The notes beneath the pieces are model-generated. The model did not search any database. It had not been told where the DNA came from and saw nothing but the letters and a program-made list of their open reading frames with translations. The position numbers and the translations under genes were made by a program. A stretch of 42,905 bases of DNA from Deltaproteobacteria bacterium (GTDB lineage: Bacteria; Myxococcota_A; Polyangia; Polyangiales; JADJMO01): NCBI GenBank assembly GCA_022843175.1, contig JALHOE010000054.1, positions 1 to 42,905 on the forward strand, read 5' to 3'. Shown piece by piece: positions 1 to 42,905 of the stretch; positions within the stretch are counted from its first letter, which is position 1; the number at the start of each line of letters is the position of its first letter.

Positions 1-308
1 GGCGGCTTGGTGTCCGGGGGCGTGCCGGTGTCGGGCGGCGGCGTGCCGGTGTCGGGCGGGGGGGGCGCGTCGGGATCGACCTCGGCCGCGTCCGCCGCGT
101 CGGGATCGACCTCGGGCGCGCCGGTGTCGAACGTCGGCACGCCGCCCGCGTCGAGCCGCGAGAGGTCGTCCGTGCAGATCCGTTCGACGCAGAACAAGCC
201 GGGCGCGCATTCCGACGCGCGCTCGCAGGGGGTCCCACGGTTTCCCTCGCGCGAGGTCGCGCAAGCGACCGCGATCACGAAGGGGAGAAACGCAGCCAGT
301 CGCCGCAC
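1..308 (-). CDS. Secreted lipoprotein, N-terminal part (runs off left edge)
   Basis: The minus strand reads from a GTG at 308 to the window edge without a stop. The first residues (VRRLAAFLPFVIAVACATS) form a short signal peptide ending in a lipobox-like VAC, so the mature protein would be lipid-anchored at a cysteine near residue 16. A short cysteine-containing segment follows (TPCERASECAPGLFC, then RICTDD), a pattern common in myxobacterial lipoproteins. After it comes a low-complexity Asp/Pro/Thr linker with repeated PDTGTPP-like units. An upstream ATG at 319 is in a different frame and quickly meets a stop. The function is unknown; any C-terminal domain lies outside the window. Confidence 0.7.
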   Translation of the reverse strand, partial: MRRLAAFLPFVIAVACATSREGNRGTPCERASECAPGLFCVERICTDDLSRLDAGGVPTFDTGAPEVDPDAADAAEVDPDAPPPPDTGTPPPDTGTPPDTKP

Positions 309-382
309 CCCCCAACCATAACAGGCCCAACCGGTCGTGCCGCTTGGTTCCGCGCAAGGGTTTGGCTAGGGTGCGCGGTGAA

Positions 383-1447
383 ATGGCGGAAGAAGGCAAG
401 AAGTCCGAGAAGCCCACGAAGGCGAAGGCCCCCGCGGGGACCAAGCGCGAGAAGCGCGCCGCCGCGGCCGAGCCCGAGGAGGATCCGGACGCGCTGATGA
501 CCGTCACCCTCCGGGCGATGGAGTGGGCGCAGAAGCGTCGCAAGCAGATCGTCTACGCGTTCGCCGGCCTGATCGGCGTCTCGGGCATCGCCTACGGCGT
601 CTACTACTACCGCGCGCATCGCGAGGAGCAGGCCACCGCGGTGCTCGCGCGTGGCGTCACCGCGGAGCTCGCGCCGATCCGCACCGGCGAGGAAGATCCC
701 GAGATCGCGAAGCGCCTGAAGTTCTACGCCAACGAGAGCGAGAAGCAGACCGACGCGCTCGCCGCGTTCGGCGAGGCCCGCCAGAAGTACGGCGACACCG
801 GCGCGGGCATCCTCGCGCGGCTCGGCGAGGCCGGCGTCTTCCTCGACAAGCGCGATTGGGACCAGGCGATCGCCGCGTACACCGACGTGCGCAGCACCTC
901 GCTCGCCGCGGCCGACGCGAGCATTCGCCTGCGCTGCCTCGAGGGCCTCGGCTACGCGAAGGAGGGCAAGGGCCTCCTCGACGACGCGCGCGCGTCGTTC
1001 GTCGAGCTCGCGAACCTCGACCAGAAGGGCGCCAAGGCGCTCGGCCTCTATCACCAGGCGCGCATCGATGTCGCCAAGGGCGAGAAGCAGGCAGCGATCG
1101 ACAAGCTCAAGGCCGCGCGGAGCGACGTCGAGGCGCCGGGCGCGCCGTCGTCGGTGTATCTCAAGGGACAGATCGACAAGGTCCTCGGACGCCTCGATCC
1201 GAGCGCGGTTCCCAAGCCGCCGCCGCCCCCCGGCGGGATCCCCGGCATGCCACAGGGCGCGGGGCCCGGCGGCAAGCTCACCAAGGAACAGATCGACGCG
1301 TTCCTCAAATCCATGCAGGCCGGCGGCGGTCCCGGGGGACCCCCGCACGGAGCTCCGCCCGGTGGACCGCCCGGTGGACCGCCCGGTGGTGCGCCTCCGC
1401 CCCCGCCGCCCCCCGCGCCGCCTCCGCCCCCCGCGGGGAGCCCCTGA
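383..1447 (+). CDS. YfgM-like membrane-anchored TPR protein
   Basis: This 354-residue protein has a charged Lys/Ala/Glu-rich N-terminus, one membrane segment at about residues 55-76 (IVYAFAGLIGVSGIAYGVYYY) and a helical TPR-like domain. A Gly/Pro-rich tail closes it (repeated GGPPGGPP, then poly-Pro). The anchor-plus-TPR layout and the BamB-like gene directly downstream match the conserved yfgM-bamB gene order of proteobacteria, where YfgM is an inner-membrane periplasmic chaperone partner of SecYEG. The start at 383 was chosen because the 13 codons upstream of it look non-conserved. The stop overlaps the next start (TGATG), indicating translational coupling. The long Pro/Gly tail is not typical of YfgM and may be a flexible extension. 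The assignment rests on architecture and context. Confidence 0.7.
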   Translation: MAEEGKKSEKPTKAKAPAGTKREKRAAAAEPEEDPDALMTVTLRAMEWAQKRRKQIVYAFAGLIGVSGIAYGVYYYRAHREEQATAVLARGVTAELAPIRTGEEDPEIAKRLKFYANESEKQTDALAAFGEARQKYGDTGAGILARLGEAGVFLDKRDWDQAIAAYTDVRSTSLAAADASIRLRCLEGLGYAKEGKGLLDDARASFVELANLDQKGAKALGLYHQARIDVAKGEKQAAIDKLKAARSDVEAPGAPSSVYLKGQIDKVLGRLDPSAVPKPPPPPGGIPGMPQGAGPGGKLTKEQIDAFLKSMQAGGGPGGPPHGAPPGGPPGGPPGGAPPPPPPPAPPPPPAGSP

Positions 1448-2712
1448 TGCGGCGTGCGACGGCAGTCGCGCTCCTCTCGCTCGCGATGGTCTCCTGCGCG
1501 AAGCGTGAGCACGCGGTCAATCCGGCCAACCCGATGTGGATGAATCGCCCGGGTTGGGCGTTGAGCCTCACCTTCCGGCGGCCGCTCGTCGCCGACCAGG
1601 GGCTCACGTCCAAGGCCGGCATCGAGAAGAGCGTCCCGGCGATCGACAGCAAGCACGGTCGCTTGTTCGTCGGCACGAGCGACCACGGGCTGTACGCCGT
1701 GCGCGCGGGCGACGGCTCGGTGATCTGGCGCTTCGCCACCGCGGGCGGCGTGATGTCCGAGCCGCTCTACGACGACACGCGCGACATCGTGTACTTCGGC
1801 AGCGACGACGACGGCATGTACGCGGTCCGCGCCGAGGACGGCAAGCTGCTCTGGCGCTACCGCACCGGCGCCGAGGTCCAGCGCCGGCCGGTGCTCGTGG
1901 AGCGCGACGGCAAGGGCACGCTCGTCTTCGACAACGCCGCCGACGCCGTGTTCGCGGTCGACGCCGACACCGGCCAGACCAAGTGGAAGCACGCGCGCAA
2001 CCCCGCGCTCGGTCTCGAGATCGCCGGGCACGCAGGTGTCGCGTACGACAACGAGCGCGTGTATTGCGCGTTCTCCACCGGCCGCGTCGTCGCGTACGAC
2101 GTCGAGACCGGCAAGGAGCGCTGGCCCGAGGTCGACCTCACCGCGGTCGGCGGCGTCAACGAGGGCGAGCAGCAGCAGTACTTCGACGTCGACACCACGC
2201 CCGTGATCATCGGCGATCGCGTCTTCGTCGCGAACGTCGCGACGGGCGTGTTCGCGCTCGACGCCACCGCAGGCACCCAGGCGTGGCGCCGCGCCGAGGC
2301 CGAGGGCGTGTCGTGGCTCACCCACTTCTACGAAGCCGCGCATCAGGACCCGGACACCGGCGCCGACGTCCCCGAGCGCTCCCTGCTCATCGCCGGCTCC
2401 GGCACCACCGGCTTGTGGGCGCTCGATCCGAAGACGGGCGACGTTCGCTGGCGACGCGAGGGACCGCGCGGAACGCTCGGCCATCCGGTCTCGCTCTCCG
2501 GCGCGCTGCTCGTCTCGTCGTCGAAGCTCGGACTCTTCCTCTTCGAGCCCCAACAGGGCAGGGCGATCGACGGCATCGATCCCGGCAGCGGCTTCGCTGC
2601 GGGCCCGGCCGCCTACGGCAATCGCGCGTTCGTCATGAGCAACGCAGGGGTGCTCTTCGGCCTCGAGGTCGTGCCCCCGAGCCGCGCGCCGACCACGCCC
2701 AAGAGCTGGTAG
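1447..2712 (+). CDS. bamB: BamB-like PQQ beta-propeller lipoprotein
   Basis: A 421-residue lipoprotein. The signal peptide MRRATAVALLSLAMVSC ends in a lipobox cysteine at residue 17. The body is a series of PQQ-type propeller blades with recurring D-G-x-x-x-W-R patterns, for example LYAVRAGDGSVIWRF, MYAVRAEDGKLLWRY and VFAVDADTGQTKWK. BamB binds BamA in the outer-membrane beta-barrel assembly machine and acts on the periplasmic face. The gene starts inside the stop of the YfgM-like gene, the same pairing as in gamma-proteobacteria, which strengthens the call over a generic PQQ protein. It ends just before a strong hairpin shared with the convergent tatA. Confidence 0.75.
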   Translation: MRRATAVALLSLAMVSCAKREHAVNPANPMWMNRPGWALSLTFRRPLVADQGLTSKAGIEKSVPAIDSKHGRLFVGTSDHGLYAVRAGDGSVIWRFATAGGVMSEPLYDDTRDIVYFGSDDDGMYAVRAEDGKLLWRYRTGAEVQRRPVLVERDGKGTLVFDNAADAVFAVDADTGQTKWKHARNPALGLEIAGHAGVAYDNERVYCAFSTGRVVAYDVETGKERWPEVDLTAVGGVNEGEQQQYFDVDTTPVIIGDRVFVANVATGVFALDATAGTQAWRRAEAEGVSWLTHFYEAAHQDPDTGADVPERSLLIAGSGTTGLWALDPKTGDVRWRREGPRGTLGHPVSLSGALLVSSSKLGLFLFEPQQGRAIDGIDPGSGFAAGPAAYGNRAFVMSNAGVLFGLEVVPPSRAPTTPKSW

Positions 2713-2726
2713 CAGTCACGAACGAA

Positions 2727-2757
2727 GGGGCCGCGCGCGAGAGCGCGCGGTTGCCCC
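2727..2757. terminator. Hairpin between convergent bamB and tatA
   Basis: A perfect 8-bp stem, CCGCGCGC / GCGCGCGG, closes on a GAGA loop at 2731-2750. It is extended by GGGG at 2727-2730 pairing with CCCC at 2754-2757 across a small bulge. It occupies the 47-bp gap between two convergent genes and could end transcription from both sides. There is no clear T tract on either side, so the terminator role is inferred from position and stem strength. Confidence 0.5.
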
Positions 2758-2759
2758 AG

Positions 2760-2969
2760 CTACTCCGCGGCCTTCTTGGCGGCGGGCTTCTTCTTCTCTT
2801 CCTCGGCAGCGGCCTCGTCCTTGTCGTCCTGATCGGACTCCTTGAGGCCCTTCTTGAAGTTCTTGATGCCCTCGCCCATGCCCTTGCCGATGTCGGCGAG
2901 CTTGCTGCCGCCGAACAGGATCAGCGCGAGGAGGCAGATGAGCAGAATCTCGGTTGTTCCCAGGCCCAT
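2760..2969 (-). CDS. tatA: Sec-independent protein translocase TatA
   Basis: A 69-residue protein with the complete TatA layout. A short N-terminal region is followed by one membrane helix (about residues 5-20, TEILLICLLALILF), the hinge FGGSKLADIGKGMG, an amphipathic helix (GIKNFKKGLKE) and a charged Asp/Glu/Lys tail. TatA oligomers form the conducting element for folded twin-arginine substrates across the inner membrane. The FGGSKL hinge fits TatA/E rather than TatB. No tatB or tatC is adjacent, so this is an isolated copy, as is common outside the gamma-proteobacteria. It is divergent from the ABC-F gene across a 130-bp gap. Confidence 0.9.
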   Translation of the reverse strand: MGLGTTEILLICLLALILFGGSKLADIGKGMGEGIKNFKKGLKESDQDDKDEAAAEEEKKKPAAKKAAE

Positions 2970-3099
2970 TTTTGCCGGCTCCTCGTTGGGGAATTCTTAG
3001 CACCCCGATGCCGTTGCAGCAATTGAAGAGCCGCGATCGTCGCTTGGATCCTCGTGCTAGAGCAAGCCGAAATCGTTCTGTCGGACGCCTGTTACGTAG

Positions 3100-4886
<1,787 letters not shown>

Positions 4887-4890
<4 letters not shown>

Positions 4891-5618
4891 AACCCCTGCG
4901 GCTGTTCCCACTCGTCCTCGCGCTCACCTTCGCCGCTTCGCCCTCCATCGGCTGCAAGAGCGCGCGCAGCGATGGCGCGCGCGCCGCGCCCGAGGCCGAC
5001 GCCCCCCCTGCGCTCCCGCAGCTTGTCGTCCGCGACAACTCGGAGGGCCTGACCTTCAGCTACATCACCCTCGACGGCGGCTTCCAGCTCGTCAAAAAGG
5101 TCGGGGACGTGCCCTACGAGGCGCGCGACGCGGTGCGCGTCTGGTCCGAGCAGAGCGGAGACGGCATCGCCGGCCCCTGGGTCTACGTCGCCGACCTGCG
5201 CAATGCCCTGCCGGACGGCACCTACAAGGTCGACGTCCTGGCCCGCACGGCGTTCGAGCAGCTCGCCGAGGATCGCCGCAAGAAGAAGGGTGGCCCCGCC
5301 GCAGCGAACGACAAGCCCAAGGGCAACGGCACGCCCGACGACCCCCCGACGGTCGCCAAGGGCAAGCTCAAGGTGATCATCTACGGCGCCGACTGGTGCA
5401 AGCCGTGCCACCTCGCCGAGGCATACCTCAAGAAGAAGGGCGTCCCGTTCGAGCACAAGGACATCGACGAGCCCGAGAACAACGAGGAAATGCGGATCAA
5501 GCTCCAAGAGGCGGGCATCAAGTCGCACTCGATCCCGGTCCTCGACGTCGGGGGGAGACTGCTCGTCGGGTTCTCCGAGGGCGAGCTCGACAAGGCCATC
5601 GCCGCGGCCGGCGGCTGA
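4887..5618 (+). CDS. Glutaredoxin-like lipoprotein
   Basis: A 243-residue protein translationally coupled to the ABC-F gene (ATGA overlap; this start was chosen for the overlap and the signal peptide). Residues 1-23 (MKPLRLFPLVLALTF, ending in SIGC) are a lipoprotein signal with the lipidated Cys at 23. An uncharacterised beta-rich segment follows, with a Lys/Pro-rich spacer. The C-terminal domain from about residue 160 is glutaredoxin/thioredoxin-like: WCKPC active site (C171, C174), a cis-Pro-type HSIPVLDVGG segment and GFSEGELD. It is expected to do thiol-disulfide exchange at the periplasmic membrane face. A CKPC dithiol suits a reductase or isomerase. Its substrate is unknown. Confidence 0.8.
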
Positions 5619-5697
5619 GCAAAATAGCAAGCGATTTCTCTGCTTGCGGCGGCGTCCAGCGCCCACGCGCGATCTGCCGGGGGGCGTCAAGTCGTCC

Positions 5698-5727
5698 TTG
5701 ACCGGGCGACGACCGGGTTGGTACGGT
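5698..5727 (+). promoter_or_regulatory. Possible sigma-70-type promoter for the aconitase-like gene
   Basis: TTGACC and TACGGT are separated by 18 bases within the 205-bp gap upstream of the aconitase-like gene. The -35 hexamer matches the consensus well, the -10 only in part. The rest of the gap holds a weak hairpin (GCAAGC at 5627-5632, GCTTGC at 5642-5647) just after the preceding stop. The call is tentative. Confidence 0.25.
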
Positions 5728-5823
5728 CCGGCCGGTCTCGCGCTCGTTCCGGCAGCCGATAAATGCTGGTTTTCGCGCGCGATCTCGGTTGTGAGTACGT
5801 CCCAGTACGGAGGCGACGAGAGC

Positions 5824-7722
5824 ATGCGCGCGCGAGCCGGGGATCCCCCCCGCACGATGGCTCAGAAGATCCTGGCGTCCCGCTCGGATGAGAACGCTCC
5901 GGGCACGGACCTGATCAAGGCGAAGGTCGACCAGGTCGTCCTCACGAGGAGCCCGTCGCGCGTGCTGGCCGAGGCCTTCGCGCTCGGCCTCAAGAAGACG
6001 CAAATCGAAGCGGCCGTGATCTACGACGGCCGCTGCGTCTCGAGCGCGTACCCCCGCCCCGAGGAGCCGGAGCCGGTCCTCGACGACCCGTCGTTCGATC
6101 CGACGGCGCAGTCGCTCACGCTGGCCCGCGCGGGCATCGGCGTGCCCTCGGCCGTCCACCTCGAGCGGTTCGCCGCGCCGGGGCGGCTGATGCTCACCGA
6201 CGATCCCAAGCTCGCCACCGTCGGTGGCACCGGCATGCTGACGCTGATCGCGTCGTCGTCGCAGCTCGCCAAGGCCCTCGTCGAGGGCTCCGCGATGATC
6301 CGCGCGCCGCGCAGCCTCCAGGTGCTGCTCTCCGGTCGCACCCGCCCGTTCGTCTGCGCGCGCGACGTGATCCACGAGCTCGTTCGTCGCGGTCTCGAGG
6401 ACACCGTCCGCAACGTCGAGCAGCGCACCGGCGCGCCGATCGTCCTCGAGTTCGCCGGGCCGAGCGCCAAGCTCCTGAGCGTCGCCGAGCGCGCGGTGCT
6501 CGCGTCGATCGCGCCGCTCGTCGGCGCCGTCGGCTCGCTGTTCATCAGCGACGAGAAGACCGAGGCCTACCTCCGCGATCAGCGCCGCAGCAAGGCACAC
6601 CGCGCGTTGATCCCGGACGCGGGCGCGCCCAGCGAAGAGGTCGTCAACATCGACCTCGCCACGGTCGACCCGTTGGTGATGGATCCGGTCGGCGCGATCC
6701 GCAGCGTCCGCGACGTCGCCGGCAAACAGGTCGCGCAGGTCATCCTCGGCGGCGACGGCACCGCGACCGCGCGCGACTTCCTCGCTGCCGCGACGCTCCT
6801 CAAGTCGAAGAAGATCGGGCCGCGCCTCGACTTCCTCATCTGCCCGCCTTCGCGTCAGATCCTCGAGATCCTCGCGAAGACCGGCGCGCTCACCGATCTG
6901 CTGGCCACCGGCGCGCGCCTCATCGAGCCGGACAGGCTCGCGACCTACGGTGAGCTCTATCCGGCGCCGTCGGTCGACATCGGCGTCGCCGTCCGCACGA
7001 GCGACGTCGAGCCCTGCGCGCCCGGCCCCGGCTCCTACGTCGTCTCGGCCGAGACGCTCGCATACACCGTCGCGCACTCGCAGCTCGGCGATCCGCGCGC
7101 GTTCAAGCGCCCGGTCCGCGTGCAGATTCCGCGTGAGCTCCCCACCGAGGACCAGCTCGTGGTGCGCGAGCGCCGCGACGCGCCCGGCTCCACCAAGAAG
7201 CCGCCGGCCGTGGCCGTCCCGCCGCTCGCCACGCCGTTCAGGGTCGCCGAGACGCTGCTCGTCTACGAGCCGTCCAACCGCACCGCGGGCAAGCCGATCG
7301 GTCCCGAGCCGCACCCCGGCGAGATCGCCGTCGGTCCGTGGGCCGCGGTGTGCGCCAGCGTGCACGAGGTCCGTCACGTCGCCGCGCGTTCGGCGCGCCT
7401 CGTTGCGCAGGCCAAGGTCCGCGCGGTGTTCGCGGTGCACCTTCCGCTCGGCCTCGTCTCGCAGCTCGCCGGCCACGGCATCCTCTGCCTCAAGGTCGAC
7501 GACGCGGGGCTCAAGGCGCTCAAGGCATCCAAGGACGTGCAGGTCCCCGCGCCGAGCGCGCTCGCGGTTGCGGGCGCGAGCGTGACCGCAGGCAAGACGA
7601 AGGTCCCCGTGACCTGGATCGCGCAGCCGGTCGAGCGCAAATGGGTGGCTGGCGGCGAGGTCGCCGGTGCGCCCGCGCCGGCCAAGCCGGCCGCGGCGGC
7701 TGGGGCAGCCAAGAGCCGCTAA
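5824..7722 (+). CDS. Aconitase-fold protein lacking Fe-S ligands (probable pseudoenzyme)
   Basis: A 632-residue protein, about the size of short bacterial aconitases, and collinear with them along its length. Examples are VGGTGMLTLIA (family GGLGxL), RPFVCARDVIHEL (xxWVSAKDVILEL), SVAERAVLASIAPLVGAVGSLFISDE (SVPERATIxNMGAELGATxSIFPSDE), and LVYE to AGHGILCLK matching the swivel domain. The catalytic features are missing. The SCTN loop reads GGDGT (residues 309-313), the CGPC pair is replaced by R371 and T374, and SDSHT reads TDDPK (125-129). The SSRE substrate-binding loop reads AARSAR. It therefore should not hold a [4Fe-4S] cluster or dehydrate citrate. The reading frame is intact and long, so it is not a decaying pseudogene. 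The start has GGAGG at 5809-5813, 10 bases upstream. A binding or regulatory role is inferred. Confidence 0.75.
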   Translation: MRARAGDPPRTMAQKILASRSDENAPGTDLIKAKVDQVVLTRSPSRVLAEAFALGLKKTQIEAAVIYDGRCVSSAYPRPEEPEPVLDDPSFDPTAQSLTLARAGIGVPSAVHLERFAAPGRLMLTDDPKLATVGGTGMLTLIASSSQLAKALVEGSAMIRAPRSLQVLLSGRTRPFVCARDVIHELVRRGLEDTVRNVEQRTGAPIVLEFAGPSAKLLSVAERAVLASIAPLVGAVGSLFISDEKTEAYLRDQRRSKAHRALIPDAGAPSEEVVNIDLATVDPLVMDPVGAIRSVRDVAGKQVAQVILGGDGTATARDFLAAATLLKSKKIGPRLDFLICPPSRQILEILAKTGALTDLLATGARLIEPDRLATYGELYPAPSVDIGVAVRTSDVEPCAPGPGSYVVSAETLAYTVAHSQLGDPRAFKRPVRVQIPRELPTEDQLVVRERRDAPGSTKKPPAVAVPPLATPFRVAETLLVYEPSNRTAGKPIGPEPHPGEIAVGPWAAVCASVHEVRHVAARSARLVAQAKVRAVFAVHLPLGLVSQLAGHGILCLKVDDAGLKALKASKDVQVPAPSALAVAGASVTAGKTKVPVTWIAQPVERKWVAGGEVAGAPAPAKPAAAAGAAKSR

Positions 7723-7732
7723 GCTCTTCGGC

Positions 7733-8692
7733 GTGCCTCACGCCGAACCCATCGGTTGCGCGCCGGCCGATCCGTGGCCCGACCTGCGGCACGTTCGTTA
7801 CGTGGTGCTCTCGGCGAACCCGCCGGGTTCGCCGAACGGAGATCTGCCGCGCGAGGCGCGGATGCTCCGCAACGCGATCGTGGGTGCGTCCGCGGTGGGC
7901 TCGGTCGCGATGCACGTGCACCTGCACCCGCTCGCCGGGATCCTGCTCGGCGGGGCGCTCGGTGCGGTGAGTGGCCTCGTCCGCCTCGGCCGCACGCCCG
8001 CGCGCGGCTTCACCCTGGTGCCGTGGGGGTTGGTCCTCGATGGCGACGAGCACGTGAGCGCGATCCGCTGGAGCGGCGTGCAGACCCTCGACGTCCGCTA
8101 CCGCGCCACGCGCGACGGCACGGTCCAGACGCGCGTGGAGATCGAGTCGGTGCGCGGCTCGTTCGTCGGTTGGGCGTCCGACGCTGTCGACTTCGGCGCG
8201 CTCGCGGGCAACCTCCACGAGGTCGCAACCGCCTCGTCTCGCCCGATCGCGGTCGACCTCGAGGGCGACACGCGCGCGCACGACGGGGAGCCATTTGTTG
8301 AGCGGGTGCTCGACGCCGCGCGCCGGCTGGTCCTCTCCGAGGGCGAGGCGCGCCTCGGCCTCGAGCCGCGCAGCTACCGCCACGTCGACGGCCCCTCCTC
8401 GGAGGGCTCGCGCACGGCGCGCGCGCTCCGCGCGCTCGGCATCTCGTCCTCGCGCGACGGCGCCGATCCGTGGGCGTTGATCGCTGCGATCGCTGGAGAG
8501 CTGCGCTTGTCGGCGTTCCTGCCGGAGCTATCGCGGCTGGCCAACGCGCCGCATCCCGGCGTCGCCGCGCTCGCCCGCGCGGCAGTCGGGCGACTGCGAA
8601 GGGCGGATGAGGGCGAGACCGAGGACGACGCGCTGGCGTTCTTCGTCCAGCCCGAGGAGCTCGCGCGCCTCCGCGCCTGGCGCGACGGCTGA
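7733..8692 (+). CDS. Unknown membrane-associated protein
   Basis: I do not recognise this 319-residue protein. A hydrophobic segment near the N-terminus (about residues 50-85, HPLAGILLGGALGAVSGLV) could be one or two membrane helices. A beta-rich region follows (GFTLVPWGLVLDGDEHVSAI, then DVRYRATRDGTVQTRVEIES) that resembles small PH-like membrane-associated domains. The C-terminal third is helical and Ala/Arg/Glu-rich. GTG at 7733, 10 bases after the preceding stop, was chosen as start because earlier codons overlap the aconitase-like gene; an internal ATG is also possible. Spacing suggests co-transcription with the aconitase-like gene. Its stop is immediately followed by the hexamer repeats of the four-helix-bundle cassette. 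Confidence 0.6.
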   Translation: MPHAEPIGCAPADPWPDLRHVRYVVLSANPPGSPNGDLPREARMLRNAIVGASAVGSVAMHVHLHPLAGILLGGALGAVSGLVRLGRTPARGFTLVPWGLVLDGDEHVSAIRWSGVQTLDVRYRATRDGTVQTRVEIESVRGSFVGWASDAVDFGALAGNLHEVATASSRPIAVDLEGDTRAHDGEPFVERVLDAARRLVLSEGEARLGLEPRSYRHVDGPSSEGSRTARALRALGISSSRDGADPWALIAAIAGELRLSAFLPELSRLANAPHPGVAALARAAVGRLRRADEGETEDDALAFFVQPEELARLRAWRDG

Positions 8693-8693
8693 A

Positions 8694-8824
8694 GCCTGCG
8701 CCTGCGTCTGGGCCTGCGTCAGCGTCTGCGTCTGCGTCTGCGTCAGCGTCTGGGCTTGCGCTTGCGCTTGCGCCTGCGCTTGCGCCTGCGCTTGCGCCTG
8801 CGCCTGCGCCTGCGCCTGCGCCTC
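8694..8824. repeat. Degenerate hexanucleotide tandem repeat (GCCTGC/GCTTGC/GTCTGC)
   Basis: About 20 units of a 6-base motif, mainly CGCCTG, CGCTTG and CGTCTG, start directly after the stop at 8692. The first half is more degenerate (GTCTGC, GTCAGC) and the second half nearly pure GCCTGC/GCTTGC. The reverse strand would read as a Gln-Ala repeat in one frame, but this has no gene context. The same motif occurs at the far end of the composite at 9898-10057. Confidence 0.85.
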
Positions 8825-8829
8825 CGGAT

Positions 8830-8853
8830 AGGCGCGCGCGTCAGCGAGCGCCT
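8830..8853. repeat. 24-base hairpin unit, copy 1
   Basis: An imperfect palindrome: AGGCGC, one mismatch, CGC, loop GTCA, GCG, GCGCCT. The same 24 bases appear twice more, inverted, at 9927-9950 and 9975-9998. It joins the hexamer array to the unique part of the cassette, so it appears to be a defined component and not random low complexity. Confidence 0.7.
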
Positions 8854-8890
8854 GACCCGTGTGGGCTTTCGCTCGGGCTCTCCCCATCGT

Positions 8891-8978
8891 CGCGGGGTGC
8901 TCGACCTCGTCAAGGGTTCGCGCCTTCGGCGCCTCGTCGCTGCGCTCCTCGCCCTTGACGAGGTCTGCGCTCCCCGCG
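8891..8978 (+). promoter_or_regulatory. Long palindrome upstream of four-helix-bundle gene 1
   Basis: A perfect 14-bp inverted repeat, GACCTCGTCAAGGG at 8903-8916 and CCCTTGACGAGGTC at 8952-8965, encloses a 35-base loop with its own small stem (GCGCC-TTC-GGCGC at 8920-8932). A second stem lies outside it: CGCGGGG at 8891-8897 with CCCCGCG at 8972-8978. It ends 53 bases before the gene start. It could be a 5' leader RNA structure or a DNA cruciform recognised by a protein. The equivalent structure at 9774-9855 has different arms but keeps the pairing. Confidence 0.75.
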
Positions 8979-9031
8979 GTGGGGGTGAGCCCCTCCGCGG
9001 TTGTGCGGGCGGGTTCGCAAGGAGCTCGGTG

Positions 9032-9352
9032 ATGCTTCGTATTCAAGAGACCGTGTTGCGTTTGGTTCGTGAGTTGGTGCCGGTGCTGGAGGCGATCGGT
9101 CGGCACGATCCGGATCTCGGTCGGCAGATGCGGCGGGCGCTCACCAGCGTGCCGCTGAACATCGCCGAGGGGGCGTCGAGTCGTGGGCGCAGTCGCGGGT
9201 TGCGGTATCAGACCGCTGCGGGGTCGATGCGCGAGGTCGGTGCGTGCATCGATGTGGCGCACGCGCTTGGGTACGTGCCGTCGCCCGCGGCGGTGGTGAG
9301 CGGGGACATCGCGCTCGTGGTCAACACGCTCATGAAGGTCGCCCGGTCGTAG
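9032..9352 (+). CDS. Four-helix-bundle protein (S23/IVSP family), copy 1
   Basis: A 106-residue helical protein of the family known from open reading frames inside 23S rRNA intervening sequences, related to the Avd accessory protein of diversity-generating retroelements. The family core is clear: HDPDLGRQMRRALTSVPLNIAEG, split here as HDPDLGRQMRRALTS then VPLNIAEGASSRGRSRG, followed by RYQTAAGSMREV. The start is well supported by AAGGAG at 9019-9024, 7 bases upstream. No rRNA gene is nearby. The family forms homopentamers in known structures and is thought to bind nucleic acid. The gene is convergent with its paralog at 9404-9727, from which it differs strongly outside the core. Its cellular role is unknown. 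Confidence 0.9.
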   Translation: MLRIQETVLRLVRELVPVLEAIGRHDPDLGRQMRRALTSVPLNIAEGASSRGRSRGLRYQTAAGSMREVGACIDVAHALGYVPSPAAVVSGDIALVVNTLMKVARS

Positions 9353-9356
9353 GGCA

Positions 9357-9396
9357 GGCCGCACGCGGGCGCTCTCGAGGGCGCCCGCGTGCGGCC
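9357..9396. terminator. Perfect 16-bp hairpin between the convergent four-helix-bundle genes
   Basis: GGCCGCACGCGGGCGC at 9357-9372 pairs without mismatch with GCGCCCGCGTGCGGCC at 9381-9396, leaving an 8-base loop. It lies 4 bases after one stop codon and 7 bases before the other, so it can serve as a shared terminator. There is no T tract. It is also the axis of the inverted composite. Confidence 0.65.
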
Positions 9397-9403
9397 GTGA
9401 TTC

Positions 9404-9727
9404 TCACCCGCGGCGGATGTTGACCACGAGGGTGCCGATGATCTCGCGGAACAGCGCGAGGACCTCCTCTTGGAGCGGCGGGATGTAGTGATTGGCGGTG
9501 CCGACGTGGCAGCACGCAAGCGCCTCGCGGGCTTCGGAGCAGCCGATTTGGTACTTGGCGCCGCGGTTACGGCCGCGGGCGAAGGAGCCCTCGGCGATGT
9601 GCAAAGGCACCGAGGTGGAGGCCTTGCGCAGCTGGCGGGCGAGGTCGGGATCGTGGCGGGAGATTTGGCTGATGATCGGACGAAGCGCGGCGACCAACTG
9701 CAACGACGTCTCGTAGATGCGGAGCAT
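9404..9727 (-). CDS. Four-helix-bundle protein (S23/IVSP family), copy 2
   Basis: A 107-residue paralog of the gene at 9032-9352, in the opposite orientation. It has the same family core: RHDPDLARQLRKASTS, VPLHIAEGSFARGRNRG and KYQIGCSEAREAL. The two proteins start alike (MLRIxETxLxLV) but diverge after the core, so they are old paralogs and not a recent duplication. An AAGGAA lies just upstream of the ATG at 9727. The gene is preceded by the second long palindrome (9774-9855). The same functional limits apply: probably an oligomeric, basic, nucleic-acid-interacting protein of unknown role. Confidence 0.9.
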   Translation of the reverse strand: MLRIYETSLQLVAALRPIISQISRHDPDLARQLRKASTSVPLHIAEGSFARGRNRGAKYQIGCSEAREALACCHVGTANHYIPPLQEEVLALFREIIGTLVVNIRRG

Positions 9728-9773
9728 GAACGATTCCTTTCGCTCCTCGATGAGTGAGGAGCGAAACCGCCCC

Positions 9774-9855
9774 CGCGGGGAGCGCAGGTTGTGTCAACGG
9801 CGCGCGCAGCGCGGCGCCGCAGGCGCGAACCGTTGACACGACCGAGCACCCCGCG
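9774..9855 (-). promoter_or_regulatory. Long palindrome upstream of four-helix-bundle gene 2
   Basis: On the minus strand, GGTCGTGTCAACGG pairs with CCGTTGACACAACC (13 of 14 pairs) at 9843-9830 and 9800-9787. It encloses a loop with the same small stem as copy 1 (GCGCC-TGC-GGCGC). The outer stem CGCGGGG / CCCCGCG is identical to copy 1. Compared with copy 1, five stem positions have changed on both sides so that pairing is kept, and one has changed on one side only. It ends 46 bases before the start at 9727. Confidence 0.75.
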
Positions 9856-9897
9856 ACGATGAAGCGACCGAGCGAAGAGATATGGGCGAAGGAAGAG

Positions 9898-10057
9898 CGC
9901 CTGCGCCTGCGCTTGCGCCTGCGCGTAGGCGCTCGCTGACGCGCGCGCCTGCTCCTGCGCCTGCGCCTGCGCGTAGGCGCTCGCTGACGCGCGCGCCTGG
10001 TGTCGTGCGCGTGCGCGTGCGCGTGCGCCTGCGCCTGCGCTTGCGCCTGCTCCTGCG
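9898..10057. repeat. Hexanucleotide repeats with two 24-base hairpin units
   Basis: GCCTGC/GCTTGC/GCGTGC units resume here and run up to the stop codon of the regulator gene. Two copies of the 24-base hairpin unit are embedded at 9927-9950 and 9975-9998, 48 bases apart, so part of the array is a 48-bp direct repeat. A short GCGTGC run near 10006-10026 is a variant of the same hexamer. This is the mirror of the array at 8694-8824. Confidence 0.8.
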
Positions 10058-10058
10058 T

Positions 10059-13000
10059 CTAGCGGCGGCGGCTGGGGGGGCCGAGGTCGTCGGGGATCGC
10101 GAGCGTCTCGCCGGCTGATGGCGTCTCGTCGACCGGGTTCGCGGCGGGGAAGCCGCGGGCGGAGGTCTGGCGGAGGGCCGGGATCTCGCCGGTGACCTCG
10201 GCGGGGTGCATGCCGAACTGGCGAAGCTTGCCGTAGAACGTGACCTTGGAGACGCCGAGCGCCTTGGCCGCGCGCGTGACGCTGCGGTTGCAGCGATCGT
10301 AGGCCTCGAGGTACGCGCGGCGCTCGATCTCGGCGAGCGGGAGGATGGTGCCGCCGGTGAAGATCTGCCCGCTCGACGGCACGTCGCGGAGCGGAATCGA
10401 GGGGACCGAGCCGGTGATGCCGAGCTGCGACTCGCGGAGCGACCACGCGCCCGAGGGCGGCGGCTCGGAGGTGCGACGGATCGCGGTGGGGACGCGGTCG
10501 AGCAGCAGCTGGTTCGGGGCGAGCAGGCTGACCTCGCCCTCGATCACGTTGGCGAGCTCGCGCACGTTGCCGGGCCACGGATAGCTGATAAGCGCGTGCT
10601 CCACCTCGTTGGACAGCTCGCGGACCTGCTTGCCCTGCCGCTCGGCGAACAAGCGTAGGTAGTGGTGCGCGAGGATGATGATGTCGCCCGGGCGCTGGCG
10701 GAGCGGCGGCAGCGTGAGCTGCAGGACCCGCAGGCGATGGAGGAGGTCGAGGCGGAAGCGCTGGCGCTCGACGTCGATCGTGAGATCGCGCTGCGCAGTC
10801 GCGAGCACCCGCGCGCGCACCGGGCGCTCCTGGTTGCTGCCCAGCCGAACCACGACCCGCTCCTGCAACACGCGGAGCAGCTTGGCCTGCATGTCGAGTG
10901 GCAGGTCGACGATCTCGTCGAGCAGGATGGTTCCGTCGCCCGCGAGCTCGAACTTGCCGACCGAGCCCTCGGCGCGCGCGCCGGTGAATGCGCCGCGCTC
11001 GTAGCCGAACAGCTCGGCCTCGAGGAGATCGCGCGGGAGCGCCGCGCAGTTGATCGCGACGAACGGCTCCTTGGCGCGCGGCCCGCCGGCGTGGATCGCC
11101 TGCGCGACCAGCTCCTTACCGGTGCCGCTCTCGCCGACGATTAAGACGCTCGCGTCCACGGCGGCGGCGCGCCGGGCCATGTCGAGCGCCGCGAGGAGCG
11201 CCGGGTCGTTGCCCTTGAGGTCGGTGAACGTGTAGCGCGAGCGGGGGCCGACGAGTCGTTGGGCGATCTTCTGCGCGCGCTCGTACTCGACGAGCGTCGC
11301 GACGATGCCCTCGTCGTCGAGGGCGCGCGCGTGCACGACGACCGAGGTGTTCGTGAGCCGCACCACGACGCCGTCGGCGGTGCCGCCCTGCAGCGCGGCG
11401 GCGAGCGGCTGGAGATCGGGGATCGACTCCAACGTGCGACCGAGCACCCGCGCCTGATCGACGCGGAGCGCGCGCGCGGCCGTCTCGTTGAGCGCCGTGA
11501 CGACGCCGTCGCGATCGAGCGCGAGCAGACCGTCGCGCATCGCATCGATGGTGGCGGCGAGGCGGCGTCCCAGGGCTGCGGCGGCGTTGGTCGCCCGCAG
11601 GCGCGCCAGCGCGAGGCCGCCGTAGGACGCGAGCAGCTCCAGCGTGGCGACGTCGCTCGCGGAGAACACTCCGTTGCTCGCGCGCTTGTCGACGTAGATC
11701 GCGCCCTCGGTGCCCGCCGCCCGCATCGCCTTGACCAACACCGGGCCCGGCGGGACGTCGCTGCCTCCGCGCCGATCGTGGTCGACGAGGGGATTCTCGA
11801 TCGCCTGCAACGCGGGCTGCGGCTTGCTCCCGAGCGGCGCGTCGAGCTTGTCTTCGGCGCTCGTGACCCAGGCTTCGTCCTCGGGGTCGATGCCGCGCGC
11901 CGCGAGCGCGCGAAGGCCCACGTGCGGCACGCGCTCGGCGATGACCACCGCGCTCGCCTGCAGCTGTTCGAGCACCACGCCAGCGAGCTCGTCGACCAGC
12001 GTCTCGACGTCGGTCGCGCCCTCGAGACCGGCGAGCGTGTTGGCGATCGCGCGCGCGCGTTCTCGCTCGGCGAAGGTGCTCGCCACGATCTGCCCGAGAT
12101 CTCCCTCCACCCGCGCGAGCTCGCCGAGCGCCGAGCTGGCGGCCGCGTCGAGGAGATCGATCGAGTCACGGAGGTTGACGACACCCTCGTGGGTCGACCG
12201 CGCGGCGCCCGCGTCCTCGATCAGCGCCTCGAGCTCGTCGACGGCCTTGACCTGCCGGTCGAGGCCGACCGAAAGCGTGGACTGCACGTGCGCGCGCATG
12301 CGATCGCGCGCGTCGAGCCGGATCGCGACCTCGCGGGGGAGCGCTCGATCGGCGTCGCGGCGACCGTGGACGCGCCACGCGTGCCGCATCGCGACCCGAT
12401 CGCGCCACGTGGCGGCGTCTCCGATGGCCGTCGCCGCGCGCGCGACCCACGCCGTGGCGGTGCCGCCGATCGCCTCGAGCAGCTGGGGACCGGTTGAGAG
12501 CACATGGAGGATCGCGCGCCCGGCGTCGCGGATCAGCCCGGCCTTCTCGAGCGAGCGGAACGCCCGCTGGACGTTGTTGGCGCTGCGCTCCTCGGTCGCC
12601 GCGGCGAGCTCCAGCAACGCCCGCGTGCGCACGTCGGTGCCGCGCACCTCGAGCCCCTCGGTGCCGCCGCGTGTCCACAGCAGCTCGATCGCGAACGCAT
12701 CTGCGAGCTCTCCCACCCACGGGGCGCCACCGAACTGCGGCAGCTCGGGGAGCGGTCGCATCGCGCCGCGTCGCGCCGCGATCCAACCGGCGATGAGCTG
12801 TCGAACCGACAGGTCCTCGCTCGGCGCGTCGGCGCCGGCGTCGAGGTGCACCGCCGCGCGATCCTCGTCGTCCGAGATCAGCGCCACCTCGGCGAGGCCG
12901 AGCTCGCACCGCGCGACCTCGGCCACCGCGTTTCGCTTGCGATTCGCGCGTCGCTCATTAACGAGGACACGGGTCGCGGCGCCGTCGTCGCCACTCCAGG

Positions 13001-13139
13001 TCAATGCACGGGCGAGCCGGACGGCAGCGATCGCGCGTGCATCCGGAGCAGCGGCGTCGAGGGCTCGCTGTCTCGCCTCTATGGTCGCGGCCAGCCAGGT
13101 GCCCGAGCCCGAGGCGCCCGTCGTCTGCGCGGGACGCAT
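10059..13139 (-). CDS. Sigma-54-dependent transcriptional activator with GAF and PAS sensing
   Basis: A 1,026-residue enhancer-binding protein. The N-terminal third is helical and uncharacterised. A GAF-like domain follows (roughly 360-545, including EGAIYVDKRASNGVFSASD), then a PAS-like domain (about 550-640, IDAMRDGLLALDRDGVVTAL). The AAA+ domain has Walker A GESGTGKE (669-676), the sigma-54 contact loop GAFTGA (716-721), Walker B GTILLDEI (736-743) and PWPGNVREL. A Fis-type helix-turn-helix is at the C-terminus (RCNRSVTRAAKALGVSKVTF). It should drive open-complex formation at sigma-54 promoters in response to a ligand or redox cue. There is no receiver domain, so it is not a classical response regulator. 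Its stop abuts the hexamer repeats. Confidence 0.9.
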   Translation of the reverse strand: MRPAQTTGASGSGTWLAATIEARQRALDAAAPDARAIAAVRLARALTWSGDDGAATRVLVNERRANRKRNAVAEVARCELGLAEVALISDDEDRAAVHLDAGADAPSEDLSVRQLIAGWIAARRGAMRPLPELPQFGGAPWVGELADAFAIELLWTRGGTEGLEVRGTDVRTRALLELAAATEERSANNVQRAFRSLEKAGLIRDAGRAILHVLSTGPQLLEAIGGTATAWVARAATAIGDAATWRDRVAMRHAWRVHGRRDADRALPREVAIRLDARDRMRAHVQSTLSVGLDRQVKAVDELEALIEDAGAARSTHEGVVNLRDSIDLLDAAASSALGELARVEGDLGQIVASTFAERERARAIANTLAGLEGATDVETLVDELAGVVLEQLQASAVVIAERVPHVGLRALAARGIDPEDEAWVTSAEDKLDAPLGSKPQPALQAIENPLVDHDRRGGSDVPPGPVLVKAMRAAGTEGAIYVDKRASNGVFSASDVATLELLASYGGLALARLRATNAAAALGRRLAATIDAMRDGLLALDRDGVVTALNETAARALRVDQARVLGRTLESIPDLQPLAAALQGGTADGVVVRLTNTSVVVHARALDDEGIVATLVEYERAQKIAQRLVGPRSRYTFTDLKGNDPALLAALDMARRAAAVDASVLIVGESGTGKELVAQAIHAGGPRAKEPFVAINCAALPRDLLEAELFGYERGAFTGARAEGSVGKFELAGDGTILLDEIVDLPLDMQAKLLRVLQERVVVRLGSNQERPVRARVLATAQRDLTIDVERQRFRLDLLHRLRVLQLTLPPLRQRPGDIIILAHHYLRLFAERQGKQVRELSNEVEHALISYPWPGNVRELANVIEGEVSLLAPNQLLLDRVPTAIRRTSEPPPSGAWSLRESQLGITGSVPSIPLRDVPSSGQIFTGGTILPLAEIERRAYLEAYDRCNRSVTRAAKALGVSKVTFYGKLRQFGMHPAEVTGEIPALRQTSARGFPAANPVDETPSAGETLAIPDDLGPPSRRR

Positions 13140-13154
13140 TCGCTCTACAGTCTA

Positions 13155-13169
13155 GTTCAATTGTTGAAC
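13155..13169. promoter_or_regulatory. Palindrome just upstream of the activator gene
   Basis: GTTCAATTGTTGAAC has perfect 6-base arms around a 3-base centre, 16 bases upstream of the start codon at 13139. It is AT-rich against a GC-rich background and could be an operator or an autoregulatory site. No protein can be assigned to it. Confidence 0.35.
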
Positions 13170-13170
13170 C

Positions 13171-13197
13171 TGCGTCGCGGCGAGTTTTTGCGACGCA
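13171..13197 (-). terminator. Hairpin after the outer-membrane protein gene
   Basis: TGCGTCGC at 13171-13178 pairs with GCGACGCA at 13190-13197 around an 11-base loop that includes a run of five T (A on the minus strand). It lies between the stop of the upstream minus-strand gene (13216) and the activator start (13139), so it probably separates the two transcripts. Confidence 0.45.
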
Positions 13198-13215
13198 CGT
13201 TGACGCAGCGTGTCG

Positions 13216-14394
13216 CTACCAGGCCAGCCCGACCGTGGCTCCGAACGTCCATTGCTTGGCGAGGCCAGCGAGGCGCTTCTTGCCCGCGTCGTCCGGAGCA
13301 CCGTCCTCGGGGTTGATGAGGTCGGTCATCACGTGGGGGAGCACCACGTGCAGGTTTTCCCAGCGCCAGGCGAGGCCGAACATCGCGCGCTGGCGGCGGT
13401 AGGCGCGCATGTTCTGGAAGACGACGTTGTTGTTGAGGTCGAGCTTCGACAGCGCGGCGGCGCTGCCGGCCGGGGCGTCCTCGAGCCCACCCGCCGCGTT
13501 GCGCTGCTGGCAGTGGAACTCGCCGGTGTCCCCGGCGAGCCGCTCGCTGGCGTTGGCCGGCCGGGCGTTGCAGGCAGCGAGGCCGTCGACCTTCGGGGTC
13601 GTGTCGATGACGCCGGAATCGGCGTTGATCCACAGCATTTGCCAGCCGACGTAGGGCTGCAGGATGACGGTGTTGGCGATGACGAAGGGGCGGCTGACCG
13701 CGATGTCGAACGCGGGGACCGTGATCTTCACCTTGGCGGTGCCGGTCAGCGTGTGGACGTAGCCGCCGAACGAGACGTCGAAGTACTTGCGGAAGCCCTC
13801 GAACGGCGACAGGCGCACACCGCCACCGAGGATGACCATCTCGGTGTTCGCCATGTAGCCGATGGTGCCCTGGAGCTCGAACCCGTAGGGGAGACCCTTG
13901 CGGCCGGTGACGCCGTAGATCTGAAGGGTGGAGTCCGGCGAGTTGTTCCGCGCGGCGAACTTCTGGGAGTCGCTGGTGGGACCCTCGGTGCCGTTCTCGA
14001 TGAAGCGCTCGTTCTTCGAGATCGTGGTCATTTGCCCGAAGACCGACATCTCGAAGCCGCCGTAGCCGGTGGTGCGCGCCGGGCGCATCGAGTTCGGGGC
14101 CAGGGCGACCGCGTATTGCGACATCAGCTTCGCCCACGCGTCGTTGTCGGGGCGGAAATAGTTGCCGGTGACCGTGTTGTCGGTGACGGCGGCGCCGCCG
14201 CAGGGGACGGTGACCGGGCCGCCCATGGTGTTGACCGTGTTCGGCGAGCACGGCTGCACCAGCCGCTCGGGCGCGAAATCCATGGCGCTCGCCTGCGCGG
14301 ATCGCTCGCCGACGAGCAACATCGCGAGGGCAGCGCCTGCTGCGGTCGCGACTCCGAGCCGAAACACCGATCCTGCGCGAGGGCGTGCGGTCAT
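13216..14394 (-). CDS. Outer-membrane beta-barrel-like protein
   Basis: A 392-residue protein. The start at 14394 gives an Arg-containing signal peptide with hydrophobic core LGVATAAGAALAMLLV and a likely cleavage near ASA (about residue 35). The mature part alternates hydrophobic and polar residues in strands and contains many aromatic and Gly residues (GFEMSVFGQMTTI, GYMANTEMVILGGG, PYVGWQMLW). It ends in an aromatic residue (ATVGLAW), which is typical of beta-barrel proteins inserted by the Bam complex. Four cysteines occur in loop-like regions. I do not recognise a specific family; a transport or surface role is possible. The gene is divergent from trmL. Confidence 0.65.
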   Translation of the reverse strand: MTARPRAGSVFRLGVATAAGAALAMLLVGERSAQASAMDFAPERLVQPCSPNTVNTMGGPVTVPCGGAAVTDNTVTGNYFRPDNDAWAKLMSQYAVALAPNSMRPARTTGYGGFEMSVFGQMTTISKNERFIENGTEGPTSDSQKFAARNNSPDSTLQIYGVTGRKGLPYGFELQGTIGYMANTEMVILGGGVRLSPFEGFRKYFDVSFGGYVHTLTGTAKVKITVPAFDIAVSRPFVIANTVILQPYVGWQMLWINADSGVIDTTPKVDGLAACNARPANASERLAGDTGEFHCQQRNAAGGLEDAPAGSAAALSKLDLNNNVVFQNMRAYRRQRAMFGLAWRWENLHVVLPHVMTDLINPEDGAPDDAGKKRLAGLAKQWTFGATVGLAW

Positions 14395-14478
14395 TCGTGG
14401 TCCTGGAGAGCCGCCGGATCCCGGAAGAAGGGCGCTACAAGACTGGCAAGCTAAAGGTTCGGTGAAGACACCGTCAAG

Positions 14479-15030
14479 ATGAACGTGGACCCCACCTCGA
14501 CCCCCTCCTCCGAAAGCGACGCCGACGACACCCGTCTTCGCGTGCCGCCGCTCGTGCCCCCTTTCCATATTGTGCTGCTCGAACCGGAGATTCCGCCCAA
14601 TACCGGGAACGTGGCGCGGATCTGCGCGGCGACCTCGTCGCCGCTCCATCTCGTCGGCCCACTCGGATTCCGGATCGACGAGCACGCGGTTCGTCGCGCG
14701 GGGCTTGACTACTGGCACCTGGTCGATCTGCGAAGGCATCTCGACTGGCCGCACTTCCTCCACGCCTTCCGACGCGAGCGCGGCCCGGACGCCCGGGTGT
14801 GGCTGTTCACCGGGAAGACCACGCGCAGTTGGTTCGCCGTCGACCCGCAGCCGGGCGACGCGCTGGTGTTCGGGCGCGAGTCGGTCGGGCTGCCGCGCGA
14901 GCTGTGCGAGGCGCACGCCGACTCCACCGTGGCGATCCCCACGAGCGGCGGCGTCCGCTCGCACAACCTCGCCAACGCGGTGGCGATCGGGATCTACGAG
15001 GGGCTGCGCAAGGTCGGCGCGCTCACCTGA
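14479..15030 (+). CDS. trmL: tRNA (cytidine/uridine-34-2'-O)-methyltransferase TrmL
   Basis: A 183-residue SPOUT-class methyltransferase. All three family signatures are present: FHIVLLEPEIPPNTGNVARI near residue 29, the VFGRESVGLP loop, and VRSHNLANAVAIGIYE at the C-terminus. The last two form the knotted SAM-binding site. TrmL methylates the ribose 2'-OH of the wobble nucleotide of certain tRNA-Leu isoacceptors and works as a dimer in the cytosol. The N-terminal extension of about 28 residues (polar, Asp/Ser/Thr-rich) is longer than usual, and a later start is possible. It is convergent with the next lipoprotein gene with only 3 bases between them. Confidence 0.9.
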   Translation: MNVDPTSTPSSESDADDTRLRVPPLVPPFHIVLLEPEIPPNTGNVARICAATSSPLHLVGPLGFRIDEHAVRRAGLDYWHLVDLRRHLDWPHFLHAFRRERGPDARVWLFTGKTTRSWFAVDPQPGDALVFGRESVGLPRELCEAHADSTVAIPTSGGVRSHNLANAVAIGIYEGLRKVGALT

Positions 15031-15033
15031 GGC

Positions 15034-16380
15034 TCACTTGATCGGAGGCGGCTTGGGCGTCTCTTTGTCCGGGTTCACGCAGCTCGCGAGGTCGAAGAGC
15101 ATGAACTCGAGGACCTTCTCCTGCGGGGTGAGCGGCGTGCTGTTGCAGCTGCCCGGAAAGGTGCCGGCGCCGCCGCCCGAGGCCACGTGGAACGACGAGT
15201 ACACGACGCGCCCGCACTGCATCGCGTCCGCTGCGCCAACCGGCGTGTTGAACGTGAAGTGCTGCACGGTGCTCGAGTTCGTGATCCACGCCTGCGTCGG
15301 CGGGTTGACCGCGGTCGAGCGCGCGAAGGTGCCCGTGAGGTTGATGCTCCCGTGGGTGGGCGTCGCGCCGATGTTCTTGAGCCAGTCGGCGAGCGCCTTG
15401 CCCTTGGGGAACGAGGTCTCGATCGAGAAGGGGTTGCTGGTGGAGCCCGACCCCCACACCGCCGTGTTGTTCCACGGCGCCGGCGCCGACGCGTCGACCC
15501 AGGGGTAGCTCAGATCGGTCGCGAACACGCGGCCGCCGGCGTTGGCGTAGTCGACGACGTTCTGCTTGGCCTTGGCGGCGTCGACCCCGCTTGCGACCGA
15601 GGCGCAGGGGAACGCGACGAGATCGTAGGTCTTGAGCCGGTCGACCGTGTTCCACAGGACGTCGCCCGGCGGGGTCTCGGTGCCGAGCGTGGTGCCGTTG
15701 CCGCGGAAGATGTGGATGCGGCCGCCGCCGAGCATCAGCGTGAACTCGCTGTCGTCGATGCCGATCTTGCGGAGGATGCACTCGGTGGGGTCGTAGGTGC
15801 TCGTGACGATCGCCGTGAGCGGGATGTCTCCCTCTTTCTGGTTCTTCGGCAGGCGGGTGAGCTCGCCGTCGAGCGCGTTGTCGACGCAGGGCTCGACCTT
15901 CGGGACGATGACCTGACGGCGCCAGCGGCCGATCTGGATGACGAGCGGGATGTTCTCGCCGGCCGGCGCGTTCTCCAGGCGGAACTTGCCGTCGGCCCCC
16001 GAGAGGGTGGCGGCGATCGGCTCGCCGGAGACGACGCCGCACTTCTCGCAGCTGACCCCGGGCTTGAACGGCGCCGGCTTGGCGTTGGGGACGAAGACGA
16101 CGACGTTGTAGAGCGGGTCGCTCTTGCCGGGGTTGAAGACCGTGCCGGTGAGGGCCGTGGTCTTGCCGCTCGCGCAGGTGACCTGCTTGCACTGGAGGTT
16201 CTTGCACTCCTTGCCGGGGTTGCCGTCGAGGTCTGCCTCGAGCCCGATCCCGCTGTCGAGGGCCGGGGAGAACCCGTCCTCGGTGACCGACGAATCGGTG
16301 AGGGTTCCGTTTTCGTCGTCGGTGTTGCGCGCGGCTCCGCAGCCGGCGAGGAGGAGAAGGAAGAGGACCCCGAAGCGCAT
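15034..16380 (-). CDS. Large lipoprotein with a carboxypeptidase-regulatory-like region
   Basis: A 448-residue lipoprotein. The start at 16380 gives a compact signal MRFGVLFLLLLAGC with lipobox LAGC; an ATG 36 bases upstream would bury this signal. A Ser/Asp-rich linker follows (TDSSVTEDGFSPALDSG). A cysteine-rich segment (KNLQCKQVTCASG) leads into a region like bacterial surface carboxypeptidase-regulatory folds (TALTGTVFNPGKSDPLYNV, SGADGKFRLENAP). The C-terminal half contains a flavodoxin or ThuA-like alpha/beta region (YDLVAFPCAS, YANAGGRVFATDLSYPW). No enzyme motif is evident. It is likely anchored in the outer membrane. Its start lies 14 bases from the divergent permease start. Confidence 0.7.
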   Translation of the reverse strand: MRFGVLFLLLLAGCGAARNTDDENGTLTDSSVTEDGFSPALDSGIGLEADLDGNPGKECKNLQCKQVTCASGKTTALTGTVFNPGKSDPLYNVVVFVPNAKPAPFKPGVSCEKCGVVSGEPIAATLSGADGKFRLENAPAGENIPLVIQIGRWRRQVIVPKVEPCVDNALDGELTRLPKNQKEGDIPLTAIVTSTYDPTECILRKIGIDDSEFTLMLGGGRIHIFRGNGTTLGTETPPGDVLWNTVDRLKTYDLVAFPCASVASGVDAAKAKQNVVDYANAGGRVFATDLSYPWVDASAPAPWNNTAVWGSGSTSNPFSIETSFPKGKALADWLKNIGATPTHGSINLTGTFARSTAVNPPTQAWITNSSTVQHFTFNTPVGAADAMQCGRVVYSSFHVASGGGAGTFPGSCNSTPLTPQEKVLEFMLFDLASCVNPDKETPKPPPIK

Positions 16381-16394
16381 GGCGGCACTATGAG

Positions 16395-17258
16395 ATGAGT
16401 CCGAGGACCACGCCATTCATTCGGCGTGATAACTTGCTCGCGTTCATGGCGGGTCCCGTCCTCGACACATCGGCCGACGACAAACGCGGGTTCGCCTACG
16501 CGGCGGGCGCGAGTTTCCTTCGCATCAGCACGCTGGTCGGCGGCTTCGCCATCCTGTTCGGGCAGATCCTCATCCGGGTCGTGCCTCCGCGGTTCGACAC
16601 GCGTGAGCTGAAGAACAACCTCTACAAGATGGGGGTCAAGTCGATCCCCATCGTCGCGGTCACCGCCCTCTTCACGGGCGCGATCATGGTCATCCAGGCC
16701 GCGCCGCTGATCTCCCGCTTCCAGGCCCACGGCCTCATCGGCTGGGGCGCTGGCTTCGGCACGCTGCGCGAGATCGGCCCCCTGCTCACCGCGCTCATGA
16801 TCAGCGGCCGCGTCGGCGCCAACAACGCCGCCGAGCTCGGCACGATGGTGGTCACCGAGCAGATCGACGCCATGCGCACCATGGCGATCGACCCGATCAA
16901 CTTCCTCATCGCCCCCCGCTTCGTCGCGGTGGTGATCACCCTGTTCATCTCGACGCTCGTGGCGGATGCGCTGGCCCTCCTCGGCGCCGCCTACAGCTGC
17001 CTGCCGCTACTCGGCATCGAGCCCCGCGTCTTCTACAACGGCCTCACCGCCGGCCTCCTCAACTTCGGCGACGTGGCCCACGGCCTCATCAAGTCGGTGT
17101 TCTTCGGCGCGATGATCGGGCTCTCCAGCTGCTACTTCGGCACCACCGTCAGCGGCGGCGCGCCGGGCGTCGGTCGCGCGGTCAACGCCACCGTCGTCGT
17201 GTCGGCCGCGAGCATCTTCGTCCTCGATTACTTCATCTCGTTCCTGGCCGGCGGTTGA
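16395..17258 (+). CDS. mlaE: MlaE-family ABC permease, first copy
   Basis: A 287-residue inner-membrane permease with five or six hydrophobic segments. It carries the MlaE hallmark region REIGPLLTALMISGRVGANNAAELGTM followed by VTEQIDAMRTMAIDP (shown here in two parts). MlaE with MlaF and MlaD moves phospholipids between inner and outer membranes. The ATG at 16395 leaves only 14 bases to the divergent lipoprotein start; an ATG at 16446 (MAGPVLDTS) is an alternative that would leave room for promoters. The stop overlaps the next gene's ATG by one base. A second MlaE paralog directly downstream suggests a heterodimeric permease instead of the usual homodimer. Confidence 0.85.
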   Translation: MSPRTTPFIRRDNLLAFMAGPVLDTSADDKRGFAYAAGASFLRISTLVGGFAILFGQILIRVVPPRFDTRELKNNLYKMGVKSIPIVAVTALFTGAIMVIQAAPLISRFQAHGLIGWGAGFGTLREIGPLLTALMISGRVGANNAAELGTMVVTEQIDAMRTMAIDPINFLIAPRFVAVVITLFISTLVADALALLGAAYSCLPLLGIEPRVFYNGLTAGLLNFGDVAHGLIKSVFFGAMIGLSSCYFGTTVSGGAPGVGRAVNATVVVSAASIFVLDYFISFLAGG

Positions 17259-18085
17259 TGGCGGCGCACACCGACGACGAACAGGACGTTCCGCCGGCGC
17301 CCGAGGAGCGCGGGTTCGTCGCCGAGGTCGGGTTCCTGTTCGTCGACGCCGGGCGGCAAGCGCGAGACCTCTATCAAGTCCTCGTTCGCACGCTCTACTT
17401 CTCGTTCAACGGCCGCTCCGAGAAGGGCGCCTTCGTCGACCAGCTCTATCTCCAGGGCAACCAGTCGGTCTTCTTCCTCACCGTGTTCATGGGGTTCTTC
17501 GGGATGATCCTGGTGTTCCAGGCCGGCGTGCAGGCGCTCCGGATCATCCCCGACCTCACCATGCTCGGCGCCACCTTCCTTCAGCTCCTCGTGCGCGATC
17601 TCGCGGCGTCGATCGGCGCGCTGATGCTCGCCACGCGCGTCGGCGCGGGCATCGCGGCCGAGATCGGCTCGATGGTCGTCACCGAGCAGGTCGACGCGCT
17701 CCGGATGTGCGCCGCCGATCCCATCGAGTACCTGGTCGTCCCGCGGTTCAAGGCCGGCATCGTCGCCACGACCGCCGTCGTGATCTGGAGCGCCGGCATC
17801 GCGTGGCTCAGCGGCATGCTCACCGCGTGGGCGTTCTTCGGCGTGCTGCCCCGCACCTTCGCCAACATCCAGATGGTCGGCGTCGGCGACGTGGTGGTCG
17901 GCCTCACCAAGTGCATCGCCTACGGCGCGGCGATCCCCATCGTGTCCGCGCAGTCGGGCCTGAGCACGTTCGGCGGCAGCGAGGGCGTCGGCTGGGCGAC
18001 CACGCGCGCCGTCGTCAACTCGTCGCTCGCGGTCATCATCCTCAACTTCTTCATCTCGGCCGCGGGCCTCGCCATCTTCCCCTGA
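17258..18085 (+). CDS. mlaE: MlaE-family ABC permease, second copy
   Basis: A 275-residue paralog of the preceding permease, coupled to it through a TGATG overlap. The shared core is LATRVGAGIAAEIGSM then VVTEQVDALRMCAADPIEYL. The N-terminus carries an extra cytosolic or interfacial stretch (VDAGRQARDLYQVLVRTLYF) of the kind seen before the MlaE core. Its position directly after the first copy and the mlaF-like gene 2.9 kb downstream suggest an ABC transporter with two different membrane subunits. No MCE-domain (MlaD) gene is in the window, so the substrate-binding part must be elsewhere. Its stop overlaps the phosphoesterase start. Confidence 0.85.
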   Translation: MAAHTDDEQDVPPAPEERGFVAEVGFLFVDAGRQARDLYQVLVRTLYFSFNGRSEKGAFVDQLYLQGNQSVFFLTVFMGFFGMILVFQAGVQALRIIPDLTMLGATFLQLLVRDLAASIGALMLATRVGAGIAAEIGSMVVTEQVDALRMCAADPIEYLVVPRFKAGIVATTAVVIWSAGIAWLSGMLTAWAFFGVLPRTFANIQMVGVGDVVVGLTKCIAYGAAIPIVSAQSGLSTFGGSEGVGWATTRAVVNSSLAVIILNFFISAAGLAIFP

Positions 18086-18741
18086 TGCTCCGCACCTTCG
18101 GCGCGATCGGGGACATCCACGCCGAGGACGAGCACCTCGCGACCGCGCTCACCCACCTCCGCGAGATCGGCTGCGACGCGATCCTCGCCGTGGGCGACAT
18201 CGCCGACGGCCGCGGCGATCTGGCGCGGACGGTCAAGCTGCTCCGCGACCATCGCGTCACCGCGGTGCGCGGCAATCACGACCGGTGGTTCCTCACCGGG
18301 CAGGTGCGCACGCTGCCGCACGCCCACCTCCGCGCCGACTTCGATCCCGAGACGGTGGACTTCCTCGCGCAGTTGCCCCCGACCTGGACCGCCGAGACCG
18401 TGCTCGGCACGCTGCTGCTCTGTCACGGCGTCGGGGACGACGACATGATTCGGATGCTGCCCGACGACGACGCCTCGACGCTCGCGGCCAACGATCCGCT
18501 GCAGCGGGTCCTCGGGAGCGGCGTCGAGGTGATGGTCTGTGGCCACACCCACAAGCCGATGGTGCGCACCGTGTTCGGGTTGCTGGTGGTGAACGCGGGC
18601 ACGCTCGCGAGCACGCCGGGGTTCGTCCACGTCGACCTCACGACCAGGATGGCGCGGACCTTCGCGATCGACGGCGGGGTGCGGCTCGCCGAGACCCTCC
18701 GCTTCGGCGCTCCCGGCGACGACGTATGGGGCGCGTTCTGA
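18085..18741 (+). CDS. Calcineurin-like metallophosphoesterase
   Basis: A 218-residue two-metal phosphoesterase of the YfcE/MJ0936 type. The metal-binding motifs occur in order: GDIH (D10, H12), GDIADG (D38), GNHD (N64, H65), the LLLCHGVGDDD histidine, and GHTH towards the C-terminus. Such small enzymes hydrolyse phosphodiesters or phosphomonoesters; the substrate cannot be inferred. The start overlaps the stop of the second MlaE gene by one base, so it is probably made with the permeases. It ends just before a 12-bp hairpin shared with the convergent kinase gene. Confidence 0.85.
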   Translation: MLRTFGAIGDIHAEDEHLATALTHLREIGCDAILAVGDIADGRGDLARTVKLLRDHRVTAVRGNHDRWFLTGQVRTLPHAHLRADFDPETVDFLAQLPPTWTAETVLGTLLLCHGVGDDDMIRMLPDDDASTLAANDPLQRVLGSGVEVMVCGHTHKPMVRTVFGLLVVNAGTLASTPGFVHVDLTTRMARTFAIDGGVRLAETLRFGAPGDDVWGAF

Positions 18742-18762
18742 TCGGGAGCCGCGACCGTGAGG

Positions 18763-18792
18763 GAGCGGGTTGTCGAGCGTGACAACCCGCTC
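18763..18792. terminator. Perfect 12-bp hairpin between convergent genes
   Basis: GAGCGGGTTGTC at 18763-18774 and GACAACCCGCTC at 18781-18792 pair perfectly around a 6-base loop. It sits between the phosphoesterase stop (18741) and the kinase stop (18795), so it probably terminates both transcripts. No T tract follows. Confidence 0.6.
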
Positions 18793-18794
18793 GC

Positions 18795-19628
18795 TTACGC
18801 GCGCGGCTCCAGACGCAGCAGCGCCTCGATCTCCCCTGCCGTCGGGCGCATCGAGGGGACTCTTCGAAGCAAGCGCACGCAGAGCGCGTCGAGCGCGCCG
18901 GCCTCCTTCGGCAGGTCCACCACGAACGACGGGCTCGGGGCAGAGACCGTCTGCTTGCGCACGACCACCTCCTGCGCGGTGCCTGCGAACGGGAGGGCGC
19001 CGGTGAGCGCCTCGAAGATCAGGACGCCGAGCTCGTACCAGTCGCTCGCGGCCGAGGGCGTCTCGTCGGGCGCCATGTACGCGGGGGCGCCGGCGAGCTC
19101 GTCGTGCGTGCCCTCGTCGACGAGCATCCCGTAGTCGATGAGCACGACGCGCCCGTCGCGCGTGAGCATGACGTTCTCCGGGCGGACGTCGCGGTGGACC
19201 TTGCCGGCTCGGTGGAGCGCGTCGAGCGCCGAGACGAGCCCGCGCAGCGCCGGGACGAGGACCGCGAGGCCGTCGGGCTCGATCGGCGCGAAGGCCGAGA
19301 CGGAGCCCTCCTGTAGGGGCTGGCCGAAGGCGAGGGGGAGGGTCGGGCGGCCCGCGCGAATCCGCGGCGGCGGGCGGACTCGCTCGAGGAGCGGTGCGCC
19401 GTCGAGACGCTCCATCAGCACGTGCGCTCTGTCCCCGGCGCGCCGCACCTCGTACAAGCGGAGGAGGTTGGGATGGGTGACCTCCTGCACCGACGCGAGT
19501 CGCGCCGGCAAATCCTCGCGCCAGGGGAGCACCTTGACCGCGATCGGCCCGAGACGCTCGTCCTCGGCCGCGACGACCGTGCCGAACGCGCCCCGGCCCA
19601 GTTGTCGTCCGAGCGTGAGTCCGCGCAC
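18795..19628 (-). CDS. Small Ser/Thr protein kinase
   Basis: A 277-residue stand-alone eukaryotic-type kinase domain. The glycine loop is GRGAFGTV (residues 12-18 region), the ATP-binding lysine is K32 (IAVKVLPW), the catalytic loop is HRDVRPEN (H145-N152) and the metal-binding loop is DYG (165-167) in place of the usual DFG. The activation segment ends APAYMAPDE. It lacks a membrane helix and sensor domain, so it is probably cytosolic. The start codon is GTG at 19628; a TTG one codon earlier is equally possible. The gene interrupts the mla-like set on the opposite strand and is divergent, with a 24-base gap, from the Calx-beta lipoprotein gene. Confidence 0.85.
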   Translation of the reverse strand: MRGLTLGRQLGRGAFGTVVAAEDERLGPIAVKVLPWREDLPARLASVQEVTHPNLLRLYEVRRAGDRAHVLMERLDGAPLLERVRPPPRIRAGRPTLPLAFGQPLQEGSVSAFAPIEPDGLAVLVPALRGLVSALDALHRAGKVHRDVRPENVMLTRDGRVVLIDYGMLVDEGTHDELAGAPAYMAPDETPSAASDWYELGVLIFEALTGALPFAGTAQEVVVRKQTVSAPSPSFVVDLPKEAGALDALCVRLLRRVPSMRPTAGEIEALLRLEPRA

Positions 19629-19652
19629 CAAGAGATAGTACGCTCTGCCCCC

Positions 19653-20960
19653 ATGACGCGCGCCGCCTGGATGCTGCTCCCGCTCGCCCTGGTCGCGTGC
19701 GGAGGGTCCGAGGACAAGCCGAGCGGCGTCGGAGACAGCGCGCTCGCGGACAGCGCGCTCGCGGACAGCGCGCTCCCCGACGTCGAGGACTCGACTTCGA
19801 CCGACGCAGACGGCGCGACCCCCGAGGCCGCGACCGACGCGCCGGTGGACAGCGTCGCCGCCGACACGCTCGAGCCGCCGCTCGACGCGCCGGAGGACTC
19901 GAGCTTCGACGCCTCGTACGACGGTCCGCTCCCCACCATCGCGATCGACGACGTCTCCATGGTCGAGGGCAATTCGGGCGACAAGACGCTCACCTTCAAC
20001 CTCTCGCTCTCGGCGCCGATGCCGATCCCGGTGAGCGTCAACTGGGCCACCGCCGACGGCACCGGCGCTGCGCCGGCCGACTACCTCGCGGCGACCGGCA
20101 AGGTCGTGTTCGGGCCCGGGATCATCAACGTGCCGCTCGACCTCAAGATCGTCGGCGACACGACGATCGAGCCCGACGAGACGTTCTTCGTCGACCTCTC
20201 CGCGCCCACCTTCGCGACGCTCGACAAAGCGCGCGGCAAGGGCACGATCCTCGACGACGACACCCCCGGCCCGGCGATCACGATCTCCGACACCACGGTG
20301 ACCGAGGGCGATCTCGGCACCAGGGACGTGGAGCTCACCGTCACGCTCTCGGCTGCGGCCACCAAGCCGGTGACCGTCTCGTGGGCCACGGTCGACGGCA
20401 CCGCGCGGTCGGCGGGCACGACCACCGGCGAGACCGACTTCGCCCCCGGCTCGGGCATGCTCACCTTCGCCATCGGCGAGACCTCGAAGAAGATCACCGT
20501 CTCGCTCCGCAGCGACACGCTCGACGAGGCCGACGAGACCTTCGAGGTCGAGCTCTCGTCCGCGGCCAACGCGACGATCGCCAAGAGTCGCGGGACGGCG
20601 ACCATCACCGACGACGACGGCGCCCCGACCCTCTCGATCAACGACGTGAGCCTGCCCGAGGGCCCGTCGGGTAGCAGCAAGGTGTTCGTCTTCGAGATCG
20701 CGCTCTCCGCCGCGAGCGGGCGCCCGATCACGGTCGATTGGACGACCGCCAACGGCACCGCGCTCGCGCCGACCGATTTCATCGCCGCGTCGGGCACCGT
20801 GACCTTTGCGCCCGGCGACACCAAGAGAACGATTGGCGTCACCGTGGTCGGCAACAACGTGGTCGAGCCCAACGAGACCTTCAACGTCACCCTCAGCACA
20901 CCCACCAACGCCTCCCTCGCCAAGGGCACCGGCGTGGGCACGATCGCGAACGACGACTAA
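19653..20960 (+). CDS. Lipoprotein with three Calx-beta domains
   Basis: A 435-residue secreted protein. The signal MTRAAWMLLPLALVAC ends in a lipobox cysteine. A linker with three DSALAD/DSALPD repeats and other Asp/Ser-rich stretches follows. Three tandem Calx-beta domains of about 105 residues make up the rest. Each has the pattern ISxxxVxEGxxG, then VxWxTxxGTA, DFxAxxGxxTFxxG, DxxxExDETFxVxLS and a closing TIxxDD. Calx-beta folds bind Ca2+ through acidic loops and often mediate adhesion or surface structure. The last codon is directly followed by the ATG of the MlaF-like gene, so it is in that operon. A role in the transporter is not established. Confidence 0.85.
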   Translation: MTRAAWMLLPLALVACGGSEDKPSGVGDSALADSALADSALPDVEDSTSTDADGATPEAATDAPVDSVAADTLEPPLDAPEDSSFDASYDGPLPTIAIDDVSMVEGNSGDKTLTFNLSLSAPMPIPVSVNWATADGTGAAPADYLAATGKVVFGPGIINVPLDLKIVGDTTIEPDETFFVDLSAPTFATLDKARGKGTILDDDTPGPAITISDTTVTEGDLGTRDVELTVTLSAAATKPVTVSWATVDGTARSAGTTTGETDFAPGSGMLTFAIGETSKKITVSLRSDTLDEADETFEVELSSAANATIAKSRGTATITDDDGAPTLSINDVSLPEGPSGSSKVFVFEIALSAASGRPITVDWTTANGTALAPTDFIAASGTVTFAPGDTKRTIGVTVVGNNVVEPNETFNVTLSTPTNASLAKGTGVGTIANDD

Positions 20961-21704
20961 ATGATCCAGTTTCGCAACTTGAAGAAGGCCTTCGGGCCGA
21001 AGGTGGTCCTCAACGACGTGTCGTTCGACGTGAACGACGGCGAGGTCTTCTTCATCATCGGCGCGTCCGGCGCCGGCAAGAGCGTGTGCATCAAGCACCT
21101 GGTGGGCCTGCTCAAGCCCGACACCGGCAACGTCATGCTCGACGGCGAGGACATCGCTCAGCTGAGCGAGCAGGAGTTCTATCGAATCCGCAAGAAGGTC
21201 GCGATGGTGTTCCAGCACTCCACGCTCTTCGATTCGATGACCTGCGCCGAGAACGTCGCCCTCCCGCTCCGCAAGCACAAGGCGATGAAGGACAAAGAGG
21301 CGCTCACCGAGGCGATGGTCCGGCTCGACCAGGTCCACATGCGGGAGTTCGCCGGCCGCTACCCCTCCGAGCTCGGCGACGGGATGCGCAAGCGGGTGGC
21401 CATCGCCCGCGCGCTCACGATGGACCCGCGCTACGTCCTCTTCGACGAGCCGACGACCTCGCTCGATCCGGTGAGCGCGCGGCGCGTCGACCGCCTCATC
21501 CGCGAGCTATCCGACAAAATCGGGGTCACCAGCATCGTCGTGTCCCACGACCTGGTCTCGATCTTCTCGATCGCCGACCGCATCGCGATGGTCTACCAGG
21601 GGGGCTTGCGCAAGGTGGGGACCCCTGCCGAGTTCAAGAGCACGCCCGACGAGGTGGTCCGCCAGTTCATCACCGGCACCGCCGAAGGACCGATGATCGT
21701 CTGA
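20961..21704 (+). CDS. mlaF: MlaF-type ABC transporter ATPase
   Basis: A 247-residue ATPase. Walker A is GASGAGKS, the Q loop is MVFQHSTLFDSMT, the signature is ELGDGMRKRVAIARAL (the MlaF-type variant of LSGGQ), Walker B is VLFDEPTTSLDP and the switch is VSHD. The GMRKRV form is typical of ATPases that work with MlaE permeases in retrograde or anterograde lipid transport. It begins on the base after the Calx-beta stop and its own stop overlaps the next gene. It is separated from the two MlaE genes by 2.9 kb that include a kinase on the other strand. Confidence 0.9.
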   Translation: MIQFRNLKKAFGPKVVLNDVSFDVNDGEVFFIIGASGAGKSVCIKHLVGLLKPDTGNVMLDGEDIAQLSEQEFYRIRKKVAMVFQHSTLFDSMTCAENVALPLRKHKAMKDKEALTEAMVRLDQVHMREFAGRYPSELGDGMRKRVAIARALTMDPRYVLFDEPTTSLDPVSARRVDRLIRELSDKIGVTSIVVSHDLVSIFSIADRIAMVYQGGLRKVGTPAEFKSTPDEVVRQFITGTAEGPMIV

Positions 21705-22627
21705 TGGACCGAGTGAACGTCATCTTGTTCGGCGCCGGAAAGATGGGGCGTCACCACCTGCGCGTCGTGCAGCAGGATCGGGCGTTCCGCATGGTCGCGA
21801 TCGTCGACCCGGCGCTCTCGGGCGGCGCGCTCGACGGCGTGCCGGTCGTCAACGACGTCTCCGAGGTCGAGGGGCAGGTCGACGCGGCGATCGTCGCCAC
21901 CCCGACGCCCACCCATCACGCGGTCGTCCTCGAGCTTCTGGACCGCGGCGTCCACGTCCTCGTCGAGAAGCCGCTCGCGGCCACGCCGGCCGAGTGCGCG
22001 TCGATCGCTTCCCGCGGGCACGCGGCGCGGGTGGCGGTCGGCCACAGCGAGCGGTTCAACCCGGCGGTGCGGGCGGTCCGCGACCTCGGCACGGTTCACC
22101 ACCTCGAGCTCTCGCGTGTCGGGGCCGGCCGTCGGTGCGACGTGCTGCTCGAGCTCGCGGTGCACGACCTCGACCTCGTCGAGCGCTTCGCCGGGCGCGC
22201 CTCGCTCCGGGCCGCCGACGTGGGATCCTCCTTCGCCGACGGCCTGATCGACGTCGCCGATCTCGCGCTGGTCACCGAGTCCGGCGCGACCGCCTCGGTC
22301 CACGCCGCGCTCGGCGAGCGCAGCCGTCGTATCCGCATCGAGTGTACGCGCGGCACCGTGGAGCTCGACCTCCTCGCCCAGACGGCCACGATCGACGGCC
22401 GAGCGCTCGTGATTTCCCACGAGGAGCCGCTTCGCGCGCAGCTCTCCGCGTTCCGCGCGTTCATCGAGGGGCGCGCGAGCGACGTCTGCTTGGTCGACGA
22501 GGCCGCGCGCGCGGTCGAGCTCGCCGAACGTGCGCGTACCGTTGCGCGGCCGCAGGGGTTGGGGCAGGTTTCGGGTACTTCCTTTTCTCGGAGTGCGCAC
22601 CCTTGGCTCCACAGACACCCGCGATGA
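21704..22627 (+). CDS. Gfo/Idh/MocA-family NAD(P)-dependent oxidoreductase
   Basis: A 307-residue protein with an N-terminal Rossmann fold (NVILFGAGKMGRHHLRVV) and the family's EKPL segment (VHVLVEKPLAAT). The C-terminal substrate domain contains VGHSERFNPAVRAV and ELAVHDLDLVERFAG. Members oxidise or reduce sugars and related alcohols; the His/Asp in AVHDLDL corresponds to the usual catalytic HxxD region. It is coupled to mlaF by a one-base overlap and to the YbhN-type gene by ATGA. The last 25 residues are Arg/Ser/His-rich and may be read-through of poorly conserved sequence. A sugar-nucleotide role would fit the surface-glycan genes downstream. Confidence 0.8.
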   Translation: MDRVNVILFGAGKMGRHHLRVVQQDRAFRMVAIVDPALSGGALDGVPVVNDVSEVEGQVDAAIVATPTPTHHAVVLELLDRGVHVLVEKPLAATPAECASIASRGHAARVAVGHSERFNPAVRAVRDLGTVHHLELSRVGAGRRCDVLLELAVHDLDLVERFAGRASLRAADVGSSFADGLIDVADLALVTESGATASVHAALGERSRRIRIECTRGTVELDLLAQTATIDGRALVISHEEPLRAQLSAFRAFIEGRASDVCLVDEAARAVELAERARTVARPQGLGQVSGTSFSRSAHPWLHRHPR

Positions 22628-23718
22628 GCGGTTCCGAGCTTGCACCGCCGCAGCCGCGGCCGTCTCTCCTTCGCCGCCACGGCGTCAAAGCGCTGGTTTC
22701 GCTGGCGATCGCCGGCGCGTTCGCGTGGGTGCTCCTCCGCGCCGGCCTGCCGATCGTCCCCGATCGAGCGGCGATGTCGCACGTGCGCTGGCCGCTCGTC
22801 GCCGCCCACGCCGCCATCCTCTTCTGCGTCCACTTCGTCCGCGCGATCCGCTGGCGCCACCTGCTGCGGCCGATCGCCCCCGGCATCCGCCGCCGCCGCG
22901 TGATGGCGGCGTCGTGGATCGGCTTCACCGCCATCCTCCTCTTGCCGCTCCGCGCGGGTGAGATCGTGCGGCCGTGGCTGATCCGCGATCGCAAGCAGAT
23001 CAGCCTCAGCGCCGCGCTCGGCACCATGGGCGCCGAGCGGGTGATCGACGGCCTCGTGGTCACGATGGTCCTCGCCGGCGCGCTGGTCTTCGTCCCCCGC
23101 CTCGACCCGCTGCCCAAGACCTTCGGCGATCTGAAGATCCCCGTCGCGGCGATCCCCGCGGCCGGCTACGCCGCGCTCGCGCTGTTCGTCACGCTGTTCC
23201 TCATGATGGCGGTGTTCTACTTCGCGCGCTCCTTCAGCCAGCGCGTCATCCACGCCACCATCGGCCGGGTGAGCGAGCGGCTCGCCGCGCGCGTCGCCGC
23301 GATCGTCGGCGGGCTCGCCGAGGGCCTTCACTTCCTGTCCAACAAGCGGCACGGCGTCCCCTTCATCGGCGAGACGCTCGTCTACTGGGGACTCAACGCC
23401 ACGGGCATGTGGGTCCTCGGCCTGGCGTGCGGCCTCCCGATGACCTTCGGTCACGCCTGCGCGGTGATGGGCGTCCTCGCCGTCGGCATCCTCGTGCCGG
23501 CCGGTCCGGGGCTGTTCGGCGCGTTCCAGGCCTCTACCTACGGGGCGCTCGCGATGTTCTTCGCCCCCACCACCGTCGTGCGCGAGGGCGCCGCGTACGT
23601 GTTCCTGCTCTACGTCGTGCAGTTCCTCTGGCACATCGTCGCCGCGGGCATCGGCGTGTTGTTCGACCCGGCGGTGCTCAAGCCCGATCCCGAGACCGTC
23701 GAAGAAGTCGTCCGCTGA
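22624..23718 (+). CDS. YbhN/UPF0104-type polytopic membrane protein (flippase-like)
   Basis: A 364-residue integral membrane protein with about eight hydrophobic segments. The family shows RAIRWRHLLRPIAPGIRRRR and the region GFTAILLLPLRAGEIVRPWLI, which matches the conserved NxxxPxRxGExxR signature of UPF0104 (the flippase-like domain also found in lysylphosphatidylglycerol synthase). The second half contains PAGPGLFGAFQAS, corresponding to the conserved PGGxGxxE-like loop. Some members are proposed lipid translocators. It starts inside the oxidoreductase stop (ATGA) and overlaps the 3' end of the convergent YfhO-like gene by 41 bp. Confidence 0.8.
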   Translation: MSGSELAPPQPRPSLLRRHGVKALVSLAIAGAFAWVLLRAGLPIVPDRAAMSHVRWPLVAAHAAILFCVHFVRAIRWRHLLRPIAPGIRRRRVMAASWIGFTAILLLPLRAGEIVRPWLIRDRKQISLSAALGTMGAERVIDGLVVTMVLAGALVFVPRLDPLPKTFGDLKIPVAAIPAAGYAALALFVTLFLMMAVFYFARSFSQRVIHATIGRVSERLAARVAAIVGGLAEGLHFLSNKRHGVPFIGETLVYWGLNATGMWVLGLACGLPMTFGHACAVMGVLAVGILVPAGPGLFGAFQASTYGALAMFFAPTTVVREGAAYVFLLYVVQFLWHIVAAGIGVLFDPAVLKPDPETVEEVVR

Positions 23719-25408
23719 GCACGAACGAGCCCACGAGCACGAGCCCGCCGAGCAGGCTCGCGATCGCGCCGGGGAGAAACCCGCGCGGCCTATAGCGGAC
23801 CTCGAGGCGGTGGGTTCCCGCCGGCACCACGACGTCGAGCGTGTTGCGCGCGGACTTGCGGATCTGGCCGACGTTGACCACGAAGTCGGGGTCGAAGGTG
23901 TGGTTGAGACGAATCGCGCCCGGCGCGTTGAGCGTCGCGTCGACGAGCGTCACGTTCTGGTGCACCTCGGCCGTCTGCACGCGCCCGTTGTCGGCGGTGG
24001 CCTGTGGCACGTCTCCGATCGCGTAGCCGTTGCCCTCTGGGTAGGGCCAGCTCTTGTGGCACGCGGGGGAGCCGACGTTGCGCGCCGGGTAGGTGGCCAT
24101 GCGGCCGAAGTCGGCGCCGTCGACGAAGTGGAACCTGCCGGCCGGCGGGTCGGGACGCGGCAACCAGGGATCGGTGGTGTTGGCCTTGAGCGCCTTCTGC
24201 CCCGCCCCGATCGGATCGTAGAGCGCGGCGAGGCCCGCGAGCACCAGCGGCACGAGCAGGAGCGGGCGCTTGACCGCACGCGCCCCGGCGTCGAGCGCGA
24301 TCGCCGCGCAGACCGCGGCCGCGAGATCGACGAGCACGACGAACCGCGAGGGGACCTGGAGCTGATCGAACGCCGGCAGCTTGGTGAGGAGCGACCACGG
24401 CGCCGAGGGACCGAACGCGCCCCGGGTGAGAGCGATCGCGGTGACGAGTAGCAGCGCGACGCCGAGCCGTCGCGGCTTGAGGATCAAGCACACGCCCGCG
24501 CCCGCGATCGCCATGCCGACCGCGAATGGCCCGATGTAGCCGCGGAACTCGTTGACGTGGTAGTGCCGGCCGGGCATCGCGCCGCGGTCGCTGTCGCCGA
24601 GCATCGGGATGATGTCGGCCCACGGCCCCTGATCGAGATCCTTGAGGAGGCGCGGCGCCCGCGAGAGCTGCACCATCACCGGCAAGATCTTCATCGCGCC
24701 GATGAGCGCGCAGGTGAGGGCGACGAGGCCGAGCATGCGGAGCACCGAGAGCGCCGTCGTGTCCTTCGCGAAGAAGCGCGGCAGCGTGACGACCGCGAGC
24801 GCGACGAGCCCGTAGCAGAACGGGAAGAGCGCGCCCTCGAGCAGCATCAGCCCGAGCACGGCGCCCGCGGCGCACGCCGCGCGGAGATCGCGCTCACCGA
24901 CATACGCGAAGTAGAGGACCCACGGGATCGCCATGAACGGCGCGAACGGCATGCGCACCGCCCCGTGCAGGCTGACGAATCCCGAGGCCACGAACAGGAT
25001 CCCGGCGAACGCGGACGGCAGCCAGGCCACCTGCAGCGCGCGCCGCGCCCAGAGGAATGTGCCCGCGACGCCGAGCCCGGCGAACACCGTCGGGTACCAC
25101 CGGTGCATCGTGTCGCCGTGGATACGGAACAGCCCGGCGACGAACGACGAGACGAGCGGGGTGTCCGGGTTCCCGACGAACGGCAGACCGCCGCACACCG
25201 AGCGGTCCCACAGCGGAAACCCGTCGCCGCGGAGGAACGAGGCGCGGGCCACCTCCCAGTAGCGGACCCCGAACTGCCCGTCGGCCGGGACGGTGAGGTT
25301 TTGGGTGATCGAGGCCCACCGCACGACGAGCGCGGCGATGACGGAGAGGACGGTGACGGCGAGCGCAGAGGTCACCGCGCGAGTCAGCCGTTTCTGCCGC
25401 GGGAGCAT
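23678..25408 (-). CDS. YfhO/GT-C-like polytopic membrane protein
   Basis: A 576-residue membrane protein with roughly ten to twelve hydrophobic segments, then a periplasmic beta-rich part (ATLNAPGAIRLNHTFDPDF, VVPAGTHRLEVRYRPRGF) and a final membrane helix. This layout and GDGFPLWDRSVCGGLPFVGN near the N-terminus are typical of the YfhO-like group thought to be lipid-linked sugar transferases. It is a paralog of the protein at 31277-33022 (FPHWNPYECGGLPLWDN; PAGTHHVVVRYLPRTF). The start is preceded by ATAAGGTCGCCCGC, shared exactly with that paralog. The 3' end overlaps the convergent YbhN-type gene by 41 bp. The sugar donor and acceptor are unknown. Confidence 0.75.
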   Translation of the reverse strand: MLPRQKRLTRAVTSALAVTVLSVIAALVVRWASITQNLTVPADGQFGVRYWEVARASFLRGDGFPLWDRSVCGGLPFVGNPDTPLVSSFVAGLFRIHGDTMHRWYPTVFAGLGVAGTFLWARRALQVAWLPSAFAGILFVASGFVSLHGAVRMPFAPFMAIPWVLYFAYVGERDLRAACAAGAVLGLMLLEGALFPFCYGLVALAVVTLPRFFAKDTTALSVLRMLGLVALTCALIGAMKILPVMVQLSRAPRLLKDLDQGPWADIIPMLGDSDRGAMPGRHYHVNEFRGYIGPFAVGMAIAGAGVCLILKPRRLGVALLLVTAIALTRGAFGPSAPWSLLTKLPAFDQLQVPSRFVVLVDLAAAVCAAIALDAGARAVKRPLLLVPLVLAGLAALYDPIGAGQKALKANTTDPWLPRPDPPAGRFHFVDGADFGRMATYPARNVGSPACHKSWPYPEGNGYAIGDVPQATADNGRVQTAEVHQNVTLVDATLNAPGAIRLNHTFDPDFVVNVGQIRKSARNTLDVVVPAGTHRLEVRYRPRGFLPGAIASLLGGLVLVGSFVLSGRLLRRSRDRA

Positions 25409-25525
25409 TGGGGGCGGGCGACCTTATCACGACCGAAGAGCGCGTCCCGAGGTGCGCGTCGACTCGTTCGGGGGATCCGCGACGGGTGGCCGAATCCTCC
25501 GGGCTGCGCTAACTGACGGGGGCCG

Positions 25526-26218
25526 ATGGGAACCTCCTTCGACCCGCAGCAGACGGCCGAGTTCGACCAGCACGCCGGCGGCTACGACGACATGCACCGC
25601 GCCAGCATCAAGGCGAGCGGCGAGGATCCCGAATACTTCGCGGTCTACAAGCAGCGGCGCCTCGAGCGGCTCCTCGGTCCCGCGTTCGGTCAGCCGGTGC
25701 TCGATTTCGGCTGTGGCATCGGCAACCTCACGCGTTTCCTCGTCGACTCGTTTCCGTCGGTCGAGGGCTACGATCCGAGCGCCGAGAGCGCGCGGGTGGC
25801 CTCGGAGCGCGCGCCGAGGGCGAAGTTCTTCGACTCCACCGACGCGATTCCGCGCGGCCGGTATGGCGCCGTGGTGATCGCCAACGTGCTCCACCACGTC
25901 CCGCCCGCCGAGCGCCCGGCGCTGCTCGCGACGATCCACGAGCTCCTCGCGCCCGGCGGCCGCGTCGTGATCTTCGAGCACAACCCGCTCAACCCGGTCA
26001 CCCGCCGCGCGGTCGCCGCCTGCCCGTTCGACGACAACGCCGTGCTGCTCTGGCCCGGCGAGGTCAAGGGCCTCCTCCGCGGCGCCGGCCTGAGCGAGGT
26101 CGAGCTCGATTACATAGTCTTCTTCCCCCGCGCCCTCGCGGCCCTGCGCCCCCTCGAGCCCGGGCTCTCGTGGCTCCCCATGGGCGCCCAGGTCTGCGGC
26201 TGGGGCACCAAGCGCTGA
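25526..26218 (+). CDS. Class I SAM-dependent methyltransferase
   Basis: A 230-residue methyltransferase. Motif I is VLDFGCGIGNLT, the acidic residue of motif II lies in VEGYDPS, and VVIANVLHHVPP plus LLAPGGRVVIFEH form motifs IV and V. The N-terminal FDQHAGGYDDMHR is the usual lid helix of small-molecule methyltransferases acting on lipids, quinones or sugars. The target is unknown. It is divergent from the YfhO-like gene across 117 bp, and its downstream flank is the decayed four-helix-bundle region. The context of surface-glycan genes suggests O- or C-methylation of a sugar or lipid, as an inference. Confidence 0.85.
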   Translation: MGTSFDPQQTAEFDQHAGGYDDMHRASIKASGEDPEYFAVYKQRRLERLLGPAFGQPVLDFGCGIGNLTRFLVDSFPSVEGYDPSAESARVASERAPRAKFFDSTDAIPRGRYGAVVIANVLHHVPPAERPALLATIHELLAPGGRVVIFEHNPLNPVTRRAVAACPFDDNAVLLWPGEVKGLLRGAGLSEVELDYIVFFPRALAALRPLEPGLSWLPMGAQVCGWGTKR

Positions 26219-26337
26219 GTGCTGCGCGTGGCGAGGCGTGGGCCCGCTCCTCGTGGGCGTGCTCGTCCGTGCACGGGCACGTGAGCGGGCTCGGGCACGC
26301 GCACGGGCACGAGGCCTCACCGGCACATTCGGGTAAG

Positions 26338-26417
26338 GATGGCTCGTCGAGTACCTCGAGGGCGAGCGCGAGGAATTCGTCGGCGACGCGGTACACGTCG
26401 AGGTTCTCGTGATCGAG
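26338..26417 (-). pseudogene. Fragment of a four-helix-bundle (S23) gene, N-terminal helix
   Basis: In one minus-strand frame the sequence reads LDHENLDVYRVADEF then LALALEVLDE. This matches the common S23-family opening LDHERLDVYxxALEFL. The similarity stops after about 26 residues; the core segment with xxxSxxLNIAEG is absent. An in-frame TGA lies 7 codons upstream with no ATG between. It is therefore a remnant and not a gene. It belongs to a different S23 subgroup from the two intact genes at 9032 and 9404, which lack the LDHE opening. Confidence 0.5.
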
Positions 26418-26496
26418 GGAGCGGGCGTTCCGTCATGCGGACGTACGACGCCCAAACGGGGGACGGTTGCGTGCGCAGCCGAAGCGCGAGCCGATC

Positions 26497-26526
26497 GTGC
26501 CCGTGCCCGTGCCCGTGCCCGTGCCC
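26497..26526. repeat. Five perfect GTGCCC hexamers
   Basis: Five head-to-tail copies of GTGCCC, followed by a degenerate copy within CCACGTGCCCGC. Related units in the opposite sense (GGGCAC) occur at 26275-26310, on the other side of the S23 fragment. Confidence 0.85.
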
Positions 26527-26589
26527 GGCCACGTGCCCGCTCACGACCACGGATCACGCGCACGACCCCTGGCGGAACCTCCGCCGCCC

Positions 26590-27855
26590 CTAGTCGAGCG
26601 GTACAGAATCGCGCGTGACCACGCCGAGGGGGCGGCCGCCGTCGTCGGTGAAGATCGGCAGCTTGCGACGCGAGGGCGGGTCGGACATGCGGCCGTCGCG
26701 GAGGAGCCGGGTGGTGGCCTCGACCACCTCACGCGGCTCGATCATCTGCATGCACACGTTGTTGCCGGCGCACGGCGGCTCGTCGATCTCGTAGACACAC
26801 GGGCTGCACGCGACGGGGCGGTAGAGCACGACGACGTCGTCGCGGTGCACGCCGTAGTGATCGGGGTGACCGGGACCGAAGAGGCACACCGTGGGACGGC
26901 CGAGCGCGATGGAGACGTGCATCGGGCCGGTGTCGTTGGTGATCGTGCAGGCGCCGCCGTCGATCAGGGCGAAGAGCTCGTAGAGCGTGAGCTTGCCCGA
27001 GGTGTCGAGCACGCCGGCGCGGGCGGCCGGCGACAGGGTGTCGTAGAGCTCGCGGACGTAGGGCGCCTCGTTCGGCGCGCCGACGAGGACGATCTGCTCG
27101 CCCTGTGCGACGAGGTCCTCGATCGCGCGCGCGAAATGCCCGCGCGGCCAGCGGCGCTCGAGGAGGAGGTCCGACGCGTTGGGGTTGACGACGATGTAGC
27201 GCTCGGCGAGCGGCAGCCCCTTGGCGCGCAGCGCCGCGCGGTCCTCGTCCTTCACGACGATCGGCCCGAGGGGCCCCGGCTCGACCTCTTTGCCGATGGC
27301 GCGCGCGAGCTGCACGTAGATGCTGGCGATCGGCATCCGCGCATTGAAGTACACGAGGTGGGTGTAGATGCCGCGCTTCCACCGCGCCGAGCGGCGGTAG
27401 AACCCGTAGCGGTTTCGCGCGAGCGATGCCGCGGCGACGATCGACGCGCCGGCGGAGTAGACCTCGAGATCGAAGTAGAGGTCGATCTTCCGCTTCATCA
27501 GCGAAGCGACCATCTCGGCGGTGGAGGTGGCGAGCTTGCCGAAGTTCTTGTCGTCGACGTAGATCGCGTCGTCGACGCTCGGGAGGCGCTCGATCAGCGC
27601 GCGGTTCGCTCGGGTGGTGACGAAGACGATCTGCGCGTGCGGGAACAGCGTGCGCAGCGAGTTGAGCAGCGAGGTGCACTGGATGATCGAGCCCATGCCG
27701 AGGAGCTTGGAGACGACGATCGTCTGCACCTCGGAGGGCACCACCGAGTGGTCCCGATCGAGCACGGCGCCGAGGAAGCGGGCGCCGAGGTTCACGCCCC
27801 AGGCGAGGGGGACCGCGACCGCGCGGTCGAAGAGGATCTTGACCCGGGTATCCAT
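26590..27855 (-). CDS. Glycosyltransferase family 9 (heptosyltransferase-like)
   Basis: A 421-residue GT-B enzyme of the ADP-heptose transferase family. The N-terminal domain shows KLLGMGSIIQCTSLLNSLR, the acceptor-side glycine loop of GT9. The C-terminal domain has the donor-site segment TNDTGPMHVSIALGRPTV then LFGPG. It transfers heptose from an ADP-activated donor to lipopolysaccharide or another glycan at the cytosolic face. A cysteine cluster (VACSPCVYEIDEPPC, then NNVC) resembles the Cys-containing insertion of some GT9 enzymes. It begins inside the HldA stop (TGATG) and so closes the ADP-heptose operon, which fits its likely donor. The last 40 residues are not conserved-looking. Confidence 0.85.
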   Translation of the reverse strand: MDTRVKILFDRAVAVPLAWGVNLGARFLGAVLDRDHSVVPSEVQTIVVSKLLGMGSIIQCTSLLNSLRTLFPHAQIVFVTTRANRALIERLPSVDDAIYVDDKNFGKLATSTAEMVASLMKRKIDLYFDLEVYSAGASIVAAASLARNRYGFYRRSARWKRGIYTHLVYFNARMPIASIYVQLARAIGKEVEPGPLGPIVVKDEDRAALRAKGLPLAERYIVVNPNASDLLLERRWPRGHFARAIEDLVAQGEQIVLVGAPNEAPYVRELYDTLSPAARAGVLDTSGKLTLYELFALIDGGACTITNDTGPMHVSIALGRPTVCLFGPGHPDHYGVHRDDVVVLYRPVACSPCVYEIDEPPCAGNNVCMQMIEPREVVEATTRLLRDGRMSDPPSRRKLPIFTDDGGRPLGVVTRDSVPLD

Positions 27856-28793
27856 CAGGCCAGCTCTTCCGGGGTGACGGTGGCGGTGCCTGCTTTGCCC
27901 ACCACCACGCCCGCGGCGCGGCTCGCGAGCTCGAGCACGTCGCGGAGGGACGCTCCGGTGGTGAGCGCGAGGGCGAGGGTGCCGACGACGGTGTCGCCGG
28001 CGCCGGTCACGTCGTAGACCGTGCGCGCCATCGTGGGCAGGTGGAACGGCGGCCGAGAGGGCTCGAGCAGCGTCATGCCGTGCGGACCGCGCGTGACGAG
28101 GAGCGCGCCGCCCTCGAGCAGCGGCAGGAGCATGGAGCCGACGCGCACGATGTCGTCGGCCTCGTGCGCGCTCTGCCCGCTCGCCGCCTCGAGCTCGGAG
28201 GTGTTGGGCGTGATGACCGTGGCGCCGCGGTACTTGCGGAAGTCGCGCCCCTTGGGGTCGACGACCACCGGCACGCCGAGCGCGTGGATCGCCGCCTGCG
28301 CGACGGCCTCGGTGACGGTGCCCTTGGCGTAGTCGGACACGATGACCGCATCGGCGTGCATCGACCGGATGGCGGCGATGAGCGCGGCCTCGATCGCTGG
28401 CGAGAGCGCGGCCCGCGACTCGGCGTCCATGCGGACGATCTGCTGGCCGCGGGCGATGATGCGAGACTTTTGCGTGGTCGGGCGCGAGTCGTCGACGGTG
28501 AGGTGGGTCGCGTCGATGCCGCGCGCGGTGAGCGCGTCGATCAACGCGCCGCCGGCGGTGTCGTCGCCGATGACGCCGAGCAGCGTGGCCCGGCCGCCGA
28601 GGCTGACCACGTTGGCGGCGGCGTTGGCCGCGCCGCCCGGCGTGCGCACCCGCTCGCGCACCTCGATCACGGGGACGGGCGCCTCGGGCGAGATGCGCGA
28701 CACGTCTCCGTGGACGAACTCGTCGAGCATGACGTCGCCCACGACGACGACGTGCTTGCCGGGGAACGACGCGAGGATCTCTTGCGGGGTCAT
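27855..28793 (-). CDS. hldA: D-glycero-beta-D-manno-heptose-7-phosphate kinase (HldA/RfaE domain I)
   Basis: A 312-residue PfkB-family sugar kinase. The N-terminal VVVGDVMLDEFVHGDVSRIS and PEAPVPVIEV are diagnostic for RfaE kinase domains. GGAANAAANVVSLGG follows, and DVTGAGDTVVGTLALAL near the C-terminus holds the catalytic Asp. It phosphorylates heptose-7-phosphate at C1. It ends where the kinase domain of E. coli HldE ends, so the nucleotidyltransferase half is missing here; that half is fused to GmhA in the gene upstream. The start may be ATG at 28793 (used) or GTG at 28805, which would overlap the gmhB stop as GTGA. Confidence 0.9.
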   Translation of the reverse strand: MTPQEILASFPGKHVVVVGDVMLDEFVHGDVSRISPEAPVPVIEVRERVRTPGGAANAAANVVSLGGRATLLGVIGDDTAGGALIDALTARGIDATHLTVDDSRPTTQKSRIIARGQQIVRMDAESRAALSPAIEAALIAAIRSMHADAVIVSDYAKGTVTEAVAQAAIHALGVPVVVDPKGRDFRKYRGATVITPNTSELEAASGQSAHEADDIVRVGSMLLPLLEGGALLVTRGPHGMTLLEPSRPPFHLPTMARTVYDVTGAGDTVVGTLALALTTGASLRDVLELASRAAGVVVGKAGTATVTPEELA

Positions 28794-28801
28794 CGGTGCG
28801 G

Positions 28802-29305
28802 TCACTTGGGCAACACCGAGCAGAGCTCGGCCCAGGTTGGCGCGACGTAGCGCGGCTGTGGGTCGCGGTCGACGGACAATCCCAACAGGGCCGTCCGGCA
28901 GCCGGCCGCTGCGCCCGCCGCGACGTCGCTCGCCTTGTCGCCGACCATCAGCGATCGCGAGAGGTCGAGGCCGAGGTCGTGCGCCGCGGCGTGCAGCATC
29001 CCCGGACGCGGCTTGCGGCACGCGCAGTCGTCGGAGGGCGCGTGGAGGCAGTAGTAGACGCCGCCGAACGCGACCGGAGCGAGCAGCTCGGTCATGCGCG
29101 CGTGCACCGCGTCGAGCTCGGCCGCGCCGAACATGCCGCGGCCGACGCCCGACTGATTGCTCACCAACACCAGCGCGTAGTGCTTGGAGAGCTCCAGCAG
29201 CGCCTCGCGCACGCCGGGGAGGAGGCGCACGTCGTCGACCCGGCGGACGTAGCCGGTGTCCTCGATGATCGTCCCGTCGCGGTCGAGGAACAGTGCGGGC
29301 TTCAT
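28802..29305 (-). CDS. gmhB: D-glycero-beta-D-manno-heptose-1,7-bisphosphate 7-phosphatase
   Basis: A 167-residue HAD-family phosphatase. The catalytic motif FLDRDGTIIEDTGY is at the N-terminus, followed by LVSNQSGVGRG, the zinc loop CLHAPSDDCACRKPRPGML and MVGDKASD. All are features of GmhB, which removes the 7-phosphate from the heptose bisphosphate made by HldA. The ATG overlaps the stop of the GmhA-HldC fusion as ATGA, and hldA follows closely, so the enzymes are made together. Histidinol-phosphate phosphatase shares this fold, but the context makes GmhB far more likely. Confidence 0.92.
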   Translation of the reverse strand: MKPALFLDRDGTIIEDTGYVRRVDDVRLLPGVREALLELSKHYALVLVSNQSGVGRGMFGAAELDAVHARMTELLAPVAFGGVYYCLHAPSDDCACRKPRPGMLHAAAHDLGLDLSRSLMVGDKASDVAAGAAAGCRTALLGLSVDRDPQPRYVAPTWAELCSVLPK

Positions 29306-30369
29306 AGGCGGCGCGCGATCGATGACGAGGAGAGCCCCGACACGAGCGGGAGGAACTCGACGCGCCCGCCGTAGGCGCGGACCACGTCGGCCTCGGGGAT
29401 CGGCGGCGCGTTGGGGCCCGCGTAGTCTGCGCCCTTGCAGTGCACGTCGGGCTTGAGCTGCCCGAGGACCGCGACCGGCGTGTCCTCGCTGAAGACCACG
29501 ACGTGGTCGACGAACTCGAGCGCGGACAGCACGTCGACCCGTTGGGCCTCGGCGTGCACGGGCCGGCCCTCGCCCTTGACGCGGCGGACGTAGGCGTCGT
29601 CGTTGACGCCGACGATGAGCACGTCGCCCAACCGGCTGGCGGCGCGGAGCGAGTGCACGTGGCCCGCGTGGAGCACGTCGAAGCAGCCGTTCGTCCACAC
29701 GACCGTGCGGCCCGCGTCGCGATAGCGCTCGCGCAGGGCGAGGAGCTCGGCGAGCGGCAATGCCTTGGAGGAGGGCGCGGCCGCCCCGTGCATCGCGAAC
29801 AGCGCGGACTCGACGATCTCGCACATGACGTGACCGGCGGTGATGTGCAGCTCCTGGATCCGCGCGGTGTCGTGGGTGGGAACGACGAGCGCCGCGTCGC
29901 AGCTGCGCGCGAACGCCGCGCCCGCGGCGCCGGTGAGGCCGATGACCCTCGCGCCCACGGCGCGCGCGGCCTCGACCGCGAGGAGCACGCTCTTCGAGCG
30001 CCCGCTGGTGGTGATGGCGACGACGACGTCGCCCGGGCGGGCGAGCGCGCGGACCTGGCGCGCGAAGACGTGGTCGTAGCCGTAGTCGTTGGCGATGGCC
30101 GTGATGGCCGAGGTGTCGACGGTGAGCGCGAGCGCGGGCAGCGGCGCGCGGTCGCCCCCGAAGCGACCGACCAGCTCCGCGGCGATGTGCTGCGCATCGG
30201 CCGCGCTCCCGCCGTTGCCGAGGAAGAGCGCCTTGTTGCCTGCGCGGAGGGCTTCGACCAGCACCTCGGCGCAGCAAGCGATCGCCTCGGCGTGGGTGTC
30301 GGCCATTTTCAGGCGCAGGCGCGCCCCCTCGCGAAGGGCCCTCGCAGCGCGATCCGCAGAGGTGCTCAC
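29302..30369 (-). CDS. GmhA-HldC fusion: sedoheptulose-7-P isomerase plus heptose-1-P adenylyltransferase
   Basis: A 355-residue protein with two enzyme domains. Residues 1 to about 200 are a SIS-fold GmhA: LFLGNGGSAADAQHIAAELV, DYGYDHVFARQV, ITTSGRSKSV and IQELHITAGHVMCEIVE. Residues from about 215 are an HldC/RfaE2 nucleotidyltransferase: WTNGCFDVLHAGHVHSL with the HxGH motif, GDVLIVGVNDDAYVRR, VHCKGADYAG and LSSSSIARRL. It would catalyse the first step (sedoheptulose-7-phosphate to heptose-7-phosphate) and the last step (to ADP-heptose) of the pathway. In E. coli the adenylyltransferase is fused to the kinase instead. The reading frame is continuous through a short linker, so it is a real fusion. 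It heads the coupled gmhB-hldA-GT9 set. Confidence 0.9.
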   Translation of the reverse strand: MSTSADRAARALREGARLRLKMADTHAEAIACCAEVLVEALRAGNKALFLGNGGSAADAQHIAAELVGRFGGDRAPLPALALTVDTSAITAIANDYGYDHVFARQVRALARPGDVVVAITTSGRSKSVLLAVEAARAVGARVIGLTGAAGAAFARSCDAALVVPTHDTARIQELHITAGHVMCEIVESALFAMHGAAAPSSKALPLAELLALRERYRDAGRTVVWTNGCFDVLHAGHVHSLRAASRLGDVLIVGVNDDAYVRRVKGEGRPVHAEAQRVDVLSALEFVDHVVVFSEDTPVAVLGQLKPDVHCKGADYAGPNAPPIPEADVVRAYGGRVEFLPLVSGLSSSSIARRL

Positions 30370-30408
30370 GGCCGGGAATCTAGCACCACGATCCCCGACG
30401 TCACCGGG

Positions 30409-31290
30409 TCAGTCGACCTCGATCTCTCCAAACCCGCCGCCCGATAGGTGCCAGGTCTTGACCTCGATACGGATGCGGTCCACCGACGCGGCGCCGATCT
30501 CGACCGTGCGCCACGTGGGCTCGGCGGAGAACGCCTCGAATCGCCCGTCGGCCGTCTTCACGACCTGGCCCTTGGAAAAGGCCTCGACCTTGAACTCATG
30601 GGTGGAGCGGTCGTTGTACGGGGTGTTGCGCGCGTTGAGGAGCTTGAGGCGCGCGACCTTGCGCGGGGGGATGACCTGGACCTCGATCCAGCCCGGCGTG
30701 CGGTCGGGGAGCACCCAGTCGGTCGCGTCGTTGCCGTCGACGGCGTTGCTCGCCTGATAGCGCTGGTCCCACATCGCCGACGCCGTGGCCTTGAGCACGC
30801 GCGGCGTGCGCACGAGGTAATAGACGGCGAACACGGCGGCGAGCGCTGCCGCGGCGGTCGCGGCCGCTCGCATGACGCGCTTCTGGGCGATGCCACGCTT
30901 GTCGAGCGCGAGCTCCTGGTGCCCGGCGACGAGGCGCGAGTGCTCCGCGAGCAGCGCGCGAAACTCGGCGGCGTGCTCCTTCGTGACCTCGCTGTCGAGC
31001 GCGGGCGCGTCGATGGGCGAGGCCTTCGCCTCGAGGCCGGCCTCGGTGAGCGCGCCGCGCGCGAGCGCGAGCGCGTCGATGAGCAGGCGAAGGGCGTCGG
31101 CCGGGAAGCCGGCGATCCACAGCGCCTCGGCCGCCCCGCGTCGCTGCGCGGAGAGCGCGAGCGCGCGCGCGGTCTTGTCGCGCACCTCGGCGGGGACCTT
31201 CTCGGCGCGGGCCTCGAGGTCGCGCAGCAAAAACCACTCGCGGGCGCGGTCGCCGAGCCGCCCTCGGCGCGTTGCATCAACTGACGACAT
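30409..31290 (-). CDS. Membrane-anchored protein with C-terminal discoidin-like glycan-binding domain
   Basis: A 293-residue protein. Residues 1-130 form a helical cytosolic region (opening AREWFLLRDLEARAE). One membrane segment follows (about 142-165, AAATAAAALAAVFAVYYLV). The C-terminal domain of about 120 residues resembles a discoidin or NADase-type glycan-binding fold: YQASNAVDGNDATDWVLPD, WIEVQV, KLLNARNTPYNDRSTHEF and a closing GGGFGEIEVD. It is a paralog of the proteins starting at 41957 and 42775. The gene overlaps by 14 bp the preceding YfhO-like gene, so the two are probably made together. The function is unknown. A role in binding or presenting glycan to the membrane glycosyltransferase is inferred. 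Confidence 0.7.
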   Translation of the reverse strand: MSSVDATRRGRLGDRAREWFLLRDLEARAEKVPAEVRDKTARALALSAQRRGAAEALWIAGFPADALRLLIDALALARGALTEAGLEAKASPIDAPALDSEVTKEHAAEFRALLAEHSRLVAGHQELALDKRGIAQKRVMRAAATAAAALAAVFAVYYLVRTPRVLKATASAMWDQRYQASNAVDGNDATDWVLPDRTPGWIEVQVIPPRKVARLKLLNARNTPYNDRSTHEFKVEAFSKGQVVKTADGRFEAFSAEPTWRTVEIGAASVDRIRIEVKTWHLSGGGFGEIEVD

Positions 31291-33022
31291 TGCGCCTCTC
31301 AGCGTAGCCGCGGCGGGCGCGGTAGATGAAGTAGCCGATCACCGAAAGGAGCGAGACGATCGTGATCGCCGCGCCGACGCGGAACGTGCGGGGCAGATAG
31401 CGTACGACCACGTGGTGCGTCCCGGCGGGGACGTCGAGGACGAGCTGCTTGTTCTCCTCGTGCGTCACGCCCACGTTCGAGCGCCAGCCCTTGTCGTAGG
31501 TACCGTTGAGGAGGACGCGCGCCGGCGCGCTCGCGGCGACGTCGAAGGTGAACGTGTTGGGCGTGCGACGCACGTTGGCGACGGTGGCCCCGCTGCTCTT
31601 GGCCTGCGGCACGTCGTCGAGCCACAGCGGCGCGCCCGAACCGAAGCCCCACTCGTCCCAACACAGCAAGCGGCTGAGGTTCTGCCGCGGCTGATCGATC
31701 ATCGGCACCGTGTCCGCCGCGATGTAGAGGCGCGGCGACACTGCCACCGTCTGCTCCGGCGCGCTCGTGAACGAGCCCTCGAACACGTTGAGGCCGACGC
31801 TGATCACGTCGCCGACGCCGATCAGCGCCACGCACACCACGGTGGTGCGGACCGCGTCGAGCAGCTCGAAGCGGGGGCGGAGCGCGCGGAGGCGGAAGAC
31901 GATTCGGTCGACGCCGAGCCCGGCGAAGACCGCGAGGAACATGGTGACCTCGCAGCGGAACCGCGACGGGACGCGCATCTCCTTGAAGGGGAAGACGTGC
32001 GCCTTGAGGAAGGCCCACGGCGCGTACTTGCCGGCGTGGCCGAACATCAGCGCCACCGAGAACGCGAGGAGCACCATCAGCCACACGTGCTCGACGCCGG
32101 CGAGGAGGATCCCGAGGAACGCGAGGGCGAGCACGATCGGCCCGAGGTACGCGCCGTACTCCGGCCACACGTAGCCCTGCCCGGCGACGAAGCGGTCGTG
32201 GGTGCGGGCGAGGAACATCGACTTGAACGTCTCCCACTGGAGCGCGTCGGTCTCGGGGCCGATCGGGCGGGTGTGCGACTTGAGCTGCTCGAACACCGGC
32301 AAGAACCGGCTCGCTCCGAGGGTGATGCCCACCGCGACCACCACCGCGCCCGCGCGCACGATCGCGCCGGCGTTCTTCGGGCGGACGCGCAGGAGCGTCT
32401 CGACGGCGAGGATCACCGCGAGGTGCGGGATCGGATACACGCCGCCCTCGTACATCATCCACGCGACGAGCACGCCGAGGCCGACCGCGAAGCGCATGTC
32501 GTCGACCGCGCGTCGCCACAGCAGGATGCCGAGCGGGAAGTAGAGGAACGGCACGAAGGTGAAGTGCCCGCCGGAGTAGTGCTGCTGGTGGAACCCGGCG
32601 AACGCCCAGGCCGCGCTGGCGACGAAGGCCGCGGCGCGCGACAGCGACAGCTCACGCCGCGCGAACAGCCACATGCACCCGAAGCCGAGCGCCGAGTGGA
32701 TGACGTACCACCACGCCATCATGGTGGTGGTGCCGACGACGAACATCGGCCACACCAGCGGCGCGCCGAGCGGGGCCTGCGGGTTGTCCCACAGCGGCAG
32801 CCCGCCGCACTCGTAGGGGTTCCAGTGGGGGAACTCCTTGTAGCGAACGATGCTGATCCGCGCCGCCTCGAGCGTCTTGTGGTACGGCGGGCCGTCGCCG
32901 GCCTGGGTGTTGGGCAGCGCCTTGAGCACGGGCCACCACGCGAACACCGACAGCGCGAGCGCCACGCCCGACAGCGCGAGGGCGCGCGCCCACCGCGGGA
33001 TCGTCGAGAGGTCGTCGCGCAT
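31277..33022 (-). CDS. YfhO/GT-C-like polytopic membrane protein
   Basis: A 581-residue membrane protein with about eleven hydrophobic segments, a periplasmic C-terminal beta-rich domain (FTFDVAASAPARVLLNGTYDKGW, split from VLDVPAGTHHVVVRYLP) and a last membrane helix followed by a basic tail. It is paralogous to the protein at 23678-25408: both have WNPYECGGLPLWDN-like or WDRSVCGGLPFVGN segments and a PAGTHxxxVRYxPRxF closure. Such proteins are presumed to transfer sugars from polyprenyl phosphate. The start is preceded by ATAAGGTCGCCCGC at 33037-33024, as in the paralog. It overlaps the discoidin-like gene by 14 bp. Confidence 0.75.
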   Translation of the reverse strand: MRDDLSTIPRWARALALSGVALALSVFAWWPVLKALPNTQAGDGPPYHKTLEAARISIVRYKEFPHWNPYECGGLPLWDNPQAPLGAPLVWPMFVVGTTTMMAWWYVIHSALGFGCMWLFARRELSLSRAAAFVASAAWAFAGFHQQHYSGGHFTFVPFLYFPLGILLWRRAVDDMRFAVGLGVLVAWMMYEGGVYPIPHLAVILAVETLLRVRPKNAGAIVRAGAVVVAVGITLGASRFLPVFEQLKSHTRPIGPETDALQWETFKSMFLARTHDRFVAGQGYVWPEYGAYLGPIVLALAFLGILLAGVEHVWLMVLLAFSVALMFGHAGKYAPWAFLKAHVFPFKEMRVPSRFRCEVTMFLAVFAGLGVDRIVFRLRALRPRFELLDAVRTTVVCVALIGVGDVISVGLNVFEGSFTSAPEQTVAVSPRLYIAADTVPMIDQPRQNLSRLLCWDEWGFGSGAPLWLDDVPQAKSSGATVANVRRTPNTFTFDVAASAPARVLLNGTYDKGWRSNVGVTHEENKQLVLDVPAGTHHVVVRYLPRTFRVGAAITIVSLLSVIGYFIYRARRGYAERRNVVS

Positions 33023-33043
33023 CGCGGGCGACCTTATATCAGG

Positions 33044-34867
33044 TCACGGGAAGTACACGCGCGGGCACTCCGCGCGCGGGCGGCCGGCGCGCTTCTCCGA
33101 CGCGTCCGCCTCGGCGACGCGACCGAGCCCGCGCTCCATGTCGGCGATCGCCCACCACAGACACGGCCGGCGCTCCGCCTTCGGGCGCAGCAGCGTGAGG
33201 TGATCGCGGCCGGGCGGCTCCCAGGCGGCGGTCAGCGAGCGGCGCGCGTCGGCGCCCGCGTCGCCGCCCTCGGCCGGCAGCGGCTCGGAGAACGCCGGCC
33301 TGAGCCCGAGGTACGCGAACGCGCCGAACACGACCACGCGCGTGAGGTACGACAGCACGCGATCGCGGTGCGGCCACAGCGCGGCGAGCAGCGTGGCCAC
33401 GAGCATCGCGCCGACGACGACGAACCAGGTGCGCGGCGAGGTCCAGTGGAAGAGCTGCCCGGCGTGGTGCGGCACGAAGCCGGCGCGCGCGAGCGGGATG
33501 GCGAACTGCGGCAGGGGCCGGGTGACGTTCTCGGGGATGGTGTTGTAGAGCGCGCCGAGCACGCCCATCTGCGCGACCGACGCGAGCGCGAGCCCGCCGC
33601 ACACGCCGCGGGCGAGGGTGCGCCGGAGGCGCGAGGTGCCGGAGAAGGCCTCTGCCGCGACGATCGCGCCGAACGCGAAGAACGGCGGCGCGGCGCCGAG
33701 GTAGCGCGGTCCCACCGTCCACCCGCCGCGCCAGTTGATCGCGGCCGAGACGGTGAGCCAGAGGAGGAACATCGTCAGCGCCCACGCGGCGGTGGCGACG
33801 ATCGCCTGCTGCCGCTCGTGCGCCGCGCCGCGCCGGGTGAAGAGCACCGCCGGCACCGCGAGGAACCCGAGCCACATGAACGGGCTCGTGCCGAAGAACC
33901 CGTAGGTGTGGCTGAGGCTGATGTCCTTGAACACCTGGAAGTTCGGCTTGCCGATGCCGAACAGGCCCTGGTTGAGGAGCGCGGCGAACGCTGGGTTCTC
34001 GCTCATTTTGTGGCCGGGCGTGAGCGGGCTGCCGAACGCGCGCCACTGGAAGAACATGAGCGCCCCCGCGCACAGCATCGCGCCCACGCCGAACGTCACG
34101 AGCCGCGTCGGGCGATAGAACGTGGTGAGCGCGTAGAGCGCGAGCGCGCCGGACACCGGGAACGCGTGGTATTCGAGCAGCGTGGCGAGGCCGGCGAGGA
34201 ACCCGGCGAGGAAGGCGCGCGACAGGCGCCGCTTTCGCGCGTCGTGGGGGAACTGCGCGCGCTCGCGGGTGATGACCGCGAACGAGCCGAACGCCGCGCA
34301 CGCGAACGGCGCGTGGCTCGCGAACATCAGCGAGTAGGCGAGGTAGTTGGTGCCGACGCCCGCGGCGACGACCGCGGTCATCCGCAGCACCGGGTCGTTG
34401 CTGTAGTGGCGGAGGAACCGCTCGAACCAGATCAGGAAGAGGAAGCACGGCAGCTGCACCGCGAAGAGCCGGAGCACGAACGTCGTCACCCGCATCCACG
34501 ACTGCAGCTCGGCCTGCGGCGCGCCCACCTCGGGCACCGGCGTGCCGTAGCGGGGAGAGAGCTTGGTGAGCGCCCAGTAGAACGGCACCCCGGCGTAGCT
34601 GATCGCCGGCGCCTTCACCGAGTAGAGGTGGCTCTCGCCGGTCTTCTTGTCCGGCGCCTTGGCCATGTCGTTCACCCAGCCGTGGCGCTCGACCAGCTTG
34701 TCGATCTTGAAGGTCCGCTGCTCGACGATGGCCATCGTCATGTAGGTGCGGACGTTCTCGTTCGGGTTGTTAACCGTGCCGATGTACGGGTAGATGCACG
34801 TGAACGCGAGGAAAAGGAGGGCGAGCATCGCTCGCACCGCCCACCGGCTCGCTGTCCGCGCACGCAT
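33044..34867 (-). CDS. GT-C-type polytopic membrane protein
   Basis: A 607-residue integral membrane protein with about ten to twelve hydrophobic segments. An early extracytoplasmic loop (NNPNENVRTYMTMAIVEQRT, then FKIDKLVERHG) holds the acidic residues that in GT-C enzymes form the active site. The segment SAPAISYAGVPFYW is read here as KAPAISYAGVPFYW. No specific family is recognised; ArnT/PMT-like lipid-linked sugar transferase is the closest style. A soluble tail (LTLLRPKAERRPCLWWAIADM) closes it. It is the first gene of the minus-strand run 34867-26590 and is divergent from the polyprenol-phosphate sugar transferase gene, with a 59-base gap containing TATATC-like AT-rich sequence. Confidence 0.7.
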   Translation of the reverse strand: MRARTASRWAVRAMLALLFLAFTCIYPYIGTVNNPNENVRTYMTMAIVEQRTFKIDKLVERHGWVNDMAKAPDKKTGESHLYSVKAPAISYAGVPFYWALTKLSPRYGTPVPEVGAPQAELQSWMRVTTFVLRLFAVQLPCFLFLIWFERFLRHYSNDPVLRMTAVVAAGVGTNYLAYSLMFASHAPFACAAFGSFAVITRERAQFPHDARKRRLSRAFLAGFLAGLATLLEYHAFPVSGALALYALTTFYRPTRLVTFGVGAMLCAGALMFFQWRAFGSPLTPGHKMSENPAFAALLNQGLFGIGKPNFQVFKDISLSHTYGFFGTSPFMWLGFLAVPAVLFTRRGAAHERQQAIVATAAWALTMFLLWLTVSAAINWRGGWTVGPRYLGAAPPFFAFGAIVAAEAFSGTSRLRRTLARGVCGGLALASVAQMGVLGALYNTIPENVTRPLPQFAIPLARAGFVPHHAGQLFHWTSPRTWFVVVGAMLVATLLAALWPHRDRVLSYLTRVVVFGAFAYLGLRPAFSEPLPAEGGDAGADARRSLTAAWEPPGRDHLTLLRPKAERRPCLWWAIADMERGLGRVAEADASEKRAGRPRAECPRVYFP

Positions 34868-34926
34868 CGGCGTAGCGATATAGCCGGTTTTGAGCCGCCC
34901 CGGCGACGTGGTAGACGCCGGACGCC

Positions 34927-35907
34927 TTGGCGCGCCCGACCCTGAGCTTGGTACTCCCGATCTACAACGAGGAGGAGGTCATCCCCGAGCTGCACGTTCG
35001 GCTGCAGGAGTTCCTCTCCAAGCTCGAGGTCCCCTCCGAGGTGGTCTTCGTCAACGACGGCTCGAAGGACCGCTCGATGGAGATGCTCCGCGACATCTCC
35101 AAGGGCGAGCCGCGCTACCGGGTGCTCTCGTTCGCCCGCAATTTCGGCCACCAAACCGCGATCACCGCCGGCATCGACTACGCTCGCGGCGCCGCGGTGG
35201 TGGTGATGGACGCAGACCTCCAGGACCCCCCCGAGGTCGTCCTCGAGATGGTCGCCAAGTGGCGCGAGGGGTTCGACGTCGTCTACGGCAAGCGCCGCAA
35301 ACGCGAGGGCGAGACCTGGTTCAAGCTGTTCACCGCGCGCTGGTTCTACCGGGTGTTCGCCGCGATGATCCCCATCGAGGTGCCGCTCGACACGGGCGAC
35401 TTCCGCCTCATGAGCCGCCGGGTGGTCATCGCGCTCCGCGCCCTCCGCGAGACCCACCGCTTCGTCCGCGGGATGGTGTCGTGGGTCGGCTTCAAGCAGA
35501 CGGCCGTCCTCTACGACCGCCCCGGCCGCTTCGCCGGCGAGACGAAGTACCCGCTGCGCAAGATGCTCAAGTTCGCGATCGACGGGATCACGTCGTTCAG
35601 CGTCCTGCCGCTCCGGTTCGCCACCTACCTCGGCATGCTCATCAGCCTGATGAGCGTCGGCGTCGCCGTGTGGGCCGTGGTCGCGCACTTCGCCCTCAAG
35701 GCCACCGTCCCCGGCTGGACGGCGTCGGTCGTGCTCACCTCGCTCCTCGCGGCGGTGCAGCTCCTGATGATCGGCATCCTCGGCGAGTACATCGGCCGCA
35801 TCTACGAGCAGGTGAAGGGCCGCCCGCTCTACACCGTCGGAGACAAGGTGAACCTCGGCAAGCGCGACACCGACGAGCTCGACGAAGAAGAGGGCGAGCC
35901 CCAATGA
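34927..35907 (+). CDS. Polyprenol-phosphate sugar transferase (GT2, DPM1/GtrB/ArnC-like)
   Basis: A 326-residue family 2 glycosyltransferase. The GT-A domain has LVLPIYNEEEVIPEL, FVNDGSKDRS, VMDADLQDPPE (metal-binding DAD) and LDTGDFRLMSRR, all typical of enzymes that load a sugar onto undecaprenyl or dolichyl phosphate. Two membrane helices follow (YLGMLISLMSVGVAVWAVV and TSLLAAVQLLMIGILGEYIG), with GEYIGRIYEQVKGRPLY as in GtrB and ArnC. The product would be the donor for GT-C enzymes such as the neighbouring polytopic proteins. The start codon is TTG, since an in-frame stop lies 13 bases upstream. The stop overlaps the next start as ATGA. Confidence 0.9.
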   Translation: MARPTLSLVLPIYNEEEVIPELHVRLQEFLSKLEVPSEVVFVNDGSKDRSMEMLRDISKGEPRYRVLSFARNFGHQTAITAGIDYARGAAVVVMDADLQDPPEVVLEMVAKWREGFDVVYGKRRKREGETWFKLFTARWFYRVFAAMIPIEVPLDTGDFRLMSRRVVIALRALRETHRFVRGMVSWVGFKQTAVLYDRPGRFAGETKYPLRKMLKFAIDGITSFSVLPLRFATYLGMLISLMSVGVAVWAVVAHFALKATVPGWTASVVLTSLLAAVQLLMIGILGEYIGRIYEQVKGRPLYTVGDKVNLGKRDTDELDEEEGEPQ

Positions 35908-37085
35908 GCCTCGACCTCGTCCTCTTCGGCGCCACCGGCTTCACTGGCAAGCTCGTCGCCGAGTACCTCCGCGGCAAGCCGGTGCGGTGGGCCCTCGCGG
36001 GCCGCGATCGGGGCAAGCTCGAGGCGTTGCAGCGGGAGCTCGGGGTCGACGTGCCGATCCTCGTCGGCGACGTGCGCGATCCGGCGTCGCTCGAGGCGAT
36101 CGTGAAGCAGACCCGGGTGGTGTGCACGACGGTCGGCCCCTACGCCATGTACGGCGCCCCGGTCGTCGCCGCGTGCGCCGCGCACGGCGTCGACTACTGC
36201 GACCTCACCGGCGAGACCCACTGGATCCGCCGCATGATCGACGCGCACCACGAGCAGGCGAAGCAGACCGGCGCCCGCATCGTGCACTGCTGCGGCTTCG
36301 ACTCGATCCCGTCCGACCTCGGCGTGTGGGCGGTGCAGGACCACGCGCTGCGCACCCACGGCAAGCCCTGCTCCTCGATCGTGTACGCGCTCGGCAAGAG
36401 CCGCGGCGGCATCAGCGGCGGCACCATCGCCAGCATGATGAACCTGATGGACGAGGCGAAGAAGGACCGCGCGGTGCGCAAGGTGCTCCTCGATCCCTAC
36501 GCGCTCAACCCCGCCGGCGAGCGCGGCCCCGACGGCCCCGACCAGCGCAGCGTCGAGCTCGACCGCGACCTCAACGCGTGGACGGCGCCCTTCGTGATGG
36601 CGGCGATCAACACCCGCATCGTCCGCCGCACCAATGCATTGAGTGATTATCGATACGGCCGGGACTTCCATTACCGCGAGGTGATGTCGTTCCCGCGCGG
36701 TCCGCGCGGCTTCGCCACCGCGTTCGGCGTCACCGCGGCGCTCGGCGGGTTCTTCGTCGCCGCCGCCCTCGGCCCCACGCGCAAGCTGCTCGAGAACACG
36801 GTGCTGCCCGCGCCCGGCGAGGGCCCCGACGCGCACACGCGCGAGCGCGGCTCGTTCGAGGTGCGGCTGGTGGGGCAGGGCGACGGCTTCCGCGTCGAGG
36901 GTCGCTTCGCCGGCAAGGGAGATCCCGGCTACGGCGCCACCTCGGTGATGCTCGCCGAGTCCGCGCTGTGCCTCGCGCTCGACGGCCGCTCCACCGGCGG
37001 CGGCATCCTCACGCCGGCGTACGCGATGGGCGGCCAGCTCGCCACGCGGCTGCGGGCGGCGGGCTTCGCCATCGAAGCGCGCTGA
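35904..37085 (+). CDS. Saccharopine-dehydrogenase-family / trans-acting enoyl reductase-like protein
   Basis: A 393-residue protein with an N-terminal NAD(P)-binding Rossmann fold (DLVLFGATGFTGKLVAEYL, then WALAGRDRGKLEAL). The family signatures are TTVGPYAMYGAPVVAACAAHGVDY (split across VGPYAMYGAPVVAAC and AAHGVDYCDLTGE) and HCCGFDSIPSDLGVW. This is the group containing mycobacterial trans-acting enoyl reductases that reduce polyketide or glycolipid intermediates. It does not act in lysine breakdown despite the family name. A hydrophobic stretch (TAALGGFFVAAALG) may associate with membrane. Coupling to the polyprenol-phosphate transferase by ATGA suggests a lipid or polyprenoid substrate, as an inference. 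Confidence 0.85.
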   Translation: MSLDLVLFGATGFTGKLVAEYLRGKPVRWALAGRDRGKLEALQRELGVDVPILVGDVRDPASLEAIVKQTRVVCTTVGPYAMYGAPVVAACAAHGVDYCDLTGETHWIRRMIDAHHEQAKQTGARIVHCCGFDSIPSDLGVWAVQDHALRTHGKPCSSIVYALGKSRGGISGGTIASMMNLMDEAKKDRAVRKVLLDPYALNPAGERGPDGPDQRSVELDRDLNAWTAPFVMAAINTRIVRRTNALSDYRYGRDFHYREVMSFPRGPRGFATAFGVTAALGGFFVAAALGPTRKLLENTVLPAPGEGPDAHTRERGSFEVRLVGQGDGFRVEGRFAGKGDPGYGATSVMLAESALCLALDGRSTGGGILTPAYAMGGQLATRLRAAGFAIEAR

Positions 37086-37109
37086 TCGCTCGCGCAGGCT
37101 CGGTCGAAA

Positions 37110-37189
37110 GGTCGAAGGGTCGAAGCGTCGAAGGGTGGGACGCGCGCCGCTGATTCTCGTTCGACTTTGAACCTTTCGACCCTTCGACC
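37110..37189. terminator. GGTCGAA-repeat hairpin between convergent genes
   Basis: A 15-base perfect inverted repeat, GGTCGAAGGGTCGAA at 37110-37124 and TTCGACCCTTCGACC at 37175-37189, encloses 50 bases. Four near-tandem (G)GTCGAA units cover 37102-37134, and the other arm holds two or three in the opposite sense. It lies in the 158-bp gap between convergent genes. It may end transcription or be a dispersed repeat element. The remaining bases of the gap show nothing clear. Confidence 0.5.
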
Positions 37190-37243
37190 AGGCGCGCAAT
37201 TGCGGCGTGGCCGGAAGGGCGCATCGGCCTACCCGAACTGGCT

Positions 37244-37714
37244 CTAGAAAACTGAGAGATCGTACACAGCAAGAACGACCGCGGAGGGGGTCATGCCGTC
37301 CTTTGCCGCGAAGGCCCGGAGGGTTGTCCTAGGCGCCTTCAGCGTGATCGGCGCGCTGTAGCGAGTGCTGCTCGTCGTGGGCGTCGACCCATCGATCGAG
37401 AAGTAGATTGTCGCGCCCGGCGTCGCGGAGGCCATCGTGACAGTGACGGAGTCCATGTACTCGCCGCCGGGTGGGGTGAAGACCGGCGCAGCGACCGCCG
37501 TCAATGCCTCGCCGGTGGAGTCGGCGCTCGCGTCCGGCGAGCCGTCACCAGTCATTGCGTCGCCCACAGCGTCAACGACACCCATCGAGTCGACAGCGCG
37601 CGAATCGGCTGCCGCGTCCGAACCGCTGTCGAGGATCGCGGGTGCGGAAGAACTCGCGCACGCCGTCGGCAGCAGGAGAGCCAGCGCGAGTAGGTGACGA
37701 GTGGGGTTGGTCAT
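37244..37714 (-). CDS. Lipoprotein with chitobiase-type C-terminal domain, copy A
   Basis: A 156-residue lipoprotein. The signal is MTNPTRHLLALALLLPTAC, with lipobox-like PTAC; an ATG 54 bases upstream would precede this signal and is not used. A Ser/Asp/Ala-rich linker follows. The C-terminal 70 residues match the beta-sandwich domain found at the end of chitobiases and many secreted proteins: FTPPGGEYMDSVTVTM, PGATIYFSIDGSTPTTSS, APITLKAPRTTLRAFAAKDG. It has no catalytic residues and probably serves in binding or structure. It is the downstream copy of a tandem pair, differing from copy B almost only in this domain. Confidence 0.8.
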   Translation of the reverse strand: MTNPTRHLLALALLLPTACASSSAPAILDSGSDAAADSRAVDSMGVVDAVGDAMTGDGSPDASADSTGEALTAVAAPVFTPPGGEYMDSVTVTMASATPGATIYFSIDGSTPTTSSTRYSAPITLKAPRTTLRAFAAKDGMTPSAVVLAVYDLSVF

Positions 37715-37764
37715 TTCGGAGGTCGTGCCGCCGCGTTCCCTGGTGACGACGTCATGATTCGGCT

Positions 37765-37828
37765 TCACCGGGCGAGCGCCGCACAGCGGATCTGCGGGCG
37801 CTCCTTGAGCGGCGTCGTCGGTCCGCCT
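37765..37828 (-). pseudogene. 3' fragment of the lipoprotein gene at 38359, carried by the duplication
   Basis: This stretch encodes GPTTPLKERPQIRCAALAR and a stop at 37765-37767, which matches the C-terminus GPTTPLEERPQIRCAALTP of the intact gene at 38359-38808, at the same 594-bp offset. It lacks any start, so it is a leftover of the duplication boundary. Confidence 0.75.
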
Positions 37829-37837
37829 CCGCGCACT

Positions 37838-38308
37838 CTAGAACATCGAAAGATCGTACACAGCAACAACGACCGCGGAGGGGGTCATGCCGTCCTTTGC
37901 CGCGAAGGCGCGGAAGGTTGTTCGCGACGTTTTCAACGTGATCGGCGCGCTGTAGCGAGTGCTGCTCGTCGTGGGCGTCGAGCCATCGGTCGAGAAGTAG
38001 ATTGTCGCACCCGGCGTCGCACAGTCCATCGTGACGGTGACGGGACCCATGTACGTTCCTCCGGGCGGGGTGAGGACCGGCGCCGCGACCGCCGTCAATG
38101 CCTCGCCGGTGGAGTCGGCGCTCGCGTCCGGCGAGCCGTCACCAGTCATTGCGTCGCCCACAGCGTCAACGACACCCATCGAGTCGACAGCGCGCGAATC
38201 GGCTGCCGCGTCCGAACCGCTGTCGAGGATCGCGGGTGCGGAAGAACTCGCGCACGCCGTCGGCAGCAGGAGAGCCAGCGCGAGTAGGTGACGAGTGGGG
38301 TTGGTCAT
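37838..38308 (-). CDS. Lipoprotein with chitobiase-type C-terminal domain, copy B
   Basis: A 156-residue tandem paralog of the gene at 37244-37714. The signal peptide and the Ser/Asp/Ala-rich linker are identical to copy A at the DNA level. The chitobiase-type C-terminal domain differs at several residues (VLTPPGGTYMGPVTVTMDC, YFSTDGSTPTT, LKTSRTTFRAFAAKDG). An extra cysteine (MDCATPG) occurs here in place of MASATPG. Because copy B keeps its normal upstream gene neighbour (38359-38808), it is probably the original and copy A the duplicate. The role is unknown; both are expected to be membrane-anchored secreted proteins. Confidence 0.8.
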   Translation of the reverse strand: MTNPTRHLLALALLLPTACASSSAPAILDSGSDAAADSRAVDSMGVVDAVGDAMTGDGSPDASADSTGEALTAVAAPVLTPPGGTYMGPVTVTMDCATPGATIYFSTDGSTPTTSSTRYSAPITLKTSRTTFRAFAAKDGMTPSAVVVAVYDLSMF

Positions 38309-38358
38309 TTCAACGCCTTGCCGCCGCGCTCCTTGATGACGACGCCACTGAGTCGGGC

Positions 38359-38808
38359 TCAGGGGGTGAGCGCCGCGCAGCGGATCTGCGGGCGCTCCTC
38401 GAGCGGCGTCGTTGGTCCGCCCTGCTCGTAGCCGGTGCAGCGAAGCTCGCGGGTGCGGGGATCGCGGAGGTCGAGCGTGGTGCGCGTCCTCGCCTTGAAG
38501 CGATACCCCGAGAGGTAGGAGAACACGCCGTAGCCGTGGCCCTGATACTCGGCCTCCACCGCGATCTCGTGGGCGCCCCCGCCGAGCGTCACGGCGCCGA
38601 GCTTCAGCATGGCCTGCTCGGCGAGGTCCTCGCCGCCGCGCGTGGCGACCGATTGGCCGTCGATCCACATCGCGAGCCGGCGGAGCCGGAACGACTTGCC
38701 CATCGTGTTCTCGTAGGAGAGCTCGGTCATGACCATGAACGAGGGGCGCGGCTCCTCGGGCTCCGGAAAGCAGCCGACGACGAGCGCGCACCACAGGAGC
38801 CGGCGCAT
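38359..38808 (-). CDS. Small lipoprotein of unknown function
   Basis: A 149-residue lipoprotein. The signal MRRLLWCALVVGC ends in a VVGC lipobox. The mature protein is beta-rich and polar (FMVMTELSYENTMGKSFRLRR, split at ENTMG; LGGGAHEIAVEAEYQG, GYRFKARTRTTLDL). It ends with the Pro/Arg/Cys segment GYEQGGPTTPLEERPQIRC that is duplicated as a fragment at 37765. I recognise no family. It starts on the base before the ThuA-like gene's stop codon, so the two are probably in one transcript. Confidence 0.7.
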   Translation of the reverse strand: MRRLLWCALVVGCFPEPEEPRPSFMVMTELSYENTMGKSFRLRRLAMWIDGQSVATRGGEDLAEQAMLKLGAVTLGGGAHEIAVEAEYQGHGYGVFSYLSGYRFKARTRTTLDLRDPRTRELRCTGYEQGGPTTPLEERPQIRCAALTP

Positions 38809-39786
38809 CTACTTCAACTTGCCCGCCGCCCACGCCGTGCCCGCGAGCACGTGGTGGAGGAACGGCGTGTCGAACCAGCTCTCGGGGGTGTGTCCGAGCG
38901 ACGTATAGAACGCGCGGCCGCCGCCGTGGTTGCGCTTCCACGCGAGCGGGTGCGTCGGCGCGTGGCGCATGCCGGCGGGGAACGCGGGGCACTCGACGTC
39001 GAGCGAGAGCAGGATGGTGTTGGCCTTGTCGTCGGCCGGGTTGGTGGTGAAGTGGTACTGCTCGTCGCAGCGGACCCACGGCTTCGGCAGCCCGGCGGTG
39101 ATCGGATCGCACGGGTTCGGATCGACCGCGCTCGGGAGCAGCACGTCGGGGTGGGTGTTGAACGTCGCGCCGACGAACGACACGAACCACGGCCAGTCGT
39201 ACTCGGTGTGGCTCGCCGAGTGGGTGCCCGCCCAGCCCTTCCCGGAGGCGATCCAGTCCTGGAACGCGTTGCGGCCGGCGGTGCCGCCGAATACGCCGTT
39301 GCCCGAGGTCTGGAGGAACAGCACGACGTCGAACCCCGCGAGCCGCGCGGCCGTGAACACGGCGGGATCGCTCGACACCTCCACCGTCCACCCGAGCGCC
39401 TTCGCGCACGTCTCGACGTTCTTCGTCGCCGGGCAGGTCGACGGGTGGAACCACTCGGTCTCCTTGTTGTAGACGAGCACCCGCACCGGATCGCTCGCGA
39501 GCTTCGGGCACTCGAGCTTCCACGGCGGGGCGCAGCCGGCGTCGATGATCCGCGGCCCGCACATGGTGGAGGCGGTCTCGCTCGGGCACGTCGCGCGCTT
39601 CGGGATATCGCAGCTCGGGGGCGCGTCGAGCGCCGCCTCGGGCAACGACGAATCGAGGACCGCTCCGCTATCCGTAACGGTGCTCGTTTCGAGCATCGCG
39701 CCGGTGTCCCCGGCCGCGGCCGCCGGCTCCGGATCGCCCTTGCCGCACGCGGAGAGGAAGACCACTGCAAGAAGCCGCATCCGCAT
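38809..39786 (-). CDS. ThuA-like domain lipoprotein
   Basis: A 325-residue lipoprotein. The start at 39786 gives MRMRLLAVVFLSAC, with lipobox LSAC; a second ATG two codons later is equally usable. A linker with TDSGAVLDSSLPEA leads into a cysteine-containing segment and then a ThuA-type domain. That domain has VRVLVYNKETEWFHPS, FDVVLFLQTSGNG, FQDWIASGKGWAGTHSASH, YDWPWFVSFVGATFNTHP and GGGRAFYTSLGHTPESW. ThuA domains adopt a class-I glutamine-amidotransferase-like fold and occur in secreted glycan-related proteins. The usual catalytic Cys is not evident, so a binding role is possible. It diverges from the methyltransferase gene across 28 bases. Confidence 0.8.
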   Translation of the reverse strand: MRMRLLAVVFLSACGKGDPEPAAAAGDTGAMLETSTVTDSGAVLDSSLPEAALDAPPSCDIPKRATCPSETASTMCGPRIIDAGCAPPWKLECPKLASDPVRVLVYNKETEWFHPSTCPATKNVETCAKALGWTVEVSSDPAVFTAARLAGFDVVLFLQTSGNGVFGGTAGRNAFQDWIASGKGWAGTHSASHTEYDWPWFVSFVGATFNTHPDVLLPSAVDPNPCDPITAGLPKPWVRCDEQYHFTTNPADDKANTILLSLDVECPAFPAGMRHAPTHPLAWKRNHGGGRAFYTSLGHTPESWFDTPFLHHVLAGTAWAAGKLK

Positions 39787-39814
39787 CCGCAAAAAGGTAG
39801 CATCCGGCCCGCCG

Positions 39815-40672
39815 ATGTCCGACCGACCCTGTGAAGCCTGCTCCGGCAGCCGCTTCGCCAAGATCTTCACCAAGCTCGAGCACGACTTCTATCGCTGCTC
39901 GGAGTGTGGCCTCGAGCGGATCGACCCGCAGCCGAGCGACGCCACGCTCGCGGCGATCTACGGCAAGCACTACTACGACGCGTGGGGCCTCCACGGGCAG
40001 GAGGAGATCGTCCGCGGCCTCAAGAAGTCCACGTTCCGGCGCAACCTCGAGGGCATCCCCGGGGCCAAGCGCGGCAAGCTCCTCGACTGCGGCGCGGCCA
40101 CCGGCTTCCTCATGGAGGTCGCCGCCGAGATCGGCTTCGACGCGTACGGCGTCGAGCTCTCGGAGTACGGCGCGGGCGAGATCGCCAAGCGCTTCGGCAG
40201 GGACCACGTCTTCCAGGGCGAGATCGAGCAGGCCACCTTCGCCCCCGGCTCGTTCGACGTCGTCACCATGTACGACTACCTCGAGCACGTGCGCGATCCC
40301 GAGCGCGTGCTCCGGCGCGCGCGCGAGCTGCTCGCGCCGGGCGGCGTGCTCTCGATCACCACGCCGAGCACCGGCTCGTTCACCCATCACGTCATGGGTC
40401 GACACTGGTCGCACTACAAGCTCGAGCACCTCTACTATTTCGGCCCGGACAGCCTCGCGCGTCTGCTCGAGCGCGCGGGCTTCCATCGCGTCCACGACAC
40501 CCGCGCGTGGAAGACGATGAACCTCCGCTACATCCACCACCAGATGGAGACCTACCCGACGCCGGGTCTCACGCTCGTGGCGCGCACGATGGCCAAGGTC
40601 CTCCCCGGGCCGCTGATGGATCGGTCGTTCCCGATCCTGATGGGAGAGCTCTACGCCCATGCTTCCGCGTGA
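39815..40672 (+). CDS. SAM-dependent methyltransferase with N-terminal zinc-ribbon-like motif
   Basis: A 285-residue protein. The N-terminus has two CxxC pairs (CEACSGSRF, then YRCSECGLER), a pattern of methyltransferases that act on sugars or other surface metabolites. The class I core follows, with LLDCGAATGFLMEVAAE, YGVELSEYG, VTMYDYLEHVRDPERVL and LLAPGGVLSITTPST. The C-terminal half is typical of methyltransferase family 23 (HHVMGRHWSHYKLEHLYYF). The target is unknown. It is convergent with nothing nearby, and its stop overlaps the next gene by 14 bp, so it is co-transcribed with the GT-C-like gene. Modification of a surface glycan is plausible. Confidence 0.85.
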   Translation: MSDRPCEACSGSRFAKIFTKLEHDFYRCSECGLERIDPQPSDATLAAIYGKHYYDAWGLHGQEEIVRGLKKSTFRRNLEGIPGAKRGKLLDCGAATGFLMEVAAEIGFDAYGVELSEYGAGEIAKRFGRDHVFQGEIEQATFAPGSFDVVTMYDYLEHVRDPERVLRRARELLAPGGVLSITTPSTGSFTHHVMGRHWSHYKLEHLYYFGPDSLARLLERAGFHRVHDTRAWKTMNLRYIHHQMETYPTPGLTLVARTMAKVLPGPLMDRSFPILMGELYAHASA

Positions 40673-41960
40673 CGTCACGCGTGAGGGGGGCCTCGCCGCA
40701 GCGCTCCGCGCGTGGTTCCACCGTCTCGCGATCGTGGTGATCTGCGGCTCGCTCGCGCTCGTTGCGTCCGAGCAGCTCGCCTACGTGGCCGAGAAGGGCG
40801 ACGCGCTCTCGGACTTCGCGGACAACAACTCCGAGTCCAACGCCATCCGCGCCGGCGAGTCCTACGCCCGTCGCGGCTTCACCTACAACTACGGGCTCCC
40901 CGACATCGCCTACGGCAGGCAGTTCCCCCAGTGGGGCGCCAAGATCGACCTCGACTACTGCGGTCACGAGAACGGCAGCTTCGAGACCTGCGTCTACCAG
41001 CACTACCCGCCGGGCCCCGACGTCACGGTCGGCGTGCTCACGCGCTTCTTCGGCGCCGGCCGCGCGGGCTACTTCCGGCTGTTCCCGGTGTCGCTCGGGA
41101 TCCTCTGCCTCGGCTTCTTCGCGGTGACGCTGTTTCGCCTGCTCGGGCCGGTGCGCGCGGCGCTGATCGTGTTCGTGCTGTGCCGGCTGCCGCTCACGCA
41201 GAACATGATGCACGGCCTCCACTACCAGGGGTACGCGCTGTCGCTCCTGCTCGTGCAGCTCGCGGTGCTCCTCCGCCTGTTCCTCCGCCCGGCCGTCGAC
41301 AAGGAGTGGCACTTCCTCGCGCTCTACACGCTCGGCCACCTGCAGGGTTGGCTCTCGTTCGACTACTGCTTCCTCGTCACCTTCTGCGCGGTGCCGATCT
41401 GGCTGCTCGCGCCGGAGTGGCGGTCGCGGCTCCTGCTCAAGCGCGTGTTCCTCGCGGTCTTCCTCGCCGGGCTCGGCTTCACCGTCGCCCACGTCCTGCA
41501 CTTCACCCAGGTCATGCTCTATCGCGGCGGCGGGCTCCCGGGCCTGATCGACCACTTCCGCGAGGTCGCCCGCGCGCGCTCCAAGACCACCAACTGGGAC
41601 GCCGAGCTCGCGTTCCCGGGGCTGTTCGGCCTCCTCGTCCGCTACTGGACGGTGCTCCTGCCGAAGCCGCTCTACTTCGACCTCCACTTCACCGCGTGGA
41701 TCGCCGCGGTCGTCGCCTTCTTCCTCGTGCCGTTCCGCAAGCTCGACGCGGTCTTCGGTCGCTTCGTGCTCCGGGTGCGGGTGCACGGCCACCACCTCGC
41801 GGCCGTGCTCACCGCGCTCGCGGTGTCGTCGCTGTGGATCGTGCTCATGCGCACGCACGCGTTCGTCCACCAGCACTTCCTGCCGCGCCACTACTTCCTC
41901 GGGTTCTTCGTCGCGCTGCTCGCGTTCCTCGTGTCGGTCTCGGTGGAGGCTCTGGAATGA
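40659..41960 (+). CDS. GT-C-like polytopic membrane protein
   Basis: A 433-residue membrane protein with roughly nine hydrophobic segments. The first large extracytoplasmic loop carries SESNAIRAGESYARRGFTYN and YGLPDIAYGRQFPQ, then VYQHYPPGPDVTVG. These are the acidic and aromatic features of PMT/GT39-like mannosyl transferases. No specific family can be named. It overlaps the methyltransferase stop by 14 bp, and its stop overlaps the next gene as ATGA, so the three are coupled. Its partner directly downstream is a membrane-anchored discoidin-like protein, as for the YfhO-like gene at 31277. Confidence 0.7.
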   Translation: MLPRDVTREGGLAAALRAWFHRLAIVVICGSLALVASEQLAYVAEKGDALSDFADNNSESNAIRAGESYARRGFTYNYGLPDIAYGRQFPQWGAKIDLDYCGHENGSFETCVYQHYPPGPDVTVGVLTRFFGAGRAGYFRLFPVSLGILCLGFFAVTLFRLLGPVRAALIVFVLCRLPLTQNMMHGLHYQGYALSLLLVQLAVLLRLFLRPAVDKEWHFLALYTLGHLQGWLSFDYCFLVTFCAVPIWLLAPEWRSRLLLKRVFLAVFLAGLGFTVAHVLHFTQVMLYRGGGLPGLIDHFREVARARSKTTNWDAELAFPGLFGLLVRYWTVLLPKPLYFDLHFTAWIAAVVAFFLVPFRKLDAVFGRFVLRVRVHGHHLAAVLTALAVSSLWIVLMRTHAFVHQHFLPRHYFLGFFVALLAFLVSVSVEALE

Positions 41961-42769
41961 CCCCGCGTGACCTAGCCGAGTATTTCTTGCTTCGCGACGA
42001 GCAACGGCGGGCCGGGGCGATCGGTGAGGCCGAGCGCGAAACGGCGCGCGGCCTGCTCGCGAACGGAGAGCTCGAGCGCTCGGCCGCGGCGGAGCGCTGG
42101 GTCGGCGATCGCCCCGACGACGCGCTCGCCGGCCTCACCCGCGCGTGCGCCGAGGTCGACGAGGCCGCGCGCGCGATCGGCGTCTCGGTCGAGCCGATCG
42201 CCGAAGCGAGCGACGCCCCGGCTCGCTACGACGCGCTCCTCACGCACTACGAGCACACCCGCGCCGAGGTCGCCGCGCTCGTCGCGAGCAGGGTCAAGCG
42301 CTGGCTGCGGCGCGGCGCGCGGCTCCTCATCCCGATCTCGGTCGTGCTCCTCGCGCTGTTCGTCCGCAAGGTGCGCAAGTTCGTCCACCCCATCGCGTCC
42401 GGTGCGTTCAGCCCCAAATACGACGCGCGGTACGCGATCGACGGCCGCCCCGACACCGCGTGGATCGCCCCCGACTCGACGCACGCGTGGATCGACTTCG
42501 AGCTGATGCCGCCGCGCCCCGTGAAGTGGATCCGCATGCTCGACACGCGCAACTCCCCGAACAACGACCGCGAGGTCAAGGAGTTCCGCATCGAGTTCTG
42601 GCGCGACGGCAAGCCGGTCGACGCGGTCGAGGGCTCCTATCCGGGGGGCGAGCGACCGGGGTACATCCGCGTCGCCGTCGAGCGCCCGTGGAACGTCGAG
42701 AAGGTCCGCTTCGTCATCAAGACCTACGCGGAGCGGGGCGGCGGCCTAGCGGAGATCGAGTTCCATTGA
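41957..42769 (+). CDS. Membrane-anchored protein with discoidin-like domain, second paralog
   Basis: A 270-residue paralog of the protein at 30409-31290. The N-terminal cytosolic helical region opens LAEYFLLRDEQRRAG. One membrane segment follows (LLIPISVVLLALFV). The C-terminal domain has YDARYAIDGRPDTAWIAPD, WIDFELMPPR, RMLDTRNSPNNDREVKEF and GGGLAEIEFH. The conserved DTRNxPxNDR motif is shared with the paralog (NARNTPYNDR). Its start overlaps the GT-C-like stop as ATGA, and a third family member begins within 6 bases of its end. Confidence 0.75.
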   Translation: MTPRDLAEYFLLRDEQRRAGAIGEAERETARGLLANGELERSAAAERWVGDRPDDALAGLTRACAEVDEAARAIGVSVEPIAEASDAPARYDALLTHYEHTRAEVAALVASRVKRWLRRGARLLIPISVVLLALFVRKVRKFVHPIASGAFSPKYDARYAIDGRPDTAWIAPDSTHAWIDFELMPPRPVKWIRMLDTRNSPNNDREVKEFRIEFWRDGKPVDAVEGSYPGGERPGYIRVAVERPWNVEKVRFVIKTYAERGGGLAEIEFH

Positions 42770-42774
42770 GCCCC

Positions 42775-42905
42775 GTGACCAGGGCGCGCGAGTTCCTGCT
42801 GCTCGAGGGCATGTCCGAGCGCGCCGCCGCGCTCACCGACGACCAGCGGCGCGCCGCGCGGCCGCACCTCGACCACGCGCGCGCGCGGCACGTCGCGGGC
42901 GAGGC
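42775..42905 (+). CDS. Third membrane-anchored family member, N-terminal part (runs off right edge)
   Basis: From GTG at 42775 the sequence reads TRAREFLLLEGMSERAAAL, then TDDQRRAARPHLDHARAR, without a stop to the window edge. The opening resembles the cytosolic N-termini of the two paralogs (AREWFLLRDLEARAE and LAEYFLLRDEQRRAG). A TTG three codons earlier, overlapping the preceding stop, is an alternative start. Only about 43 residues are visible, so the discoidin-like domain is predicted, not seen. Confidence 0.55.
   Translation, partial: MTRAREFLLLEGMSERAAALTDDQRRAARPHLDHARARHVAGE

Follow-up and report, generated by a model that had tools for sequence, protein, structure and literature searches.

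Acceptor binding by the CBMs of EmbC, AftD and ORF12 has been demonstrated (PMC11127046; PMC7341804), and in their review Rismondo et al. speculated that a separate, second acceptor-binding protein might serve GT-C enzymes (PMC8035078). The stretch of DNA analysed here (hereafter the window; 42,905 nucleotides, contig JALHOE010000054.1, Table 1) bears on how GT-C glycosyltransferases devoid of built-in binding modules select their acceptor, and it holds a concrete candidate: a previously undescribed, lectin-like and membrane-anchored discoidin family of Polyangiales-type myxobacteria.

Discoidin proteins and their polytopic partners in the window

Two complete genes of the window (A and B) belong to one family, whose members combine helices predicted to be cytosolic with a single transmembrane helix and a discoidin domain of the CBM32/F5-8-type-C kind. 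They are approximately 31% identical over their full length (pairwise comparison), both pass the curated cut-off (28.2 bits) of the Pfam family F5_F8_type_C (PF00754; A: E 1.7e-8, 35.1 bits; B: E 8e-10, 39.4 bits), and both carry the motif N/DxRNxPxNDR described in a previous sequence-only reading (NARNTPYNDR in A and DTRNSPNNDR in B). The same reading had counted three family members: the kinship of A and B is borne out by homology and by PF00754, and the third gene comes down to 43 codons, its membrane helix and discoidin domain being out of sight because the contig ends at 42905. Another contig of the same genome (C70) opens inside a family gene (L010:3-665, also L083:3-665; 220 aa, motif NARNSPYNDR), from which we infer that it probably continues the third one. 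Both A and B start within a polytopic gene, with overlaps of 14 nt (A and the 581-aa gene) and 4 nt (B and the 433-aa gene), precisely the range (4-14 bp at two loci) given earlier.

Table 1. Features of the window discussed in the text
Feature	Position	Strand	Basis
Discoidin protein A, 293 aa	30409..31290	-	ORF, PF00754, structure model, fold matches
Predicted layout of protein A	residues 5-123 (cytosolic helices), 131-160 (membrane helix), 165-292 (CBM32-like domain)
Partner of A: 581-aa polytopic GT-C-fold protein (predicted model), YfhO-like	31277..33022	-	ORF, weak PF09586, model
Second polytopic protein, upstream, same strand run	33044..34867	-	ORF, homology
GtrB/DPMS-like GT2, DxDxQ motif	34927..35907	+	PF00535 E 2e-31
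Methyltransferase	39815..40672	+	ORF, PF13489 E 1.4e-27
Partner of B: 433-aa polytopic protein, ~9 predicted membrane helices	40659..41960	+	ORF
Discoidin protein B, 270 aa	41957..42769	+	ORF, PF00754, homology to A
Third family member, first 43 codons (131 nt)	42775..42905	+	sequence, contig end

Both partners had been labelled GT-C/YfhO-like, a description that suits the 581-aa protein (clear GT-C fold, YfhO weakly by Pfam) and extends to its 433-aa counterpart only as far as being polytopic. The 581-aa protein scores 15.6 bits against Pfam YfhO (PF09586), under the curated cut-off of 28.5, and one close relative, L047:10296-12113, lies above it (34 bits). Its predicted structure (pLDDT 83.8) models as a GT-C glycosyltransferase of the PglB/STT3/AftD fold: the best Foldseek matches are all GT-C, and the VIA Z reaches 20-21 to STT3 and AftD (with AftD aligned across 481 residues at Z 20), as compared to ~4 for unrelated structures. 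D43, which follows TM1 (residues 10-28) in the first external loop, is invariant in 18 homologues and may have a catalytic role. The 433-aa partner of B found no match in the Pfam profile search or in the PDB sequence search, and the only relative that it has among 38 genomes is encoded by the same genome, as a paralogue; in a genome of the same genus, the discoidin gene at L044:18796 is preceded upstream by a TMEM260-like gene unrelated to the 433-aa partner. The second polytopic protein (607 aa from the first ATG, 594 aa from an internal start) matches no Pfam family above cut-off, and its homologues adjoin discoidin loci in L047, L075 and L076.

Among the other genes, the methyltransferase overlaps the 433-aa gene by 14 nt, and the GT2 (E 4e-102 to the GtrB-type sll0501 structure) likely makes a polyprenyl-phosphate sugar donor. 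No flippase of the GtrA type (PF04138) was found in the window, the two matches of the genome being placed on contigs C241 and C140; a flippase of another type may be present.

Genomic coupling and natural fusions

Polyangiales-type myxobacteria are bacteria of soil and water. In related Myxococcota genomes we surveyed 59 non-redundant family members together with 376 control genes from the same loci, using home-made gene calls (codon model) and TM counts (hydropathy). A polytopic gene lies in the same-strand run of 34 of the 59 family members and of 24 of the 376 controls (6%; Fisher p 2e-19), an enrichment of approximately nine-fold; overlapping gene pairs amounted to 14 in the family vs 6 in the controls, and about 40% of the family members have no polytopic neighbour within the same run. 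Chance adjacency was rejected on the strength of this comparison. The functional pair put forward from sequence is well supported by the coupling, the enriched overlaps and the fused versions described below, and most of the surveyed homologues do have a polytopic neighbour. The family was not seen to be co-inherited one-to-one with any single enzyme family: on a tree with many open forks, the type of partner switches at least 24 times.

The annotated start of one family member (L129) is probably placed too far upstream. Discoidin matches from outside the order (L135-L146) were omitted from the survey; they are mostly secreted, with neither cytosolic/TM part nor polytopic neighbours. A first scan of named genomes (A2) found no loci, and scanning them with a narrower alignment recovered 12, all of them from Myxococcota, Myxococcales, Deltaproteobacteria or Sandaracinus/Sandaracinaceae.

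Elsewhere, the partners comprise several GT-C families (profile matches to PMT_2, YfhO, PTPS_related and TMEM260-like) and membrane enzymes of the sulfatase superfamily. The glycan transfer proposed earlier is supported as regards the enzyme, by the GT-C fold in the window and by the partners of PMT, YfhO, TMEM260 and PTPS type; the sulfatase-superfamily partners indicate that the role of the family may exceed glycosyl transfer. Furthermore, seven proteins (L115-L121; an eighth case is weak) have the polytopic part fused to the discoidin domain of the family, with the enzyme first. These fusions involve several unrelated polytopic types, indicate which enzyme and discoidin domain belong together, and in three partner families occur alongside separate, adjacent genes. 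Most of them are devoid of the cytosolic domain (retaining the membrane helix and the discoidin domain, or the discoidin domain alone), which argues that this domain is dispensable for the partnership. As the genes repeatedly adjoin, overlap or fuse with those of sugar-transferring membrane enzymes, we consider that the discoidin proteins are probably a detachable subunit.

Ligand site and role of the discoidin protein

We regard it as somewhat better than an even chance that the discoidin protein, encoded by a gene of its own and anchored in the membrane, serves GT-C glycosyltransferases and related membrane enzymes as an accessory subunit that binds the acceptor. Its N-terminal helical domain would reside in the cytosol (positive charges favour a cytosolic N terminus in 54 of 60 members), one helix would span the inner membrane, with the CBM32-like domain exposed to the periplasm; there this domain would bind a nascent envelope polysaccharide or glycoprotein (the acceptor) and, in a physical complex with the neighbouring GT-C enzyme, present it to the periplasmic active site. 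The enzyme would use a polyprenyl-phosphate sugar, probably provided in the window by the GtrB-like GT2, and the discoidin protein would do in trans what the fused CBMs of AftD, EmbC and GT136 do in cis. Should this be accurate, acceptor choice becomes directly testable, and the family offers a handle for annotating many uncharacterised polytopic enzymes of myxobacteria.

The discoidin domain itself is matched by PF00754 in 36 of 38 members, and in the predicted model of A (pLDDT 94.6) it resembles the CBM32 of NanJ (2v72, Z 17.5) and that of GH84C (2j1a/2j1e, Z 16.1). NCBIfam NADase_discoid (NF047619) matches 19 of the 38 (best E 4e-8; A itself at 16.5 bits, the cut-off being 38), which places the domain among the recognised discoidin-type, glycan-binding-like domains; a weak Pfam match to CBM_AftD also falls within it. 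The residues of the structural calcium site of CBM32 are kept (D185 in 62/62, T/S190 in 61/62 and E289 in 58/61), and the galactose-contact His aligns to Leu193 (Leu in most members) and the stacking aromatics fall on D196 and G284 (positions counted off from the Asp and Glu in common), so that both hallmarks of a galactose-binding CBM32 are replaced. As these canonical contact positions are not kept, we rate the proposed holding of the acceptor by the discoidin part no higher than plausible.

A wider formulation, which we advance tentatively and at less than even confidence, sees a mobile adaptor family that serves many unrelated periplasmic envelope-modifying enzymes, as partner gene or as fusion, and confers acceptor specificity in trans. 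The enzymes concerned would be several GT-C families and sulfatase-superfamily transferases.

The replaced contact residues, together with the chemical diversity of the partners and the about equally good fold matches to IFT25 and APC10 (which bind protein, not sugar), could also point to an assembly or stability factor, which would bind no sugar and act through protein-protein contacts, its membrane helix and discoidin domain either clamping the GT-C enzyme or recruiting it to other envelope proteins. We judge this unlikely, roughly one chance among several, given that the conserved residues are located in the loops forming the CBM32 ligand site (by position counting) and that several other GT-C enzymes carry genuine acceptor-binding modules in the corresponding position.

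The conserved cytosolic helical domain, found in nearly all separately encoded members, raises the prospect of a sensor, in which the periplasmic discoidin domain detects an envelope glycan and the cytosolic helices report it or regulate donor supply or the enzyme. The profile matches of this domain (EAD7 and the weak TPR-like ones that would suit a sensor) are at chance level, and the structure search with A was taken up by the discoidin domain. Since most fusions dispense with the cytosolic domain, and no regulator or kinase genes were seen to recur beside the discoidin genes in the surveyed loci, we hold a sensor to be improbable.

Mere co-travelling of the two genes within an envelope-glycan gene island, to which the heptose-nucleotide synthesis genes, GT9 heptosyltransferase and methyltransferases near the window loci and the controls with polytopic neighbours would conform, is already disfavoured and very improbable in the face of the enrichment, the more frequent overlaps and the fusions with unrelated polytopic types.

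Comparison with known systems

The acceptor-binding subunit that we favour has counterparts at several levels. With NADase_discoid the family shares a domain likeness, and architecture and gene context differ. With the CBM32 of NanJ and GH84C it shares the fold and the structural calcium-site residues; in contrast to them, its domain has other residues in place of the galactose-contact His and (by position) of the aromatics, and is attached to a membrane helix plus cytosolic domain instead of to a secreted glycosidase. The three-component CsbB/GtcA/YfhO systems likewise place a GtrB/CsbB-like GT2 beside a YfhO-like GT-C protein; unlike them, the window (from a Gram-negative host) has an added discoidin subunit, no gene for a GtrA flippase, and a 581-aa protein that falls below the Pfam YfhO cut-off. 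A likeness in layout (a GT-C fold and a periplasmic beta-sandwich module) exists to AftD, EmbA/B/C and the GT136 ORF12. Acceptor binding is demonstrated for the modules of EmbC, AftD and ORF12, whereas that of the window is known from sequence and model; moreover, theirs is carried in cis, whereas that of the window is a separate gene with its own membrane helix and cytosolic domain. The AftD/Emb/ORF12 layout is also found within the family, in the fusions L115, L116 and L119.

Discoidin genes and their polytopic neighbours

The sequence-only reading had proposed three members of the discoidin family in the window (one entire contig, C54, ending at 42905, of a 9.75 Mb draft genome), two of them overlapping polytopic genes by 4-14 bp. 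Two members (A and B, about 31% identical) are full-length and the third is cut by the contig end (Table); the overlaps proved as described, comprising the first 14 nt of A (with the gene of a 581-aa protein) and the first 4 nt of B (with that of a 433-aa protein). The start of another contig of the same genome (C70) falls within a family gene, matched from about residue 84, that overlaps a convergent YfhO-like gene by 14 nt, and this gene and the third one of the window could plausibly be a single gene split across contigs. Elsewhere in the window, a tandem duplication (37242-37541 and 37836-38135, with 37755-37827 and 38349-38421; spacing 594 nt, identity about 90%) involves a small lipoprotein-like gene whose product has a chitobiase C-terminal-like domain.

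The family profile matches 24 of 56 sampled relatives; among 377 genomes sampled from the phylum, nearly all strong matches belong to the same order. We surveyed the neighbourhoods of these matches (script-called genes; gene calls and TM counts heuristic) for 59 members, clustered at 70% identity, with 376 genes of the same loci as controls, regarding as coupled those in a same-strand run (≤2 genes apart, gaps ≤150 nt) with a polytopic gene (≥5 predicted membrane helices and ≥350 residues). The proposed repeated coupling was borne out, as 34/59 members were coupled in comparison to 24/376 controls (Fisher p 2e-19; overlapping gene pairs 14 and 6, respectively), and most homologues do adjoin a polytopic gene (37/59, any orientation). 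The coupled share is probably a lower bound, since draft contigs stop beside several members.

The partners include PMT_2, PMT, YfhO, PTPS_related and TMEM260-like proteins, together with membrane proteins of the sulfatase superfamily, and partner class switches at least 24 times across the discoidin tree; in a same-genus genome (G001), the gene overlapping a discoidin gene by 4 nt encodes a TMEM260-like protein unrelated to the 433-aa protein. The sulfatase-superfamily neighbours resemble LtaS/EptA-type transferases and carry a MopE-like metal-binding motif. A further partner, encoded beside a discoidin gene at L068:8251-11538 (-), is 1096 aa long and has about 10 TM helices, with DUF2961 at its C terminus. 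Furthermore, six loci of one subgroup encode a conserved 160-180-aa one-TM protein (motif LTQxYLVLDEGIRxxWPGxDG; no match in Pfam), whose gene shares 1-4 nt with the YfhO-like one; in four loci it lies between the YfhO-like and discoidin genes, and otherwise beside the YfhO-like gene. This protein is possibly a third subunit.

Moreover, polytopic part and discoidin domain form a single chain in seven proteins (L115, L116, L117, L118, L119, L120, L121; L130 is a weak eighth), L120 retaining part of the helical region. In all fusions the enzyme is N-terminal and the discoidin domain C-terminal, which matches the gene order in the window. Fused and separate forms both occur for three partner families: the YfhO type (fused L115/L116/L119; separate L057/L059, 4-nt overlap), the PTPS-related type (fused L120; separate L062, 4 nt) and the L121 type (fused L121; separate L128, 1 nt).

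Table. Coordinates of discoidin genes and associated features (window positions unless a locus is named)
Feature	Position	Strand	Remark
Protein A	30409-31290	-	full-length; F5_F8_type_C score exceeds Pfam cut-off
Protein B	41957-42769	+	full-length; F5_F8_type_C score exceeds Pfam cut-off
Third discoidin gene	42775 (GTG start)		43 codons, then contig end
581-aa polytopic gene	31277-33022		partner of A
433-aa polytopic gene	40659-41960		partner of B; no Pfam or PDB sequence match
One-TM protein	L083:2466-2948	-	
One-TM protein	L047:12110-12604	-	
One-TM protein	L063:8168-8698	-	
One-TM protein	L075:7492-8028	-	
One-TM protein	L076:4292-4828	-	
One-TM protein	L077:8901-9446	+	
Sulfatase-superfamily neighbour	L051:6100-8628		
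Sulfatase-superfamily neighbour	L054:2660-5326		
Sulfatase-superfamily neighbour	L152:4167-6836		

The 581-aa partner

Of the earlier designation of this partner as GT-C/YfhO-like, the first half stood in the predicted model and the second fell short of the Pfam YfhO cut-off. The top 16 Foldseek matches of the model (pLDDT 83.8) are GT-C enzymes (including AftA, PglB, OST/STT3, ALG12, ArnT, AftD and EmbB), and VIA scored it at Z 21 against STT3 and, over 481 residues, at Z 20 against AftD (unrelated proteins near 4); by predicted fold, the protein is a GT-C enzyme. The catalytic acid of GT-C enzymes sits shortly after TM1, and D43, shortly past TM1, is invariant in 18 relatives. The window also encodes a GtrB-like polyprenyl-phosphate GT2 (at 34927; E 4e-102 to sll0501) with the DxDxQ motif noted for this enzyme group (PMC10821137). 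Genes in its vicinity are for a GT9 heptosyltransferase, an LPG_synthase_TM protein and likely the synthesis of heptose nucleotides. The window's other YfhO-like polytopic protein (23678-25408, -; 576 aa) has no adjoining discoidin gene, so not every member of the enzyme family needs a discoidin subunit.

The discoidin protein and its putative role

The AlphaFold2 model of A (38 aligned rows, mean pLDDT 94.6) begins with five helices, followed by a single long membrane helix (residues 131-160) and a beta sandwich that resembles domains of the CBM32 and F5/8C types: Foldseek matches it to chitosan-binding modules at E 5e-9, and VIA aligns it with the galactose-binding 2v72 at Z 17.5 (124 residues, rmsd 2.0). 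Lys and Arg are enriched N-terminal of the membrane helix (4.0 per 15 residues vs 2.1 on the other side; the N-terminal side has more in 54/60 members), which argues for a topology with the N terminus inside and the discoidin domain outside. The residues forming the CBM32 calcium site (D, T/S and E; PMC12926856) are retained in 95-100% of members, the aligned galactose-pocket His is Leu in most, the CBM32 aromatics positions are (by position counting) Asp and Gly, and the corresponding loops hold conserved residues particular to the family; the domain therefore likely has a ligand site in the usual position, and its ligand would not be simply galactose. The domain is also found beyond the membrane-anchored architecture, in a 538-aa protein without predicted TM helix (L114:6619-8235, -; residues 397-537, 132 bits with the family model), whose gene overlaps that of the upstream protein by 4 nt.

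On the basis of sequence and predicted models throughout, we read the discoidin protein as a membrane-anchored subunit that would form a complex with its partner and, presumably through sugar binding, hold the acceptor (possibly a glycan) of a putative transfer reaction. The sandwich also resembles protein-binding relatives (IFT25, VIA Z 17; APC10), and the main rival explanation is an assembly subunit acting independently of sugar. A role as sensor is less likely, because most fusions have dropped the cytosolic domain. We found no earlier description in the literature searched, which covered the field in part (an account in a subscription journal is possible). By analogy with the modules of EmbC, AftD and GT136, which act in cis (in the same chain as the enzyme), the acceptor-binding discoidin subunit is proposed to act in trans, in agreement with the explicit speculation on acceptor binding in trans in PMC8035078.
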